Positions 1 through 64,000 of a DNA stretch of 64,000 nucleotides are shown piece after piece. A program made the position numbers and the translations under genes. Positions within the stretch are counted from its first letter, which is position 1. Each line of letters starts with the position of its first letter. Under the pieces are notes generated by a model. It worked only from the letters and a program-made list of their open reading frames with translations, searched no databases and was not told the origin of the DNA. This DNA is from Gemmatimonadaceae bacterium (GTDB taxonomy: Bacteria; Gemmatimonadota; Gemmatimonadetes; Gemmatimonadales; Gemmatimonadaceae): positions 23,557 to 87,556 of the forward strand of contig JACCWE010000144.1 in the NCBI GenBank assembly GCA_013697785.1. The letters are read 5' to 3'.

Positions 1-811
1 CGTAGCTCGCCATGTACTCGGGGCTCGCCATGTACATCGTGCGCCCGGATACATCGCGCGGCATGCCGGCGTTCGGCTGCGCGCTCAGCTTCCGTTTGGT
101 GACCGCTGCCATCCGCTCGATCGCCTCGAGAATCGCCTGCGGACCGACGGAGCAGTTGAGACCAATGACATCGGCGCCCCAGTCGTCGAGCGTGCGCGCG
201 ACATCTTCCGGCGTCGCGCCGAAGGGCGTGAGCCCATCCTGGCCGATCGTCATCTGCGCGATCACGGGGGTGGTGAGCGAGATCTCGCGCGCCGCCGCGA
301 GTGCCTGCTCGATCTCGCCCAGGTCGCTGAACGTCTCGAGGAGGAAGCAGTCCGCGCCGCCCTCGAGCAGTGCGTGCATCTGCTCGCGGAAGTGGTCGCG
401 CGCCTCCTCCCGACTCGTGGAACCGAACGGCTCGATGCGAACACCGAGCGGACCGACTGCGCCCGCAACGAGCACGTTGACTCCTGCAGCCTCGCGCGCG
501 ATTTCGGCCGCGCGCCTGTTGAACTCCGCGACGTGGCTCTCGAGCCCGTACTGCGCGAGCTTGAGGCGGTTCGCGCCGAAGGAGTTTGTCTCGAGCAGCT
601 CTGCGCCGGCCTTCACGTACGCGCGATGCACGTCGAGCACGAGCTCAGGCGAGCGCACGTTGAGCTCATCGTAGCACTGATTGATGAACACGCCGCGCGA
701 GTAGAGCATGGTTCCCATCGCGCCGTCGACGACCATGATGCGCTCGGGATTGGCGATCTCGCGCACGTCGGGGCGATCGGTGTTCATCTCGAGTCCGGGC
801 GCTCCGGTCAT
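1..811 (-). CDS. Homocysteine S-methyltransferase domain protein, probably the N-terminus of a bifunctional homocysteine S-methyltransferase/5,10-methylene-THF reductase (runs off window start)
   Basis: Manual minus-strand translation from ATG at 811: MTGAPGLEMNTDRPDVREIANPERIMVVDGAMGTMLYSRGVFINQCYDELNVRSPELVLDVHRAYVKAGAELLETNSFGANR...; open to the window edge and absent from the ORF track; ATGA overlap with metH stop. Confidence 0.85.
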   Translation of the reverse strand, partial: MTGAPGLEMNTDRPDVREIANPERIMVVDGAMGTMLYSRGVFINQCYDELNVRSPELVLDVHRAYVKAGAELLETNSFGANRLKLAQYGLESHVAEFNRRAAEIAREAAGVNVLVAGAVGPLGVRIEPFGSTSREEARDHFREQMHALLEGGADCFLLETFSDLGEIEQALAAAREISLTTPVIAQMTIGQDGLTPFGATPEDVARTLDDWGADVIGLNCSVGPQAILEAIERMAAVTKRKLSAQPNAGMPRDVSGRTMYMASPEYMASY

Positions 812-3800
812 GCGGCCTCCGTCTCCGCCGCCGCACCGCGCACGGCGTAGTACTTCGCCTGCGGATGGTGCACGACGATCGCCGCGGTCGACTGCTCGGG
901 CGTCAGCTGGAACGCCGAAGTGAGCTCGATGCCGAGCGCCTCGGTTGCGGGGAGGAGCTTGAAGAGCTCTGCATGTCCTTCGAGATCGGGACACGCGGGA
1001 TAACCCCACGAGTAGCGCTTCCCCTGGTCTGCCGGAATGCCGAGCTCGCGGCGAATGAGATGGTGCACCCAGTCGGCCGTCGCTTCGGCGGCTTCGACGC
1101 CGAGGCCGTGAAGGTAATAGCCCTCGGAGAACTCGCCCTTCTCCTGCAGCTGCTCGAAGCGGCGCGTCGCCTCGTCGCCGACGGTGACGATCTGGAACGC
1201 AGCGACATCGACGTCGCCGGACTCCACCGAGCGGAAGTAGTCCGCGAGACACAGGTGCTCGCGTCCCTCCTGGCGTGGGAAGGAAAAGCGCGAGATCTCG
1301 CGCAGCGATCCGCCGTCGCTCTGCATGGCGGCCGGATCGTACACTATGAGATCGTTGCCGCTCGACTGCACGGGGAAATAGCCGTACACCGTCTGTGGCG
1401 CGAGCCACTTTTCGCGCTCTGCGCTCTCGGAGAGTCGCGCGAGCGTCGGACGGAACTCCTCGCGCACAGCCTTCTCCCACGCGGGGCCGGAGCCGCGCCC
1501 GCCCCACTGAAGTCGGAAGAGCTCATCGATGTCGAGGAGCGCGAGCACTTCGGAGATGGGGATGTCACGCCGCACCTTCGCGCCCCAGAACGGAGGCTTT
1601 GGCACCGGATTGTTCGCGATCACGGCACTGCGCGCACCTGCGCTGTCGCCGTGCGAGATGTCCTTCCCGACCGCGGTGCGGAGAAACACGTCCTTGCGCG
1701 CGCTGTCGATGAGCTCGAGCAGCATCGGGCCTTTCTTGTCGGCGTCGATGAGCGACTCCATCGTGTCGAGCCCCTCGAATGCGTCCTTGCAATAGAAGAC
1801 GCCTGGCGCATACGCCCGCTCGTTCTCGAGGAACATCGCGCGGCGGCCGAAACGGCGGTTGATTGCCGCGCCGCCGATCAGCACCGGGAAGTCGAGCCCG
1901 CGGCGGTCGAGCTCCTGCACGCAGATCGGCATCTGCTTCGATGTCGACACCAGCAGCGCCGACAGGCCGATCGCGGTGGCGCCGACCTCGATGGCCTTGT
2001 CGATGATGGTGTTCACCGGCACCTGCTTTCCGAGGTCGTACACGGTGTAGCCGTTGTTCGACAGGATCGTGTTGACGAGCGACTTCCCGATGTCGTGCAC
2101 GTCGCCGTACACCGTCGCGAGCACGACCTTTCCCTTGGTGTACCCTTCCTTCCGCTCGAGGAACTTCTCGAGATGCGCCACCGCCTTCTTCATCACCTCG
2201 GCGCTCTGCAGCACGAACGGCAGAATGAGATCGCCCGCGCCGAAGCGATCGCCCACTTCCTTCATTGCCGGGAGCAGCACCTCGTTGAGCACTCGCACGG
2301 GATTCTCGCGCACGCCGGCCGCATCGAGCGCCGCCTCCACGCCGTCCTTCTTGCGATAGAGCACGTGCCAGCGCACGCGCTCGTCCGGCTCCATCGTGGT
2401 CGCATCCGCCGCACCGCTCGCAGCCTCTGCCGCTGCATTCGGACCCCGCGCTGCGAAATGCTCGATGAAGCGCTGCAGCGAATCGGGGCGGCGGTTGAAC
2501 ACCATGTCGTCGGCGAGCGCACGCTCATCCGCCGGGATCTCGACGTACGGCGTCACGTGCGCAGGATTCACGATCGCCATGTCGAGCCCGGCGCTCACGC
2601 AGTGATGCAGGAACACCGAGTTGAGCACCGCGCGCGCGTTCTGATCGAGCCCGAAGCTCACGTTGCTCACGCCAAGGCTCGTGAAGACGCCGGGGAGCTC
2701 GCGCTTGATCAGCTTGATCCCTTCTATCGTCTCGTGCGCCGACGGCAGCCACTCCGCCTCGCCAGTCGCGAGCGTGAAGGTGAGCGCGTCGAAGATGATG
2801 TCCTCGGGCTCGAGGCCGTACTCCTTCGTCGCTATGTCGTGGATGCGCCGCGCGATCTCGAGCTTGCGCTCCGCGGTCTTCGCCATCCCGACCTCGTCGA
2901 TGGTGAGCGCGACCACGGCGGCACCGTTGGCCTTCACCACGGGGAGCACGCTGTCGATGCGCGTGCGGCCGTTCTCCATGTTGATGGAGTTCACGATCGC
3001 GCGTCCCGGGATGTGCTCGAGCGCGGCCTTGATGACGTCGAGCTCCGTCGAGTCGATCATGATCGGCGACTCGACGCTCATCGACAGCAGCCGCACCACC
3101 TCCGACATCTGAGCCGCCTCGTCCGCGCGCTCGGTGACCGCGACACACACGTCGAGCACGTGCGCTCCCGCCTCCACCTGCTCCCGTCCGACCTGCACGA
3201 TCCCCTCGTAGTCCTCCGCCAGCAGCAGCCGCTTCACCTTGCGCGAGCCCTGCGCGTTGACGCGCTCGCCGATGAGGAGCGGCGGCGGATCCTGGTGCAG
3301 CGTGATCGCGCGCATCGCGGATGACACGCGCGGGATGTGCGTCTCCGGGCGTTCGAGCGGTGCCTCGTGCTTCGCCTCGACCGCCTTCACCGCTGCGACG
3401 ATTTCCTTTAAATGCTCGGGCGTCGTACCGCAGCAGCCGCCGACGATGCGAACGCCGAAGTCGCGTACGAACTCCGCGAGCGCTGCCGCCATCGGTGCCG
3501 GCTCGAGCGGATACACCGCCTCGCCGAGCCCCGTATTGAGCGGCAGCCCCGCGTTCGGGATCACCGAGATGGGGAGTCGCGCGTGCTCGCCGAGATAGCG
3601 GATCGGCTCGCGCATGTGCTCGGGGCCCGTCGAGCAATTGAGGCCGATCACGTCGACGCCGAGCGACTCGAGTGTCGTCATCGCACTCGCGATGTCTGTG
3701 CCGAGGAGCATGCGGCCGCTCGTGTCGAGGGTGATCTGCGCCTGCAGCGCGACGCGGCGTCCGAGCTCCGCGAAGAGCCGCTCGATGCCGGCGATCGCGG

Positions 3801-4338
3801 CCTTTACCTCGAGGATGTCCTGCGAGGTCTCGATGAGTAGAACATCTACACCTCCCTCGACCAGCCCCTTCGCCTGCTGGTAGTAGTTCTCGGCGAGCTC
3901 TCCGAAGGAGATGTCGGAGAGCGTCGCATCGGCGCTCGACGGGAGCATCCCGGTGGGCCCCATCGAGCCCGCGACGAAGCGCGGCCACTCGGCTGTCGCG
4001 TACTTCGCGCATGCGGCGCGCGCGAGCTTCGCGGCGCCCGTATTGATCGCGTCGGTCCTGTCGCCGAGTCCCCATTCGGTGAGTCGGCGCGGTGTGCTTT
4101 GGAAGGTGCACGTCTCGACGACGTCGCATCCGACCGCGAGAAAGGTTTCGTGGATGGTCTGGATGACGTCGGGGCGGGTGAGCACGAGGTTGTCGTTGCA
4201 CCCCTCGAGCGCCTGCCCGCCGTAGTCCGCGGCGGTGAGTCCCGCGCGCTGGATGTTCGTCCCCATCGCGCCGTCGTAGATGAGCACGCGGCGATCGAGG
4301 GCGTCCAGATAGGCAGAGGGGAAGCGTGGTTGTGGCAT
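808..4338 (-). CDS. metH: Cobalamin-dependent methionine synthase
   Basis: Full domain series: Hcy methyltransferase (DGAMGTNIQ, GGCCGTTPEH), pterin binding (ERVNAQGSRK), B12 binding (DVHDIGKSLV), activation domain (YSWGYPACPD). Start placed at MPQPRFPSAYLD. Confidence 0.95.
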   Translation of the reverse strand: MPQPRFPSAYLDALDRRVLIYDGAMGTNIQRAGLTAADYGGQALEGCNDNLVLTRPDVIQTIHETFLAVGCDVVETCTFQSTPRRLTEWGLGDRTDAINTGAAKLARAACAKYATAEWPRFVAGSMGPTGMLPSSADATLSDISFGELAENYYQQAKGLVEGGVDVLLIETSQDILEVKAAIAGIERLFAELGRRVALQAQITLDTSGRMLLGTDIASAMTTLESLGVDVIGLNCSTGPEHMREPIRYLGEHARLPISVIPNAGLPLNTGLGEAVYPLEPAPMAAALAEFVRDFGVRIVGGCCGTTPEHLKEIVAAVKAVEAKHEAPLERPETHIPRVSSAMRAITLHQDPPPLLIGERVNAQGSRKVKRLLLAEDYEGIVQVGREQVEAGAHVLDVCVAVTERADEAAQMSEVVRLLSMSVESPIMIDSTELDVIKAALEHIPGRAIVNSINMENGRTRIDSVLPVVKANGAAVVALTIDEVGMAKTAERKLEIARRIHDIATKEYGLEPEDIIFDALTFTLATGEAEWLPSAHETIEGIKLIKRELPGVFTSLGVSNVSFGLDQNARAVLNSVFLHHCVSAGLDMAIVNPAHVTPYVEIPADERALADDMVFNRRPDSLQRFIEHFAARGPNAAAEAASGAADATTMEPDERVRWHVLYRKKDGVEAALDAAGVRENPVRVLNEVLLPAMKEVGDRFGAGDLILPFVLQSAEVMKKAVAHLEKFLERKEGYTKGKVVLATVYGDVHDIGKSLVNTILSNNGYTVYDLGKQVPVNTIIDKAIEVGATAIGLSALLVSTSKQMPICVQELDRRGLDFPVLIGGAAINRRFGRRAMFLENERAYAPGVFYCKDAFEGLDTMESLIDADKKGPMLLELIDSARKDVFLRTAVGKDISHGDSAGARSAVIANNPVPKPPFWGAKVRRDIPISEVLALLDIDELFRLQWGGRGSGPAWEKAVREEFRPTLARLSESAEREKWLAPQTVYGYFPVQSSGNDLIVYDPAAMQSDGGSLREISRFSFPRQEGREHLCLADYFRSVESGDVDVAAFQIVTVGDEATRRFEQLQEKGEFSEGYYLHGLGVEAAEATADWVHHLIRRELGIPADQGKRYSWGYPACPDLEGHAELFKLLPATEALGIELTSAFQLTPEQSTAAIVVHHPQAKYYAVRGAAAETEAA

Positions 4339-4385
4339 ATCAGAGGCTGAAGACGCCGCCGGCGACCAGCGCGGCGTACAAAAGC

Positions 4386-4412
4386 AAAAAATGCCCAGTG
4401 CACGCGCGGGCA
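4386..4412 (-). terminator. Intrinsic terminator-like hairpin between SAM-II element and metH
   Basis: Minus strand TGCCC-GCGCGTGCACT-GGGCA followed by TTTTTT. Confidence 0.65.
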
Positions 4413-4417
4413 CTGAG

Positions 4418-4472
4418 CCGGCGCTTTAGCGGAATGTTTTACGTGGCCGCAATTTGCCGTAAATCGCCACGA
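4418..4472 (-). promoter_or_regulatory. SAM-II (metA-type) riboswitch candidate upstream of metH
   Basis: Minus strand TCGTGGCGATTTACGGCAAATTGCGGCCACGTAAAACATTCCGCTAAAGCGCCGG: P1 CGTGGC/GCCACG, conserved GATTT, TTGC, TAAACA-like and GCTAAAG blocks, loop CGGC able to pair with 3' GCCG as pseudoknot. Confidence 0.85.
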
Positions 4473-4545
4473 ATCAATTATGGAGCAAGCTAGCAACGAG
4501 ACAGACGCGCAACAAGCGCAATCGCAGGTGGGTGGTGGACGAGCT

Positions 4546-5127
4546 TCAGCGGAAGAGCGAACGCATCACGCCAATCTGCACCACGTAAATGACGAAGTAG
4601 GCGGCGAGCGGCGAGAAGTCCATCATACCGAAGGACGGGAGCGCTCGCGCGATCGGCTTCACGATCCAATCCGTGAGCGTGTACGCGAGCCGCGCCCACC
4701 ACGAGTAGCGCATCCCGATCCACGACACGACGACGCGCACGATGAGCGCGATCTTGAGCAGCTCGAAGGCCGAATCGAGCACCAGAGCGACGATTCCCAT
4801 TCCGCCTTCGCTCGCCGCAAAGGCGACGGAGGCGATCGCGGTGCGAATCCACTGCAGGAAGACGATGAGGAAGACGCAGATGACGACGACGGCGGCCAGC
4901 GCCCACCACGGCGCCTGGCTCGGAATGCCGCCCGCTCGCACCACCTTCGCCTCGATCGGCGCGATCATCGGATCGATCACGCGCCGGCAGAAGCGAGCGA
5001 CGGTGGAGAACGGGTTGATGCGCCGCGTGCGCACCGACCAGTCGAGCACTGCTACGATGAGAAAGATGCCGCCGGCCACGAGCAGCGCGATGCGCAGCAC
5101 GTAGATGGCGAGATCGAAAAACGGCAT
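4546..5127 (-). CDS. YggT family membrane protein
   Basis: MPFFDLAIYVLRIALLVAGGIFLIVAVLDWSVRTRRINPFSTVARFCRRVIDPMIAPIE..., repeated YggT-type membrane segments. Confidence 0.8.
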   Translation of the reverse strand: MPFFDLAIYVLRIALLVAGGIFLIVAVLDWSVRTRRINPFSTVARFCRRVIDPMIAPIEAKVVRAGGIPSQAPWWALAAVVVICVFLIVFLQWIRTAIASVAFAASEGGMGIVALVLDSAFELLKIALIVRVVVSWIGMRYSWWARLAYTLTDWIVKPIARALPSFGMMDFSPLAAYFVIYVVQIGVMRSLFR

Positions 5128-5203
5128 GATGGTAGTCACGCGCGGTAAGCTGAGCCGGCAGTCGCACGCGAGCAAGAGCCGCGCGTGCCACTGACTTCGA
5201 GCA

Positions 5204-7387
5204 TCATGGCGTCAGCGACATCCCCAGATTCTTCGCGACGAATGCAAGCTCGTCGGTCGCGGCGTCGATCTGCTTCGACGTCGGCTTGCCGCCACCGTGG
5301 CCTGCCTTCGTATCGATGCGGATGAGCACCGGCGAAGGCCCGGACTGCGCCGCCTGCAGTGTCGCTGCGTACTTGAACGAGTGCCCCGGCACGACTCGAT
5401 CATCGTGGTCCGCGGTCTCGACAAGCGTCGCCGGATACGAGGTGCCCGGCTTGATGTTGTGCAGCGGCGAATAGGCGAAGAGCGTCTTGAACTGCGTCGA
5501 GTCATCGGATGTGCCGTACTCGGGCGCCCACGCTCCGCCGATCGTGAACTTCTGATAGCGGAGCATGTCCATCACCCCAACGGCGGGAAGCGCGACCGCG
5601 GCGAGATCCGGGCGCTGCGTCTCCACTGCACCGACGAGCAGCCCACCGTTCGAGCCGCCGCGAATCGCGAGCTTCTTCGACGATGTGTACTTCTCCGCGA
5701 TGAGGTACTCCGCGCTCGCGATGAAATCGTCGAAGACGTTCTGCTTCTTCGCGAGCATCCCCGACTCGTGCCACGAACGGCCGTACTCACCGCCGCCGCG
5801 AATCACCGCCACCGCATACACGCCGCCCATCGAGATCCACTGCAGCATCGCTGGCGAGAAGGCCGGCGTCACGTTGATGTCGAAGCCGCCGTACGCGTAG
5901 AGGATCGTCGGATGCGAGCCGTCGAGCGTCATCCCCTTCTTTCCCGTCACGAAGATCGGGATCTTGGCGCCGTCCTTTCCCTTCGCGAAGAGCTGCCTGG
6001 TCTCGTAGCTCGTGCTGTCGACGGGAACCTTGGACACGAGAAAGGGCGTCTGCACGCGCTTCTCGATGTCGTAGCGGTAGATCGAGGCAGGCTGCAGATA
6101 CGACACGTACGAGTAGAACATCTCCCACTCGTTCGGCTTCCCGGACATTGCGGCGATGGTGCCGATGCCGGGCAGCTTGATCGTCGCGACCAGGTTGCCG
6201 CGGAGTGCATACAGCTGCAGCACCGAGTGCGCATCCTTGAGCACGTTCACCACGAAATGTCCGCCGATCAGCTCGACGTCCTGCATCTTGTCGGAGCCTT
6301 CGGGGATGAGCGCGCGCCAGTACTTTCGCGCGGGCTTGTTGATGTCGACGGCGACGACGCGGCCGAGCGGCGCGTCCTGGCTGGTCTGGAGAAAGAAGAC
6401 GTCGCCCGCGTTGTCGATGACTCGATTCTGCGACTCCTCGTCGTCGATCAGCGTGACGAGCGGATTGTCGATCTTCGGCTTCCCCGGATTGAGCATGTCG
6501 ATGAAGAAGATCCGGTTGTTCGGATTCGTCCCATCGGAGATGTAAATGATGAGGTACTCGCCATCATCGCTCACCGTCGCGTTGATTCCCCACTGCGGAT
6601 GATCGGGACGCGCGAGAATGAGCTGATCCTTCGCCTGTGGCTCGCCCACGCGATGGTAGTAGAGCTTCTGTCCGGTGTTCTTCGCGAGCATCGCGTTCCC
6701 GCCTTTCGGCTCGTCGAAACGCGAGTAGAAGAATCCCTTGTGATCCTTCGTCCACGCGATGCCGGAGAACTTCACCCACTTGAGCGTGTCCGAGAGATCG
6801 CTGCCCTTCTCGAGATCGCGCACTCGGATCTCCTCCCAATCCGATCCGGCAGCCGCCACAGCATACGCGAGATACTTCCCGTTCTCCGTCACATCCCACG
6901 GGCCGAGCGCGACGGTGCCGTCGGTGGAGAGCGTGTTCGGATCGAGCACCAGCTTGCGCTCGCCCTTGAGCCCGCGCTGCACGTAGATCACCGACTGATT
7001 CTGCAGCCCGCTGTTCTCGGTGATGAAGTACTGCTTGCCGCGCTTGATCGGCACCGCGTACTTCGGATAGTTCCAGACGCGAGTGAGCTGGTCCTTGATC
7101 GACGCGCGCTCGGGAATCGCGTTCAGATACTGGAACGTCAGCGCATTCTCGGCCTCGATCCACTGCTTCGTCTCGGGAGAGTCCGTGTCCTCCAGCCAGC
7201 GGTACGGATCGGCGACCGACTTTCCGAAGTAGTCGTCGCTCTGATCGCTCTTGCGCGCGATCGGATAGTGGAGCGTCGACTGGGCGACGAGCTGGCTCGA
7301 GTCAGTGGACATCGCGAGGGCGCAGAGCGCGAACGCGCTCACGAGCGGAAGGACGCGCATTGGAAGTTGGAAAGGGAAACGATGCAT
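5204..7387 (-). CDS. S9 family prolyl oligopeptidase, secreted
   Basis: DPYRWLEDTDSPETKQWIEAEN; catalytic GGSNGG; signal peptide-like N-terminus; C-terminal DHDDRVVPGHSFKYAA and AGHGGGKPT. Confidence 0.92.
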   Translation of the reverse strand: MHRFPFQLPMRVLPLVSAFALCALAMSTDSSQLVAQSTLHYPIARKSDQSDDYFGKSVADPYRWLEDTDSPETKQWIEAENALTFQYLNAIPERASIKDQLTRVWNYPKYAVPIKRGKQYFITENSGLQNQSVIYVQRGLKGERKLVLDPNTLSTDGTVALGPWDVTENGKYLAYAVAAAGSDWEEIRVRDLEKGSDLSDTLKWVKFSGIAWTKDHKGFFYSRFDEPKGGNAMLAKNTGQKLYYHRVGEPQAKDQLILARPDHPQWGINATVSDDGEYLIIYISDGTNPNNRIFFIDMLNPGKPKIDNPLVTLIDDEESQNRVIDNAGDVFFLQTSQDAPLGRVVAVDINKPARKYWRALIPEGSDKMQDVELIGGHFVVNVLKDAHSVLQLYALRGNLVATIKLPGIGTIAAMSGKPNEWEMFYSYVSYLQPASIYRYDIEKRVQTPFLVSKVPVDSTSYETRQLFAKGKDGAKIPIFVTGKKGMTLDGSHPTILYAYGGFDINVTPAFSPAMLQWISMGGVYAVAVIRGGGEYGRSWHESGMLAKKQNVFDDFIASAEYLIAEKYTSSKKLAIRGGSNGGLLVGAVETQRPDLAAVALPAVGVMDMLRYQKFTIGGAWAPEYGTSDDSTQFKTLFAYSPLHNIKPGTSYPATLVETADHDDRVVPGHSFKYAATLQAAQSGPSPVLIRIDTKAGHGGGKPTSKQIDAATDELAFVAKNLGMSLTP

Positions 7388-7437
7388 GCACGCCCGGCGC
7401 TCAGCGTGCGCTCGACAACGACAATGTAACCCCACTA

Positions 7438-8748
7438 CTATGGCCGAAGTTCACGCCGGCCTGCTCGAGCGAACGTCGCCGAACCGATGGCAATGCCGAT
7501 TGTCGCCCCCGCCGCGAGCGCGAGCCACTCCCACCACGGCGTCGGATGCGCAGCCGCGAGATATGGAATCGCCAGCAGCGCGAGCGCCAACGACGCCGCC
7601 ACCGCCAGCAACGCTCGTCGCCCCGCGCGCGTCGCCCAATGGAGAGCTGGCGTCACGAGCCCCGCGAGCCAGAGCGCCGTGAGCCAGGGCGCCTCCGCTC
7701 CGTATTCGTAGTCGAAGGGGAGGAAGTAGCTCCAGCCCAGCCCTGCGTCCAAAGGCAGCGTTCGCTCGCGGACCACGCCATGGTTTTCGGCGCGGATCCA
7801 GAGCTGCCGGTGAACCACCCCGCCAGCGACGTGCATCGTGTCGGGCTCGAGAGGGCGGTGCCGCGGGAAGACGCTGTCGAGCCGGATGATCGGCGTCCGG
7901 ACACGCACGTCGGCGGTTCGCATGCGGAGTGAGAAGACGAGGCTTCCTCGTCGCTGTCCGAGCATGAAAATCTGCTGCTTCCTGTAGTCGTAGATGCTCG
8001 AGATCGATGAGTACTGTCCGCTCAGCGCGGCGCCCACCACCGACCCCTCGACGACGACCGAATCCGAGCTGAGCCGGCTCCGCACGTCGTCGCTCGCGCC
8101 ATTCATTGCATTTGGAGTCGGAAGGCCGCCCGCGGTCGCCGACAAAACCCTTCCGTTGAAATGATCCTGATGCAGCAGCTCCGGCGTCCACACGCCCCAC
8201 GTCGTCGTGGCCGGAAGCGCGATGTGAGTGAGCTCCGCGCTCAGCGTTAACACCGCGACCCATAGCAACGTCCAACCGATCGCGAGTCTCGTTGCCGCGG
8301 TGCGTGATGGAACCAGCACGACACGCCAGATGTCAGCACACAAAGTCCCGACGAAGCAACCAAACGAATTCGTGAAGAGATCGCCCAGGCTCGTGTCGCG
8401 CCCGGGGATGTACAGCTGCATCAGCTCGACGGTGATCGTCGTCACCAAACCGATGACGAACGCGCGCCGTCGACTCATCCCCGCGAGTCGCAATCCGATT
8501 CCGAACGGGATGAACAGAAAAACGTTCAGTACAGCATCGAGCACCGACTGCTCGCCGCAGAGCAGGCACCAGCTGGGCGGCGCTTTGGTGGCTGCGTACT
8601 GGGGTGTGAGCGTGAGCACAGCGATGAACAGAAATCCCGCGATTGCTACTGCACGACCGAACTTTCTTTGTGGTGTCAACGCAACAGTCCGTAGCGATCG
8701 AGTGGAGGAAAATGCGCATGAGAAGTCGTGCAAACGCACGCACAGCAA
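7438..8748 (-). CDS. VanZ-like family membrane protein with a central extracellular domain (start uncertain)
   Basis: VLNVFLFIPFGIGLRLAGMSRRRAFVIGLVTTITVELMQLYIPGRDTSLGDLFTNSFGCFVG matches VanZ-like pattern; further C-terminal TM segments. Confidence 0.75.
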   Translation of the reverse strand: MLCVRLHDFSCAFSSTRSLRTVALTPQRKFGRAVAIAGFLFIAVLTLTPQYAATKAPPSWCLLCGEQSVLDAVLNVFLFIPFGIGLRLAGMSRRRAFVIGLVTTITVELMQLYIPGRDTSLGDLFTNSFGCFVGTLCADIWRVVLVPSRTAATRLAIGWTLLWVAVLTLSAELTHIALPATTTWGVWTPELLHQDHFNGRVLSATAGGLPTPNAMNGASDDVRSRLSSDSVVVEGSVVGAALSGQYSSISSIYDYRKQQIFMLGQRRGSLVFSLRMRTADVRVRTPIIRLDSVFPRHRPLEPDTMHVAGGVVHRQLWIRAENHGVVRERTLPLDAGLGWSYFLPFDYEYGAEAPWLTALWLAGLVTPALHWATRAGRRALLAVAASLALALLAIPYLAAAHPTPWWEWLALAAGATIGIAIGSATFARAGRRELRP

Positions 8749-8751
8749 CGG

Positions 8752-8765
8752 GATGTTATAACATC
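8752..8765. promoter_or_regulatory. Perfect 14-bp palindrome GATGTTATAACATC, possible regulator site
   Basis: Read directly; lies 27 bp upstream of a sigma54-like promoter match. Confidence 0.4.
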
Positions 8766-8792
8766 GAACGGATGCGCGGGGGATGCCGTAGG

Positions 8793-8808
8793 TGGCACCC
8801 TAACTGCA
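8793..8808 (+). promoter_or_regulatory. Candidate sigma54 (-24/-12) promoter of the EPS locus
   Basis: TGGCACCCTAACTGCA versus TGGCACGN4TTGCA; invariant GG and GC have the correct 12-nt offset; 54 nt upstream of deacetylase ATG. Confidence 0.6.
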
Positions 8809-8862
8809 AGCCTATGTCGCAAGAATGACGGGAACAAACCTCTGCGCATATCGGCGCTCCGT

Positions 8863-9756
8863 ATGAGCTTGCCGGTCCACTGCGCCACCGAGCACATATT
8901 CACGGTCGACGTGGAAGAATACTTCCAGGTCGGCGCGTTCGATCGCGTCGTGCAGCGAAAGGATTGGGACTCCCATCCAAGTCGTCTCGAGCACTCGATC
9001 GGAATTTTGCTCGAGCTGCTCGCGCGCCATCACGCCAACGCGACCTTCTTCACACTCGGCTGGATCGCGGAACGTCATCCGTTCCTGATGCGAAGGATCG
9101 TCGACGCAGGTCACGAGATCGCGTCGCACGGTCACTGGCATCGGCGCGTGGACACGATGACGCCGGAAGAGTTTCGCGAGGACGTCCGTGTATCGAAGGC
9201 CATCCTCGAGGAACATTCCGGCTCGCCCGTGTGGGGCTTTCGAGCGCCCAACTTCTCGATCTCTCCCGGCACTGAGTGGGCGTTCGACATCCTTCTCGAG
9301 GAAGGGTATCGCTACGATTCGAGCCTCTTCCCGATTCGTCGTCCGGGGTACGGGTATCCGAACGCACCGCCGATCCCGCATCTCATCCATCGTCCCGCCG
9401 GCACTCTCACCGAGCTTCCGCTCGCGACCACGCAGTGGCGCGGAATGCGCCTCCCCGCCGCCGGCGGCGCGTACATCCGTCACCTCCCGTTCCGCCTCAT
9501 CCAGCGTGCCTTTCGCGAGCACGATGTGAGCGGCATCCCCGCGATGTTCTACATTCATCCGTGGGAGCTCGATCCCGATCAGCCCCGGATCCCGGTGCCG
9601 TGGCACACCCGCATGCGTCACTACTCCGGATTGCGTAAAACGCAGCCACTTCTCGAGCGGCTGCTCGGCGAGTTCCGTTTCCGGAGCGTGGCGCAGTGTC
9701 TCAAGCTTCCGATGTCCTTCGCGACGAGCACCAGGGCGGCCAGCGCCGTCGAGTGA
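8863..9756 (+). CDS. Polysaccharide deacetylase, DUF3473 / XrtA (PEP-CTERM locus)-associated type
   Basis: FTVDVEEYFQVGAFD...ATFFTLGWIAERHPFLMRRIVDAGHEIASHGHWHRRVDTMTPEEFREDVRVSK...FYIHPWELDPDQPRI. Confidence 0.88.
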   Translation: MSLPVHCATEHIFTVDVEEYFQVGAFDRVVQRKDWDSHPSRLEHSIGILLELLARHHANATFFTLGWIAERHPFLMRRIVDAGHEIASHGHWHRRVDTMTPEEFREDVRVSKAILEEHSGSPVWGFRAPNFSISPGTEWAFDILLEEGYRYDSSLFPIRRPGYGYPNAPPIPHLIHRPAGTLTELPLATTQWRGMRLPAAGGAYIRHLPFRLIQRAFREHDVSGIPAMFYIHPWELDPDQPRIPVPWHTRMRHYSGLRKTQPLLERLLGEFRFRSVAQCLKLPMSFATSTRAASAVE

Positions 9757-10778
9757 TCGAACGCGTCGAACGCTTTGCGGGTGTCGCTGCCGAGTGGGAT
9801 GGCCTCGCGCGCAACGCTCCCGGATTCACTCACTTTCATCTGTACGGCTGGCGCGCGGTAGTGGAGCGCGTCTTCGGCCACGAGTGCATCTACCTCGCGG
9901 CCTACGACGATGCGGGTGCGCTCGCGGGCGTGCTTCCCCTCGTGCGCGTGAAGAGCATTCTCTTCGGGCACTTCCTCGTCTCGATGCCCTTCCTCAACTA
10001 CGGCGGCCCACTCGGCACCAGTGAGGCGATCGTCGCGCTCGTCGCGCACGCATCGAAGATCGCGCGCGAGTCCGGTGTGAAGCTGCTCGAGCTTCGCAGT
10101 CGAATCGAGCTTCCGATCGAGATGCCGGTGTCGCACCGAAAGATCACCGTGATCCTCGAGCTTCCGAACAGCGAGCCCGCGCTGATGAAGCAGCTCGATG
10201 CGAAGCTGCGGAGCCAGGTGCGGCGCCCGCAGAAGGAAGGTGTCACCATGAAATTCGGCGCCGATCAGGTCGCGCCCTTCTTCGAGGTGTTCGCGCATCA
10301 CATGCGCGACCTCGGCACTCCGACACAGTCGAGACTCCTCTTCGAGACGATCGCCGCCATCTTTCCCGACGACGCATGGTTCGGCTGCGCGTGGTACCAA
10401 GGTCGCCCCGTTGCCTGCGGCTGCGCCTTTCACTGGGGTGACGAGCTCGAGATGACGTGGGCCTCATCGCTCAACGAGCACAAGCGCATCGCGCCGAACA
10501 TGCTCCTCTATTATCGCTTCATGGAGCGTGCGATCGAACGCGGTATTGCGAAATTCAACTTTGGCCGCACATCGCCGAACAGTGGCACGCACCGCTTCAA
10601 GACGCAGTGGGGCACGCACGACGAGCAGCTCTTCTGGTACGATAAGGCTGCGACCGCGGATGTGAAGACGCCGTCGCCGACCGACTCAGGCTATTCGTGG
10701 GGCCCGCGCATCTGGAAGATGCTTCCGACGCCGGTCGCGACGATGCTCGGGCCACGAATCGTGCGATACATCCCTTGA
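9753..10778 (+). CDS. FemAB/GNAT-like protein, XrtA-system-associated FemAB type
   Basis: FTHFHLYGWRAVVERVFGHECIYLAAYDDAGALAGVLPLVRVKSILFGHFLVSMPFLNYGG...FNFGRTSPNSGTHRFKTQWG; GTGA overlap with preceding stop. Confidence 0.82.
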   Translation: MIERVERFAGVAAEWDGLARNAPGFTHFHLYGWRAVVERVFGHECIYLAAYDDAGALAGVLPLVRVKSILFGHFLVSMPFLNYGGPLGTSEAIVALVAHASKIARESGVKLLELRSRIELPIEMPVSHRKITVILELPNSEPALMKQLDAKLRSQVRRPQKEGVTMKFGADQVAPFFEVFAHHMRDLGTPTQSRLLFETIAAIFPDDAWFGCAWYQGRPVACGCAFHWGDELEMTWASSLNEHKRIAPNMLLYYRFMERAIERGIAKFNFGRTSPNSGTHRFKTQWGTHDEQLFWYDKAATADVKTPSPTDSGYSWGPRIWKMLPTPVATMLGPRIVRYIP

Positions 10779-11938
10779 GCTGGCGGCATCAGCTTCCGGT
10801 GAGCTCGACGATCACCGCGGGCTCGCTCGTGCGCGCGATCGGCCCAGCGCTGCTCGGCGGCGCCGGCGCGCGCGACATCCTCCGCGGCGATCTTCAGCGC
10901 GCGTTCGGTGCGAACAATGTGGCGCTCACCGACAGCGGCACCTCCGCGCTCGTCCTCGCCCTTCGCGCGACGACGCGTCCCAATGGCGTCGTCGCACTCC
11001 CCGCCTACGCGTGCGTCGACATCGGCGCCGCGGCGATCTTCGCGCAGCTCCGCGTGCGCCTCTACGACATCGATCCCGTAACCCTTTCTCCCGATCTCGC
11101 ATCCGTCTCGCGCGTGCTCGGCGCCGGCGTCGACGCGATCGTCGTCGCGCATCTCTATGGCTATCCGGCGAACGTCCCGGGCGTCGCGGCGCTCGCCGCT
11201 GCGCACGGCGTGAAGGTGATCGAGGATGCGGCGCAGGGCGCGTGGGGAAAGCTCCTCGAGACACGGCTCGGCGCCTTTGGTCCGCTGTCCGTGCTGAGCT
11301 TTGGGAGAGGGAAGGGAATGACGGGCGGCGGCGGTGGCGCGCTCCTTGGCATCGATGCGGAGGAGAGCGAGATCATCGAGCAGAGCATCGCGAGCCTCCG
11401 CGCGCCGAAAAGCGGCGTGCGCACGCTGGCGGTCACGGAGGCGCAATACCTCCTCGGCCGACCGTCGCTGTACTCGATTCCGTCGGCCATCCCTGGGCTT
11501 CATCTCGGCGAGACGATCTATCATGCGGCGCACGATCCGCGCGCGATCAGCGCCGCGAGCGCCTCGCTGGTGCGCGACGCGCTCGCGCGCGCGGACGCGG
11601 ATCTCGCGGTGCGGCGCGCGCATGCGGAAGAGCTCGAGCGAGTGGTCGCGCGCACGACGGAGCTCAGCGCGATCCGTGCGATTCCGGGGAGCAAGGCTGG
11701 CTTCCTCCGACTCCCGGTTCGCATCGCGGACGCGCGCGCAGAGCGTCCGGCGCTCGGTGTCGTGCGCGGATATCCGAAGACACTGGCCGAGCTCACGGAG
11801 CTCCAGGGCTCGCTGCTTGGCGATGAGCAGCTGAGCGGGTCGCGCGAGCTGGCGCGCAGCCTGGTGACGCTCCCGACGCATGCGCTGGTCAGCGAGCGCG
11901 ACCTTTCTGCGCTTTCGGTGTGGATTTCGGGGCGTTAA
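10775..11938 (+). CDS. DegT/DnrJ/EryC1-type aminotransferase
   Basis: VALTDSGTSALVLALRA...VVALPAYACVDIGAAAIFAQ...VIEDAAQGAWG...SFGRGKGMTGGGGG; TTG start overlapping previous stop is likely. Confidence 0.8.
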   Translation: MSWRHQLPVSSTITAGSLVRAIGPALLGGAGARDILRGDLQRAFGANNVALTDSGTSALVLALRATTRPNGVVALPAYACVDIGAAAIFAQLRVRLYDIDPVTLSPDLASVSRVLGAGVDAIVVAHLYGYPANVPGVAALAAAHGVKVIEDAAQGAWGKLLETRLGAFGPLSVLSFGRGKGMTGGGGGALLGIDAEESEIIEQSIASLRAPKSGVRTLAVTEAQYLLGRPSLYSIPSAIPGLHLGETIYHAAHDPRAISAASASLVRDALARADADLAVRRAHAEELERVVARTTELSAIRAIPGSKAGFLRLPVRIADARAERPALGVVRGYPKTLAELTELQGSLLGDEQLSGSRELARSLVTLPTHALVSERDLSALSVWISGR

Positions 11939-12045
11939 CGAATCTCCGCCCGTACGAGAGTGGATTCCAGAAACGATGTGCGCGACTCGGCGAGTTGGAA
12001 AGGCACGTGAGGCGCATGACATGGATGACGCGCGGTCTGCCGGGG

Positions 12046-12168
12046 CGGGCAAATCGCGGGTGTCGCGAGACCTGCCCGTCCGGAGAGTTGACGAAAAAAT
12101 GTGATCGCAGTAAGGTTGCGTTGTTCGACGCGCCAGCGTCGAACACGGAGCGAGTTTCCCAAACTCGC
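12046..12168 (+). other. Run of three inverted repeats (structured intergenic/leader region)
   Basis: CGGGCA...TGCCCG enclosing TCGCG-GGTGT-CGCGA (12046-12078); GTTCGACGC-GCCA-GCGTCGAAC (12123-12144); GCGAGTTT-CCC-AAACTCGC (12150-12168). Confidence 0.6.
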
Positions 12169-12253
12169 GCCATCGCGAAGAGACGGAATCGTCCTCTGCT
12201 GACGATCTCCCACCGCACCACCACCGAGCGGCGCGATCGCGGAGCCAACTGCC

Positions 12254-12343
12254 CGCGACAAAGGCAAAGCCGTCGAAAGGCGGCGACGCAAAGCCAACGA
12301 GGCTTCGGCGCCCAGTGAGTGCGCCATGCCGGTCGGGTTGCCG
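12254..12343 (+). promoter_or_regulatory. c-di-GMP-I (GEMM) riboswitch
   Basis: GCGACAAAGGCAAAGCCGTCGAAAGGCGGCGACGCAAAGCCAACGAGGCTTCGGCG...GCCGGTCGGGTTGCCG: canonical GGCAAA-stem-GAAA-stem, GACGCAAAGCC, and GGGTTGCCG blocks. Confidence 0.95.
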
Positions 12344-12362
12344 TTGACCGGAGACTCAACCA

Positions 12363-13763
12363 ATGCGCGCATCACGCATCGCATTCGCCGCGATCTTCAT
12401 CGCGGCCGCGGCCTGCACCGATTCCACCTCCCCCGCAGCCGACTCACTCACCTCCGCCCAGCTGACGAAGCCGCCGAGAAAATCCGGCGCGAGCGCCGCG
12501 GCCACCGTTCCCGCCTCGCTCTACAGTGGCTACTCGCCGACCTCGCCACACTGGTCGCACATCACGACGATGATGACCGACTTCTACTACTCCTGGACCA
12601 CGACCGAGCGCGCGTGGGGGGGCGCGCACTACGATTTCGCGATGTCGGGCACGGGCTCCGCGTGGCGCGCCACGAATCCCTCCGTCGGTCACTATCCCTA
12701 CGCGCTCTCGTGGACGACATTGACCACTTCGGGCAGCCTCGCCTCGTCGTACTACGCCGACATGAAGAGCTGGTTCTCTACGCGGCCGCAGTACGCGCTC
12801 GAGAAAGCATTTGTGCACAAAAAGGGAAGCGCCGGCGACTCGGCCAGCCGCATCCACTTCAGTCGTTGGGGCTCCAACAGATGGGCGATCAATCCCGCCG
12901 ATGCCGGCGCGATCGCTTACAACGTGAGCCGCATTCAGCGCGTCGTCGGCTCCGAAAGTGGCGTCTTCTTCGATGAGGCGTCCACCGGCGACATCAACAA
13001 TTGGCTGCCGCCGACGCGAGAGTTCACTACCGGCGCGACTTACTTCTCAGCGCTCACCAAGCTCGTTGCCGCGATGCGATCGGGAATCGGGGGCAAACGC
13101 ATCCTCCTGAATCTCGCCGAGTACATGACGCCAGCGGATTCGGCAGCGGCGGTTGCGGCTGGCGGCGTGCACCTCGAGATGTTCAACAACTTCAAGCAGT
13201 CGTCGATGATCTCGCGTTGGGTCTGGGTGGGGCACCTGACCACCGCCGGCGTCTTCGTCGACTTCGTCAGCACGTATTCGACGCAGGACATGGCGGGGAT
13301 GGCCACATCGTATCCGAAGGGTAACTCGACGACGAACGTTCAGCGCGCGAAGCTGTGGGAGCTCTCGAGCTACTACCTCGCAGTCGGAGCTACGCCGAAA
13401 CTCTTCGCGCTTCAGCTCGAGAATCAATGGAACACGCCCTACTCGAAGCTGTGGACAAAGGCGCAGGAAGCGAACATCGGACACCCGCTCGCGATTCGCG
13501 TGCAGGTCGCGCGTGGCACCGATCCGCAGGGCAATCCATACGTCGTCTACAACCGTGATTTCGATCGCGCTCTCATCATTCTGCGTCTTCAGACTGGGTG
13601 GAACGCCCAGACGTACGGCGATGGCACTGCCATTCCGGTTGTGCTTCCGGGCGGAGAACGCTGGCTTCCGCTTAACGCCGATGGCACCGTCGGGGTCGCG
13701 ATCACCTCGTTGAACCTGCGCAACAGCGAAGCTGCGATTCTGCTCAAGGGCAGCAAAATGTAG
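12363..13763 (+). CDS. Secreted putative glycoside hydrolase-like protein (GHL15-like?), paralog 1
   Basis: Signal/lipoprotein-like N-terminus (MRASRIAFAAIFIAAAACTDS); shares PHWSHI, FYYSW, NPxxGxYPYAL, WxINPxDxGxxAY, FFDE, QEANIGHP and C-terminal FDRALIILRLQTGW blocks with 28681-30687 and 32156-33838. Confidence 0.65.
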   Translation: MRASRIAFAAIFIAAAACTDSTSPAADSLTSAQLTKPPRKSGASAAATVPASLYSGYSPTSPHWSHITTMMTDFYYSWTTTERAWGGAHYDFAMSGTGSAWRATNPSVGHYPYALSWTTLTTSGSLASSYYADMKSWFSTRPQYALEKAFVHKKGSAGDSASRIHFSRWGSNRWAINPADAGAIAYNVSRIQRVVGSESGVFFDEASTGDINNWLPPTREFTTGATYFSALTKLVAAMRSGIGGKRILLNLAEYMTPADSAAAVAAGGVHLEMFNNFKQSSMISRWVWVGHLTTAGVFVDFVSTYSTQDMAGMATSYPKGNSTTNVQRAKLWELSSYYLAVGATPKLFALQLENQWNTPYSKLWTKAQEANIGHPLAIRVQVARGTDPQGNPYVVYNRDFDRALIILRLQTGWNAQTYGDGTAIPVVLPGGERWLPLNADGTVGVAITSLNLRNSEAAILLKGSKM

Positions 13764-13786
13764 AATCCTCACGCACGCGCGCTTGC

Positions 13787-13829
13787 GCCGATTGATCCTT
13801 ACCTTTCGCAATCGGTTGGATCAATCGGC
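13787..13829. repeat. 12-bp inverted repeat (hairpin candidate) between paralog 1 and the next glycosyltransferase
   Basis: GCCGATTGATCC ... GGATCAATCGGC. Confidence 0.6.
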
Positions 13830-13864
13830 TCGACGCATGCATTTGAGGGGGAGCTCGATCGCTT

Positions 13865-15067
13865 TTGTCTCAACTATCGATCGTATATGTGTGGGACGCT
13901 GACTATCCGTGGGATGTGCGCACGGAGAAGGTCTGTCTCGCGCTGACCGCCGCCGGTCATCGCGTGACAATCGTCGCGCGCAACCGGAAGTGGCAACCGG
14001 AGCGCGAGCAACTCGCGGAGGGAAGGGTGCATCGCATGCCCGCGTGGAAGCTCGCGGGTCCCGCACTTGATGGCGCGCTGGGCTTCCCCGCGTTCTTCAG
14101 TCCGCGCTGGTCGCGGCTCATTTGGAACGCAGTGCGAGAGTCCGGCGCTGATCTCATCATCGTCCGCGACCTTCCGCTCTGCCCGACGGCGATCAAGGCT
14201 GCGCGTAAATTCGGAATTCCCGTCGCGCTCGACATGGCTGAGAACTATCCGGCACTCATGCGCGACCGCAAGCTCGGCTCGCGCAACGCCACCATTGATT
14301 TCTTCGCGCGGAATCCAAGGCTTACCGAAAGAGTAGAACGCTATTGCGTCGATCGCGTCGACTGGACCTTCACCGTCGTCGAGGAGTCGTCGGTGCGCCT
14401 CGTCGCCGAGGGTGCGAATCCGCAAAAGATGAGTGTCGTCTCCAACACTCCGCCACGTGCACGCGCCGCTAATTCTGCGCAAAAAAGTGTAGCGCCGGGC
14501 AGTTGCACCGTCGCCTACCTCGGCCTCCTCGAGGTTGCGCGCGGGATCGGTGAGTTGATCGACGCGTTGGGAATTCTGCGCGCCGAGCACGGCGGCGCTT
14601 TTCGCGCGATCGTGATCGGCGGCGGCCGCGATGCCGATCTCTTCACCGCGCGCGCCCGCGCCGCCGGATTGCTCGACACGACGATCGCCTTCCTCGGCCT
14701 CCTCCCGCACGACGATGCGCTCGCCGCCCTCAGCGCGGCGGACATCGGCGTCATCCCGCACCACGCGACGGAGCTGTGGAATTCCACGATCCCCAACAAG
14801 CTCTTTGACTACATGGCCGCAGGGCTGCCGGTGATCAGCTCGGACACAATCCCCTGTGCGCGTATCATTCGAGAGACGCAATGCGGCGTGATTTTTCACT
14901 CGGGCGATGCTCGCTCGATGGCCGACGCGATCGCGAGAGCGTCGGCGCCGAGCGAGCTTTCGCGCATGTCGGCGGCGGGCAGGTCGGCGGTCCGCGAGCG
15001 CTACAATTGGGAGCATGACACGGCGACCCTACTCAGGTCTATTCAGACGTTTGCCGCCCGGAAGTAG
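13865..15067 (+). CDS. GT4-type glycosyltransferase
   Basis: VWDADYPWDVRTEKVCLALTAAGHRVTIVAR...GIGELIDALGILR...PNKLFDYMAAGLPVISSD. Confidence 0.85.
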   Translation: MSQLSIVYVWDADYPWDVRTEKVCLALTAAGHRVTIVARNRKWQPEREQLAEGRVHRMPAWKLAGPALDGALGFPAFFSPRWSRLIWNAVRESGADLIIVRDLPLCPTAIKAARKFGIPVALDMAENYPALMRDRKLGSRNATIDFFARNPRLTERVERYCVDRVDWTFTVVEESSVRLVAEGANPQKMSVVSNTPPRARAANSAQKSVAPGSCTVAYLGLLEVARGIGELIDALGILRAEHGGAFRAIVIGGGRDADLFTARARAAGLLDTTIAFLGLLPHDDALAALSAADIGVIPHHATELWNSTIPNKLFDYMAAGLPVISSDTIPCARIIRETQCGVIFHSGDARSMADAIARASAPSELSRMSAAGRSAVRERYNWEHDTATLLRSIQTFAARK

Positions 15068-15109
15068 GGCTTCGAGTGGTGTTGCGCTACCGCTACAGCG
15101 GACCTTTCC

Positions 15110-16603
15110 GTGACAGTTAGCGACGGCCAGCCCATGGCACTCAATTCGCGGACATCGACACCGATGTCCATGCCTGCCATGACTTTCCAGCGCCCGGCCA
15201 CCGGGCGCCATCCTGTCGTCGCGTCGGCGCCGGCCAATGCGGAACCGCGCCCGGATCGCCTGATGCGCGCCGTCGCGCTCATGTTGTTCACGTATGTCTG
15301 GCGCATCCAGGACGCTTTCCCGATCCTCGGCAAACTCCAACTCGCGCTACTCGCGCTATTCGCAGCCGTGATTATGTTCGCAGGGGTTCGCCATCCTGCG
15401 CGCGCCGTCAACTCGATTAGGAACCAGACGACATCGAAGCTCATCGTCGCGTTCGTAATCATCATGCTGATCGGCGTGCCGTTCAGCCTCTGGCGAGGGC
15501 ACAGCGCGGAATTTTTTCTCAAGAGCTACATGCCCAACGTCGTCTTCTATGTGCTCGTCGCCTCGACGGTGCGCACGATCCGCGACGTCGAGTGGTACGC
15601 GCTCATGAATCTGTACGGCGCCCTCGCGTTTGCGACCGTCGTGGCGATCTTCTTCCACGTGGGTGGCGACGGCCGGCTCGGCGGACTCATTTACTACGAC
15701 GCCAACGACTTTGCGCTGGTGATGGTCTGCACGATCCCTTTCGCCTTCTACTTCCTCGGTAAGGGACAGCGCGGGTCGCGCCGCATCGCCGCGCTGATCG
15801 CGCTCGGGATGTTCCTCACCGCGATGGTGAAGAGCGGCTCGCGTGGTGGATTCATCGGGCTGATAGCGGTGATGCTCTACATCCTGCTTTTTTACAAGGC
15901 GATCCCTAGCCGCACGCGACTGCTGATCACGATCGCCGGCGTTGTGCTCTTCTTCGGCTTCGCGAGCGACAAGTATTGGACTATGATGGGGACGATTCTT
16001 CACCCGACGACGGACTACAACTACACGTCGAACGAGGGACGGGTCGAGGTGTGGAAGCGCGGCACCACGTACATGCTTCGCAATCCCGTCGTCGGCGTCG
16101 GCGTCGCCGCGTATCCGATGGCAGAAGGCGGATCGGATCTCGCGCTGAGCCTCCAGGCGCAGGGCGCCGGATTCAAGTGGTCGGTCGCGCACAACTCCTT
16201 TCTCGAGACGGGCGCCGAGCTCGGATTCCCGGGGCTCGTGGTGTTCGTGGCAATGCTCGTCGTCACAGGAGTGGCGCTGTCGAAGATCTCGAGGCGCGGA
16301 AGGTGGGCTCCGTGGGTGTCGATGCGGGAGATCTCGCTTGCGCAGATGCTAATGGCCTCCATTGTCGGTTTCGCCGTATCCGGCATCTTCGTCTCCGCCG
16401 AGTACTTCGCATATCTCTATTTTCTGCTTGCGCTATCGGTGGGGCTGATCAAGCTCGTGCGCATGCGCGCGATGGCGTTCCCCCCCGCGCGTCCGCAGAT
16501 CAACGTGCGACTCGCACCTCGCGCACCGCCGGCGGAGGCGGACTTGGGCTCGGTGCGCAACACGATCGAAGCGAGTATCCACGGCGCTGCTCCCAAACGC
16601 TGA
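15110..16603 (+). CDS. O-antigen ligase/polymerase-like multi-pass membrane protein
   Basis: Many hydrophobic segments; KSGSRGGFIGLIAVMLYILL and AHNSFLETGAELGFPGLVVF typical of the Wzy_C/O-antigen ligase family. Confidence 0.85.
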   Translation: MTVSDGQPMALNSRTSTPMSMPAMTFQRPATGRHPVVASAPANAEPRPDRLMRAVALMLFTYVWRIQDAFPILGKLQLALLALFAAVIMFAGVRHPARAVNSIRNQTTSKLIVAFVIIMLIGVPFSLWRGHSAEFFLKSYMPNVVFYVLVASTVRTIRDVEWYALMNLYGALAFATVVAIFFHVGGDGRLGGLIYYDANDFALVMVCTIPFAFYFLGKGQRGSRRIAALIALGMFLTAMVKSGSRGGFIGLIAVMLYILLFYKAIPSRTRLLITIAGVVLFFGFASDKYWTMMGTILHPTTDYNYTSNEGRVEVWKRGTTYMLRNPVVGVGVAAYPMAEGGSDLALSLQAQGAGFKWSVAHNSFLETGAELGFPGLVVFVAMLVVTGVALSKISRRGRWAPWVSMREISLAQMLMASIVGFAVSGIFVSAEYFAYLYFLLALSVGLIKLVRMRAMAFPPARPQINVRLAPRAPPAEADLGSVRNTIEASIHGAAPKR

Positions 16604-16625
16604 CGATCTCTCGCTCGCGCGCTCG

Positions 16626-17543
16626 ATGACACTCCGCGGCATCATGAAAAGCACGATCGAGTACGTCACGCTGTGGAGCGGCGTTACACGGGCGATGCGC
16701 GCAAGCAGACGCGGCGAGGCGCTCGTGCTCGCGTATCACAACATCGTTCCCGATGGCATCGAGCCATCCGGCGACCGCTCGCTGCATCTCCCCCGCGCGC
16801 GCTTCGCGGCGCAGCTCGACGCCCTCGCGCGCACCCACGACATCATGTCGCTCGAGCGCGCCCTCGCCAACGACTGGGGTGGGCGCCCCGCCGCCGTGAT
16901 CACCTTCGATGACGCCTATCAGGGTGCAGTGACCGCCGGCATCGCCGAGCTCGCTGCGCGCGGCCTTCCCGCGACGATCTTTGTGGCGACCGCGTTCGTG
17001 AACGGCGGCGACTTCTGGTGGGATGCGCTCACAGCTCCCGGCGCGGAGGCTCCCGCCGCGACGCTGCGTGCGCGTGCACTCGACGAATGCGCGGGCGAGG
17101 ACGCGTGCATCCGCGCGATGGCCGCGCGCGAAAAGCTCGCCACTCCCGGAACGCCGCCGCCTCACGCGCGCGGCGCGAGCGAGCGTGAGCTCGCCGCCGC
17201 CGTGGCGGTCAAGGGGATATCGCTCGGCTCGCACACACACGGGCACCCAAATCTGGCGAGACTTTCGGGCGACGCGCTACGCTCGGAGCTCGAAGTCCCG
17301 CTCGCGTGGCTGCGCGAGCGATTCGCCGATGTGCTGCCCGTGATCTCGTATCCGTACGGGCTCTCCTCGCCCGCGGTCGAGCACGCGGCCGCGCGTGCGG
17401 GGTACACCGCCGGCCTGCGCATCGATGGCGGCTGGCTTTCGCGCGTCGCGAGCAACGCATTCGCGCTCCCGCGCCTCAACGTTCCGTCCGGACTCTCCGA
17501 TGCGGGCTTCGCGCTCCGCGCCGCGGGCGTGCTATCGCGATGA
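16626..17543 (+). CDS. Polysaccharide deacetylase family protein
   Basis: VLAYHNIVPDG...AAVITFDDAYQGAVTAGIAELAARGLPATIFVATAFV...LGSHTHGHPNL. Confidence 0.88.
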   Translation: MTLRGIMKSTIEYVTLWSGVTRAMRASRRGEALVLAYHNIVPDGIEPSGDRSLHLPRARFAAQLDALARTHDIMSLERALANDWGGRPAAVITFDDAYQGAVTAGIAELAARGLPATIFVATAFVNGGDFWWDALTAPGAEAPAATLRARALDECAGEDACIRAMAAREKLATPGTPPPHARGASERELAAAVAVKGISLGSHTHGHPNLARLSGDALRSELEVPLAWLRERFADVLPVISYPYGLSSPAVEHAAARAGYTAGLRIDGGWLSRVASNAFALPRLNVPSGLSDAGFALRAAGVLSR

Positions 17544-18730
17544 CGCCGCGTCGCATCCTCGTCACCGACGGCACACAACGCAGCGCCCTCGCCGTCGTAC
17601 GCTCGCTCGGCAAGATCGGTCACACCGTGTTCGTGTGCGCGCCGCGCGTACCGTCGCTCGCCGGCTCCTCCCGCTATTCGTTCGCCGAGTCCGAGGTACC
17701 GAGCGCACTCGTGTCGCCGGTGGACTTCGTGAACGAGGTAACGCTGCTCGTCGACCGCTGGCGCATCGACACGCTGATCCCGATCACGGAGGCGTCGCTG
17801 CTCGCGCTGCTCCCCGAGCGCGCGTCGGTTGGCGCCACGATACCCTTTCCCGATGAGAGTGTCTTTCGCGGTATCACGGACAAAGGCGCGGTACTCGCAG
17901 CGGCAAAGCAGCTCGGAATTGCAACGCCGAAGCAGGTGGTGGTGCGCGCGAAGAGCGACCTGGCTGCCGTCCACGCGGCACTGCTCGACTATCCCGTGGT
18001 GCTCAAGCCCTCGCGATCAGTGGGTGAGAATGACGGACAGCGTGTCGCGCTTGGCGTTATGCACGTTCCGGACGCGAAGTCGCTGAAGCCGGTGGTCGAG
18101 TCGCTCGACGCCGCCGCCTTCCCGCTTCTCGTGCAGCAGCGCATCGTGGGCCCGGGGACGGGGATCTTTCTGCTGGTGTGGAACGGAGTCGTGCGGGCCG
18201 CGTTCGCGCACAGGCGGATTCGCGAGAAGCCCGCATCCGGCGGCGTGAGTGTGTACTCGCAGAGCGTCGCCGCCGATCCGGAGCTCGTCGAGCGATCGCG
18301 GCAGCTGCTCGAACGCATGAAATGGAATGGCGTGGCGATGATCGAGTACAAGCTCGACGCGAGCACCGGCGTGCCGTATCTCATGGAGGTGAACGGACGC
18401 TTCTGGGGTTCGCTGCAGCTCGCCATCGATGCGGGCGTCGACTTTCCGGCACTGCTCGTCGCCGCGTCCTCCGGCCACCCGCTGCCGCCGGTCACCACTT
18501 ACAGAATCGGTGCGCGCAGCCGCTGGTGGTGGGGCGACGTCGACCAGCTGCTCTCGCGCTGGCGCAAGAGCGACGCCGAGCTCGCGCTTCCGCCCGACGC
18601 GCCATCGAAGCTGCGCGCGACTCTCGAGTTTTTCTCACTCCTTCAGCCTCACAATAGGAGCGACGTCTTCCGCGTGCGCGATGTGAAGCCATTCGTGCGC
18701 GAGACACTCGACTGGTTCCAGCGCCGATGA
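17540..18730 (+). CDS. ATP-grasp domain protein
   Basis: MTPRRILVTDGTQRSALAVVRSLGKIGHTVFV...YPVVLKPSRSVGENDGQRV...YLMEVNGRFWGSLQLAIDAGVDFP; ATGA overlap with previous gene. Confidence 0.82.
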   Translation: MTPRRILVTDGTQRSALAVVRSLGKIGHTVFVCAPRVPSLAGSSRYSFAESEVPSALVSPVDFVNEVTLLVDRWRIDTLIPITEASLLALLPERASVGATIPFPDESVFRGITDKGAVLAAAKQLGIATPKQVVVRAKSDLAAVHAALLDYPVVLKPSRSVGENDGQRVALGVMHVPDAKSLKPVVESLDAAAFPLLVQQRIVGPGTGIFLLVWNGVVRAAFAHRRIREKPASGGVSVYSQSVAADPELVERSRQLLERMKWNGVAMIEYKLDASTGVPYLMEVNGRFWGSLQLAIDAGVDFPALLVAASSGHPLPPVTTYRIGARSRWWWGDVDQLLSRWRKSDAELALPPDAPSKLRATLEFFSLLQPHNRSDVFRVRDVKPFVRETLDWFQRR

Positions 18731-19842
18731 GCAGCGCTGGCGGCGCGCCGCTTCGCATCGCGCTCATGATCGAATGCGATGGCCCGGGCGGCGCCGAGCT
18801 GATGATGCTGGACCTCGCGACGGAGCTGCGCTCGCGTGGACACGCCGTGTTGCCCGTGAATCTCGCGAACGGCACCGGCTGGCTCGGCGCTCGCTTCGAG
18901 GCGGCCGGCTTCGTGCCCGCGACCTTTGCGATTCGAAACCCCGTTGATTTTGCCGCGGTGCGTGCGCTCACGACGATCCTGCGCGACTTCCGCGCAGACG
19001 TCGTGCACAGCCACGAGTTCACGATGGCTGTCTACGGCGCTGCCGCCGCGCCGCGTGCCGGCGCACGACACGTGATCACGATGCACGGCGGCCTGTATTA
19101 CGCCACGGCGATGCGCCGGCGGCTCGCGCTACGCTGGGCCGCGCGCCGGAGCAATGCGCTGGTCGGCGTCTCGCTCGCTACTGCTGCCGCGCTGGAACAT
19201 ACGCTCGGGCTTCCGCACGAGCGTGTCTTCGTGGTGCCCAACGGCATACCGCAGCGCAACGGCATTCGTGAGCGGGTTCGTCGCGAGCTCGCAATCCCGG
19301 ATGATGAGCTGCTCATAGTGGCGGTGGGAAATCTGTATCCGGTAAAGGGACACGCCGTGCTCCTGGACGCGCTCGCGATGCTCGGCGACCGCGCGGGGTG
19401 GTATCTCGCGATCGCGGGGCGCGGCGGGGAGGAAGCACATCTTCGTGCGCAGTCCGCCACCGCGGGACTCGATGCACGCGTCCACATTCTTGGCTTCCGC
19501 GACGACGTCCCCGACATCCTCGCCGCCGGCGACGTCTTCGCGATGCCGTCGCTCTCGGAGGGACTTCCTCTCGCGCTCGTCGAGGCGATGTCGTTCGGCC
19601 TTCCCGTTGTCGTGTCGAATGTCGGGGGAATTCCGGAGGTCGTGACCAATGATGTCGAGGCACTACTCGTCCCGGCGTCGGATGCGATCTCGCTTTCACT
19701 CGCGCTGCGCGCGCTCCTCGATGATGCAGCGCTCCGCAAACGGCTCGGCGATGCCGGCCGCACGCGCGCCATACGCGACTACGCGATCGGCACGATGGCA
19801 GATCGCTACGAGCGCCTCTATCGCGGCGAGCCGCTCACATAG
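18727..19842 (+). CDS. GT4 glycosyltransferase
   Basis: GPGGAELMMLDLATELRSRGHAV...VPNGIPQRN...GNLYPVKGHAVLLDAL...MPSLSEGLPLALVEAMSFGLPVVVSNVGGIPEVV. Confidence 0.92.
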   Translation: MSSAGGAPLRIALMIECDGPGGAELMMLDLATELRSRGHAVLPVNLANGTGWLGARFEAAGFVPATFAIRNPVDFAAVRALTTILRDFRADVVHSHEFTMAVYGAAAAPRAGARHVITMHGGLYYATAMRRRLALRWAARRSNALVGVSLATAAALEHTLGLPHERVFVVPNGIPQRNGIRERVRRELAIPDDELLIVAVGNLYPVKGHAVLLDALAMLGDRAGWYLAIAGRGGEEAHLRAQSATAGLDARVHILGFRDDVPDILAAGDVFAMPSLSEGLPLALVEAMSFGLPVVVSNVGGIPEVVTNDVEALLVPASDAISLSLALRALLDDAALRKRLGDAGRTRAIRDYAIGTMADRYERLYRGEPLT

Positions 19843-21277
19843 CCGTCGCCGCGGGTGTCAGCTTCGCAATGGCGTCGAGCAGCAGCCGCGCCTGCGCGGT
19901 GCGGCTGAAGCGATCATCCACCGCCACACGCGTAGGGCGCACGCCCGCGATGTGGTCGTGGTATCGCTTCGCAATTGCGGCAGCGACGGCATCCACTTGC
20001 GGCTCGACCACATCCGCCGACGATCCGCGCAGCAGCTGCGCGATTCCACTCGCCGGCTCGGCTATCGTCAGCAGCCATGAATTGAAGCGAATGTATTCGA
20101 ACACCTTGGCGGGAATCGCGAGCATGTTGCTTCCCGGAAAAATCACGAGCATTGAAGCGCCCGCGAGAAACTCGAGCGCGGCCTGCTGCGGACGCGGCGG
20201 CTCGACAGTCACGTAGTCTGCGACTCCCTCCCGCGTCGCCATCCCGAGCAGCGGCACATGCTCCTCCGCTGCGAAGCGGCCAAGGATGTCGATGCCGAAC
20301 TGCTGGGGCGTGAGCTTCTCCGTTGTGATCACCTGAGCGGCCGCGCGGAAGAGCAGCAGCGGATCGCGATCGAGATAGATCGTTCCCGCGTAGCCGATCG
20401 TGAAGCGGTCGGCGTGCCGGTGCGGCGGGAGCGGATCGTCATCCGATCCGTTCATCACGGTGATGATGCGGTCGCGCGCATCCGGATACTCCGCGGCGAG
20501 CGCGGTGTGCGCGGGCTGCGTATTCGCTACGATCAGCTTCGCCTGCTCGATGCACGCGCGTTCGCACGCCTCCGCCCGCGTGTACCAGAGCGGGCTCGCG
20601 GCGCTCTCGCGCAGCCAAGGCTGCAGGCTCCACGGGTCGCGCATGTCCATCACGAACGGAAGTCCGGTCGCGACCGACACGAGCCGCCCCGCCTCGTGGC
20701 TCATGTGCGGAGGTGCCGACGTGATCACCGCCTCGTGCACACCCCTTACGATGAGAGCTTGCGCGAGCTCCGATGCACGGCGCGCCCAGCGCATCCCATG
20801 CGTGAGCTCGAGCCACGCCCAGTACGTGCGAAGAACTTCGCGCGGCGTGCGCGGCGTTGCGCGAATCTCAGACCGATTCAGCGACTCGGGGCGCCCGCGC
20901 TGATCAGGCGTACCCTCTCCGCTATCGGGCTCGGCGGAGACGGGAGCGAGCCGCTTGTTCGGCCACACCGTTCGATACATGCGCCAGAGCACGTGCTCGA
21001 CACGCTCCGATACGAGCTCCGGGTCGGCGATCCCGTACACTCGTACGCCGGCGGGGAGCGAGTCGAGACGCTTGGCATCGATCGCCGAAGGGCGGCAGGT
21101 GATTACGTCCAGTCCCCAGCCGCGCTCCGTCACCGAGTGCGCGAGCTTTTCCCATCGGCGCGCACCGATGGTGGTGTCGGGCGGGAAGTGATAGCTGACG
21201 AGAACGAGCCGCCGCGCGCTCTGCGCCGCTGTGCCCTGCTTCTCCCAGAAGGGTGTGGCTCCCGCGACATCGCTCAC
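19835..21277 (-). CDS. Glycosyltransferase (GT4-like)
   Basis: RLVLVSYHFPPDTTIGARRWEKLAHSVTERGWGLDVIT...FVMDMRDPWSLQPW...; GTG start at 21277 overlaps the stop of the flippase gene. Confidence 0.8.
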   Translation of the reverse strand: MSDVAGATPFWEKQGTAAQSARRLVLVSYHFPPDTTIGARRWEKLAHSVTERGWGLDVITCRPSAIDAKRLDSLPAGVRVYGIADPELVSERVEHVLWRMYRTVWPNKRLAPVSAEPDSGEGTPDQRGRPESLNRSEIRATPRTPREVLRTYWAWLELTHGMRWARRASELAQALIVRGVHEAVITSAPPHMSHEAGRLVSVATGLPFVMDMRDPWSLQPWLRESAASPLWYTRAEACERACIEQAKLIVANTQPAHTALAAEYPDARDRIITVMNGSDDDPLPPHRHADRFTIGYAGTIYLDRDPLLLFRAAAQVITTEKLTPQQFGIDILGRFAAEEHVPLLGMATREGVADYVTVEPPRPQQAALEFLAGASMLVIFPGSNMLAIPAKVFEYIRFNSWLLTIAEPASGIAQLLRGSSADVVEPQVDAVAAAIAKRYHDHIAGVRPTRVAVDDRFSRTAQARLLLDAIAKLTPAATAM

Positions 21278-22743
21278 AGCGCGTGCTCTCTCACGATGGA
21301 CACGAACGCGAGCGCACGCGCGCGATGCCTCCACGCGATCATTCCCGCATACACGGTGATGCCGACGAATACCTCGAGAGCCAAGCGAATCACCGGTGAC
21401 AACGTGTGCGGTAGTGTGACGAGGAGAGCACCCACTGCCAGAGACATGATCGCAGTCGAGCTCACGGCGGGCCAGAGCGTCTTGAAATATGTGACCGCGG
21501 GCATCTCGAGCACGCGGAAAGCCAGCCGGTATTGCGGCGCGACGACGATCGGATAGGCTACGATCCACACCGTCGCCACACCGCCGACGCCCCACTGCGT
21601 TCCGACGACGAACAGCACCGGCATCACGCACGCGGCGATCACCGAATACCACATGCTCTGTCGCGAATTCCCCGTGTAGATGAGCACCTGTGGCGTAACC
21701 GTATCGATCGATCGGACCCCGCCGTACAGCGCGAGAAGGCGAAGCGGAACGATCGCGCCGAGCCACTGGGGCCCGAGCACGACGGGGACGAACTCACCTG
21801 CGATGAGTGCGAGCCCCGCAGCAGCGGGAAGGGTGATGAACGCCAGCCCTTCGACGACGCCGAGGAAGTAGCGGCGAAGCGCGACGATATCGTGCTGCAC
21901 GGCGGAGAAGATCCCCGGCGTTACGCTCGAGACGAGGGAGCTGATGCGCTCCACCGGCATCGTCGCGATCTCCCATCCGAGCGTGTACGCACCCAGCGAC
22001 TGCTTGCCGAGCACGCGCCCGACGACGGCGAAGTCGGCGGTGTTGTAGGTGTACCAGGCGAGACGCCCGACGACTATATGCCAGCCGACGTGCAGCGCGC
22101 CGCCGATCGTGTCGAAGGATGATGGCCAGGCGAGCTTGTGCGGCCGAAACCGGAGTGCGAGCAGGGCGCCGCACGCGCTGCCGACAAGGCTTCCGTACAC
22201 GAGCGCCATGTAGCGGAAGCCACCGATGGCGAAGGCGAGCATCGTGATCATCTGCGCGAGATTCGTGAGCCCGTCGATCATCGCGAGGCGAGGATAGGCG
22301 AGATCTCGCGCGAGGAGCGAGCGAGGGAGCACACCGAGCGAGCCGAAGACGAAGTTGAGGCTGAGCACCGTGATGATCGTCGCGACCGCAGGCTCACCGT
22401 AGAAGCGCGCAATTATGGGAGAGACGACCACCGAAATGCCCGCGATCACGAGCCCGACGGCTACGCTGAATCCGCCCACGCGAGCGATCTGCTCCTCGGT
22501 GAGCTCGCGATGGCGGAGGATGGCAGCGGTGAGCCCGAACTCGTTGACGAGCGTGACGAGCCCCAGGTAGACGGCGGCCATCCCCATGAGACCGTAGTCG
22601 GATGGGGAGAGGATGCGCGCGACGACGAGCGTAGCGGCCCAGCTGAGAAGCTGGGTCGCCCACTTGGTTCCCCCCGTCCAGGCGATGCCCGACACCAGCG
22701 ATTTGTCGAGTGACAGGCTGTCGGTTTGCGGAGGGGGGAGCAT
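21274..22743 (-). CDS. Wzx-like oligosaccharide flippase
   Basis: SGIAWTGGTKWATQLLSWAATLVVARILSPSDYGLMGMAAVYLGLVTLVNEFGLTAAILRH. Confidence 0.9.
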   Translation of the reverse strand: MLPPPQTDSLSLDKSLVSGIAWTGGTKWATQLLSWAATLVVARILSPSDYGLMGMAAVYLGLVTLVNEFGLTAAILRHRELTEEQIARVGGFSVAVGLVIAGISVVVSPIIARFYGEPAVATIITVLSLNFVFGSLGVLPRSLLARDLAYPRLAMIDGLTNLAQMITMLAFAIGGFRYMALVYGSLVGSACGALLALRFRPHKLAWPSSFDTIGGALHVGWHIVVGRLAWYTYNTADFAVVGRVLGKQSLGAYTLGWEIATMPVERISSLVSSVTPGIFSAVQHDIVALRRYFLGVVEGLAFITLPAAAGLALIAGEFVPVVLGPQWLGAIVPLRLLALYGGVRSIDTVTPQVLIYTGNSRQSMWYSVIAACVMPVLFVVGTQWGVGGVATVWIVAYPIVVAPQYRLAFRVLEMPAVTYFKTLWPAVSSTAIMSLAVGALLVTLPHTLSPVIRLALEVFVGITVYAGMIAWRHRARALAFVSIVREHAL

Positions 22744-22907
22744 TACGCTTTCGTCGGCGATCGTCGGCTTGGCTTTATGGTACGGCTTGCGTTGGCGATC
22801 GATAGTCGATTCACCGCGCGTGGAGTACGCGTCCGCTATCGAGCATTAGCTGTGCCTTCCGTGGTATTGTCGGCGCTGGTTGCGCCATCCCCCGACGGGG
22901 CCGACAT

Positions 22908-24074
22908 TTGCTCGCGAACTCTCCCTTCAACCCGACCGCACTGACCACACCTCTCACGATCCTGCACCTCCTGGCCCCCGCTCCGGTTGGGGGGCTCGAG
23001 ACCGTCGTGTCGACGCTTGCCCAGGCGCAAAGCCGAGCGGGGCATAGAGTTATGGTTGCGCCAACGCTTTCGAATCCGGGCGAAGGTGCGGGTTTTCTGG
23101 CCTCGCTCTCGAAAACCGGCGTCGAGGTGATTCCTCTCGCGGTTTCCGGGCGTGGCTACCTCCGCGAGGGATCGCTCATCCGGAAGTTGGTCGCGCAGAA
23201 GCATGTAAGTGTAGTTCACACACATGGTTATCGGTCGGATCTAATCGGTGGACACGCGGGACACAGATCGAGAGTGCCGATAGTAACCACTGTTCACGGT
23301 TTTACCGGTGGCGGGATCAAAAATCGGACGTTCGAAGCACTCCAACGCCTCGCCTTTCGTCACTTCGACGCCGTCGTCGTCGTTTCCAAACCACAGGCTG
23401 ATCTCCTAGTCGCGAGTAGCGTCCCCAAAAGTCGCATTCATTTGATTCCCAATGCGCTGTCGGGGCACCCCGCGCCGCTCGATCCCGCCGCCGCACGTGC
23501 CGCTCTTGGACTTCCGGCGGGTGGCCTCATCGCCGGCTGGGTCGGGCGCGTCTCGAAAGAGAAAGGCATCGACGTCTTCATCGACGCGCTCTCGTCGATC
23601 GGCGACCGCGTGATCGGCGCCGCGATTTTCGGCGATGGTCCCGAGCGCGCGTCTCAGCAGGCACGCGCGGAGTCGATCGCGCCCGGCCGCTTCCAGTGGC
23701 TGGGCAACGTCGCCGACGCCTCGCGCTTCTACGCCGCCTTCGACCTCTTCGTCATGAGCTCTCACGCCGAAGGGCTCCCCATGGTACTCCTCGAGGCGAT
23801 GGCCGCTCGCATCCCGATCGTCGCCACGGCCGTCGGCGGCATTCCCGATCTGCTCTCGCCAAACGAAAGCATGCTCGTGCCGCCCGGTGACGCGAAGGCG
23901 CTCGCGGCCGCTATCCGCGCCACCGTCGACGATCCCGACGCGGCCTCCGCGCGCGCGCAGGCCGCGCAGCTCCGCCAGCGCGCCGAGTACGACGTCGCGC
24001 CATGGAGCGCACGCTACGAAGCGCTCTACCGTCATCTCCTCGGCGCTCGCGTCAAGGCGGGCGCACGCAAATGA
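22908..24074 (+). CDS. GT4 glycosyltransferase
   Basis: LHLLAPAPVGGLETVVSTLAQAQSRAGHRVMV...GRVSKEKGIDVFIDAL...MSSHAEGLPMVLLEAMAARIPIVATAVGGIPDLL. Confidence 0.92.
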   Translation: MLANSPFNPTALTTPLTILHLLAPAPVGGLETVVSTLAQAQSRAGHRVMVAPTLSNPGEGAGFLASLSKTGVEVIPLAVSGRGYLREGSLIRKLVAQKHVSVVHTHGYRSDLIGGHAGHRSRVPIVTTVHGFTGGGIKNRTFEALQRLAFRHFDAVVVVSKPQADLLVASSVPKSRIHLIPNALSGHPAPLDPAAARAALGLPAGGLIAGWVGRVSKEKGIDVFIDALSSIGDRVIGAAIFGDGPERASQQARAESIAPGRFQWLGNVADASRFYAAFDLFVMSSHAEGLPMVLLEAMAARIPIVATAVGGIPDLLSPNESMLVPPGDAKALAAAIRATVDDPDAASARAQAAQLRQRAEYDVAPWSARYEALYRHLLGARVKAGARK

Positions 24075-25243
24075 GTGTCGTTCCATACGTGCTCGTCGCA
24101 CTTCCGATAGCGATCTTCGCATGGGCATACGCCGGCTATCCGGCATTGCTCTGGCTTGCGTCGCGCTTTCGCTCGGCGGGCGCAGTGCCGAACGATCCGG
24201 CGACCTGGCCATCGATATCGATTACCGTCCCCGCCTACAACGAGGCGGCGCGCATCCGCTCGACGATCGAGAGCCTGCTCGCCATCGACTATCCCGCCGA
24301 CCGCCGCCAGATCCTCATCGTCTCCGACGCATCCACCGACGATACCGATCGCATCGTCGCCGAGTATGCGGATCGCGGCGTCGAGTTGCATCGCGTGGTG
24401 CAGCGCGCCGGGAAGACCGCCGCAGAGAACTCGGCCGCGGCATCGCTGCGCGGCGAGATCGTCGTCAACACCGACGCATCGATTCGCATCGAGCCGCACT
24501 CGGTGAAGGCACTGGTGCGCATGTTCGCCGATCCCACCATCGGCGTCGCCTCGGGGCGCGACGTCAGCGTCGGCTCCGAGTCGGAGGGGAATCGGGGCGA
24601 GCAGGGGTACGTGGGCTACGAGATGTGGGTGCGTGACCTCGAGACACAGCTCGGCGGCATCGTCGGCGCGAGCGGCTGCTGCTACGCGGCGCGCGCACAA
24701 ATTCAGCGCACTGTGCTGCGCGACGACCTCGCGCGCGATTTCGCGAGTGCGCTGATCGCACGGCGGCTCGGCTTGCGCGCCGTGTCGGTGAACGAGGCAA
24801 CCGCGGTGGTGCCGCGCACGCCATCGCTGCGCGCGGAGACGAAGCGCAAGGCCCGCACGATGGCGCAAGGGCTCGAGACGCTGCGCTACGGCGCGTCGCT
24901 CATGAACCCGTTCCGCTACGGCGCCTTCGCCTTTGCGCTCCTGAGCCACAAGCTTGCGCGATGGCTGGTCTACCTGTCCATTCCGTTCGCGATCGTGGGC
25001 ATTGTGTGGCTCGCGCTGTCGTCGCGCGTCGCGCTCGCACTCGCTTTTGCCATCATCGCGGGAGTTTCCGCCGGGTTCGCCGCGATGCGCTGGCCTGAAG
25101 GTCGCCGAGTCCCCCTGCCGCTTGCCGTCGCCGGCTTCGCGCTCGCATCGATTCTCGGCGGCCTCAGCGCGTGGGTGCTCGCGATGCGGAGCAAACGGCT
25201 TCCAATGTGGGAGCCGACGCGGCGCGCCGCGATTCCCGAGTAG
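24071..25243 (+). CDS. GT2 family glycosyltransferase, membrane associated
   Basis: ITVPAYNEAARIRSTIESLLAIDYPADRRQILIVSDASTDDTDRIV...VVNTDASIRIEP; C-terminal TM segments; ATGA overlap with previous gene. Confidence 0.9.
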   Translation: MSVVPYVLVALPIAIFAWAYAGYPALLWLASRFRSAGAVPNDPATWPSISITVPAYNEAARIRSTIESLLAIDYPADRRQILIVSDASTDDTDRIVAEYADRGVELHRVVQRAGKTAAENSAAASLRGEIVVNTDASIRIEPHSVKALVRMFADPTIGVASGRDVSVGSESEGNRGEQGYVGYEMWVRDLETQLGGIVGASGCCYAARAQIQRTVLRDDLARDFASALIARRLGLRAVSVNEATAVVPRTPSLRAETKRKARTMAQGLETLRYGASLMNPFRYGAFAFALLSHKLARWLVYLSIPFAIVGIVWLALSSRVALALAFAIIAGVSAGFAAMRWPEGRRVPLPLAVAGFALASILGGLSAWVLAMRSKRLPMWEPTRRAAIPE

Positions 25244-25401
25244 CACGCCGCCGCGAAGCTATCGGGAAGATTACGAAAGGCGGAATTGCTGTTCGTCGCA
25301 TCGTATGCTCCAACGCATCCGCCGACGTCCACGTACTCATGACATCCGCCGTCCACTCACATCCGTTCTCGCCCCGCCTCCCGCCGAGGATCGCGCAGCT
25401 C

Positions 25402-28400
25402 ATGCATGCATCTCGTTCGATCGCCCTCGCTTCGTTGGCCGCAGCGCTCCTGTTCTCCGCCACTCCTGCTCTCGCGCAACATCGCGCCACCCCGCTCGAC
25501 TCGGCCACGCTCGCGTCGTTCAGCTGGCGAAACATCGGCCCCGCGGACATGGGCGGACGCATCGCGGACATCGTCGGAATTCCGAGCCCGTCGAAGACCT
25601 TCTACGTCGCGAGCGCCGCGGGCGGCATCTGGAAGACGACGAATGCGGGGACGACCTTCCGCCCGCTCTTCGGCGACCAGCGCGTGGTCTCGATGGGCGC
25701 GCTCGCCATCGCACCTTCGGACACGAACCAGATCTGGGCCGGCACCGGCGAGCAGAACTCGCGCAACTCGATCTCGCCGGGCGGCGGGATCTTCAAGAGC
25801 ACCGATGGCGGGCTGACATGGAAGCTCATGGGTCTCGAGAAGACGCAGCAGATCGGTCGTATCATCGTGCATCCCACCAACCCGAACATCGTCTACGTCG
25901 CTGCACTCGGCCACGTGTGGGGCTCGAATCCCGAGCGCGGGCTGTACAGGACCACGGACGGCGGGAAGAGCTGGCAGCTCATCAAGTTCGTGAGCGATAA
26001 GGCGGGGTTCGTCGACGTCGCGATGGATCCGTCGAATCCGGATGTGATCTGGGCTTCGAGCTACGAGCGTGTGCGCGGTCCGTATTTCCTCAAGAGCGGC
26101 GGCCTGGGGAGCGCACTGTGGAAGAGCACGGACGCAGGTGCCTCGTGGACGAAGGTGGAAGGCGGCGGATTTCCCGAGACGATGAAGGGGCGCATCGGCG
26201 TCGCGATCTCGCGCAGCAACCCCTCCACGGTGTACGCGCTCGTCGAGGCGGATTCGATGCGCGGCGCATCGCATGCGCTTCGCGCTCCGGCGAGCGACTC
26301 GGCGGGCGAGAAGCCGAAGGCGGCTGGCAGGCAGCGGCTGCTGAGCGGACTGTATCGCTCCCAGGACGGAGGGAAGACGTGGCAGTGGATGAACGACGTC
26401 GATGTGCGGCCCTTCTACTACTCGCAGGTACGCGTCGATCCGAAACTGCCGAATCGCGTCTACTGGTCGTCGACGCCGTTCAACTTCTCGGATGATGGCG
26501 GCAAGACGGTGCGCAACGGCACCGTCGGCGTCCACGTCGATCATCATGCGATGTGGATCGACCCGAATGATCCGGAGCATTTCCTCGTCGGCGACGATGG
26601 CGGCGTGTCACAAACGTGGGACCGAGGCGGCAACTTCGATTTTCTCAATCGCATCTCGATCGGCCAGTTCTACGAGGTCAGCTACGACATGGCGGTGCCG
26701 TACCGGGTGTGCGGCGGCCTGCAGGACAACGGAAGCTGGTGCGGTCCGAGCCGCAAGCGCGGCGCGATCACCAACGCCGACTGGTTCACCGTCGGCGGCG
26801 GCGATGGATTCTACACGGCGCAGGACCCGACGAATCCCGACATCATCTACGCCGAGTCGCAGGGGGGCAACATTCGCCGCCTCGACTACGGCACGGGTGT
26901 CGGCACGCCACTCGTGAAGCCTTCGTGGCGTCCGCGCTATCTGCAGGTCGAGGACTCGATTCTCGTCGCGCGCAGCGACACCGCGAAGCCGGTGCCGTCG
27001 TCGCAGAAGAAACGTCTCGCCGAGCTGCGCGCATTGCAGGAGAAGGACTCGACCGATCTCGATCTGCGCTTCAACTGGAACACGCCGTTCATCATCTCGC
27101 CACACGCGCCTTCGACGATTTACGCAGCCGGAAACCGCGTGCTCATGTCCACGAATCGCGGCGATGACTTCCTCCCGATCTCGCCCGACCTCTCGACACG
27201 CGATATGGCGAAGGTGCGGTGGAGCATGGACTCGACGGGCGGCATCACGAACGACGCCACCGGCGCGGAGACGTACGGCGCGATCACGACGCTCGCCGAA
27301 TCGTACGTGCGTCCAGGGCTCCTCATGGTCGGCACCGACGACGGCAATGTCTGGCTGACGCACAACAACGGCGCGACGTGGGACAATCTCAGCGGACGCT
27401 TCCCTGGCGTGCCACCGAAGACGTACGTGGTTCGCATCGAGCCTTCGCACTTCGACAGCGCGACCTTTTACGTCGCTTTCGATGACCATCGCGTCGACGA
27501 TTTCGCGCCCTATCTTTTCGTCACGAGCGACTTCGGAAAGACGTTCAAGTCGATCGTGAATGATCTGCCGAAAGGCGGTCCCGACTTCCTGCATGTGGTC
27601 CGCGAGGATCCGGTGAACCGCGACCTGCTGTATGTCGGTACGGACGTGGGCGCGTACATCTCGCGGGACCGCGGAGAGAGCTGGCAGAAGTTCATGAGCG
27701 GGCTGTCCACCGTGCCCGTGCATGATCTGAAGATTCATCCGCGCGACCACGAGATCATTGCGGCGACGCACGGCCGCGGGATCTGGATCGCGGATGTGGC
27801 CGCTCTCGAGCAGCTGAAGGACAGCGTGTTCGCACAGAGCGGCGCGTATCTCTTCGCGCCGAAAACGGCGTACGCGTTCGGCGAACCCCCGGGCGCAGAA
27901 ATCACCGCCGGACAGAGCACGTTCCGCGGGCGCAGCGCGCCGTTCGGCGCCGACTTGATCTATCGTCTCACGAGCGGGTCACCGAAGGACACGGTGAAGA
28001 TCGTGATCACCAACGTGAAGGGCGACACGCTCAAGTCGTTGACGGGGCGCGGCGGCGCCGGAATTCATCACGTCACTTGGGATCTCACGGGGAAGACGCC
28101 CCCGCCGACGCCGCTCACTCCCGCGGGACGACGCGACAGCCTGATCACCGTGCGAAAGGTCGACCACGTCTTCGACTCGCTCGAGACGGCCGGCGTCGCG
28201 CCCAAGCCGGTGCTCGAGAATGTGCGTGAGCACCTCGAGAACGGCACCGTCAGCGATCTCTTCGATCGCGCATCCGGCGGGGGCGGCGGCGGTGGACGCT
28301 TTACGGAGCGTCCGGGCGAAAGTCCGCTGCCGCACCACGGTAGTGGCCGCGGAGGGCCGGACAGCACGAAGAAGCTTGCGGGCGCGGACACCACGAAGGT

Positions 28401-28680
28401 CGTGGGTGCTGCGGCGAACGCCGAGGGCGGAGCGGAAGGCGAGGGGGAGCCGGCCGTGAGTCAGGAAGTGCTGAGTCAGGTGCTCGGAGCCGTGCGCGCG
28501 AGTAAGGCGATGCCCGGCGGTGGATTCGGCGGCGCGCGCCGCGGCGGTACCATCGTCGAGAGCGGCGACTACGTGATCACGATGACGGCTGGTGGCACGA
28601 CACAGCGGCAGGTGCTGCGAGTAGAACAGGCCGAAGGGGCGGGTTCCCCCTCGGCCCCGGATGACGATTTACATCCGTGA
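25402..28680 (+). CDS. Secreted VPS10/sortilin-type BNR-repeat protein
   Basis: Signal peptide ASLAAALLFSATPALAQ; repeated GGIWKTTNAGTTF, GGIFKSTDGGLTW, GLYRTTDGGKSW, ALWKSTDAGASW. Confidence 0.88.
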   Translation: MHASRSIALASLAAALLFSATPALAQHRATPLDSATLASFSWRNIGPADMGGRIADIVGIPSPSKTFYVASAAGGIWKTTNAGTTFRPLFGDQRVVSMGALAIAPSDTNQIWAGTGEQNSRNSISPGGGIFKSTDGGLTWKLMGLEKTQQIGRIIVHPTNPNIVYVAALGHVWGSNPERGLYRTTDGGKSWQLIKFVSDKAGFVDVAMDPSNPDVIWASSYERVRGPYFLKSGGLGSALWKSTDAGASWTKVEGGGFPETMKGRIGVAISRSNPSTVYALVEADSMRGASHALRAPASDSAGEKPKAAGRQRLLSGLYRSQDGGKTWQWMNDVDVRPFYYSQVRVDPKLPNRVYWSSTPFNFSDDGGKTVRNGTVGVHVDHHAMWIDPNDPEHFLVGDDGGVSQTWDRGGNFDFLNRISIGQFYEVSYDMAVPYRVCGGLQDNGSWCGPSRKRGAITNADWFTVGGGDGFYTAQDPTNPDIIYAESQGGNIRRLDYGTGVGTPLVKPSWRPRYLQVEDSILVARSDTAKPVPSSQKKRLAELRALQEKDSTDLDLRFNWNTPFIISPHAPSTIYAAGNRVLMSTNRGDDFLPISPDLSTRDMAKVRWSMDSTGGITNDATGAETYGAITTLAESYVRPGLLMVGTDDGNVWLTHNNGATWDNLSGRFPGVPPKTYVVRIEPSHFDSATFYVAFDDHRVDDFAPYLFVTSDFGKTFKSIVNDLPKGGPDFLHVVREDPVNRDLLYVGTDVGAYISRDRGESWQKFMSGLSTVPVHDLKIHPRDHEIIAATHGRGIWIADVAALEQLKDSVFAQSGAYLFAPKTAYAFGEPPGAEITAGQSTFRGRSAPFGADLIYRLTSGSPKDTVKIVITNVKGDTLKSLTGRGGAGIHHVTWDLTGKTPPPTPLTPAGRRDSLITVRKVDHVFDSLETAGVAPKPVLENVREHLENGTVSDLFDRASGGGGGGGRFTERPGESPLPHHGSGRGGPDSTKKLAGADTTKVVGAAANAEGGAEGEGEPAVSQEVLSQVLGAVRASKAMPGGGFGGARRGGTIVESGDYVITMTAGGTTQRQVLRVEQAEGAGSPSAPDDDLHP

Positions 28681-30687
28681 CTAAGTTGTTCGCTTCTTGA
28701 TCAGAATCGCCGCCTCCGCATTCCTCAGCTTGATGGTGGTCACGGGTGAGCCGAGGGTCCCGTCGGCGTGCAGAGGAACCCACGTCTCGCTCGATGGAAG
28801 TGGGATCGAGATGGCTGAGGCATCGTCGTAGCGTTGCGTTCCCCATCCCGTTTGTGGCCGCACTATCACGAGCGCACGATCGAAATCGCGCTGAAATACA
28901 GCCACCCGCTGACCGAACGGATCGGTGCTCACTACGGACTCTGACAGCTGCTGACGGGTGGCCGTCGGGTGTCCGATGTTTGCCTCCTGCGCCGTTATCC
29001 ACACCGTCGAGAAGGGGCGGCTCCATTCGTTCACGAGCTGAAGCTGCAGCTTGTCAGGCGAATGGGGGACGACCATGTAGTAACTCGCGAGCTCCATCAT
29101 CTTGATCCGATGGAATGCACTGTCTGCGCTACCACCCAGACGCAATTTCACGGAATTCATATCCGAGTAGTCGAGAGCGTCGACGAAGTTCACGGACACC
29201 GAAGCGCCGAGCATCTTGTCGATCCAACTCCAGGTGGCGGGCAGCCCGGTGTAGAGCGGATTGTTCGCCTTCTCCATGTGAGTGGCACCGGCCGCGCTGA
29301 CGTCCGCGAAATCGGGATCGAAGTTGTACATCCCCGTATTTGGCTGCAGCATGGTCGCTCCTATTGCGTTCTTGAGCGTGCGAAGCAGCGCCGCGTAGTC
29401 GGTAAAATACTGGCCGCTGGGCGGCCAGCTGGTGGCGCTGCTCGTATATTCGCTCGAGCGGCCAGTCGAGTCCTTCAAAAAGGTTGCGAGATCTCCCGAT
29501 GCCTGAACATCGATGAACAGTCCATCCTGGCCCAACCCCAAACGTCGGAAACGATCCGTTTGGTAGGCGATGAGGCCTGGATCCCCTGGGTTAATTACCC
29601 AGACGTATGAGTTCCAACCATACGGCTTCAGGCGATGTGCGGCGTCGGCAGGCTGACCGAGGCGATGCAGGAACGCGGTCTCAATGTTGTACTGCGTATG
29701 CGCGGAATACCATCTCACCGCATCATCGTACCACTGGCTGGCGGGGAGGCCGGTTGACGGCGTCGCGGAGGGTAGCACGGTGAAGCCGAGGAGCACGTAC
29801 GGATAATTCTGGATCGTTGGGTTTACGGCTTTCCACGCGGCAGCACTGCCTGACATCGAGAGGTCGTAATGCTGTCCCGCCCATTGCCGCTCAACGCTGT
29901 TCCACGAGTAATAGAAATCCGTGACGGCGGTGCGGATGTGCGACCAGTGCGGCGACACAGCACTGTATCCGTTATACAGCGAGCCGGCGGACGTGGGTGG
30001 GAGCGGCGGCGGAGGTGGCGGCGGGGCCGGCTGATTCGGCGTCTCTGGTGCGGGTGGGTGCGCCACGCTGGCGCCAACAACGGTCAGTTGCGCCGTAGCC
30101 TCATTAGAAGCCGTATGCGCGAGAATGTTGACCGAGCCGGTCGTAACACCGGTGACCGCGCCAGTCGAGTCGACGCTCGCCACCGATGGGTCGGCGCTCG
30201 TCCACGTCACTCGTACGTTGGCAAGCGGGTGATTATTGACGTCCGTGACTGACGCCTGTAAGCGGAGCGAACTGTGAACGGAGACCTGCGCGGTTCCAGG
30301 ATTCACGCTCACCCACGTTGGCGTGGGCGGTGTGTTGGACACAATCACGAGCGCCGAGACGCGTCGGTGCCCCGACGCGATCGTGACTTGCGCGCTCCCG
30401 ATGGAGTGCGCGCTCACAGTTCCATCGCTGGCTACTGATGCGATTGAAGAATCGCTCGTGCTCCACAGTGCGGGTTGACCGGCGATGTCACGACCGGCCG
30501 AATCCAGCATGCGAACGGAGAGCAACAGCGACTGGCCGGGAGGCATCGTCGGCTGCGCCGGCGAGATGATCAACCATCGCGCGAGCGACTGTGGCGTAGT
30601 TGCAGAAGCCGACGGATCGGTCATTGCCGAGCAGGCGACGAGAGTCGCGCAGCTCGCGAGCGCGAGTGCGTAGCGAGAAATCGACAT
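28681..30687 (-). CDS. Secreted glycoside hydrolase-like protein (GHL15-like?) with N-terminal BIG2-type Ig domains, paralog 2
   Basis: Lipoprotein-like N-terminus; WSTSDSSIASVASDGTVSAHSIGSAQVTI and WTSADPSVASVDSTGAVTGVTTGSVNI (BIG2); C-terminal half collinear with 12363-13763. Confidence 0.7.
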   Translation of the reverse strand: MSISRYALALASCATLVACSAMTDPSASATTPQSLARWLIISPAQPTMPPGQSLLLSVRMLDSAGRDIAGQPALWSTSDSSIASVASDGTVSAHSIGSAQVTIASGHRRVSALVIVSNTPPTPTWVSVNPGTAQVSVHSSLRLQASVTDVNNHPLANVRVTWTSADPSVASVDSTGAVTGVTTGSVNILAHTASNEATAQLTVVGASVAHPPAPETPNQPAPPPPPPPLPPTSAGSLYNGYSAVSPHWSHIRTAVTDFYYSWNSVERQWAGQHYDLSMSGSAAAWKAVNPTIQNYPYVLLGFTVLPSATPSTGLPASQWYDDAVRWYSAHTQYNIETAFLHRLGQPADAAHRLKPYGWNSYVWVINPGDPGLIAYQTDRFRRLGLGQDGLFIDVQASGDLATFLKDSTGRSSEYTSSATSWPPSGQYFTDYAALLRTLKNAIGATMLQPNTGMYNFDPDFADVSAAGATHMEKANNPLYTGLPATWSWIDKMLGASVSVNFVDALDYSDMNSVKLRLGGSADSAFHRIKMMELASYYMVVPHSPDKLQLQLVNEWSRPFSTVWITAQEANIGHPTATRQQLSESVVSTDPFGQRVAVFQRDFDRALVIVRPQTGWGTQRYDDASAISIPLPSSETWVPLHADGTLGSPVTTIKLRNAEAAILIKKRTT

Positions 30688-30711
30688 AGGCCAAAGTCCT
30701 TACAGGCTCTT

Positions 30712-30803
30712 CGGGCAACCCGACCGACGTAATGTGCCGGGTGGCACATCTTAGTCTCGTAGGCTTTGCGTCCCCGTCTTTCGGCGGGTTTGCCGTTGTC
30801 GCC
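30712..30803 (-). promoter_or_regulatory. c-di-GMP-I (GEMM) riboswitch
   Basis: Minus strand GGCGACAACGGCAAACCCGCCGAAAGACGGGGACGCAAAGCCTACGAGACTAAGATGTGCCACCCGGCACATTACGTCGGTCGGGTTGCCCG: all canonical GEMM blocks. Confidence 0.96.
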
Positions 30804-31030
30804 GGGCGTCAGCCCGTGCGATCGTGCCGTACTGTGGGTTAGTAGGATGATCGTAATGGTCAGACGCGCCTTCTTTGTCTGACGTCACGATGCTTCTTAC
30901 ACGCGGTTTTGTCGCTCGCATCGCACACTTAACGCCGCGGCGTTGGCACGTATGATTACAGTCGCGTTCCTCCTCGCTGTGCGCCGTGCAGAGTCAAGAA
31001 ATTCTATGCGGCGTCGACATTGTGTGGGCG

Positions 31031-32122
31031 CTATGGACCGACGCTGACCGACACGTTTTGCGCGCTTGGAGGAGACGACGAGATTCGATCCTTGATGGCG
31101 AGAAACGGACGCTCGATGATCTTGAACGAGCCCCACGCCATACAGAGCGTAGCGGCGTAACCCACGGCGAACGTCAGCACCTTTGGGCCATGCGGCAGGA
31201 GCTTCTCACCCACGGAGAGTCCCCATACATGATAGAGATAGCTCGGATAAGAGATCAGTCCGAGCGTACGTGTTATCGGATGGTCGAGCCACGACCAAAG
31301 CGGAGTCGTCGAAAGGCCGAGCATCTGAATCATGAAAAGCGCGATAAGTGCTGCATCGACCGTCATCCCGACGCTGTAGTGATAGGCCAGAGAGGAATAG
31401 TGTCGAAACAGCAGAATCAGAGCGATCGGCACGAGGGGCAACAACGACGATGATCGAATTCGCCGTTCGAGAGTAACGAACCAGCCCTCGCCAGAGGAGA
31501 GCGCGAGGAAACAGCCGATCGCCAGCGCGTCGCAGCGTGTATCAAACGCATTATACACGTAAGAGGATGGCGCGTGCAGAAACACATACAGCGCCGATCG
31601 CCAAATCACGACAGCTACGACGAGGATTCCAACGGTACGCCTCGCAACAGCGCGCGAGCGATGAAGAAGGGCGAGACACGCCAATGGCCAAAGCAGGTAG
31701 AACTGCTCTTCGACCGCCAGACTCCACGCATGCGCGATCGACGTCGTCGGGTGTCCGAGAAAAGCGTTGTAGTAGTTGACGAGATAGGTGAAGGCGACCG
31801 AGACGAGTCCGAGCGACCAGCGATGCCCCAGTACGTTGTCGAGCGTCAGCGAAAAAAGGATGAACACGTAGTACGCTGGGAAAATTCGGAGCGCACGTCT
31901 CGTGTAGAATGCACGTATCGATATCGATCCCGTCGAGGCGTACTCCCGCATCAGCAACCACGTAATGAGGAAGCCGGACAGAACGAAGAAGAGCGTGACG
32001 CCCAGATCGCCAGGAATTGCCTGCATCAATCCGGCGTGGTAGGCAATGACGATGAATACGGCGACCGCGCGAAGCCCGTCGAGCGCAGGAAGGTGTCGGG
32101 CACGCGCGACGGGCAGCGTCAC
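31031..32122 (-). CDS. Acyltransferase 3 family membrane protein (OafA-like)
   Basis: LPALDGLRAVAVFIVIAYHAG...GVTLFFVLSGFLITWLLMREY...FYTRRALRIFPAYY. Confidence 0.93.
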   Translation of the reverse strand: MTLPVARARHLPALDGLRAVAVFIVIAYHAGLMQAIPGDLGVTLFFVLSGFLITWLLMREYASTGSISIRAFYTRRALRIFPAYYVFILFSLTLDNVLGHRWSLGLVSVAFTYLVNYYNAFLGHPTTSIAHAWSLAVEEQFYLLWPLACLALLHRSRAVARRTVGILVVAVVIWRSALYVFLHAPSSYVYNAFDTRCDALAIGCFLALSSGEGWFVTLERRIRSSSLLPLVPIALILLFRHYSSLAYHYSVGMTVDAALIALFMIQMLGLSTTPLWSWLDHPITRTLGLISYPSYLYHVWGLSVGEKLLPHGPKVLTFAVGYAATLCMAWGSFKIIERPFLAIKDRISSSPPSAQNVSVSVGP

Positions 32123-32155
32123 CTACACGCGCCGACAGCGATCATCTTGCGCACG

Positions 32156-33838
32156 CTATTGAAAGAGAATTGCAGCGTCGACGTTCCGCAACATCACACG
32201 CGTTACCGAAGCTCCGAGCGTACCGTCCCGATGAAGCAGTCGCATCGGCTTTGACAGCGGAACTTCGATAGCGGTGTCCTCGCCGTAGACAGTCGGTCGC
32301 CAAGTCACGGCCGGTCGCACGAGCACGAGCGCGCGCTCGAATTCGCGAGCGTAGATCCGATAGCTCTGTCCTTTCGAATCGACACCCTTGGCGATAATGT
32401 GTCTCGCCCGCACAGGATGTCCAACATCCACCTCCACCGCGCTCGCCCACGCTTTGTCCGGTCGAATATTCCAGAAATTCTGCTGATCGAACGAGAGCTG
32501 CTGAGGATCGGCGCCCACCGACATGTAGTAGCTGGCGAGCTGCGTCATTTGACCGCGCTCCGTGGGCGCGTTGTAGAGCCCTCCATCGAAGCTGGGATGA
32601 TTGTGCATGACGCCAGCCCATTCGGTATACGAGATCGCCGTCACGAACTCCGTGTAGACTCCACTCGCCAGCAGATGATCGATCTGGGTCCAGCGTCCCT
32701 CCGTTCGATCGCCAAATGGATAGTTCGTACGTTCGAGCTGTGCGCCGCCGCCCGCCACGACGATTGCAGAATCCGTTGGTGTCCAGTATTCCGCGATGTT
32801 GATCAGCAGTATGCGCGGAGCAATTGCCGCGTGAATGTGCGCGATCATCGCGGTTTCCGACGCGAGGTACGCCGCGCCGGTCGCGAATTCGTCCGTCGGC
32901 TTGATCGCGCCGTACATCGAGCCTCCGAATTCATCGAGAAATACGCCTGCATGTCCCTGCGCGATACGAACGAAACGATCAGCCTGATACGCGCGCGAGC
33001 CTGCGTCGCCCGGATTGATGAGCCATCGATATGACTCATTCTTGAACGCTACGCGATGAGTCGAATCGTGACCACCTCGATGCAGGTATGCGGATTCGTA
33101 ATCATACTTGGGATTCAACGCATACCAGCGAATCATGTCGGCCGTAAACGCCGTCGTCAGACTCGCGTTGGATTTTCCGGCGGGACTTTGCACGACCTCG
33201 TACTGCAACGCGTATGGGAAATATCGAATCGTGGGATTCACATTTTTCCACGCCGCCGCCGGCCCCGACATGATCGCATCCACTCGTGGACCGAGGAAAC
33301 CGATCGTCGCGTCGCGGTCCGATGGAGACGCATAGGCCGAATAGAAATCCGTGTAGAATACGCTTATGTGCGAGTAATGTGGGGATTGAGTCGCTCCGCT
33401 CCGGGCGAGAGCTCTCGGCGCCACCTCGTTGATGTGCGCCGGCCGCGCTGCATTGGCGTCATTTTTCGTAGTGCCCACGGCGGAGGGCGAATACACGCTC
33501 ACCTGAGTCGACACTACGCTCGGTCCGATCCTGCCGCTCACTCCGGTAACGCCGGCGCCGGTGGCAGTGATGACTCCATTGGCGTCGACACGGGCGATCG
33601 CAGGATTGTCAGTGGACCAGGCAACGGCGCGTTTAACAACGTGACCGGCGGAATCACGAACCGTCGCCCGAGCGGTGGTCGATTGCCCCACGTCGAGCGA
33701 GCGACGTGCGGAGTCGATCACGATCGTCTCGGGCTGTTGTGCGGAGACGGGAGCGCAGGCGACAACAGCGCTCAGGGTGAGAAGCACCACGAGACGATTC
33801 GCGGTGTGTGCAACCAATCCGGCGATATGCTTTCGCAA
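32156..33838 (-). CDS. Secreted glycoside hydrolase-like protein (GHL15-like?) with one BIG2-type domain, paralog 3
   Basis: AWSTDNPAIARVDANGVITATGAGVTGVSG (BIG2); HYSHISVFYTDFYSAY, AWKNVNPTIRYFPYAL, GVFLDEFG, VDVGHPVRAR shared with the two paralogs. Confidence 0.7.
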   Translation of the reverse strand: MRKHIAGLVAHTANRLVVLLTLSAVVACAPVSAQQPETIVIDSARRSLDVGQSTTARATVRDSAGHVVKRAVAWSTDNPAIARVDANGVITATGAGVTGVSGRIGPSVVSTQVSVYSPSAVGTTKNDANAARPAHINEVAPRALARSGATQSPHYSHISVFYTDFYSAYASPSDRDATIGFLGPRVDAIMSGPAAAWKNVNPTIRYFPYALQYEVVQSPAGKSNASLTTAFTADMIRWYALNPKYDYESAYLHRGGHDSTHRVAFKNESYRWLINPGDAGSRAYQADRFVRIAQGHAGVFLDEFGGSMYGAIKPTDEFATGAAYLASETAMIAHIHAAIAPRILLINIAEYWTPTDSAIVVAGGGAQLERTNYPFGDRTEGRWTQIDHLLASGVYTEFVTAISYTEWAGVMHNHPSFDGGLYNAPTERGQMTQLASYYMSVGADPQQLSFDQQNFWNIRPDKAWASAVEVDVGHPVRARHIIAKGVDSKGQSYRIYAREFERALVLVRPAVTWRPTVYGEDTAIEVPLSKPMRLLHRDGTLGASVTRVMLRNVDAAILFQ

Positions 33839-33878
33839 AGTAGCGCCTCGTATCGTCGATGCGATTCCTGCGATTAGC

Positions 33879-34730
33879 CTACCAGCCGCTGCGCCGGAAC
33901 AGCATCACCGGCACCGTCTTCGCCATGATCTTGAGATCCTCGGCCAGGCACTGGCGCTCGAGATACTCGAGGTCGTAGCGGATCTTCGTGCGCACGTCGT
34001 CGATCGACGTGTCGTACGCATGATTGATCTGCGCCCAGCCGGTGATGCCGGGGCGCGTGCGCTGGCGGAGTCTGTAATCGGGAAGATCTTCGCGAAGGCG
34101 AACGAAAATGCTCGGACGCTCGGGGCGCGGACCAACGATGTTCATGTCGCCACGGATCACGTTCCACAGCTGCGGCAGCTCGTCGAGGCGGGTGCGGCGG
34201 AGGATACGGCCCAGCTTCGTCACACGCGGATCGTTTCGCGTGGCCCATACTGCCCCGCTATTTCGCTCTGCATCCGCGCGCATCGTGCGGAATTTGTAGA
34301 TCGTGAAGATCATCCCACCCTGATCCTGCTTGCGATTGCTGTACAGCGCATCGATCGCGTGGCGGCGGCGATCGAGCCCGACGCGTGTCTGTGAGTACAC
34401 GATAGGACCGTGCGATGTCAGCTTGACGGCCACCGCGACGAGCGCGATCACCGGTGACAGCGCCACGAGCGAAACGGACGCGAGCGTCACGTTCACGCAG
34501 CGGTTCGCGATCTCGGAGCGATCGCGCACGACGCACGTGGGCGCGGTCTGCGGCGCGCGCCGCTCCACGCGACGTGGCGTGTCGATTCCCGCTGGCGAAT
34601 CGGCAGAGGGCGTGACGATGCGTCCGCTCCCACTCCGACGTCGAGTTGGTGCGCGCTCAACCATCGGTTGTTCGCTGACCTGCGGGATACTCCACACTTT
34701 CGCTGCTCCTTCGCTACGTCCGTTGCTCAA
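33879..34730 (-). CDS. Undecaprenyl-phosphate sugar transferase (WcaJ/ExoY-like)
   Basis: FTIYKFRTMRADAERNSGAVWATRNDPRVTKLGRILRRTRLDELPQLWNVIRGDMNIVGPRPERP...RPGITGWAQINH. Confidence 0.95.
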   Translation of the reverse strand: MSNGRSEGAAKVWSIPQVSEQPMVERAPTRRRSGSGRIVTPSADSPAGIDTPRRVERRAPQTAPTCVVRDRSEIANRCVNVTLASVSLVALSPVIALVAVAVKLTSHGPIVYSQTRVGLDRRRHAIDALYSNRKQDQGGMIFTIYKFRTMRADAERNSGAVWATRNDPRVTKLGRILRRTRLDELPQLWNVIRGDMNIVGPRPERPSIFVRLREDLPDYRLRQRTRPGITGWAQINHAYDTSIDDVRTKIRYDLEYLERQCLAEDLKIMAKTVPVMLFRRSGW

Positions 34731-35557
34731 TGGCGCCTCAGTACTACGATGGTGCTCACCAGCCCTGCGGTAATTCCGACGATCGACGCGATCAAGGCGA
34801 AATTGGTGTGATGGCGCTCACCTATCACTATCTGATCGCCCGGTCTGATGTTGAGCTGATCGAGCGTTGCTCCTTTCGCAACTTCCTGGCCGAGCAGCGT
34901 CGACGAGTAGACGACATCACTGCCGCGCTTCACCTGCGTCCGGTCGACATCCGCATTCTGCGTCGGTCCGCCTGCCATCATGATCGCATCGGCCAGCGCG
35001 ATGTCCGCCGGGAGCTGATAGAACCCCGGCTTGCTCACTGCACCCATCACCGCCACACGCACCAGCGACATCGTCTGAACATCCGGCCGCTTGATGTATC
35101 GCGTCAGCTGCGTCGTCAGATACTCCTGAAGCTCCGAGCGAAGCACTCCCTGCAGCGAGATGTCCGGCAAATTGGGCAACTTGATCACTCTCCCCGCGCG
35201 GACGACTACCGTGTCACTCACCAACGAATCGGTGCGAATCGATAAAAAAACACGGTCGCCTACATCGAAATCACCGTCGCGCAGCCGTGCACGAATCGTC
35301 GCCGCCTGCATCTGCTTCTGAGCGCGAAGCCCGGCATCGGTCTGCGCCGCGGCCTCCTGATCCGTTGTCACCGCCAGCGCCTGCAACTGCACCCTTGTCG
35401 CCTCGGCGTGCTGACTCTCGCTCGGCGGCAACAACTTGGAGGAGGGCGGGGCCGAATGGTGGCAGGCGCTGAAGCCTGCAACGAGGGCCAAACCGGTGAC
35501 TGCTCCGCGGGCCAAGCTTTGCAGCCGGTCGAGGCTGTACCGAAATGAAGTGCTCAT
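34727..35557 (-). CDS. Wza-like polysaccharide export protein (SLBB)
   Basis: DFDVGDRVFLSIRTDSLVSDTVVVRAGRVIKLPNLPDISLQGVLRSELQEYLTTQLTRYI...VAVMGAVSKPGFYQLPADIALADAIMMAGG. Confidence 0.9.
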   Translation of the reverse strand: MSTSFRYSLDRLQSLARGAVTGLALVAGFSACHHSAPPSSKLLPPSESQHAEATRVQLQALAVTTDQEAAAQTDAGLRAQKQMQAATIRARLRDGDFDVGDRVFLSIRTDSLVSDTVVVRAGRVIKLPNLPDISLQGVLRSELQEYLTTQLTRYIKRPDVQTMSLVRVAVMGAVSKPGFYQLPADIALADAIMMAGGPTQNADVDRTQVKRGSDVVYSSTLLGQEVAKGATLDQLNIRPGDQIVIGERHHTNFALIASIVGITAGLVSTIVVLRRH

Positions 35558-35666
35558 GTACGCGGTGGTCATTGCACCAGCCGTGCTAGAGGTGAGAAGA
35601 ATGCCATTTGACGATAAATCTTTACGGCTTGGTGACTTGAGTAGCGGCCCCAACTGAGCGGTACAG

Positions 35667-35682
35667 AGCACGGACGGTGCCA
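35667..35682 (-). promoter_or_regulatory. Weak candidate sigma54 promoter upstream of the export operon
   Basis: Minus strand TGGCACCGTCCGTGCT; GG and GC at correct 12-nt offset, -12 element imperfect. Confidence 0.35.
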
Positions 35683-35842
35683 GTTGTGGCGAACCCTCCA
35701 CAATATCGACCGCCTCATACACAATGCGGTTGCACACCGGTTACTGAAGTGGACCGAAATGAATGACATGAGCTTGCACACGTCTGTAAGGGGTGATTCA
35801 TTAGATTTGTGATACACATCGCATTGCCCGCGTGTCAGCATT

Positions 35843-35867
35843 ACATCGTAGATGTGGCACCCGTGCC
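35843..35867. promoter_or_regulatory. Two adjacent palindromes in the divergent intergenic region
   Basis: ACATC-GTA-GATGT then GGCAC-CC-GTGCC. Confidence 0.35.
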
Positions 35868-36027
35868 CCATGAAAGCGTTTCCATGCATCGCTGCGTCCG
35901 TTGGAAGCTCCTTGCGCGCAACGAGTTATCCTCGTTTCGCCCCGATTGCACAGTACGTGCAGAGCGTGCGCCCGCACCGTAGCGCGCGTACTCGCTGCAG
36001 CGCGCAGCTCCCAGCCATCGGAAGTGC

Positions 36028-36978
36028 ATGACGGAAGACGGTCTCACCCCTCGACCTCCTCTCATTCTGCTCGCCAACGAGCACGAATGGGCCGCGCGTT
36101 CCCTCGAGACCATCCTCGGACCGCACGGCTTCGCCGTCCTGCGAGCATACACCGGTCGCCAGTTGCTCGGCCTGGTGCGGAGCGCGCAACCCGATCTGAT
36201 CATGGTGGACGTGCGGCTCCCGGATATGCGTGGCGTCGACGTCTGCCGCGCGCTTCGCGACGATCCGCACTTCCCCGAGGAGACGCCGATCATCTTCACC
36301 AGCTCGGGCACGCCTGAGCGGCACGAGCGGCTCGAGGCGTTCAAGGCCGGCGCCTGGGAGATCGTCAGCCAGCCCCTCGACGCCGAAGTCCTGCTGCTCA
36401 AGCTCGATGCGTACATGCGCGGCAAGCGCGCCGTAGATCGTTTGCGCGATGAGAGTCTGCTCGACCAGGCAACGGGCCTGTATAACATGCAGGGGATGGT
36501 TCGCCGAGCGCGCGAGATGTCTGCCGATGCGCAGCGCCTCCACGCGCCGATCTCATGCGTCGCGTTCACTCCCGTCGCCACTACGGACAGCGAGATGACG
36601 TCGCCGGCGATCACCGAGATCATGGTCGAGAGGCTCGGCGCCATCGTGCGCCGCACCGGACGCGCGTCGGATGCGATCGGCCGCCTCGGACCCACCGAGT
36701 TCGCGATCATCGCGCCTGCCACCGAAGAGCCTGGCGCGATCCGCATGATGGAGCGGCTCGAGTCACAGCTCTCCGACATGCTCACGCAGCCCGACGGCAT
36801 CGCGCAGCGCGTGGAGCTGCGCGCCGGCTACTGCTCGGTTGCGGATGGTGCGAAATCGGCCGTAGATGCGGTGGAGATGCTGCTGCGCGCGAACTCCGCA
36901 CTGCGCGACGCGCGCAGCGCCCAGCGCAGCGACGAGCTGCGCAGCTACGACAGCTCGCCGCTCAGGTTCGCCCTGTAA
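36028..36978 (+). CDS. Response regulator with degenerate GGDEF domain (REC-GPTEF)
   Basis: REC: DLIMVDVRLPDMRGVDVC, IIFTSS; GGDEF start DQATGLYNMQGM; signature RASDAIGRLGPTEFAII. Confidence 0.85.
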   Translation: MTEDGLTPRPPLILLANEHEWAARSLETILGPHGFAVLRAYTGRQLLGLVRSAQPDLIMVDVRLPDMRGVDVCRALRDDPHFPEETPIIFTSSGTPERHERLEAFKAGAWEIVSQPLDAEVLLLKLDAYMRGKRAVDRLRDESLLDQATGLYNMQGMVRRAREMSADAQRLHAPISCVAFTPVATTDSEMTSPAITEIMVERLGAIVRRTGRASDAIGRLGPTEFAIIAPATEEPGAIRMMERLESQLSDMLTQPDGIAQRVELRAGYCSVADGAKSAVDAVEMLLRANSALRDARSAQRSDELRSYDSSPLRFAL

Positions 36979-39388
36979 GCTCGCCGACCTGCGGCGAGGT
37001 ACGCGGTAGATCGTCATCCTCGCTCGTGGTGTACCCGTACAGATACGAGTAGTACTTGTACTCGCCCTGTGCGCGGATGTCGTTGAGCACGGCGCCCAGC
37101 ATGCGCACCGGCAAACGGTCGAGCAGCTTCAGCTTGTTCTCCGCCATCTTCCGGTCGGTCGCGCCCGTGCGCAGCACGATCAGCATGTTCTGCGTCGCTG
37201 CGGCGAGAACGAACGGATCGACGCCGGCACCGAGTGGCGGGCTGTCGACCACCACGACATCGTAGCGACGGCGAAGCTCGGCGATGAACTGCGACATCGC
37301 CTGCGAGTGCAGCAGCTCCGGTCCGCGATGACGACGCGTACCGCACGGAATGAGCGTGAGGCGATCGTGTGTGGTGCTCCGCAGCACTGCTTCGAACGGC
37401 ACATCGCCGCCGAGCAGGTCGAGCAGCCCCGGACGGCGGTTCGCGCCGAACATCGCGTGCAGCTGTCCGCGGCGCGTGTCGCCATCGACGAGCACCGTGC
37501 GATAGCCCGCCTCGGCGAACGACAGCGCGAGATTCGAGCAGACGAGCGATTTGCCATCGCCCGCGCCCGGACTCGAGACCGTGAGCATCGCCGAGCCGCT
37601 CGCGTCGTACTGATTGGTGATCGCCATGCGGATGGTGCGGAACGACTCGATCACCTGTGCGGCTTCCTCGGGATCGGGATCGCCGGCGCGCGAGCGCTTG
37701 ATCGTGGGCACGGCGCCGAGAATCGACAGACCGAGCTCGCGGGTGACCTGCTCGGAATAGCGAAGGCGCGGATCGGTGTGATCGAGCAGCAGCGCGAGAC
37801 CGACTGATGCGCCGAAGCTCACCACGAGGGCGAGCAGGAGAATCGTCGGCGCGGTGTTCTTCGTTGGTGCGAGTGGCGCGACGGCCGTGTCGAGGATGCT
37901 GACATCCGGTATCGCGCCCGCTTCGGCGAGCTTGGTCTCGGCGTAGCGCTGCTGGAGCATCGAGTAGAGCGACGAGCGCGACACGACATCGCGCTGGAGG
38001 CGCATCTGCTCGATCGTGCGCGACGGAATGTTCTGCAGCTCCGTCGACGCGCTCGCCATCTGGCGACTGAGATCGGTGCCGCGTGCCTGGAGATCGGCGA
38101 TCAGCGTGTTGAGCACCTGGGGCAGCGTCTGCGTGCGCATGGTCTGCACGGAAAGGCGGAGATCTTGTACGATGCGGTGCTCGTCGGTGTAGCTCTCGCG
38201 CGCGGCGCGGAGCGCTGCCTCGCGCTTGCTCAGATCAGTGAGCGTTGCCTGCAGCGCGGGCGATGCCTGTGCCGACGGGATGCCGATGAACGCGTCCGCA
38301 GTGATCGTATTCGGATCGCGCGCGAGGATCTGAAGCATCGCGATGTCGTGCTGCACCGTGAGGTACTGAGCCTTCTGCCCGAAGTAGTTGCCGATCATTG
38401 GGTCGCCGCCACCGGGCGACGCCATGCCGGTTGCGGGCGCAGCGATGAGCGCCTCGGACGGAAGGGTGATGGTGTTCTTGCGGAAGGACTCGAGCGAGGT
38501 CTCCGACGAGCGAAGCGCGCGCGAGGCCGTGTCGAGCTGGTCGGCGAGGGCCTTCGACTCTTCGGTGAGATTGCGGCGCTTGAGCTCACCCGCGGTATAC
38601 ACGAACTCGCGCATGATGCCGTTGAGGATCATCGCCGTGCGCTGGGCGCTCGCACCTGCGAGCGTGAGTTTGATGAACTGGCTGTTTTGCGGCAGTGCCA
38701 CTTCGACGCGAGAGATGAGTCCCGTCGACACGTCGCGCGGATTCACGACGGTGAAGGCGACGGCGCGGTTCGGTCCGAGGAGTAGAGCCGACGGCTTCCA
38801 TGCGAAGCCGAGCGCGCGTCCCACGGAGTCGCCCGCGATTCCGCTCTCGACGACCTTTTTCTCCTTCGTCGTGATGAGCGTGTAGTGCGTGTTCGCGGCG
38901 TCGGTGCGGAGCGTGTACGAGCCGGCGCGAAGGCCCGGGCGCGGCTGGAAGCCCTGAAAAACAGCCGAATCGCGCGCGAGACTGGGCCAGATGTAGAGCG
39001 AATACTTCCGCACCACATTGTCCATGATCGACGAACTCTTGATCAGATCCGCCCACGCGCCGGGAGTGACGAGCGGCTGCCCCTGGATCGGCCCCTGCGC
39101 GGCGCCGCCCTTCCCATCTTCCGAGATCCAGACCGTTCCCTGCGTCTGGTAAGCCGGCGTCATGAACTGGGTGACGCCGAAGCCGATGCCGGTGCCGGCA
39201 ATCACGACGAGCAGGATCAGCCACTTGTAGCGCTTGAGCGCCGAGAAGTAGCGCGACCACGAAATCCCCGGCTCCTCCATGGGCGATTGCTGCGCCCAGG
39301 TCGGCTGGTAGTTCTGGCCGTACGCAACCGAAGTGGGCTCGCGATTTGGCTCGACGGGAAGATTCGACGGAAATTGCGGAGCAGTCAT
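36962..39388 (-). CDS. Polysaccharide co-polymerase/BY-type tyrosine autokinase (Wzz-Wzc/CpsD fusion)
   Basis: Wzz-like N-terminal half with TM; Walker A SSPGAGDGKSLVCSNLALSFAEAGYRTVLVDGD; Tyr cluster YKYYSYLYGY. Confidence 0.94.
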   Translation of the reverse strand: MTAPQFPSNLPVEPNREPTSVAYGQNYQPTWAQQSPMEEPGISWSRYFSALKRYKWLILLVVIAGTGIGFGVTQFMTPAYQTQGTVWISEDGKGGAAQGPIQGQPLVTPGAWADLIKSSSIMDNVVRKYSLYIWPSLARDSAVFQGFQPRPGLRAGSYTLRTDAANTHYTLITTKEKKVVESGIAGDSVGRALGFAWKPSALLLGPNRAVAFTVVNPRDVSTGLISRVEVALPQNSQFIKLTLAGASAQRTAMILNGIMREFVYTAGELKRRNLTEESKALADQLDTASRALRSSETSLESFRKNTITLPSEALIAAPATGMASPGGGDPMIGNYFGQKAQYLTVQHDIAMLQILARDPNTITADAFIGIPSAQASPALQATLTDLSKREAALRAARESYTDEHRIVQDLRLSVQTMRTQTLPQVLNTLIADLQARGTDLSRQMASASTELQNIPSRTIEQMRLQRDVVSRSSLYSMLQQRYAETKLAEAGAIPDVSILDTAVAPLAPTKNTAPTILLLALVVSFGASVGLALLLDHTDPRLRYSEQVTRELGLSILGAVPTIKRSRAGDPDPEEAAQVIESFRTIRMAITNQYDASGSAMLTVSSPGAGDGKSLVCSNLALSFAEAGYRTVLVDGDTRRGQLHAMFGANRRPGLLDLLGGDVPFEAVLRSTTHDRLTLIPCGTRRHRGPELLHSQAMSQFIAELRRRYDVVVVDSPPLGAGVDPFVLAAATQNMLIVLRTGATDRKMAENKLKLLDRLPVRMLGAVLNDIRAQGEYKYYSYLYGYTTSEDDDLPRTSPQVGELTGRT

Positions 39389-39850
39389 CGACGAGTGTGC
39401 TGAGTAAGGAGACGCGTGGCCAATATGTACAATCGGCTGCGCGTCATGCCAACGGGACGGCCTTTGGGCGAGCAGGCTACAGGGCGCGGGGATGCAATAT
39501 CAGGCCCAGCGAAGGGTATGCTTCGACCGCCAAAAGGCTGCCCGAACGATCTGCGGCGAGCCCCGATTACAGGAATAGTAGCGATGCCGTCGCGCCTTCG
39601 CGATCCGAGAGTGGCGCTGCCGCCGCAGATGGTGTAGTATGGTTGCCGTTGCCACTGTAGTTGTGCAGCGGCAGAGCTGTTGCGAGCGTGTAACATTTTA
39701 TTGCGGTTTTCTGTAGGTTCGCTGTGCGCGAGCGACAGAATTCCGGACCTGTAGCGGAAGGCACGCACATAATGTGACGCATGGCCGCACGAGTTCATCG
39801 TAATAGGGAAGAGGCTCGCCTCGGTTGCCTGCGCTCCAAGGAGATTGATC

Positions 39851-41377
39851 ATGTCGGCCCCATTGCTACCCGCCCCACCAATAGATGTGGCGGCGCCATC
39901 GTCGCGCGTCGGACGCGATCCACTGGCGATCCCGGCCGCCGTCAAAGCCGACATTCGCATCCTCGTCGTCGATGATGATCGGACGCTCCGGGAGGGGTGC
40001 GCCAGCGTCCTCGAGCTCGATGGCTACAACGTCACCTTCGTGGGCAGGGGGGACGAGGCGCTCGAGGTCGTCCGCCGCCGGAAGTTCGACATCGTGCTGG
40101 TCGACCTCTATCTCCAGCCCATCTCCGGCCTCGACATCCTCAAGGCGGCGCTCGAGATGCATCGCGAGACGATCGTCGTCGTGATGACCGGAAATCCCAG
40201 CGTGTCATCGAGCATTGAGGCGCTTCGCGCCGGCGCCTGGGACTATCTCCCCAAGCCGTTCTCGGCGACGCATCTCCAGGTGCTCGTCGGGCGCGCATCG
40301 CACGCCGTGATGGTGACTCGCGAGACGAAGGCGCTCCGGCAGCAGCTCACGCAGCAAAACGGGAACAGCGACAAGATCACCCTGCTCGGCGTCGCCCCGG
40401 CCTTTCGCAAAGCCGTCGAGCTCGCGCGAAAGGTCGCGCCCACCGATGCGTCGGTGATGATCACCGGCGAAAGCGGTACGGGAAAGGAAGTGATCGCGCA
40501 GTTCATCCATCATCACAGCCGGCGCGCCAGCAGGAAGCTCGTGCCGATCAACTGCGCCGCGCTCCCCGAGCCGCTGCTGGAGAGCGAGATGTTCGGACAT
40601 CGGAAGGGCGCCTTCACCGGTGCCGATCGCGACAAGCCCGGGCTGCTCGAGACTGCGAATGGCGGGACGCTGTTTCTCGATGAGCTCACCGAGATGTCGC
40701 ATCCGATTCAGGCGAAGCTTCTGCGCGTGCTGCAGGACGGCGTCGTGCGGCGTGTCGGCAGCGAGCAGCAGGATGCAACGGTCGACGTACGCTTCGTCTC
40801 GGCGACCAATCGCGATCCGCAGGAGGCGGTGAACGCGGGAATCCTGCGCGAGGATCTCTTCTATCGTCTGCGGGTGGTTCCGATCAAGCTCCCGCCGCTG
40901 CGTGAGCGTCATGAGGACATTCCGCTGCTCGCGAACCACTTCCTGGCGTACTACTGGGAGCGGCATCGCGAGACGAGCGATAGCCTGCCGAAGCTCACCG
41001 AGAACAGCATGGAGTTTCTGCGCACGCGTCAGTGGCGCGGGAACGTGCGCGAGCTGCAGAACGTCATCGAGCACGTCGCGGTGCTGGCCGAGCCGGGTCA
41101 GCCGATTCAGCCGCAGGACATTCCCGCGTACGAAGATGGAAACTCGGCGCCTGCGCGCACGTCGATGTCGGGCGCGATGATGGACGAGCCGTATCACGCG
41201 GCGAAGGACCGGCTGATCGCCGAGTTCGAGCGTGAGTATCTGTCACGGCTCTCGGCGCGGGCGGGCGGCAACATGTCGCGCGCCGCCCGGCTCGCGAACA
41301 TCGACCGGACGACGCTCTATCGTCTCATGGAGAAGCACAACGTGCGACGGGATGAGCTGAACGGAACTCGCGAGTGA
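39851..41377 (+). CDS. Sigma54-dependent NtrC-family response regulator (PrsR-like)
   Basis: REC ILVVDDDRTLREG; AAA+ GESGTGKEV and GAFTGA; C-terminal HTH SRAARLANIDRTTLYRLMEKHNV. Confidence 0.94.
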   Translation: MSAPLLPAPPIDVAAPSSRVGRDPLAIPAAVKADIRILVVDDDRTLREGCASVLELDGYNVTFVGRGDEALEVVRRRKFDIVLVDLYLQPISGLDILKAALEMHRETIVVVMTGNPSVSSSIEALRAGAWDYLPKPFSATHLQVLVGRASHAVMVTRETKALRQQLTQQNGNSDKITLLGVAPAFRKAVELARKVAPTDASVMITGESGTGKEVIAQFIHHHSRRASRKLVPINCAALPEPLLESEMFGHRKGAFTGADRDKPGLLETANGGTLFLDELTEMSHPIQAKLLRVLQDGVVRRVGSEQQDATVDVRFVSATNRDPQEAVNAGILREDLFYRLRVVPIKLPPLRERHEDIPLLANHFLAYYWERHRETSDSLPKLTENSMEFLRTRQWRGNVRELQNVIEHVAVLAEPGQPIQPQDIPAYEDGNSAPARTSMSGAMMDEPYHAAKDRLIAEFEREYLSRLSARAGGNMSRAARLANIDRTTLYRLMEKHNVRRDELNGTRE

Positions 41378-41405
41378 CTGCTGGCGCACGTAGCGGGACA
41401 ACAGC

Positions 41406-42533
41406 ATGGATGGCCGAGCCTCACCGTTGGATACGAACGAGCAGGCGGCGATGCCGGTGACGGAAATAGAGGCGCATGCCCCCGCGCTGCCTGGCGCGCT
41501 GGCCGAGGCCCTCGCGCACGCGACCGCGCGCGCGCTGCGAGAGCTGGCGACGGTGGCGCAGTCTGCGCACCACGATGCCGACTTGCGCGACAGCATCGCG
41601 TGGGTGTCCGACGCGGTACGCGCAGCTGCGATCGATGAGCATGCCGAGCCGCGGACGCACCCGCCGGCGCCGGCGCCGCTCGCGCTCGATGCGCTCCGCG
41701 CGTGTCTGCTCGCCGAGCTGCGCGACGCAGGCACCGGTGTCGACGCTGGCGGCATACTCCGGATGTTGGGCGCCGTCGAGCGCGTGCATCAGATCATCGA
41801 GCACGACGATGCGCACCGTTTCAGCGCGCGGCTCGCGGGGCCCGGAGGGCTCGAGCTGCTGGTCGAAGTCGGGCACGACCTGCGCTCGCCGCTGGCATCG
41901 ATCCTCTTTCTCGCGGAGACGCTGCGCAAAGGGCAGAGCGGCGATGTGAACACTGTGCAGGAGCGGCAGCTGGGCCTCATCTACAGCGCCGCGTTCGGGC
42001 TGAGCGCTGTTGCGAGCGACGTCATCGCCTTCGCGCGTGGCGGCAATCGACTCATCGATCCGAAGGCCGAGGCGTTCTCGGTACTCGCGATCCTTCGCGC
42101 GGTGCACGACATCGTGCTGCCGATGGCGGAGGAGAAGAGACTCGCGGTGCTGCTGGTGCCGCCCGACGCCGATTTCCGCGTGGGACATCCGGGCGCGCTC
42201 AATCGTGTGCTGCTCAATCTCACGACGAACGCGCTCAAGTTCACGTCGAGCGGGCACGTCGAGATCTCGGTCACCGCGCCATCGCGCTCGCGGCTGACGT
42301 TCTCGGTGCGCGATACGGGGCGCGGAATTCCGGCGCAGGTGATGAGCTCACTCTTCGATCCATTTCGGAAGCGCGACCCCGGCGATCACGTTTTCTCGAG
42401 TGCGGGGCTCGGGCTCTCGATCTGCCGCAAGCTGGTCGCGGCGATGGGCGGCACGCTCGGCGTCGAGACGAGCGAGGCGAATGGCACGCGCTTCTTCTTC
42501 GAGCTCGAGCTCCCGGTCGTCACGCGGCTCTGA
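41406..42533 (+). CDS. Sensor histidine kinase without an obvious TM segment
   Basis: H-box GHDLRSPLASILFLAETL; HATPase NLTTNALKFTSSG, DTGRGIPAQV, GLGLSICRKLVAAMGG. Confidence 0.9.
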   Translation: MDGRASPLDTNEQAAMPVTEIEAHAPALPGALAEALAHATARALRELATVAQSAHHDADLRDSIAWVSDAVRAAAIDEHAEPRTHPPAPAPLALDALRACLLAELRDAGTGVDAGGILRMLGAVERVHQIIEHDDAHRFSARLAGPGGLELLVEVGHDLRSPLASILFLAETLRKGQSGDVNTVQERQLGLIYSAAFGLSAVASDVIAFARGGNRLIDPKAEAFSVLAILRAVHDIVLPMAEEKRLAVLLVPPDADFRVGHPGALNRVLLNLTTNALKFTSSGHVEISVTAPSRSRLTFSVRDTGRGIPAQVMSSLFDPFRKRDPGDHVFSSAGLGLSICRKLVAAMGGTLGVETSEANGTRFFFELELPVVTRL

Positions 42534-42548
42534 GCCGCGCGACGTGTT

Positions 42549-44450
42549 CTAGACCGTTGCCGCCCCGCTGCGGCCCGTCTTCACTCCGAACGACTCCGCC
42601 ATCGCGTACGCCTCGTCGGCGGTGAGCACCTCGCGCTCGATCAGCGCGATCGACAGCGCCTCCACCGCATCGCGATGCTGGCGCACGATCGCCTCGGCGC
42701 GCGCGGCCTGCGCGGCGAGGAGCGCGCGCATCGCGGTGTCGATCTCGCCCTGGAGCTGGCCGCTCACCGAGCCGCCCTGCGCATTTGGATCGGCGCTCAC
42801 GAGGCCGATCGTGTCGCTCATCCCGAACTCGGCGACCATGCGACGCGCGATACCCGTGGCTTGAACGAGATCGCTGCCGGCGCCGGTGGTGACGGCGTCG
42901 GGGCCGAGGAAGACGAGCTCCGCGGCGCGGCCGCCGAGCGCCTTCGCGATGATCCCTTCGAGATAGCGGCGCGGATGCAGGTGTCGATCGGCTTCCGGCG
43001 AGAAGTGCGCTGCCCCGAGGGAGCGGCCGCGCGGCTCGATGGTGATCTTGTGGAGCTTGTCCTCGGGACAGGCGACCATGCCGACGATCGCGTGCCCCGA
43101 CTCGTGCAGTGCAATCAGGCGGCGCTCCTGATCGTTGATGACCATGCCGGAGCGCACGCGTCCGAGGAGAATGCGGTCGCGCGCCTGCTCGACATGTGCG
43201 TTGGTGATGACGTCGCCCGTGTCCTGCACGGCGATGATCGCGGCCTCGTTGAGCAGATTCGCGAGCTCGGCGCCGGAGTGGCCGACGGTGAGCTGCGAGA
43301 GGCGATCGAGGTCGACGTCCTTGGAGAGCTTGCTGCGCGAGGCGTGGATCCTGAGGATCTCGAGACGATCGGCGGCGGTGGGGAGCGGTACCTCGACGAC
43401 GCGATCGAAACGGCCGGGACGGCGCACGGCGGGATCGAGCATGTCTTCGCGGTTGGTCGCCGCCATCCAGACGACGCCATTGTTGCCGGCCATGCCATCC
43501 ATCTCGACGAGGAGCTGGTTGAGCGTGACTTCTTCTTCGCCACTACGATTGGGGCGGCCGCGTCGACCACCGAGCGAGTCGAACTCGTCGATGAAGACGA
43601 TGCAGGGCGCAGCCTCGCGCGCCTGCTTGGCGAGCTGGCGCACGCGGCGCGATCCGATGCCGACGTACATCTCGTTGAAGTCGGAGCCCGCGGCGACGAT
43701 TACCGGGCAGCCGGCCTCGCCCGCGACGGCGCGCGCGAGCAGCGTCTTGCCGGTACCCGGCGGGCCGACCAGGAGTACGCCTTTGGGACAGTGCGCGCCC
43801 ATGGCGAGGAAGCGCGCGGGGCTCCTGAGATAGGAGATGACGTCGCGGAGGTCGGCCTGCGCCTCGCGAGCGCCTCCGACGTCGCGGAGCGTGAGATGAC
43901 GCGACGCCGGCGATGGCGAAAACTTGTTGGTGCCGAGCGCTCCGCGATGATGAACGGCGTAGGCGACGAGGAGCGAGAGGACGAGGATCACGCTCACGAT
44001 CTGGATGAGGCGATCCGCATTGGAGGTGTGCGGCTCGATGACGCGCACGGTGGTGCCCGCGGCGCCCCAGCGCTCGAGATCGGCGAGGGTGACGGCCTGC
44101 GCGGGAACGACGGTCTCGACGGAGCGGATTTCGTGGCCGTTCGCCATGCGCGGGGTGCGCAGCTTGAGCACGAGCCGGCCGCCGTTGTCGGCGACGAGGA
44201 GGGTCGCTACCTGCTTGTTCGCGAGTGCCCAGGAGGCTTCGGAGTACGCTACGGATGCGTCGCCGCGAACGGAGGCGGGCGAGAAGCGCCAAAAGAAGAC
44301 CGCGGCGACGACGCCGACCAGGAGAGCGCCGCCCGTCCAATAGCGGACGGGACCGCGCCTGAGCGCGATCGCGAAGAGAGATCGGACTTTCCAGTTGCGC
44401 CGTTCGCGGGCGGGGGCAGACTGGTCGTTGGAACGCAGCGGAGTTGGCAT
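42549..44450 (-). CDS. ftsH: FtsH-like membrane AAA+ zinc metalloprotease
   Basis: GPPGTGKTLLARAVAGEAG, SRH region, HESGH zinc motif. Confidence 0.92.
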   Translation of the reverse strand: MPTPLRSNDQSAPARERRNWKVRSLFAIALRRGPVRYWTGGALLVGVVAAVFFWRFSPASVRGDASVAYSEASWALANKQVATLLVADNGGRLVLKLRTPRMANGHEIRSVETVVPAQAVTLADLERWGAAGTTVRVIEPHTSNADRLIQIVSVILVLSLLVAYAVHHRGALGTNKFSPSPASRHLTLRDVGGAREAQADLRDVISYLRSPARFLAMGAHCPKGVLLVGPPGTGKTLLARAVAGEAGCPVIVAAGSDFNEMYVGIGSRRVRQLAKQAREAAPCIVFIDEFDSLGGRRGRPNRSGEEEVTLNQLLVEMDGMAGNNGVVWMAATNREDMLDPAVRRPGRFDRVVEVPLPTAADRLEILRIHASRSKLSKDVDLDRLSQLTVGHSGAELANLLNEAAIIAVQDTGDVITNAHVEQARDRILLGRVRSGMVINDQERRLIALHESGHAIVGMVACPEDKLHKITIEPRGRSLGAAHFSPEADRHLHPRRYLEGIIAKALGGRAAELVFLGPDAVTTGAGSDLVQATGIARRMVAEFGMSDTIGLVSADPNAQGGSVSGQLQGEIDTAMRALLAAQAARAEAIVRQHRDAVEALSIALIEREVLTADEAYAMAESFGVKTGRSGAATV

Positions 44451-44643
44451 CAGGTACCGGCGCAGTGCACTGTGGAGGGCACCGGACGAGAGAAGATCGC
44501 GTGCGGTACAGTGAAAGGACGGAGGACAACAGGTTGCCGTAACAGGGGCCCTGGTCCAATGTAACTTCGCTTCTCGGCAGGGCGTAGGCCTGATCGGACT
44601 CACCAGGATTTCTGAATACGCAGTCGTCTCTCAAGAGAATTTC

Positions 44644-46002
44644 ATGTCACTGCACCGAGCTCTGTTCATGGCCGCGCTCTTCTGCGCGCTGTCTTCGCTC
44701 GGGGCACCTGTCTTCGCGCAGCGCACAGGCCCGTCTCCGGTGCTCGCCGCTCCGCCCGCGGCGGCGCAGGGTGTGAATGACCATCTCGATCCCGAGGCCG
44801 CGACCGAGGCGTATCTCGCGACGCTTCCGAGCGACAAGAAGGCTTCGTCGGATGCGTACTTCGAAGGCGGCCACTGGCTGATTCTCTGGGACTTCGTGGT
44901 GACGGGAATCATCTATCTCGTGCTTCTCGGTACGGGGCTTTCGGCGCGCATGCGAGATACCGCCGAGCGAATGACATCGTCGAAGACTATACAGAGCGTG
45001 TTGTACTGGATTCTGTTCCTCGTCGTGGTCACGGTCGTGAGCCTGCCGTGGAGCATTTGGGAAGGGTACGTGCGCGAGCTTTCGTACGGCCTTTCGAATC
45101 TGACGTTCGGTGCGTGGCTCGTGGAGCAGGCCAAGGGATTTGCGATCGCGCTCGTCATCGGCGCGCTGATAATCGCCGCACTGTACGCGATCGTGCGCAA
45201 GTTGCCACGCACATGGTGGGTGTGGGGCGCCATCGCCGGAATCGGGTTCATGTTCTTCGGGAGCGTGATCGCTCCCTTGGTGCTCACACCGATCTTCAAC
45301 TCGCCGAAGAAGCTCGCCGAAGCGCGCGTGGTGGATCCGATTCTACGGCTGGCGCGGCAGAACGGAATCGATGCGACGGCAGTTTGGGAGATCGACGCAT
45401 CGAAGCAGAGCAAACGCATCAGCGCGAACGTCAGCGGCGCGCTCGGGACCGAGCGTATCACGCTGAACGACAACCTGCTGAACCGTGCGTCGCTCGAGGA
45501 GATCGAGGCCGTGATGGGACACGAGATGGGGCACTACGTGCTCAACCACATTTACAAGGGGCTGCTGGAGTTCGGCATCCTCATCGTGATCGGCTTCGCG
45601 GTCGTGGCAGCGCTGTTCGAGCGGCTGCGCGCCCGCTACGAGACGAAGTGGAAGATCAGGAGCATCGCCGATCCGGCGGGGCTGCCGCTCGCCGCGCTTC
45701 TCTTCTCGTTATATTTCTTCGTGATCACGCCGCTCTTGAACACGATCAGGCGCACGCAGGAGTACGAGGCGGATGTATTCGGGCTCAACACGGCACGGCA
45801 GCCGGATGGCTTCGCGCAGACGGCGATCAAGCTGAGTGAATACCGAAAGCTGAGTCCGGGACCGATCGAGGAGATGATCTTCTTCGATCACCCGAGCGGC
45901 CGGACGCGAATCTACACGGCGATGCGGTGGAAGGCGGAAAACCTCCCGGTCGCGTCTGCTGCTACGACACCTTCCGCGTCTTCCGCTTCAGGAAATCCAT
46001 GA
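44644..46002 (+). CDS. M48 family (Ste24/CAAX protease-like) metallopeptidase
   Basis: EEIEAVMGHEMGHYVLNHIYKG; multiple TM segments; NTIRRTQEYEADVFGL. Confidence 0.92.
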   Translation: MSLHRALFMAALFCALSSLGAPVFAQRTGPSPVLAAPPAAAQGVNDHLDPEAATEAYLATLPSDKKASSDAYFEGGHWLILWDFVVTGIIYLVLLGTGLSARMRDTAERMTSSKTIQSVLYWILFLVVVTVVSLPWSIWEGYVRELSYGLSNLTFGAWLVEQAKGFAIALVIGALIIAALYAIVRKLPRTWWVWGAIAGIGFMFFGSVIAPLVLTPIFNSPKKLAEARVVDPILRLARQNGIDATAVWEIDASKQSKRISANVSGALGTERITLNDNLLNRASLEEIEAVMGHEMGHYVLNHIYKGLLEFGILIVIGFAVVAALFERLRARYETKWKIRSIADPAGLPLAALLFSLYFFVITPLLNTIRRTQEYEADVFGLNTARQPDGFAQTAIKLSEYRKLSPGPIEEMIFFDHPSGRTRIYTAMRWKAENLPVASAATTPSASSASGNP

Positions 46003-47212
46003 GGATGAACTGACCGAGCGTCATCGTGTTCGTGAAGTACGCCTTGCCGCGGCTGATCGCGGACATGCGCTTCACGAACTCGATGAGCGCGCGGTCCCGT
46101 GCGAGCATGAAGGTGTTGATGACGATTCCCGAGCGGCGGCAGTCGGCGACTTCGCGCAGCGTCGCGGCCGTCACCATCGCATCGAGCCCCATGGAGTTCT
46201 TGTAGATCATCCCGTTCGGCATCGTGAGCGCGCTCGGCTTGCCGTCGGTGATCATCACGATCTGTCGCATGTCCTTCTTCTGCGACATGAGGATCCTGCG
46301 TGACAGCTTGAGCCCCTCGGCCGTGTTGGTGTGATACGGGCCGACCTGCGCATGCGCGAGGCGGTTGAGCGGAATCTCCTCGGCCGAGTCGTGGAAGAGG
46401 ACGACGCGGATCGTGTCGCCGGGGAACTGCGTGCGGATGAGATGCGTGAGGGCAAGTGCGACTTTTTTCGCCGGAGTGAAGCGATCTTCGCCGTAGAGGA
46501 TCATCGAGTGGGAGGTGTCGAGCATCAGCACCGTCGCGCACGACGAGCGGTACTCGGCTTGGCGAACCATGAGATCGCCGTAGTCGAGATCGATCGGCAC
46601 GTCGAGATTGCCGTTCCGGATGAGCGCGTTCTGCAGCGTCGCGTTCACATCGAGGTTGAGCGTGTCGCCGAACTCGTATTCCTTGCTCGAGCCGTCGGCT
46701 TCGATGCCTGTGGCCTGGAATGGCGTGTCGTGGCTCCCGAAGCTCGAGCGTCCGAGTGAGCCGAGGAGGCCGCGGAGCGTCTTGAAGCCGAGGAAGTCGA
46801 TGCCTTTCTCCGTGAGCGAGAACTGCACGTCCTTCGAGGCGGCGTGCGCGAGGCCGCCGGGACCGGTGACGGGTTGATGACCTGAAGGCATCTGGGGCGG
46901 CGCGTCGACGTTGAGATAGCCTTCATTGACGAGCTTGGAGATGATGTCGTCGAGAAGCTTCGCGAGCTTCTCGGCGCTCTCGCCGTCATCGTTGCCGTCG
47001 CCGCGAAGTGCTTCGAGCATCTCGGCCGTGAACTGCCCGCTGTCCATGAGCGCGTTGAGGATTGCTTCACGCAGCGCGTCCATCGAGCGATCCTGATTCT
47101 CACCCGCATCATCCCAGTACGGGTTCTGCATCTTGCCGCCGGCGAAGCCCGACTGCAGCAGAAAATCCGCGAGCTTGTCGAGGAGCGACTGAAGATCGAT
47201 GGCGTCGGCCAT
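45962..47212 (-). CDS. VWA domain-containing protein
   Basis: [54 protein letters not shown] (MIDAS DTSHS); MVTA...GIVINTFML. Confidence 0.85.
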
Positions 47213-47335
47213 CTGCGGGCTGAACTTGCCGTAGGTGTGAAAGCGCAGGGAAGTGGACGGCTGTAGGTTGTGAGGGCTTGCGGGCGTCCTCATTCGCAGG
47301 ATGACACTGCTGCCGGGACCTTGCAACCCCTCGGG

Positions 47336-48619
47336 ATGATCGACTCGCTACCACCGACATCGCTCACGCCACCGCGCGGCACGCCCTCGGGCGCGATCGC
47401 TGCGCCGCGCTACCGAAATCCCTTCTCGGTTCTGATCAAGCACCGGAATTTCCGGATTTTCTGGTTCGGACAGACGGGCTCGCTGGTCGGCACGTGGATG
47501 CAGCAGGTCGCGTTGGGATGGGTGGTTCTGCAGATCACGAACAGTCCGTTTCTGGTTGGAGTGGAGGCGGCTGCCGGATCGCTGCCCGTATTGCTGTTCA
47601 CCCTGTACGCGGGCGTGTTGGCCGATCGCACGAACAAGCTCAAGCTCGTGCGCGTGACCCAGGGGCTGCTGCTGTTCGAGGCGACGCTGCTCTGGTGGTT
47701 CAACTGGACCGGTCACGTGACGATCGAGGTGCTGATCAGCATCGCGCTGTTCGGCGGGCTCGCGAGCGCGTTCGACATTCCGACGCGACAGTCGCTGATG
47801 GTGGAGCTGGTTGGCCGCGACGATGTCGTCGACGCGATCGCGCTCAACTCGAGCGGCTTCAATCTCGCGCGGATAGCGGGGCCGAGTCTCGCGGCGATCA
47901 TCATCGATCGCTTCGGACTTGCGTGGTGCTTCGCGAGCAATGCGTTCAGCTATCTGCTCGTGCTGCTCAGCCTTTTCCTGATCAAGCTGCCGCCGAAGAC
48001 GATCGCGCCCACGGATCTGTCGCCGACGGAAGGGCTGATGGAGGGGATCCGCTTCATGCGGAAGTCGCGCGAGGTGTCGCTGCTCATGAGCATGGTTACG
48101 GTGTACTCGATTTTCGGTATACCCTATCTGGTTCTCATGCCGGTGATCGCGCGCGACACGCTGCACGGAACGGCGCGGACGTACGGACTGCTGCTCGCGA
48201 GCGTCGGACTCGGTGCGGTGACGGGCGCGTTCGCGCTCGCGATGGTCGGGCGGCGCGTGCGACGGGGGAAGGTGCTCGCGGGCGCGGCGTTTTCGTTCAG
48301 TTTCCTGCTGATCGCATTTTCCTTTTCGCGAAATATCTGGCTCAGCACCGCGATCCTGTTTTTCACCGGGCTGACGATGATTCTGAACAACGCACTCGCG
48401 AATGGGTTGCTGCAGACGATCACGCCGGATGGACTGCGGGGACGCGTGATGTCGGCGTACGCGTTCGTGTTCGTGGGGATGGCGCCGGTGGGATCGCTGC
48501 TCTCGGGGAGCGTGGCGAGCGCGCTCGGGGCGCCGGCGGCGATAGGGATTGGGGGCGGGGTGCTGGTGTGTTTCGCAAGCTGGGTGTTCGGGACGAGGAG
48601 GGAGTTGAAGGGGTTGTAG
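47336..48619 (+). CDS. MFS transporter
   Basis: FRIFWFGQTGSLVGTWMQQVALGWVVLQIT...; about 12 hydrophobic segments. Confidence 0.9.
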   Translation: MIDSLPPTSLTPPRGTPSGAIAAPRYRNPFSVLIKHRNFRIFWFGQTGSLVGTWMQQVALGWVVLQITNSPFLVGVEAAAGSLPVLLFTLYAGVLADRTNKLKLVRVTQGLLLFEATLLWWFNWTGHVTIEVLISIALFGGLASAFDIPTRQSLMVELVGRDDVVDAIALNSSGFNLARIAGPSLAAIIIDRFGLAWCFASNAFSYLLVLLSLFLIKLPPKTIAPTDLSPTEGLMEGIRFMRKSREVSLLMSMVTVYSIFGIPYLVLMPVIARDTLHGTARTYGLLLASVGLGAVTGAFALAMVGRRVRRGKVLAGAAFSFSFLLIAFSFSRNIWLSTAILFFTGLTMILNNALANGLLQTITPDGLRGRVMSAYAFVFVGMAPVGSLLSGSVASALGAPAAIGIGGGVLVCFASWVFGTRRELKGL

Positions 48620-48622
48620 CGA

Positions 48623-49462
48623 TCAGGGCTCGATCGTGAACGAGATCGGCGGGCTTCCGAAGCTGCCATACGATCCCGCGGCCGTGTAGGTGCCCGGCAG
48701 AAGTCCGCCGAATTCCGCGTCGCTCCCGACGTGCAAATCGAAGACGTCGCGTTTCGTCTCACCCGCCGCGAAGAGCGTCGCCTCGGAGTCGTACGCGCGA
48801 TCATCGTAGCGAATGTACGAGGAGCCCTGTCCCACCGTATATGAGAATGATCCGCTCGGGCCGTCATCGCCGCTCGGCGGGAGCACGACGACTACGGCAT
48901 GGCTCTCCGGATTGTGCGCAGTCACCACGAGCGTGAAATATCCGCCGTCCGCACCTCCTTTCGGCGTCGACGGTTTGATCTCGACAGCGATCTCGAGAGC
49001 GCTCGGCGAGACAAGAGGAGTGCCGGCAGGTGGGATGGGCGCCGGCTCCGAGTCCTTCACGCAATCGTATGCGCACGTGACTGTCCCCGCACAGCGCTCG
49101 AGAAACTCAATGCGTGGATGATTCACCGCGCGAACGAGCGCGTGCAGCATTTCGTGGCGCACCAGCGCGCCGTCGAACTGCTCGGTGCCGGTGAGGACGA
49201 TGCGGTTATCCTGTTCGTACCAGAAGCCGCCGAGGTCTCCGGGAAAAGACGTGACGCCCGGGACGACGAACCAGTTGACATCGGCGAGTGAGCCGCGAAG
49301 CCCCGAGCACGATTCGGTCATCCGCCACCACAGCGCGTACTCCGGCGGCGGATCAAAGCGCTCGGCGCCGACGGGGAGCGTCGCGACCTCTGTGCACGCC
49401 GTGAACGCTAGTGCGAGTAGTGCGCCCAGGGTTGCCAAAAGGAGACGTGTGGCCGAGGTCAT
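48623..49462 (-). CDS. Putative lipoprotein with HExxH motif
   Basis: Lipobox LALAFTACTE; ALVRHEMLHALVRAVNHPRIEFLERC. Confidence 0.6.
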   Translation of the reverse strand: MTSATRLLLATLGALLALAFTACTEVATLPVGAERFDPPPEYALWWRMTESCSGLRGSLADVNWFVVPGVTSFPGDLGGFWYEQDNRIVLTGTEQFDGALVRHEMLHALVRAVNHPRIEFLERCAGTVTCAYDCVKDSEPAPIPPAGTPLVSPSALEIAVEIKPSTPKGGADGGYFTLVVTAHNPESHAVVVVLPPSGDDGPSGSFSYTVGQGSSYIRYDDRAYDSEATLFAAGETKRDVFDLHVGSDAEFGGLLPGTYTAAGSYGSFGSPPISFTIEP

Positions 49463-49558
49463 CCCGTACGATAGCGAGCGCGCGCGAATAATGCCCTGGA
49501 TTCAAGATATTCAACCACAAGGTTGACAATCGAGTGGGTTTGCTCTATATTCATCTAA

Positions 49559-49900
49559 ATGGTTGAATATCCCAAGCTGGATCTCGTTTTCCGCGCGCTC
49601 GGCGACGCCACTCGGCGCGGCATGCTCAAGCAGCTCGCCGCACGCGAGCGCACCGTGGGCGAGCTGGCCGAGCCGTATCGCATGTCGCTCGCTTCGGCGT
49701 CGAAGCACGTCAAGTCGCTCGAACGGGCGGGGCTGGTGAGGCGCACCGTGCGCGGCCGCACGCACTTCGTACGGCTCAATCCCCAGCCGCTCGCGAAGGC
49801 CGACGAGTGGCTGCGCGACTACGAGCGGCTCTGGGACATCCGCCTCGCGCGGCTCGAAGCGCTGCTGCGACACCCCGACAACGAAGGAAGCGGTCGCTGA
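49559..49900 (+). CDS. ArsR family transcriptional regulator
   Basis: LVFRALGDATRRGMLKQLAARERTVGELAEPYRMSLASASKHVKSLERAGLVRRTVRGR. Confidence 0.93.
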   Translation: MVEYPKLDLVFRALGDATRRGMLKQLAARERTVGELAEPYRMSLASASKHVKSLERAGLVRRTVRGRTHFVRLNPQPLAKADEWLRDYERLWDIRLARLEALLRHPDNEGSGR

Positions 49901-49947
49901 GAGCAGCCACGCTTCCGGCACTGCAACCCACCTCAGCGAGAGTGAGC

Positions 49948-50409
49948 ATGTCCGCCTCCACCGACCAACTGCAGAAAGAGATCGTGCTCGACTCGCCCCG
50001 GTCGCGCGTCTGGCGCGCGATCACCGATGTGCGTGAGTTCAACGAATGGTTCGGTGTCAATCTCACGACTCCGTTCACGCCGGGCGCGGAGGTGAGCGGC
50101 AACATCACTATTCCCGGCTACGATCATCTCGTGGCCACGATCTGGATCGAGAACATGGAGCCGCAGAGCCGGTTCTCCTTTCGATGGCATCCGGATGCAA
50201 CCGATCCCTGCGTGGACTACACGAAGGAGGCAACGACGCTCGTCACCTTCACCTTCGAGGATGTCGATGGGGGGACAAAGCTCACGATCGTCGAGTCGGG
50301 CTTCGACGCGTTGCCCGAGTCGCGACGCGGTAAGGCGTTTACCGGGAACGATGCCGGCTGGGCGTCGCAGACGAAGCGCATCGCGGCCTATCTCGCGGCG
50401 CACCCCTGA
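49948..50409 (+). CDS. SRPBCC/AHSA1-like domain protein
   Basis: LQKEIVLDSPRSRVWRAITDVREFNEWFGVNL...WHPDATDPCVDYTKEATTLVTFTFEDV. Confidence 0.9.
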   Translation: MSASTDQLQKEIVLDSPRSRVWRAITDVREFNEWFGVNLTTPFTPGAEVSGNITIPGYDHLVATIWIENMEPQSRFSFRWHPDATDPCVDYTKEATTLVTFTFEDVDGGTKLTIVESGFDALPESRRGKAFTGNDAGWASQTKRIAAYLAAHP

Positions 50410-50418
50410 AGCATCAGC

Positions 50419-51039
50419 TCACCCGAAATGCTCTCGCGCGACCTGCACCACGATCGACGCCGCGCGATCAATACCCAGCCACCCGGTATTGAGGCACAGA
50501 TGGTAATTCTCGTGCGCGAGCCATGACCGGTTCCAGTGGGAGCGCACGTACTGCTCCCGCTGCTTGTTGCTCTCGATCACGTACTTCTCCGCATCCTTGC
50601 GCGAGAGCGACAGCCGAGTCGCGACGCGCGCGGCCAGCTCCGCATGCGCCGCGTAGCAGAAGACGTGCAGCGAGTCCTCGCGCTCGCCCAGCACCCACTG
50701 CGCGCCGCGCCCCACCACCACCGTCGGTCCGACCGCCACCGCCTCCTCGATCAAGTTCGCCGTCACTTCGAGGATTCTCTCTTCGCTCGGCGGCAGCGTC
50801 GTCGGGCGTCCGCTGAAAACCTCGGGCGCGCCCAGCGCGAGCGCGTCGGCGATGCGCTGGCCGAAGGTCGGCACGCGCTCCTCTCGCTCCACTACCTCGC
50901 CCACCGGCACGCCGAGTCGCTGAGCGACGGAGTCGACGAGCTCGTTGTCGACGAGCTGCCAGCCGAGCAGCGCGGCGACGCGCGCCGCCATCTCGGCGCC
51001 GCCCGCGCCGACCATGCGCGACACCGTGATCAGCGGCAT
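50419..51039 (-). CDS. Cytidylate kinase-like family protein
   Basis: LITVSRMVGAGGAEMAARVAALLGWQLVDNELVDSVAQRLGV...VVVGRGAQWVL. Confidence 0.82.
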   Translation of the reverse strand: MPLITVSRMVGAGGAEMAARVAALLGWQLVDNELVDSVAQRLGVPVGEVVEREERVPTFGQRIADALALGAPEVFSGRPTTLPPSEERILEVTANLIEEAVAVGPTVVVGRGAQWVLGEREDSLHVFCYAAHAELAARVATRLSLSRKDAEKYVIESNKQREQYVRSHWNRSWLAHENYHLCLNTGWLGIDRAASIVVQVAREHFG

Positions 51040-51054
51040 GAATGTTTCACTTGC

Positions 51055-51591
51055 TCAGCTGAGATGGCAGACCCGCAGATGCTCGACCACTCGAAAGCCG
51101 AGCGCATCCCATACCGCGTTGGCGGTCTCGTTCTCGACCGCGTTGTGCAGTCGTGCCTCGCGGAGTCCGCGCGCACGGCACCACTCGATCGCCGAGGTGA
51201 ACAGCGCGCGCAGAACTCCATGTCTGCGCGCGCTCGGAACCACGTATACAGAGGAGATGTATCCGTGCCGCGCGGGGAAGAGCAGCGGCAGCCCTGCACT
51301 CGCGACGCATCGCAGTACGCCCACGGCGGCGCCGTTGCTCTCAGCGAGGAACGTCACCTCGCTCGGACAGCGGAGCTGCCCGGCGAAGAGACGGCTCGCG
51401 CGTGCCGGTGCGTCGGGGCGCAACCGGCGGTAGATCGGATTCTTCGCGTGCTCTCGCAACAGCGCGAGGCGAAGCTCGATCACGACGGCGAGATCCGCCA
51501 TCGTGGCGGCGCGCACGATGAGCCCGGCGTCGAGGCGAGCATCCGCCTCGAGCGATACGTGCCCGTCGTCGCGCACCGGATGCTCCATCAC
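51055..51591 (-). CDS. GNAT family N-acetyltransferase
   Basis: GYISSVYVVPSARRHGVLRALFTSAIEWCRARGLREARLHN...ANAVWDALGFRVVEH. Confidence 0.87.
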   Translation of the reverse strand: MMEHPVRDDGHVSLEADARLDAGLIVRAATMADLAVVIELRLALLREHAKNPIYRRLRPDAPARASRLFAGQLRCPSEVTFLAESNGAAVGVLRCVASAGLPLLFPARHGYISSVYVVPSARRHGVLRALFTSAIEWCRARGLREARLHNAVENETANAVWDALGFRVVEHLRVCHLS

Positions 51592-53063
51592 GCCATCATG
51601 CCGCCGCCGAAGAGATCCTGATTCGGGCGGCGCCGCTCCGGCGGCTGCGCGCGTCCGTACTGTCCGGCGTCCGAGCGCGAGATCTTCTTGCGCGCCACGA
51701 GCGCCTCGAGCACGAGCTCCGATGCGGCTGCGACCACCGACGCATCGCCGCTCTCACCGAGCCCGCTGTCGTACACGACATCGAGCAGTCCCGGAATACG
51801 CTGGAAGCCCTCCACCATCGCGCCCGACGACACGTCGCCATCCACCTGCAGCGCATTTCCCTGGTCGAACCACATCACCATGTCGTCCATATTGAGCGAT
51901 CCGGCGCGCTCCTCCATCGTAGCGTCGGCCGCGCGGCGAATCAGCTCGTGCGCGATCGCGTGCCCGCCAACGAGCTCGCCTTCGTACTCGAGCTCGATCT
52001 TTCCCGTGATCGCCGGGAGCGCCGAGTAGATGTCACTGATGCGCGGAACGACATCGCACTCGCCGGTAAGCAGCGAGCGGCGCTCGGCGTTCGAGATCGC
52101 GTTCTCGAGCACCGAGATCGGCATGCGCTGCGACACGCCAGAGCGCTTGTCGATGCGCTTGTCCATGCGCGCCTCGAAGGCTATCCGCTCGATCACCTCG
52201 GAGATGAAATCGGGGACGCGCACCGGCAGCCCGCCACGATTCGCCCACGCCTCCTGCTTGGTGATCGCCATTCCGAGCTCGACGCTCTCGGGATAGTGCG
52301 TCATCACTTCGCTTCCAATGCGATCCTTGAGCGGCGTGATGATCTTGCCGCGCGCCGTGTAATCCTCGGGATTCGCGGTGAAGCAGATCAGCACGTCGAG
52401 CGGGAGCCGGATCGGATAGCCTTTGATCTGAACGTCGCCTTCCTGCATGATGTTGAAGAGGCCGACCTGGATCTTCCCCGCCAGATCGGGCAGCTCGTTC
52501 AGCGCGAAGATGCCGCGGTTCGCGCGCGGGAGCATCCCGTAGTGGATCGTGAGCTCGTCGGCGAGCGCGTGGCCGCCGCGCGCCGCACGAATCGGGTCGA
52601 CGTCGCCGATCACATCGGCGATCGTAACGTCCGGCGTCGCGAGCTTCTCGACGTAGCGCGAATCGCGATCGAGCCACGCGATCGGCGTGTCGTCGCCCAT
52701 CTCGGCGATTCGCATCTTCGCGAACTTCGAGATTGGCGCGAACGGATTGTCGTTGATCTCGCTGCCTGCAACGACGGGAATCACCTCGTCGAGCAGCGTC
52801 GCGAGCGAGCGGAGAATACGCGACTTCGCCTGGCCACGCAGACCGAGCAGGATGAAGTTGTGGCGCGACAGCAGCGCATTCACGATCTGGGGAACGACGG
52901 TCTCATCGTAGCCGACGACGCCGGCGAAGATGGGGCCGCCCTTCGCGAGGCGGGCGAGAAGATTGGCGCGCACTTCGTCCTTCACCGAGCGGCGCGCGAG
53001 TGAGGGGGCAGCGTACGGCGATTTTCTGAGGGCGCCGAGGGTTTCCGGGTGCGACGACGACAC
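51588..53063 (-). CDS. MoxR/magnesium-chelatase ChlI-like AAA+ ATPase
   Basis: FILLGLRGQAKSRILRSLATLLDE; GIFALNELPDLAGKIQVGLFNIMQEGDVQIKGYPIRLPLDVLICFTANPEDYTARGKIITPLKDRIGSEV. Confidence 0.85.
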   Translation of the reverse strand: MSSSHPETLGALRKSPYAAPSLARRSVKDEVRANLLARLAKGGPIFAGVVGYDETVVPQIVNALLSRHNFILLGLRGQAKSRILRSLATLLDEVIPVVAGSEINDNPFAPISKFAKMRIAEMGDDTPIAWLDRDSRYVEKLATPDVTIADVIGDVDPIRAARGGHALADELTIHYGMLPRANRGIFALNELPDLAGKIQVGLFNIMQEGDVQIKGYPIRLPLDVLICFTANPEDYTARGKIITPLKDRIGSEVMTHYPESVELGMAITKQEAWANRGGLPVRVPDFISEVIERIAFEARMDKRIDKRSGVSQRMPISVLENAISNAERRSLLTGECDVVPRISDIYSALPAITGKIELEYEGELVGGHAIAHELIRRAADATMEERAGSLNMDDMVMWFDQGNALQVDGDVSSGAMVEGFQRIPGLLDVVYDSGLGESGDASVVAAASELVLEALVARKKISRSDAGQYGRAQPPERRRPNQDLFGGGMMA

Positions 53064-53131
53064 TAGCAGCTCCGATGCGGCAGGGTGAAAACGTACGTTG
53101 GTTCAGCCTACAGCACTGAGGGCGTCGTCCG

Positions 53132-55261
53132 CTAGTCCTCTGCGGGGACCGGCGACACCTCCACCAGATTGTCGTAGAAAACGGGCCCGTGGCCGAGGTC
53201 GGTCTCGCGCTGCGAGGTGGTGTCGTTGGCGTTGCGGCCGTCCTTCGAAAACTTGGTCCACCAGATCGAGGGCGACCACACGGTCCCCTCGCTCACCGCG
53301 TCGCTCACGCGCGCGACGGCGCTGAAGCTCCCGCGCTCGTTGTGCACCTCGACGCGGATGCCGTCGAGCACCGCTCGCGGCGTCGCATCGTCCGGGTGGA
53401 TCATCAGCTCGGGCTCGCGTGCGCCGCGGCGCAGGGCGTCGACATTCACGAACGTCGAGTTGAGAAACTGATGCGCCGGCGACGAGATGAGCGAGAGCGG
53501 GAACTGTGCAGCGAGCTCGGGCGAGCTGGTGCGCGATTCGTAGGGCGCCGTGTACGTTGCGAGCCCATCGAGCCCCATGTCCTCGAGCCGTTGCGAGAAC
53601 AGCTCGCACTTGCCACTCGGCGTCGGGAATGCGCCCTCGGCGAAGGGGAGATAGGGGCGCGGCAGGTTGAGCCGGGACCATCCCTTTTCGAGCAGCGCCT
53701 CCAGCGTCACTCCTTTCAGCTTGTCGCTCGTGGTGTCGAGCGCCTGGCGAATGAGCTCGAGGTCGTCGTCGTGCATCACGGGATGATCGATGCCCATGCG
53801 AGCGGCGATGAGGCGGAAGATTTCGCTGTTCGGCTTGCACTCGCCGACCGGCTCGATCGATGGCCGGTTGAGCGTGACGTAGTGATGGCCGTACGAGTAG
53901 TGTACGTCCCAGTGTTCGAGCTGCGTCGTTGCGGGGAGGACGATGTCGGCCCAGTCGGCCGTGTCGGTCTGGAAGTGCTCCATCACGACGGTGAACAGAT
54001 CCTCGCGCGCGAGACCGCGCACGACCTCGCTCCGGTCGGGCGTGACGGCCGCGGGATTCGAGTTGAAGACGACGAGCGCGCGCACGGGTGGGCCGCCCAC
54101 TCCGGCGTCGGGTGTGGTGAGTGCCTCGCCGAGGCGGATCATGTTGATCGTGCGAACCGGCGGAGCGAGATCGGCGCGGAGCAGCTTCGCGCGGTTGAAC
54201 TGGAAGTTGCCGCTCGATGAGAGCTGCACCCCGCCGCCGGCGCGGCGCCAATGCCCCGTGATTGCGGGGAGACACGCGATGGTGCGCACGGCCATCCCGC
54301 CGCCGCCGTGTCGCTGCAGCCCGTAGTTGATGCGCACGAACGCGGCCTTCGCGCGGCCGTACTCGCGCGCGAGCGTCGTGATGCGCTCGGCTGGAATTCC
54401 GGTGATTGCCGAGACGCGCTCGGGCGTGTACTCGGCCGCTCGCGCGCGAAGTTCCGGTGCGCCGATCGTGTAGCGCTCGAGATAGTCGGTGTCCTCGAGA
54501 TGCTCGGCGAAGAGGACGTGCATGATCCCGAGCGCGAGCGCCGCGTCGGTGCCGGGCCTGATCGGGATCCATTCGTCACACTGCTCCGCGGTGCGCGTGC
54601 GGAGCGGATCGATGGCTATGCTGCGCGCGCCGCGATCGCGCGCAGCGCGCACGAAGGGCCAGAGATGCGGATTCGACGTGAGCGTGTTGGTGCCCCAGAG
54701 GAGTACGAGATCGCTTTCCGGAATTCCCTCCGGGTCGGCGCCGATGCTCGCGCCCAACGTCATCTTGAGCCCCACGCCTCCGGCGGCCGAGCAGATAGTG
54801 CGGTCGAGCATCGATGCGCCGAGGAGATGAAAGAAGCGATGATCCATCGCGTCTCCCTGGACGAGGCCGAGGGTACCGGAGTACGAATAGGGAAGAATCG
54901 CCTGCGGTCCGTCGGTGGAGCGCGCGATGTCGCCGAGGCGGGCCGCGATCTCGTCGAGTGCTTCGTCCCAGGTGATGCGCTCGAATCGGCCTTCGCCTTT
55001 CTTGCCGACACGGCGAAGGGGATGCGTCAGACGGCCCGTGTGATAGGTGCGCTCGACGTAGCGATTCACTTTCGCGCAGAGGAAGCCGCGTGTGAACGGG
55101 TGGTCGGGGTCGCCGGAAACGCGGATCGCGCGTCCGTCGCGAATGGTGACGAGCATCGCGCACGTATCGGGGCAGTCGTGCGGGCAGGCGCCGCGAACGA
55201 CGGTGTCGCCGGCGCGCGTGTCCGCGGGCGGAGCGTTCTCGGGAGTCGTTTCCATCTTCAC
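53132..55261 (-). CDS. Molybdopterin-dependent oxidoreductase with N-terminal [4Fe-4S] motif
   Basis: ACPHDCPDTCAMLVTIRDGRAIRVSGDPDHPFTRGFLCAKV; Mo-bisMGD domain blocks throughout. Confidence 0.9.
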   Translation of the reverse strand: MKMETTPENAPPADTRAGDTVVRGACPHDCPDTCAMLVTIRDGRAIRVSGDPDHPFTRGFLCAKVNRYVERTYHTGRLTHPLRRVGKKGEGRFERITWDEALDEIAARLGDIARSTDGPQAILPYSYSGTLGLVQGDAMDHRFFHLLGASMLDRTICSAAGGVGLKMTLGASIGADPEGIPESDLVLLWGTNTLTSNPHLWPFVRAARDRGARSIAIDPLRTRTAEQCDEWIPIRPGTDAALALGIMHVLFAEHLEDTDYLERYTIGAPELRARAAEYTPERVSAITGIPAERITTLAREYGRAKAAFVRINYGLQRHGGGGMAVRTIACLPAITGHWRRAGGGVQLSSSGNFQFNRAKLLRADLAPPVRTINMIRLGEALTTPDAGVGGPPVRALVVFNSNPAAVTPDRSEVVRGLAREDLFTVVMEHFQTDTADWADIVLPATTQLEHWDVHYSYGHHYVTLNRPSIEPVGECKPNSEIFRLIAARMGIDHPVMHDDDLELIRQALDTTSDKLKGVTLEALLEKGWSRLNLPRPYLPFAEGAFPTPSGKCELFSQRLEDMGLDGLATYTAPYESRTSSPELAAQFPLSLISSPAHQFLNSTFVNVDALRRGAREPELMIHPDDATPRAVLDGIRVEVHNERGSFSAVARVSDAVSEGTVWSPSIWWTKFSKDGRNANDTTSQRETDLGHGPVFYDNLVEVSPVPAED

Positions 55262-55587
55262 ACGATATCCGCCGGAAGGCTCGGCGCCAACTTGCCGATT
55301 AGACTCTTGCGCGCTGGCGATGAGTTTAAATGCTGTAACGCCTTATTTCTCAGTGCTTTACGGCACTTGCGCGGCGATGGCTGGGGAGGCATGTGCGTCT
55401 GGGCGATGTGGAGTGCATCACAATGGCGTCTACGGTCGATAGAAAGAGCGCTATCTGCATGGCGGAGCGAGGCTTGACAGCGTATCTTCTGGTGGCAAAT
55501 TAACCGCCGCTCGCTCCTGGCATAGCAACAACGCTCGTGCTCGGACGAAGAGTCGACCCTATACCGCCCTCCAAAAGGAGAGTTTCG

Positions 55588-55812
55588 ATGAAGCGCCTTG
55601 CCGTCGTTGTTGCCGTTCTCGCGATCGCTGCCTGTAAAGCGAGGGATTCCGCTCCCGCTGACACCGCAGTCGTCGTTGCTCCCGCCATGAGCCCCGCGCC
55701 GGCCATGATGGACACCACGAAGCATGACAGTGCGATGATGTCGACGACCACGACGTCGACGATGACGAAGACCGACACGATGATGAAGAAGGGCTCGATG
55801 AAGAAGCCGTAA
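55588..55812 (+). CDS. Small Met/Thr-rich lipoprotein
   Basis: MKRLAVVVAVLAIAACKARDSAPAD...DSAMMSTTTTSTMTKTDTMMKKGSMKKP; lipobox IAAC. Confidence 0.6.
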   Translation: MKRLAVVVAVLAIAACKARDSAPADTAVVVAPAMSPAPAMMDTTKHDSAMMSTTTTSTMTKTDTMMKKGSMKKP

Positions 55813-55835
55813 CTGGCTTTCTCATCGCGGATTAG

Positions 55836-55864
55836 AAGGGCGAAACCTCCCCGGTTGCGCCCTT
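55836..55864 (+). terminator. Hairpin downstream of small lipoprotein gene
   Basis: AAGGGCGAAACC-TCCCC-GGTTGCGCCCTT, one internal mismatch. Confidence 0.5.
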
Positions 55865-55985
55865 GTCGCATCCGGCACCGAAAGGTCCGGTTATTGCCTT
55901 CGGGACTGGCGGAGCACACGAGTGGCCTGTCGCTTGGACGTCGCGCAGCGCTCACGGATTCATTATCTCGAATGGAGGGGCTTTC

Positions 55986-56453
55986 ATGAAGCGCATCGCA
56001 ATGTTGGCGGCTTTGGTAGCGGTTGCCGCGTGTAACAAGGGTGACAAGAGCATGTCGACCGATTCGACTTCGGTCACGTCGACGAGCACGACGACGACGA
56101 GGGACAGCATGGGTGGCTCGATGTCGAACGGCTCGAGCTCGGGAAGCATGAGCGGCGGCGCGATGAGCGGCTCGTCGGCCGATACGTCGAGCATGAGTGG
56201 TGGGTCGATGTCGAGCGGCACGCCGATGACGCCGAAGCCGGACAACAAGACCGGTGGCGCCATGGGCGGCGATTCGGCAGGCGGCGCGCATGGCACGGGG
56301 ACGAGCGCCGCGACGAATCAGACGCAGTCAGGCATGACCGACGCGAACGGCCACTCGACGCTGGGCAAGAAGGTGGACAAGCTGTCGCCCACATCGGGCG
56401 CAGCGATCACCGCGAAGGGCGACACGCTGAAGAGGAAGGCGCCGCCGCGCTAA
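55986..56453 (+). CDS. Ser/Gly/Met/Thr-rich low-complexity lipoprotein
   Basis: MKRIAMLAALVAVAACNKGDKSMSTDSTSVTSTSTTTTRDSMGGSMSNGSSSGSMSGG; N-terminus resembles upstream small lipoprotein. Confidence 0.6.
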   Translation: MKRIAMLAALVAVAACNKGDKSMSTDSTSVTSTSTTTTRDSMGGSMSNGSSSGSMSGGAMSGSSADTSSMSGGSMSSGTPMTPKPDNKTGGAMGGDSAGGAHGTGTSAATNQTQSGMTDANGHSTLGKKVDKLSPTSGAAITAKGDTLKRKAPPR

Positions 56454-56477
56454 TTGCGCTGGCGGCCTGGATCGAAG

Positions 56478-56514
56478 ACGAGTGCCCGGCGCGCAGGATG
56501 CGCCGGGCACTCGT
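56478..56514 (+). terminator. 15-bp perfect hairpin downstream of lipoprotein gene
   Basis: ACGAGTGCCCGGCGC-GCAGGAT-GCGCCGGGCACTCGT. Confidence 0.6.
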
Positions 56515-56607
56515 CGTATGTGATGACGGCGTCGCGAGTTGCGGGCGACGGAGGGCGCCAGTCTTTTTGGATAGCGACGTTTTCCTATTTCTCTGCCGCC
56601 CTCCGCA

Positions 56608-58599
56608 TTGACCTCCATCGAACCCAGCGCGCGGATAGAATCGCGCGATGCGCACCCCGCTCCGCTCGCGATGCTCATCGTCGCGCTGGTTGCGCTGGTG
56701 CCCTATCTGGTGACGATCGGCTACGGCTTCGTGTACGATGACGGGCCGATCATCGCGGATAACCCGGCGCTGCACGTGCCCGCTGGAATGCTCACCGCGT
56801 GGCGGGTAGCGTACTGGCCGGCGAAGTGGGGGCGCGCCGGGCTCTTCCGGCCGGTCGCGCAATTCATGTACGCGCTGCTCTGGAACGTGAGCGGCGGCGC
56901 GCCGTGGCTCTTTCATCTCTACGCGGTCGTGCTGTACGCGGCGTGCGCGATTGCGGTGCTCTGGCTACTCGCCCGCGCGCTGCCCATCAACGTCGCTTTC
57001 ATCGGCGCGGTGATCTTCGCGGCGCATCCGCTACATGTGGAGTCGGTGGCGAATGTCGCGGGATCTGCGGACGTGGTGGCGGCGCTCGCGAGCATCGCGT
57101 GCGTGCTCGTGATCGTGCGCGCGTTCGACGCCGCGGCGCCGGCAGGGACGAGCATATCGTGGAGCGCAGCGCTGATCGGCGCAGTGCTGTTCGCGGTGGC
57201 CCTCGGCGCGAAGGAGTCCGCGGCGACGGTGCCGGCGCTCGTCGCGCTCTGTGTGTGGGGGTGGCGTGCGCGCGGAGATGAGCCGGTCGAAGCGACGGCG
57301 GTGATCGCGCGCGGCTGGCGCGTGTGGACTGCGTTCGTCGTGGTGCTCGCCCTCATGATCATTGCGCGACGCGCGGTGCTCGGCGGATTCTCGCCACCAT
57401 CGACGGCCCTTGCGGTGGGTCTCGATGGCGCGACGCTCGCGCAGCGATGGTGGACGATGACGGGAGCATGGCCGCTCATCGCGCAGCTCATGGTATTTCC
57501 TACGCGGCTGTCAATGCACTACGGCCCGACTACGGTGGTTCCGCAGCGCGCGATCAACGCGCCCGCGATGATCGGCGTGGCGGCGTTCGCGCTCGTCGTC
57601 CTGGGCGCGGCGATCGTCGCGCGCCGCGGCGACCGGCGCCCGCTCGTTGCGTTGGGGTGGGTTGTGCTCGCGTATCTGGCGGCGTCGAACATCCTGATCC
57701 CGACCGGACAGCTTCTCGCGGAACGGACGCTCTTCCAGTCATCTGTGGGCGTGTCGATGATCGTGGCGTGGATGCTCGCGCGCGTGGAGACCTTCCCCGA
57801 GCGCGCGCATCGACTCGCCTTCGCGCTCGCGGCCGTGGTCGCCTGCGCCGGTGTGTGGAAGACGGTGAGCCGCGTGCCCGTGTGGTCGAGTGAAGAGCGG
57901 CTCTTTCGAAGCGGCATCGACTACGACTCCGCAGCGTTCTATCCGTACTGGCAGCTCGCGCGATCGGTGGGGCGGCATGGCGACAACGCACGCGGCCTGG
58001 CGCTGCTCGGCGAGGCATACCGCCGCTATCCGACCGGCGAGAGCCTGTCGCTCGAGTACGCGCAGCATCTGCGCACTTCGGGGAGAGGCGAGGATGCGTT
58101 GATGATTCTGAGCGCGACATCGATTGCGCATCCGGCGTCGCAGCCGGTACGACTCGCGTATCTCGACGCTCTGCTGGACAGGTGCGGAGCGGACTCGGTG
58201 ATCGCAGCGATCCAGAACGTGAGTGGGCGGGATCCGGCGGGGTCGCTGCGCTACGTGCTGCTCGCGCGCGCGTACGCGAAGCTCGACCGCGCGGACTCGG
58301 TGACCGCGGTGTACGGGCGAGCGGTTGCCGAGGATGGAGGCGACCCCGGTCTGCGCTATGCATACGCGGCTGCGCTGCATGCCTCGCATCGCGATGCGGA
58401 TGCGCAGCGAGAGCTCGACCGCGCGGCCGCGTCCGGCGAGATGCCGCCGGCGGTGCGGTACACGCTGCAGGCGAGGATCAGCCTGGCACGCGGCGACAGT
58501 GCCGGGGCGCGCAGCGCGATCGCGCTGGCGAGAGGTGCGGCGCCGGCCGATTCCGGGCTGGCCGCGCTGGACTCGGCTCTGCGGGCTGTACGGCGGTAG
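56608..58599 (+). CDS. TMTC-like multi-pass membrane protein with C-terminal TPR region
   Basis: GYGFVYDDGPIIADNPALH...FRPVAQFMYALLWNVSGGAPWLFHLYAVVLY...AAHPLHVESVANVAGSADVVAAL; helical repeats after about residue 430. Confidence 0.78.
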   Translation: MTSIEPSARIESRDAHPAPLAMLIVALVALVPYLVTIGYGFVYDDGPIIADNPALHVPAGMLTAWRVAYWPAKWGRAGLFRPVAQFMYALLWNVSGGAPWLFHLYAVVLYAACAIAVLWLLARALPINVAFIGAVIFAAHPLHVESVANVAGSADVVAALASIACVLVIVRAFDAAAPAGTSISWSAALIGAVLFAVALGAKESAATVPALVALCVWGWRARGDEPVEATAVIARGWRVWTAFVVVLALMIIARRAVLGGFSPPSTALAVGLDGATLAQRWWTMTGAWPLIAQLMVFPTRLSMHYGPTTVVPQRAINAPAMIGVAAFALVVLGAAIVARRGDRRPLVALGWVVLAYLAASNILIPTGQLLAERTLFQSSVGVSMIVAWMLARVETFPERAHRLAFALAAVVACAGVWKTVSRVPVWSSEERLFRSGIDYDSAAFYPYWQLARSVGRHGDNARGLALLGEAYRRYPTGESLSLEYAQHLRTSGRGEDALMILSATSIAHPASQPVRLAYLDALLDRCGADSVIAAIQNVSGRDPAGSLRYVLLARAYAKLDRADSVTAVYGRAVAEDGGDPGLRYAYAAALHASHRDADAQRELDRAAASGEMPPAVRYTLQARISLARGDSAGARSAIALARGAAPADSGLAALDSALRAVRR

Positions 58600-58718
58600 G
58601 GGGCGGTTGAGCGTGCAGGAACAGAAGCGTTTGCTCCGTTCCGAAAAGGGCGAAAATTCTTTGAGCATGACGTGGCCGTAGACGCCATCGGGCAGTTACA
58701 TGTTGGGAGCTCAAAAGA

Positions 58719-58754
58719 AAACCGCCACCTCGCGTCGTCACGAGGTGGCGGTTT
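58719..58754. terminator. Strong bidirectional terminator hairpin
   Basis: AAACCGCCACCTCG-CGTCGTCA-CGAGGTGGCGGTTT, 14-bp perfect stem flanked by A-rich/T-rich ends. Confidence 0.8.
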
Positions 58755-58773
58755 CGTAGACGTCTCGAATCAG

Positions 58774-59561
58774 TTAGGGCTGGTGGTGCCGGTCAAAGGT
58801 GATGTCGATGCCGCCCACGCCCTGATCGATTATCACGTGTATTGTCGCCGTGTTCGATTTGAACGAATGCCCCGCCCAGTCCGAGATGAAGGTTGTCTCT
58901 ATCAACCAGTCGCCCGGTTCGTTCGGGACTGTTCCCTGTACACCGCGCACTGATTTCCATTGAACTGGCACCCCCACGAGCTAGTGACACCCGTCCAGAT
59001 GTCGAACGGCGCGCTGATCCCCGCCTGCCAGCCGATATGGGTGCCCGCGACGACGTGCGTGCCGTCGTCGATCGAGTAGCCAATGTCGAACGGCGCGGCC
59101 TGCATACTTATGTGAACCGGCGTAGCGGTATAGACCGGATTGCCTTCGGGGAACACGGTGATCGTGGTGTCGTTGTCACTCGACGAACCAACCGCGTCCA
59201 ACACGTCATCCCCGTGAAACGCAGCGACTGCCACAACGTAGCCGGTGTCCGCTGGCACCTGCACCGAGACCACCGTCGTTGCGCCCGGCGTTGGGATCTT
59301 CGCGGCGAAGGTCTCGTCGAATCCCGAGGTTGTGTTGCGGACTCGCACGAGCGCGCTGTCGGCGGTCGCAGGGACGAGCGAAGTCGAACTACGAGTGAGA
59401 TTGAAATGGAGCACCCCCGTCGACGGGCTTCCGGTGGGATCGGCAACCACCAGTGTATCCGTCCCCGCGTGCGAGGGTGGGCTAACTGGTGTGTCGCTAG
59501 TGCTGCACGCGGTGAGGAGAGCGAGCCCCGTGACTGCGACAGTGAGGCCGAGACGGTACAT
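58774..59561 (-). pseudogene. Lipoprotein gene with apparent 1-nt frameshift (ORFs 58902..59561 and 58774..58977)
   Basis: Upstream frame MYRLGLTVAVTGLALLTACSTSDTP...WTGVTSSWG continues sensibly in the other frame as VPVQWKSVRGVQGTVPNEPGDWLIETTFISDWAGHSFKSNTATIHVIID if one G is added to the G5 tract (C5 at 58971-58975). Confidence 0.6.
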
Positions 59562-59819
59562 GGAGTACTCCGATAAGAAAGCGGGGTGGAGCGCGTGCGC
59601 TCATCTAGTAGGAACCGCCTGGGCTGTCGCAAGCCGGGACGGTTTGTAAACGGTGCTGTGTCCTGCGCTTGGCAACCATATAGCCCACTTGAAACCCTGT
59701 AACAACCCAGATTCGATGGACCTATCGCGACGCTTTTTGCGTTGTATATGGGAGTACACAGGGACGCCACGAACGGTACCGCGTGGCCCTTATCGGACAT
59801 TAAAGCGCGGAGAACCAAT

Positions 59820-60362
59820 ATGAGCATCAGCGAGCAGGTCCCCACCAGCACCTCGACTGTCGCCGGCGACCGGATGACGGAAGTGGCCGTCATGGCGGGC
59901 GGGTGCTTCTGGGGGGTCGAGGACATTCTGCGAAAGGTGCCCGGCATCATCGATACCGACGTCGGATACACGGGCGGATGGCTCGAAAATCCCAAGTACG
60001 ACGATACGCACGACAGCAAGTCTGGACACGCCGAGGCAATTCGCGTGACCTTCGATCCGTCGGTGCTCAGCTACGAGAAACTGCTCGAGGAGTGGTTCTT
60101 CAAGCTGCATGATCCCACGACGCTCAACCGCCAGGGGAACGATGTCGGCACGCAGTATCGCTCGGCGATCTTCCCGCAATCACCGGAGCAGAAGGCCACG
60201 GCGGAGCAGGTGATCGCGCGCATCGATGCGACAGGGAAGTGGAAGCGCCCGATCACGACGAGCGTCGAGCCGGCGTCGACGTGGTACAGCGCCGAGGGGT
60301 ATCACCAGGATTATCTGAAGAAGAATCCCGGCGGCTACACCTGTCACTTCATGCGCAACTAG
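59820..60362 (+). CDS. msrA: Peptide-methionine (S)-S-oxide reductase
   Basis: VAVMAGGCFWGVEDILRKVPGIIDTDVGYTGGWLENPKY...GHAEAIRVTFDPSVLSYEKLLEEWFFKLHDPTTLNRQGNDVGTQYRSAIF. Confidence 0.97.
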   Translation: MSISEQVPTSTSTVAGDRMTEVAVMAGGCFWGVEDILRKVPGIIDTDVGYTGGWLENPKYDDTHDSKSGHAEAIRVTFDPSVLSYEKLLEEWFFKLHDPTTLNRQGNDVGTQYRSAIFPQSPEQKATAEQVIARIDATGKWKRPITTSVEPASTWYSAEGYHQDYLKKNPGGYTCHFMRN

Positions 60363-60368
60363 CGAAGA

Positions 60369-60968
60369 CTACGCGGGCGCTCCGAGCGCGCTTTCGAGCG
60401 CGCCGAGGCGACGCGCCAAGGTCGCTTCATCGATGACTGGCGCGGCATCACTGACGTCGAGGTCGTCATCGAGCTTCACCCACGAGACGCATCCTGTGTA
60501 GCGGCGAGTCTCGGGGATGGTGACGATCGCAGGCAGCTTCGCAACGCGTGCGGCGACGACGTGCACGCGTGGGTCATCGCGGTAACGAAAGCGCGACTCG
60601 ACCGCGCCCCATGTGAGGCCATGCTCGGCGTCGATCGCTCGCAACCGCTCGAGATCGGTCACGAGCCACACGGCTGCAACATTCGCGACGTAGCGCAGCT
60701 GTATCATGCCTTCCGGCGGACGATCGGCGTGAGAGGCATCGAGCGTGGAGTGAAAGCGCGCGTCGAGCTCGTGCACCTTCTCATGGAAGAACGTGGGATA
60801 AAGGAGAAAGCGATCGTGGCGTACGTCGAAGCCCGCGCGCTTTTCACGGATGCCGCCTTTGCGGATCATGGCGATGAGATCGCCGCGACCCATGGCGTCG
60901 ACGAGCACCGCCCATTCCTTGAGCGCGACGCGTTCGGGATCCATCGCCGCGGAAAGTATATCGGTCAT
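60369..60968 (-). CDS. DUF1802 family protein
   Basis: ALKEWAVLVDAMGRGDLIAMIRKGGIREKRAGFDVRHDRFLLYPTFFHEKV. Confidence 0.75.
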   Translation of the reverse strand: MTDILSAAMDPERVALKEWAVLVDAMGRGDLIAMIRKGGIREKRAGFDVRHDRFLLYPTFFHEKVHELDARFHSTLDASHADRPPEGMIQLRYVANVAAVWLVTDLERLRAIDAEHGLTWGAVESRFRYRDDPRVHVVAARVAKLPAIVTIPETRRYTGCVSWVKLDDDLDVSDAAPVIDEATLARRLGALESALGAPA

Positions 60969-61966
60969 CTGTCGTTCTCCTTCCACCAGCGGAATGCCTC
61001 CGGGACGCCAACCACAGGAATCATCGTCGGCGACCATCCGAGCTCGGAACGGGCGCGCTCCGATGTGAAGGGATTGTCGCGCGAGAATGTGTCGACCGTG
61101 CCCGGCAGCTGCTCGGCCATCGCCTCGTGCTTCGCGAGCCCTGCCGCCGCGCCGAGTATCGAAAATGTCGCGCGAGCGGCGGAGAGCGGAATGGAGACTC
61201 CGCGTACTCGACGATCAAGCCCGTTCGCGCCGAGCTGTACGAAGTCCGCGATCGTCACCGGGAAATCGTTCGTGAGGTTAAAGGCGCGACCGCCGGCGGC
61301 ATCGTGAGTGGCGGCGCGAACCGCGCCATCGGCAACTGCGGATGCATGTACGAGCGAGAAGACCGAGTGTCCGCCACCGAAGAGCGGGAAGAAGCCCGTT
61401 TGCATCAGGCGTGCGAAACGCGGCACGAGCTGGCGGTCGCGCTTCCCGTAGATCATCGGAGGTCGAATCGCGGTCGCCCAGAGCTCGCCCATCGCGTGGG
61501 CGTCGAGCACGATCTGCTCCGCCTCGCGCTTCGAGCGCGCGTAGTACGCATGCTCGGGAAGGGGCGCGAGCGGCGTTTCTTCATCCGTTGGCGCGGAGCG
61601 GTAGCGGGCCGCGCTTCCGTACACAGCCACGCTGCTCGTGTGTACGAGCCGCGCGCCCGCCGAGGAGGCGGCCTCGACGATCGCTCGGGTGCCGTCGATG
61701 TTCGCGTGCTGAAAGCTCGACCAGTCGCCGGTGGCCGCGATGAGCGCCGCGCAGTGGAAGACCGTATCGCATCCGGACATCGCGGAGCGCTGCGAATCGT
61801 GATCAGCGAGGTCGCCGCGCGCGAGCTCGACGCCAAGAGCGCCGAGCCACGCTGCCGCTCCTGCATCGCGCACGAGCGCACGCACACTCCAGCCATCGGC
61901 GAGCAGCCGCTCCGCGATGTACGAGCCGACGAGTCCCGTCGCGCCGGTGACCAGCGCGCGAGTCAC
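60965..61966 (-). CDS. NAD-dependent epimerase/dehydratase (SDR extended)
   Basis: ALVTGATGLVGSYIAERLLADGWSVRALVRD...YYARSKREAEQIV. Confidence 0.92.
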   Translation of the reverse strand: MTRALVTGATGLVGSYIAERLLADGWSVRALVRDAGAAAWLGALGVELARGDLADHDSQRSAMSGCDTVFHCAALIAATGDWSSFQHANIDGTRAIVEAASSAGARLVHTSSVAVYGSAARYRSAPTDEETPLAPLPEHAYYARSKREAEQIVLDAHAMGELWATAIRPPMIYGKRDRQLVPRFARLMQTGFFPLFGGGHSVFSLVHASAVADGAVRAATHDAAGGRAFNLTNDFPVTIADFVQLGANGLDRRVRGVSIPLSAARATFSILGAAAGLAKHEAMAEQLPGTVDTFSRDNPFTSERARSELGWSPTMIPVVGVPEAFRWWKENDR

Positions 61967-63036
61967 TCCTCCCTGAATGGCAGCGGCACGACCTTGCCTT
62001 CGGTCCTGCCGCTCTCGCCCTCGACGAGTACCGTGCTCCCCATCTCGATCTCGCGCCGCACCATGATGAGCGCGATCGCGCCGAGGCGCGGCGAGAGTGC
62101 GCTCGAGCGCACATCGCCTACCTGCTTGCCATCATGACCGAGGATCGGGGCGCGCTCCGACGCGGGTTCGTTGTGGCCGAGCAGGAGTCCGCGCAAATGG
62201 CGATTGACGTGGCCGCGAAAGTGAATGCGCGCGACGACTTCCTGCCCGGTGTAGCAGCCCTTCGTGTAGGAGATCGCGTGGAGCTCGTCGTGATTGGCCT
62301 CCTGCGGGATCGTCGTCTCATCGATGTCGATCCCCCACTCGGGGCGCCCATTCTCGATGCGCGCGATCTCCCACGCGAGAAGTCCGGCCGGCCTGGCGCC
62401 ACCGGCCAGGAGCCGCTGCCAGATCGCGCCGAATGCATCGGCCGGGAAGAAGAGCTCGAAGCCTTCGGCCTCGAGGTCGGGAACTCGCGCGATCATCACC
62501 GGGCGGCCGCCGATCTCCGCGTCGACATGCGAGTACGATGCGAGTGCGGCGAGCGTCTCGCGCGTGATGCCGGCGGCGGGGCCGAGTATTGATCGCGCGG
62601 CGACGCCTGCGATCACGAGCTGGCGCATCTCCGTCGAGACATCTACGTAGGGCACGACGCGCGGATTCAGATACTTTCCCACGAGCGCATCGAATCCGGT
62701 GCGCGCGCGCGGAGGGACATCGACGAGGAGATGGTCGGCGCGGGAGAAGATGCGAACGTCGGCGATGATCCGTCCCTTCGGGCTCAGCGCCGCGGCGTAC
62801 TGTCCGTGCCCTGGCGTGAGCGCGAGGACATCGTTCGTGACGAGCCCCGTAAGCATCTCGGCCGCCTTCGGTCCATCGAGGCGCAGGCGCCCGCGCACGC
62901 TCCGGTCCGTGAGCATCGCGCCGTCGTCGAGGGCGGCGTACTCGCCCGCGATGTTGCCGTAGTGCAACGTCACCGAGTGTCCGGCGATGACGCCGACGGC
63001 GGGGAACTGGCCCGAGATGATGGGACCGGCGGTCAT
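61963..63036 (-). CDS. ygfZ: YgfZ/GcvT-like folate-binding protein
   Basis: RGRLRLDGPKAAEMLTGLVTNDVLALTPGHGQYAAALSPKGRIIADVRIF...SYTKGCYTGQEVVARIHFRGHVNRHL (KGCYTGQE signature). Confidence 0.93.
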   Translation of the reverse strand: MTAGPIISGQFPAVGVIAGHSVTLHYGNIAGEYAALDDGAMLTDRSVRGRLRLDGPKAAEMLTGLVTNDVLALTPGHGQYAAALSPKGRIIADVRIFSRADHLLVDVPPRARTGFDALVGKYLNPRVVPYVDVSTEMRQLVIAGVAARSILGPAAGITRETLAALASYSHVDAEIGGRPVMIARVPDLEAEGFELFFPADAFGAIWQRLLAGGARPAGLLAWEIARIENGRPEWGIDIDETTIPQEANHDELHAISYTKGCYTGQEVVARIHFRGHVNRHLRGLLLGHNEPASERAPILGHDGKQVGDVRSSALSPRLGAIALIMVRREIEMGSTVLVEGESGRTEGKVVPLPFREE

Positions 63037-63716
63037 CCGGCGACCCGGAGCGAGATCATCGCGTCGAGCGTCGCGGGGGTCTCGCCTTCGAGCGACGTGA
63101 GCATCGCGTTCGCGTCCACGATGCTCTCGACGCGGAAGGGCGCGACAACGGCGCAGCGGATGCCCGCTGCGCGAGCGGCGCGGGCGCCGATCGCGCTGGA
63201 CTCGAGCGCGAGCCCGACGCGAACATCGAGCGCGCGCTTGCGGCTCATGCGCTCGATCGCCTTGCGGTAGCCATCGGGCGCCGGCTTTGCGGCCGCGACA
63301 TCTTCGGCGGCGATGATGACTTCGAAGGCGCCATCGAGCGCTGCGAGCGCGAGCAGCGAATCAACGGTGGCGCGAGTGAGGCCGGTGACGATGGCGAGCC
63401 GGCAGCTCGAGATCGCGCGCTCGATGAGCTCGTGCGCGCCGGGCGCGAGCGACACGCCGGCTTGCACGTTCATCGCGAAGTGGCGATCGGAACGGAGTGC
63501 GAGAAGGGTGACGGCGGTGTCGTCGTTCGCGATTGGCTGTCCGCGGAGCGCGCGAAGCATGGCATCGCGCGAGCTGTCCGCTATGTCATCGGCGAAGTTG
63601 CCGGCGTTCGAGGGCACGAGCCCTTCGTCCGCGAGAGTGCGGAGAAGCGCCGCACGTCTGAGCGGCGCAGTGTTCGCCAGCACGCCCTCAACCTCGCAGA
63701 ACAGCGACCCGATCAT
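63033..63716 (-). CDS. HAD family hydrolase
   Basis: FCEVEGVLANTAPLRRAAL...LAIVTGLTRATVDSLLALAALDGAFEVIIAAEDVAAAKPAPDGYRKAIERM. Confidence 0.85.
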   Translation of the reverse strand: MIGSLFCEVEGVLANTAPLRRAALLRTLADEGLVPSNAGNFADDIADSSRDAMLRALRGQPIANDDTAVTLLALRSDRHFAMNVQAGVSLAPGAHELIERAISSCRLAIVTGLTRATVDSLLALAALDGAFEVIIAAEDVAAAKPAPDGYRKAIERMSRKRALDVRVGLALESSAIGARAARAAGIRCAVVAPFRVESIVDANAMLTSLEGETPATLDAMISLRVAG

Positions 63717-63749
63717 AGGGAAAGGTTATCATGGCGCGTCCGGGCTCCG

Positions 63750-64000
63750 CTACGCCCGTGCCTTGGCAGCCGCGGCGTACGACGCGTCAAGCAGCTCGAC
63801 GGGATGGACGGTGCGCGCGGTGAGGCCGGCGCGGCGCATCCCCGCGCCGATCTGCATCAGACAGCCGGGATTTCCAGTGGCCACGAGCTTTGCGCCGGTG
63901 AGCTCGATGTGCGCGATCTTGGGCGCGAGCACGGCGGCGGAGAGCGCCGGCTCGAGGAGATTGTAGATGCCGGCGCTGCCACAGCACTGATCCGAGTCGA
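63750..64000 (-). CDS. glcF: Glycolate oxidase iron-sulfur subunit, C-terminal part (runs off window end)
   Basis: Minus translation from window edge: DSDQCCGSAGIYNLLEPALSAAVLAPKIAHIELTGAKLVATGNPGCLMQIGAGMRRAGLTARTVHPVELLDASY. Confidence 0.85.
   Translation of the reverse strand, partial: DSDQCCGSAGIYNLLEPALSAAVLAPKIAHIELTGAKLVATGNPGCLMQIGAGMRRAGLTARTVHPVELLDASYAAAAKARA

Follow-up and report, generated by a model that had tools for sequence, protein, structure and literature searches.

A c-di-GMP-I riboswitch closely preceding a predicted surface lipoprotein gene in Gemmatimonadota, and a candidate translational ON mechanism

Vc1, located upstream of gbpA in Vibrio cholerae, is a class I c-di-GMP riboswitch that acts positively (PMC4744006), and it is the nearest functional parallel to the riboswitch described below. 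The direction in which a c-di-GMP riboswitch acts is not transferable between species (PMC6366702). In the literature we searched, outside of which lie most subscription papers, we found neither a description of a phylum-wide pattern of such riboswitches before secreted-protein genes nor, within the same scope, any paper that combines Gemmatimonadetes, c-di-GMP and riboswitches. The switch type is well known, and its repeated use before secreted-protein genes in Gemmatimonadota is apparently undescribed.

The window (the whole stretch of 64,000 nucleotides analysed) carries a match to the c-di-GMP-I riboswitch family (RF01051) at positions 12253-12345 of the plus strand. With cmscan over the whole window, this match spans the full length of the model (1-87) and reaches 71.2 bits, where the gathering score is 35 (window-wide E 5.6e-12); a narrower search returned the same score. 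An initial annotation, made from the letters alone, had proposed a c-di-GMP-I riboswitch here and named an RF01051 covariance-model search as the check; the score of about twice the cut-off bears the proposal out. In the cmscan alignment the P2 and P3 helices, the GAAA tetraloop and the conserved core are all present, with every model pair standard and none broken. The hallmark blocks that had been listed can likewise all be located in the sequence, namely GGCAAA (12263-12268, +), the P2 hairpin (12269-12284, +) in which six pairs close the GAAA loop at 12275-12278, the GACGCAAAGCC core (12285-12295, +) and the GGGTTGCCG block (12335-12343, +). We take G12263 (the first G of the GGC at 12263-12265, +), A12290 and C12341 to be the likely equivalents of the ligand-contact bases G20, A47 and C92 in the general Vc2 numbering, and the expected G, A and C are found at the positions matched in this way. 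RF01051 was also retained as the best family of its clan at this site, in preference to the variant RF03167 (c-di-GMP-I-GGC). The element is a genuine c-di-GMP-I riboswitch, ordinary and well supported by every sequence and structural feature tested, and it presumably binds c-di-GMP.

The ATG at 12363 stands on the same strand, 17 nt after the end of the aptamer, which agrees with the close upstream placement originally noted, and only 4 nt separate the aptamer from the Shine-Dalgarno sequence GGAG (12350-12353, +). The orthologues at L038 and L039/L065 share this arrangement of aptamer and gene. No intrinsic terminator, meaning a G+C-rich hairpin followed by a U-tract, was found on the plus strand between 11900 and 12500, again as first described. 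A scan for sigma-70-type promoters gave no match, a result that says little for Gemmatimonadota. Elsewhere in the window, a SAM_alpha (SAM-II) riboswitch (4406-4480, -; 40.4 bits) precedes a co-directional methionine-synthase-like gene. Behind this riboswitch comes a hairpin with a U-tract (GTGCCCGCGCGTGCACTGGGCATTTTTTG), a transcriptional platform that contrasts with the c-di-GMP leaders.

The gene behind the aptamer (12363-13763, +) encodes a predicted lipoprotein of 466 amino acids, whose N-terminus, MRASRIAFAAIFIAAAACTDSTSP, reads as a lipoprotein-type signal that contains the lipobox AAAC. Searches against Pfam, NCBIfam and PDB sequences returned nothing for this protein besides a chance-level Big_11 match, and PF14885 (GHL15, hypothetical glycosyl hydrolase family 15) was absent at E values up to 10. 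PF14885 is matched by two of 16 aligned family members (best E 3e-6), and the same alignment holds three invariant positions, D204, N250 and E272, that could be acidic barrel residues. As to the TIM-barrel fold expected of GHL15, a structure model built from eight sequences is of low confidence (pLDDT 53.8, with residues 1-174 below 50), and a Foldseek search with it returned mostly glycoside hydrolases at TM-scores of about 0.2-0.3; a single-sequence AlphaFold model (pLDDT 31.6) was unusable. Given the GHL15 matches of these relatives and the Foldseek results, ‘glycoside-hydrolase-like’ is a fair but distant label. The initial annotation of a secreted glycoside-hydrolase-like gene is therefore upheld as to secretion, through the predicted lipobox, whereas the link to glycoside hydrolases is a distant one that runs through relatives. 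The family is present in 10 of 399 sampled genomes of the phylum, and a riboswitch directly upstream was detected only in two paralogue groups of the window’s genus, with none for family members in other genera.

The host genome (3.8 Mb in 169 contigs) has Gemmatimonadota MAGs as its close relatives by protein. Around the aptamer lie genes for an XrtA-system polysaccharide deacetylase (TIGR03006), an XrtA-associated FemAB protein (TIGR03019), a glycosyltransferase, an O-antigen-ligase-type protein and chain-length/export-like proteins, and these XrtA-type and polysaccharide genes mark an exopolysaccharide region. A response regulator with a degenerate GGDEF domain, in which LGPTEF replaces GGDEF, is encoded at 36028-36978 (+) beside the exopolysaccharide genes, with no riboswitch detected before it. 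A second c-di-GMP-I riboswitch (RF01051; 30711-30804, -; 67.0 bits) precedes a paralogous lipoprotein gene (28681-30687, -) whose product has Big_2 domains and the same C-terminal domain. A search upstream of a third paralogue (32156-33838, -) found no riboswitch. RF01051 has seven matches in the genome, three of which precede members of the lipoprotein family (two of them in the window, the third at the end of a contig). The remaining four stand before genes for a Big_2 protein, a subtilase with a PKD domain, a Big_2 protein with a weak glycosyl-hydrolase match and an M15-type peptidase.

Two further observations concern these copies. The protein starts read at the ends of two contigs of this genome (L002 and L047, on C4 and C64) overlap. 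They probably belong to a single gene, which would be the third paralogue of the lipoprotein family to follow a riboswitch. The match 12 nt before the M15-type peptidase gene (L007, contig C28, 1501-1577, -) is weak at 37.5 bits and has a UUCG-type loop where the others have GAAA; it is possibly a divergent GEMM RNA or one with a different ligand, and it is uncertain, as it was missing when the loci were later scanned at the gathering score.

Unconstrained folding of the window leader yields a 31-nt hairpin at 12331-12361 (+), in which the 3' strand of the aptamer and the linker pair through GGU:ACC, GGGUU:GACUC and CCG:CGG. This alternative hairpin pairs the Shine-Dalgarno bases directly and excludes the outer part of P3. 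The Shine-Dalgarno is unpaired with a probability of about 0.33 in the free fold versus 0.87-0.89 when the aptamer pairs are forced. C12341 is paired with the Shine-Dalgarno base G12351 in the predicted hairpin, and therefore the ligand and the Shine-Dalgarno would compete for this presumed C92 equivalent. The initial annotation had instead paired GGTTG (12336-12340) with CAACC (12357-12361), leaving the Shine-Dalgarno in the loop. These strands are indeed complementary, but their helix has an ensemble probability of about zero in the folded leader, which is predicted to use another register of the same strands. The suggestion of translational control is thus supported by folding, in that the aptamer 3' strand pairs with the linker, and it is the exact helix that fails. 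A CCGGUC:GACCGG helix was likewise set aside, at an ensemble probability of 0.02-0.03.

All pairs of the hairpin are kept in the leader of L065 (57% protein identity; the same leader as L039), where C-G stands in place of the C-A mismatch of the window and two pairs are changed to G-U. The L038 leader (82% protein identity) keeps the hairpin minus its outermost pair. Comparative support is thin, as it comprises three related leaders with few substitutions.

Because the hairpin hides the Shine-Dalgarno and folding of the aptamer opens it, translational ON control is predicted. We favour, with modest confidence, a translational ON switch fused to the ribosome-binding site of the surface lipoprotein gene; for this locus, both the direction and the translational level of control are read from folding models. 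At low c-di-GMP, the aptamer 3' strand (12331-12343) would pair with the linker (12349-12361) and GGAG would be hidden. When c-di-GMP is present, P3 and the ligand pocket would take up the 3' strand, the Shine-Dalgarno would become exposed and the lipoprotein would be translated. At high c-di-GMP the product may then bind or modify exopolysaccharide, a role that we infer for the protein.

The XrtA/PEP-CTERM-type polysaccharide genes around the locus are in keeping with an ON switch, as are the lack of a plus-strand terminator, the precedent of the positively acting Vc1 and the position of all seven genome matches, each shortly before a gene whose product has a signal-like N-terminus. Several folding results speak against it, among them the small mean gain in Shine-Dalgarno accessibility over the phylum leaders described below. 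The forced aptamer comes out 10-11 kcal/mol less favourable in the folding model, a cost that the ligand and tertiary contacts would have to pay, unless folding is co-transcriptional. In addition, the Shine-Dalgarno of L038 is open in both states, that of L065 is equally closed in both (the start codon alone opens), and the AUG of the window gene is paired in both states when 40 nt of coding sequence are included.

RF01051 matches occur in 209 of 399 Gemmatimonadota genomes, and we read 98 of the higher-scoring matches, including those of the present genome, together with their downstream genes. In 87 of these, 10-35 nt separate the aptamer from the chosen start codon downstream of it, and in one the distance is 45 nt, the others being farther away or unassigned; an automatic tally within 40 nt gives 88, one of which is spurious. 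Genes classed as lipoprotein-like, in that they start close by and encode both a hydrophobic N-terminus and a lipobox-like motif, follow 65 of the 98 matches versus 6 of 600 random positions handled by the same gene picker, a control run under the same rule since the scoring of the picker favours such genes. The 98 are top-scoring matches without phylogenetic weighting, so that 65 of 98 is no unbiased estimate. Among 87 downstream products there are 43 with Big_2, 20 with Big_1, seven subtilase, six response-regulator, five GGDEF and five GH26 assignments. Response-regulator/GGDEF proteins similar to the one in the window are encoded 12 nt behind a c-di-GMP-I riboswitch at L019, L023, L024, L025 and L086 elsewhere in the phylum; the GGDEF motif looks degenerate in the response-regulator group examined, and these proteins may therefore not be metabolic enzymes.

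Forcing the aptamer in 79 leaders raises Shine-Dalgarno accessibility only slightly, by a mean of 0.06, with ten leaders rising and two falling by more than 0.2. A general helix between aptamer tail and linker was rejected, as linkers pair with their own tails no better than swapped linkers do (p 0.61, in a test whose power is limited by the nearly invariant tail) and do not outdo shuffled linkers either (mean z 0.18, se 0.10). These negative tests leave a phylum-shared covarying hairpin unsupported, and together with the weak mean change in accessibility they make the window hairpin a local solution and no demonstrated phylum rule. Our broader proposal is tentative, and we would place it somewhat short of an even chance. 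Gemmatimonadota may possess a phylum-wide class I aptamer regulon of surface lipoproteins (Ig-like, subtilase and polysaccharide-active), with next to nothing between the aptamer and the ribosome-binding site to which it is fused. At least at the window locus, Shine-Dalgarno and ligand would compete for the same aptamer strand, and in some genera the switch would also precede a degenerate-GGDEF response regulator.

Other mechanisms could be built on the same aptamer. A folded aptamer ending just 4 nt from the Shine-Dalgarno might itself block ribosome loading, such that high c-di-GMP would lower expression, and the Shine-Dalgarno lies directly at the aptamer end in several members of the phylum. 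The functional class I switches of Clostridioides difficile are OFF switches, though they act via transcription termination (PMC6366702). Folding, however, has the window Shine-Dalgarno opening rather than closing upon aptamer formation. Moreover, c-di-GMP usually favours surface and polysaccharide proteins such as the targets here, and we judge translational OFF control to be unlikely, if a serious contender. We give a smaller chance to control that acts not on ribosome access but through Rho-dependent termination or RNA decay. This would fit with the lack of a visible intrinsic terminator and with Vc1, whose own mechanism is unresolved and which has neither a terminator nor an anti-Shine-Dalgarno (PMC4744006), but a 17-nt linker offers scant room for a Rho loading site, and the similarly short start-codon distance in 87 of the 98 phylum members points to the ribosome-binding site.

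It is more improbable still that the aptamer senses another dinucleotide, as an RF03167-type variant or a cGAMP-type GEMM RNA. RF03167 is the best family for the orthologue leader L039 and for one leader in L046, whereas the window element is best matched by RF01051 and has the G, A and C expected of the pocket under the general Vc2 numbering. A translational ON switch remains our preferred reading.

Gemmatimonadota is a little-studied phylum, and it gains here a concrete and testable c-di-GMP output, in which surface lipoproteins and polysaccharide enzymes are probably switched at translation. The short-linker leaders are also compact test cases for control of translation by class I aptamers, given that the mechanism of Vc1 has yet to be settled (PMC4744006).

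Compared with known systems, the window aptamer resembles the RF01051 class in its full-length match, both hairpins, the GAAA tetraloop and the pocket blocks. It does not itself differ from the class, and what stands out is the linker of only 17 nt to the start codon. The likeness of the downstream protein to GHL15 (PF14885) is shared through two of 16 relatives, the protein itself having no match. As in the window, the Vc1/gbpA system places a class I aptamer without a terminator before the gene for a secreted protein, the gbpA product being carbohydrate-binding (PMC4744006). There, however, the aptamer occupies the first 111 nt of the transcript and the start codon follows only at 225-244 nt from its start, so that more than 100 nt separate the two, against 17 nt in the window. 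Furthermore, no anti-Shine-Dalgarno is seen in Vc1 (PMC4744006), whereas the window leader has a predicted hairpin that would hide its Shine-Dalgarno.

Follow-up and report, generated by a model that had tools for sequence, protein, structure and literature searches.

Among c-di-GMP-I riboswitches, the type example is Vc2 of V. cholerae. The same species has Vc1, a c-di-GMP-I element upstream of gbpA for which positive regulation was reported (PMC4744006). In this system, transcription starts 225 nt upstream of the start codon and the aptamer lies in the first 111 nt, while the mechanism is unclear, with no apparent anti-Shine-Dalgarno sequence or terminator (PMC4744006). In our literature search, we found no paper on c-di-GMP riboswitches in Gemmatimonadetes/Gemmatimonadota, which does not prove that none exists.

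Here, we analyzed a 64-kb stretch of DNA (the window) from a draft genome of 3.8 Mb, the close relatives of which are Gemmatimonadaceae metagenome genomes. The original prediction of a second c-di-GMP-I riboswitch before a BIG2-containing gene, on the strand opposite to that of the first, was confirmed; from here on, we refer to this element as W2 and to the other as W1 (Table 1). W2 resembles Vc2 in its full-length covariance match, the GAAA loop of P2, P3, the bases G20, A47, and C92, and the position in the 5' UTR. W2 differs from Vc2 in that it belongs to another phylum, has a short leader with a Shine-Dalgarno (SD) hairpin abutting P1, and has been duplicated together with a promoter-like box and a gene. 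Like Vc1, W2 precedes a gene for a secreted surface protein, the gbpA product being surface-binding; unlike Vc1, it is separated from the ATG by only 23 nt and is part of a duplication. W1 and W2 also share the overall fold and much sequence with c-di-GMP-I-GGC (RF03167), but the A47G change that defines this variant is missing in W1, W2, and their orthologs. The riboswitch class is known, and W2 adds a member to it; notable aspects are the duplication of its cassette, an upstream box common to many switches of the family, and a group of elements with U92. W2 would tie c-di-GMP, via RNA, to surface proteins of an exopolysaccharide cluster in a poorly studied soil phylum.

TABLE 1 Coordinates of features in the window
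Feature	Position	Strand	Basis
Exopolysaccharide cluster	8728..39388		Pfam scans
c-di-GMP-I riboswitch W1	12253..12345	+	RF01051, 71.2 bits
Gene W1 (466 aa), secreted lipoprotein-like and in the GH-like family of W2, without Big_2	12363..13763	+	43% identity to W2; ORF and leader
Gene W2 (668 aa), secreted lipoprotein-like, with two Big_2 and a C-terminal TIM-barrel GH-like domain	28681..30687	-	Pfam, AlphaFold, Foldseek, conserved acids
Predicted expression platform hairpin, CCGAAG-AG-CCU-GUA-AGG-A-CUUUGG	30691..30714	-	Folding of five orthologs/paralogs and leader alignment
c-di-GMP-I (GEMM-I) aptamer W2, with G20 at 30794 and C92 at 30715	30711..30804	-	RF01051, 67 bits; covariation; G20/A47/C92
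Short GC hairpin abutting the aptamer 5' side, CGGGC-UGAC-GCCCG	30803..30816	-	Conserved in W2 orthologs
CGGCACGATCGC box	30818..30829	-	Fixed place upstream of G20 in many family switches; conserved in all W2 copies
Paralog W3, Big_2 and GH-like, without switch	32156..33838	-	34-36% identity; only two GEMM-I in window

Identity and probable ligand of the W2 aptamer

W2 is a c-di-GMP-I riboswitch aptamer. Using Rfam cmscan, we found that it matches RF01051 with 67 bits against a cut-off of 35 (E 6e-11 for the window), with an alignment over the full length of the model (positions 1-87). The search with RF01051 that had been proposed as a check recovered both window copies at 67 and 71.2 bits, and the Rfam scan detected no GEMM-I element in the 64-kb window other than W1 and W2. 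The element had been mapped to 30687-30803; the aptamer is indeed there, at 30711-30804, while a start at 30687 takes in the leader and the ATG. The P3-like stem noted earlier, AUGUGCC/GGCACAU in the RNA, is the outer part of P3 and covaries. Across 13 related elements, the GEMM-I helices covary, with both sides changed in 11 of 25 pairs, and the fraction of paired cells was 93.9%, a value that none of 500 shuffles reached; controls were far lower.

The ligand-contact bases of W2 are of the canonical c-di-GMP type, i.e., G20 (in GGCAAA), A47 (in GACGCAAA), and C92 (in GGGTTGCC), in a numbering that we take to be that of Vc2 and that was also read from the RF03167 model consensus. Because the W2 group has an extra C, the register of C92 is ambiguous by one base, with a C in both registers. 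From the sequence, we infer that c-di-GMP is the ligand of W2. That W2 instead senses another cyclic dinucleotide, either cGAMP or the dinucleotide bound by the GGC variant, is very improbable. W1 and its ortholog in the same-genus genome G017 do match RF03167 above its cut-off (60.4 and 65.1 bits, respectively), and for the G017 ortholog this is even the model reported, yet G47 is missing there, and W2 itself falls under the cut-off (54.4 versus 59). Moreover, each of the seven genomic elements, W2 included, has G20 rather than the A20 of cGAMP-type GEMM-Ib, and W2 and all W1/W2 orthologs have A47 rather than G47 (the GGC model consensus is GACGCGAA versus GACGCAAA in W2); C92 of W2 also argues against another ligand. 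With the diagnostic bases G47 and A20 missing, GGC and cGAMP variant identities were rejected for W2.

The W2 leader and the predicted sign of control

The aptamer ends 23 nt, rather than the 25 nt given originally, from the ATG of gene W2, while the placement of the ATG at 30687 and of the SD-like AAGGA at 30701-30697 was correct. This SD lies within the predicted leader hairpin at 30714-30691, the base of which (C93-G95) doubles as the 3' strand of P1. In computed folds, an equivalent SD hairpin was present in all five W2-type ortholog and paralog leaders, that of the same-genus genome G016 being a re-paired equivalent. The energies of the five hairpins were near those of shuffles (z -0.7 to -1.9), i.e., the hairpins are modestly more stable. 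We detected no intrinsic terminator-like site in the W2 leader, and an intrinsic terminator was rejected as the W2 platform for this reason.

Based on these folds, control of W2 is likely translational, and we lean towards an ON switch. Without c-di-GMP, the leader hairpin would bury the SD. Since P1 and the SD hairpin draw on the same bases, binding of c-di-GMP should open this hairpin: P1 would take up C93 and its neighbors, the SD hairpin would lose its base, and the freed SD would allow increased translation of gene W2. When one P1 pair was forced in silico, SD exposure shifted little in most orthologs, and this did not separate ON from OFF.

We consider it rather unlikely that c-di-GMP turns W2 translation OFF by means of a P1 that extends into an upstream arm and draws in the SD region, in which case matrix-cutting proteins would be off at high c-di-GMP. 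Many leaders of the family have an upstream CTCC-rich arm that is complementary to the SD, which suggests OFF control for those layouts. Specifically, a CTCC/CCTC segment is located 11-30 nt upstream of G20 in 24 of 42 nonredundant family leaders, compared to 7.0 +/- 2.4 in shuffles, none of 500 of which reached 24, and P1-forced folds show pairing between the upstream segment and the SD for 43 of 71 leaders. In the family, complementarity between upstream and tail segments was also higher for matched than for mismatched leaders, again a layout that suggests OFF. However, W2 and its orthologs have no such CTCC arm immediately before the aptamer, their upstream-SD pairing in P1-forced folds is zero, and in these leaders the SD hairpin is in direct competition with P1. 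The leaders provide natural pairs for a comparison of ON and OFF platforms.

Promoter-like box and origin of the cassettes

In switches of many Gemmatimonadaceae genera, a CGGCANGATCGC-type box is located about 33-42 nt upstream of G20. The CGGCACGATCGC box of W2 lies within a block of ~75 nt that is conserved in all W2 copies. The CGGCRNGATCGY pattern alone is unspecific (258 genome sites on both strands); since the box word is common in this GC-rich genome, only its fixed position is telling. The CGGCACGATCGC box is probably a core promoter or transcription start region, and the CGGCANGATCGC box may represent a promoter common to the switches of the family. We note that W1 also has a CGGCANGATCGC-type box (window 12229-12240, + strand).

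It had been suggested that a whole regulatory cassette was duplicated or recruited twice. The clearest duplication involves W2 and a near-copy on contig C4 (referred to as C4), i.e., a pair that extends outside the window. The stretch common to W2, the orthologous copies in G015 and G017, the G016 gene, and C4 starts with ~75 nt resembling promoter DNA and runs through the aptamer and leader into the sequence for the signal peptide; beyond the ~75-nt block, W2 and C4 show no homology further upstream. The C4 gene is cut by a contig end in the draft genome, so that any C-terminal domain would lie beyond the contig. C4 and the G016 gene are alike further upstream and, therefore, probably represent one locus and W2 another. 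In the aptamer tree, W2 and the W2b elements group together (92/94), while C4 is basal to the W2a trio (98/83). Comparison of the W2 and C4 loci shows that a putative promoter box, the switch, the leader, and the start of the gene were duplicated as a unit, and W2/C4 thus allows the copying of a riboswitch along with its promoter-like box and gene to be traced.

Three genomes of the same genus (G015, G016, and G017) retain both the W2 switch and its gene. The original prediction had named absence of the element at orthologous loci in related genomes as evidence against it; within the genus the switch is present, while it is absent in the neighboring genus g19, where a sensitive scan detected no GEMM aptamer at the orthologs even at E 5. 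These switch-less orthologs therefore imply a loss or separate gains. In the tree of GH-like genes, all switch carriers are found in one clade of 12 (100/99) that includes three switch-less g19 genes, and W3 and its kin form a separate clade without a switch. This tree requires a minimum of two changes, either one gain and one loss or two gains.

For W1 and W2, we favor a single recruitment followed by duplication, which is not proven. It is quite possible, if short of probable, that the two switches were acquired separately, with their position in the same cluster a coincidence in a genome rich in c-di-GMP-I elements before lipoprotein genes. Two gains need no more changes than one gain and one loss, a tree in which the switch-bearing genes are strictly monophyletic is mildly rejected (p-AU 0.038), as the switch-less g19 genes nest among switch carriers, and the similarity of the W1 aptamer to that of C14 (84%) equals or exceeds its similarity to those of W2/C4 (72-78%). 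However, the switch carriers all lie within the one 100/99 clade, the AU test does not reject a tree constrained to group all ten W1/W2 aptamers (p 0.57), and the best switch tree with W1 and W2 aptamers together is as good as or better than the free tree. W1 and W2 also have the layout of box and short hairpin in common, but so do other switches. Overall, we have moderate confidence in a model in which W2 is a 5' UTR c-di-GMP-I switch that acts through the SD hairpin to turn translation ON, and in which its cassette was duplicated within the genus (W2/C4) and probably earlier with W1. The G016 copy of the W1 cassette (L097, 1877-1968) looks degenerate: position 93 is a G, and the GH-like reading frame is broken.

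Encoded proteins and c-di-GMP-I elements in the genome and the family

The W1 and W2 switches are both located inside the exopolysaccharide cluster, which has genes for a polysaccharide deacetylase, FemAB, DegT, three GT4, GT2, Wzy, a Wzx-like flippase, an acyltransferase, a sugar transferase, a Wza-like exporter, and a Wzz/Wzc kinase. The RF01051 matches of W1 and W2 together with the 43% identity of the two genes over about 440 aa support that the riboswitches precede a pair of paralogous genes, as anticipated; their separation, originally put at 17 kb, is 18.4 kb from aptamer to aptamer. The cluster also encodes, at window 36028-36978 (+), a response regulator whose GGDEF domain is degenerate (GPTEF). 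In g35 genomes, the homolog of this regulator (35% over 307 aa) directly follows the c-di-GMP-I element L047, and the situation at L043, L048, and L049 is similar.

Big_2 (PF02368) matches the N-terminal part of the W2 protein above cut-off (66.7 bits, two stretches). In the AlphaFold model (pLDDT 88.9, pTM 0.91), the GH-like domain is a TIM barrel with high confidence. Using Foldseek, we identified GH66 and GH168 as the nearest folds (E about 1e-11, TM about 0.5-0.6, 9-15% identity), the TIM-barrel fold being common to many GH families. D163 and E242 (GH-like domain numbering) are invariant in 26 homologs and located on barrel strands and are, therefore, candidate catalytic acids. Searches gave no convincing named Pfam, NCBIfam, or PDB-sequence family for this domain and no relatives in viral contigs. 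The GHL15/GHL hypothetical glycoside hydrolases, among which the GHL10 member Cwp19 is a characterized peptidoglycan hydrolase (PMC5765458), resemble W2 in the TIM barrel and conserved acids at strand ends. In contrast to GHL15, W2 has no Pfam match to GHL15 (PF14885) of its own and has GH66/GH168 as its nearest solved folds; two of the 26 homologs match GHL15 (best 2.7e-6), consistent with a weak relationship of the W2 GH-like domain to GHL15. The W2 protein may act enzymatically on the exopolysaccharide of its own cluster.

While the window has the two switches expected, the genome has seven c-di-GMP-I elements, including a weak atypical one. Six of the seven directly precede genes for secreted lipoprotein-like proteins, i.e., W1 and W2 (GH-like), C14 (multi-Big_2), C4 (a near-copy of W2), C37 (subtilase with PKD), and C161 (Big_2). 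The atypical element (L031, about 8047-8124 on contig C28; 37.5 bits) has a UUCG-type P2 loop and precedes a gene resembling an M15-type peptidase. For c-di-GMP enzymes, the genome has 10 GGDEF and 2 EAL matches. In the family, a c-di-GMP-I element is present in 123 of 179 genomes, and among 73 sampled elements the distance from G20 to the start codon of a lipoprotein-like gene usually varies little, at about 100-110 nt. A tentative, and in our view doubtful, interpretation is that a cassette of CGGCANGATCGC promoter box, short hairpin, c-di-GMP-I aptamer, and SD switch has spread within the family to numerous unrelated genes, both for surface lipoproteins (Big_2, subtilases, GH-like) and for REC/degenerate-GGDEF proteins. 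These would form a family-wide posttranscriptional c-di-GMP regulon with ON and OFF platforms, in which a U92 subgroup might read a different cyclic dinucleotide.

In this subgroup, U replaces C92 (GGGTTGTCG) while G20 and A47 are kept. It comprises L029 (1962-2051, on contig C37 of the same genome), its orthologs (L112, L115, L117, L119, L127, L129, L134, L136, and L122), and L140. On the 5' side, U92 elements often have ACGAGG, not ACAAAGG, and they mostly precede subtilase lipoprotein genes. The exact U92 pattern is restricted to the genera g1, g19, and g17, a match in G406 looking like chance; the ligand preference of these switches may differ. Finally, the window contains a SAM_alpha riboswitch (RF00521, 40.4 bits) at 4406-4480 (-), where a methionine synthase gene (ORF 808-4413, -) begins, and SAM_alpha is also found near GH-like genes in g19 (L102 and L103).
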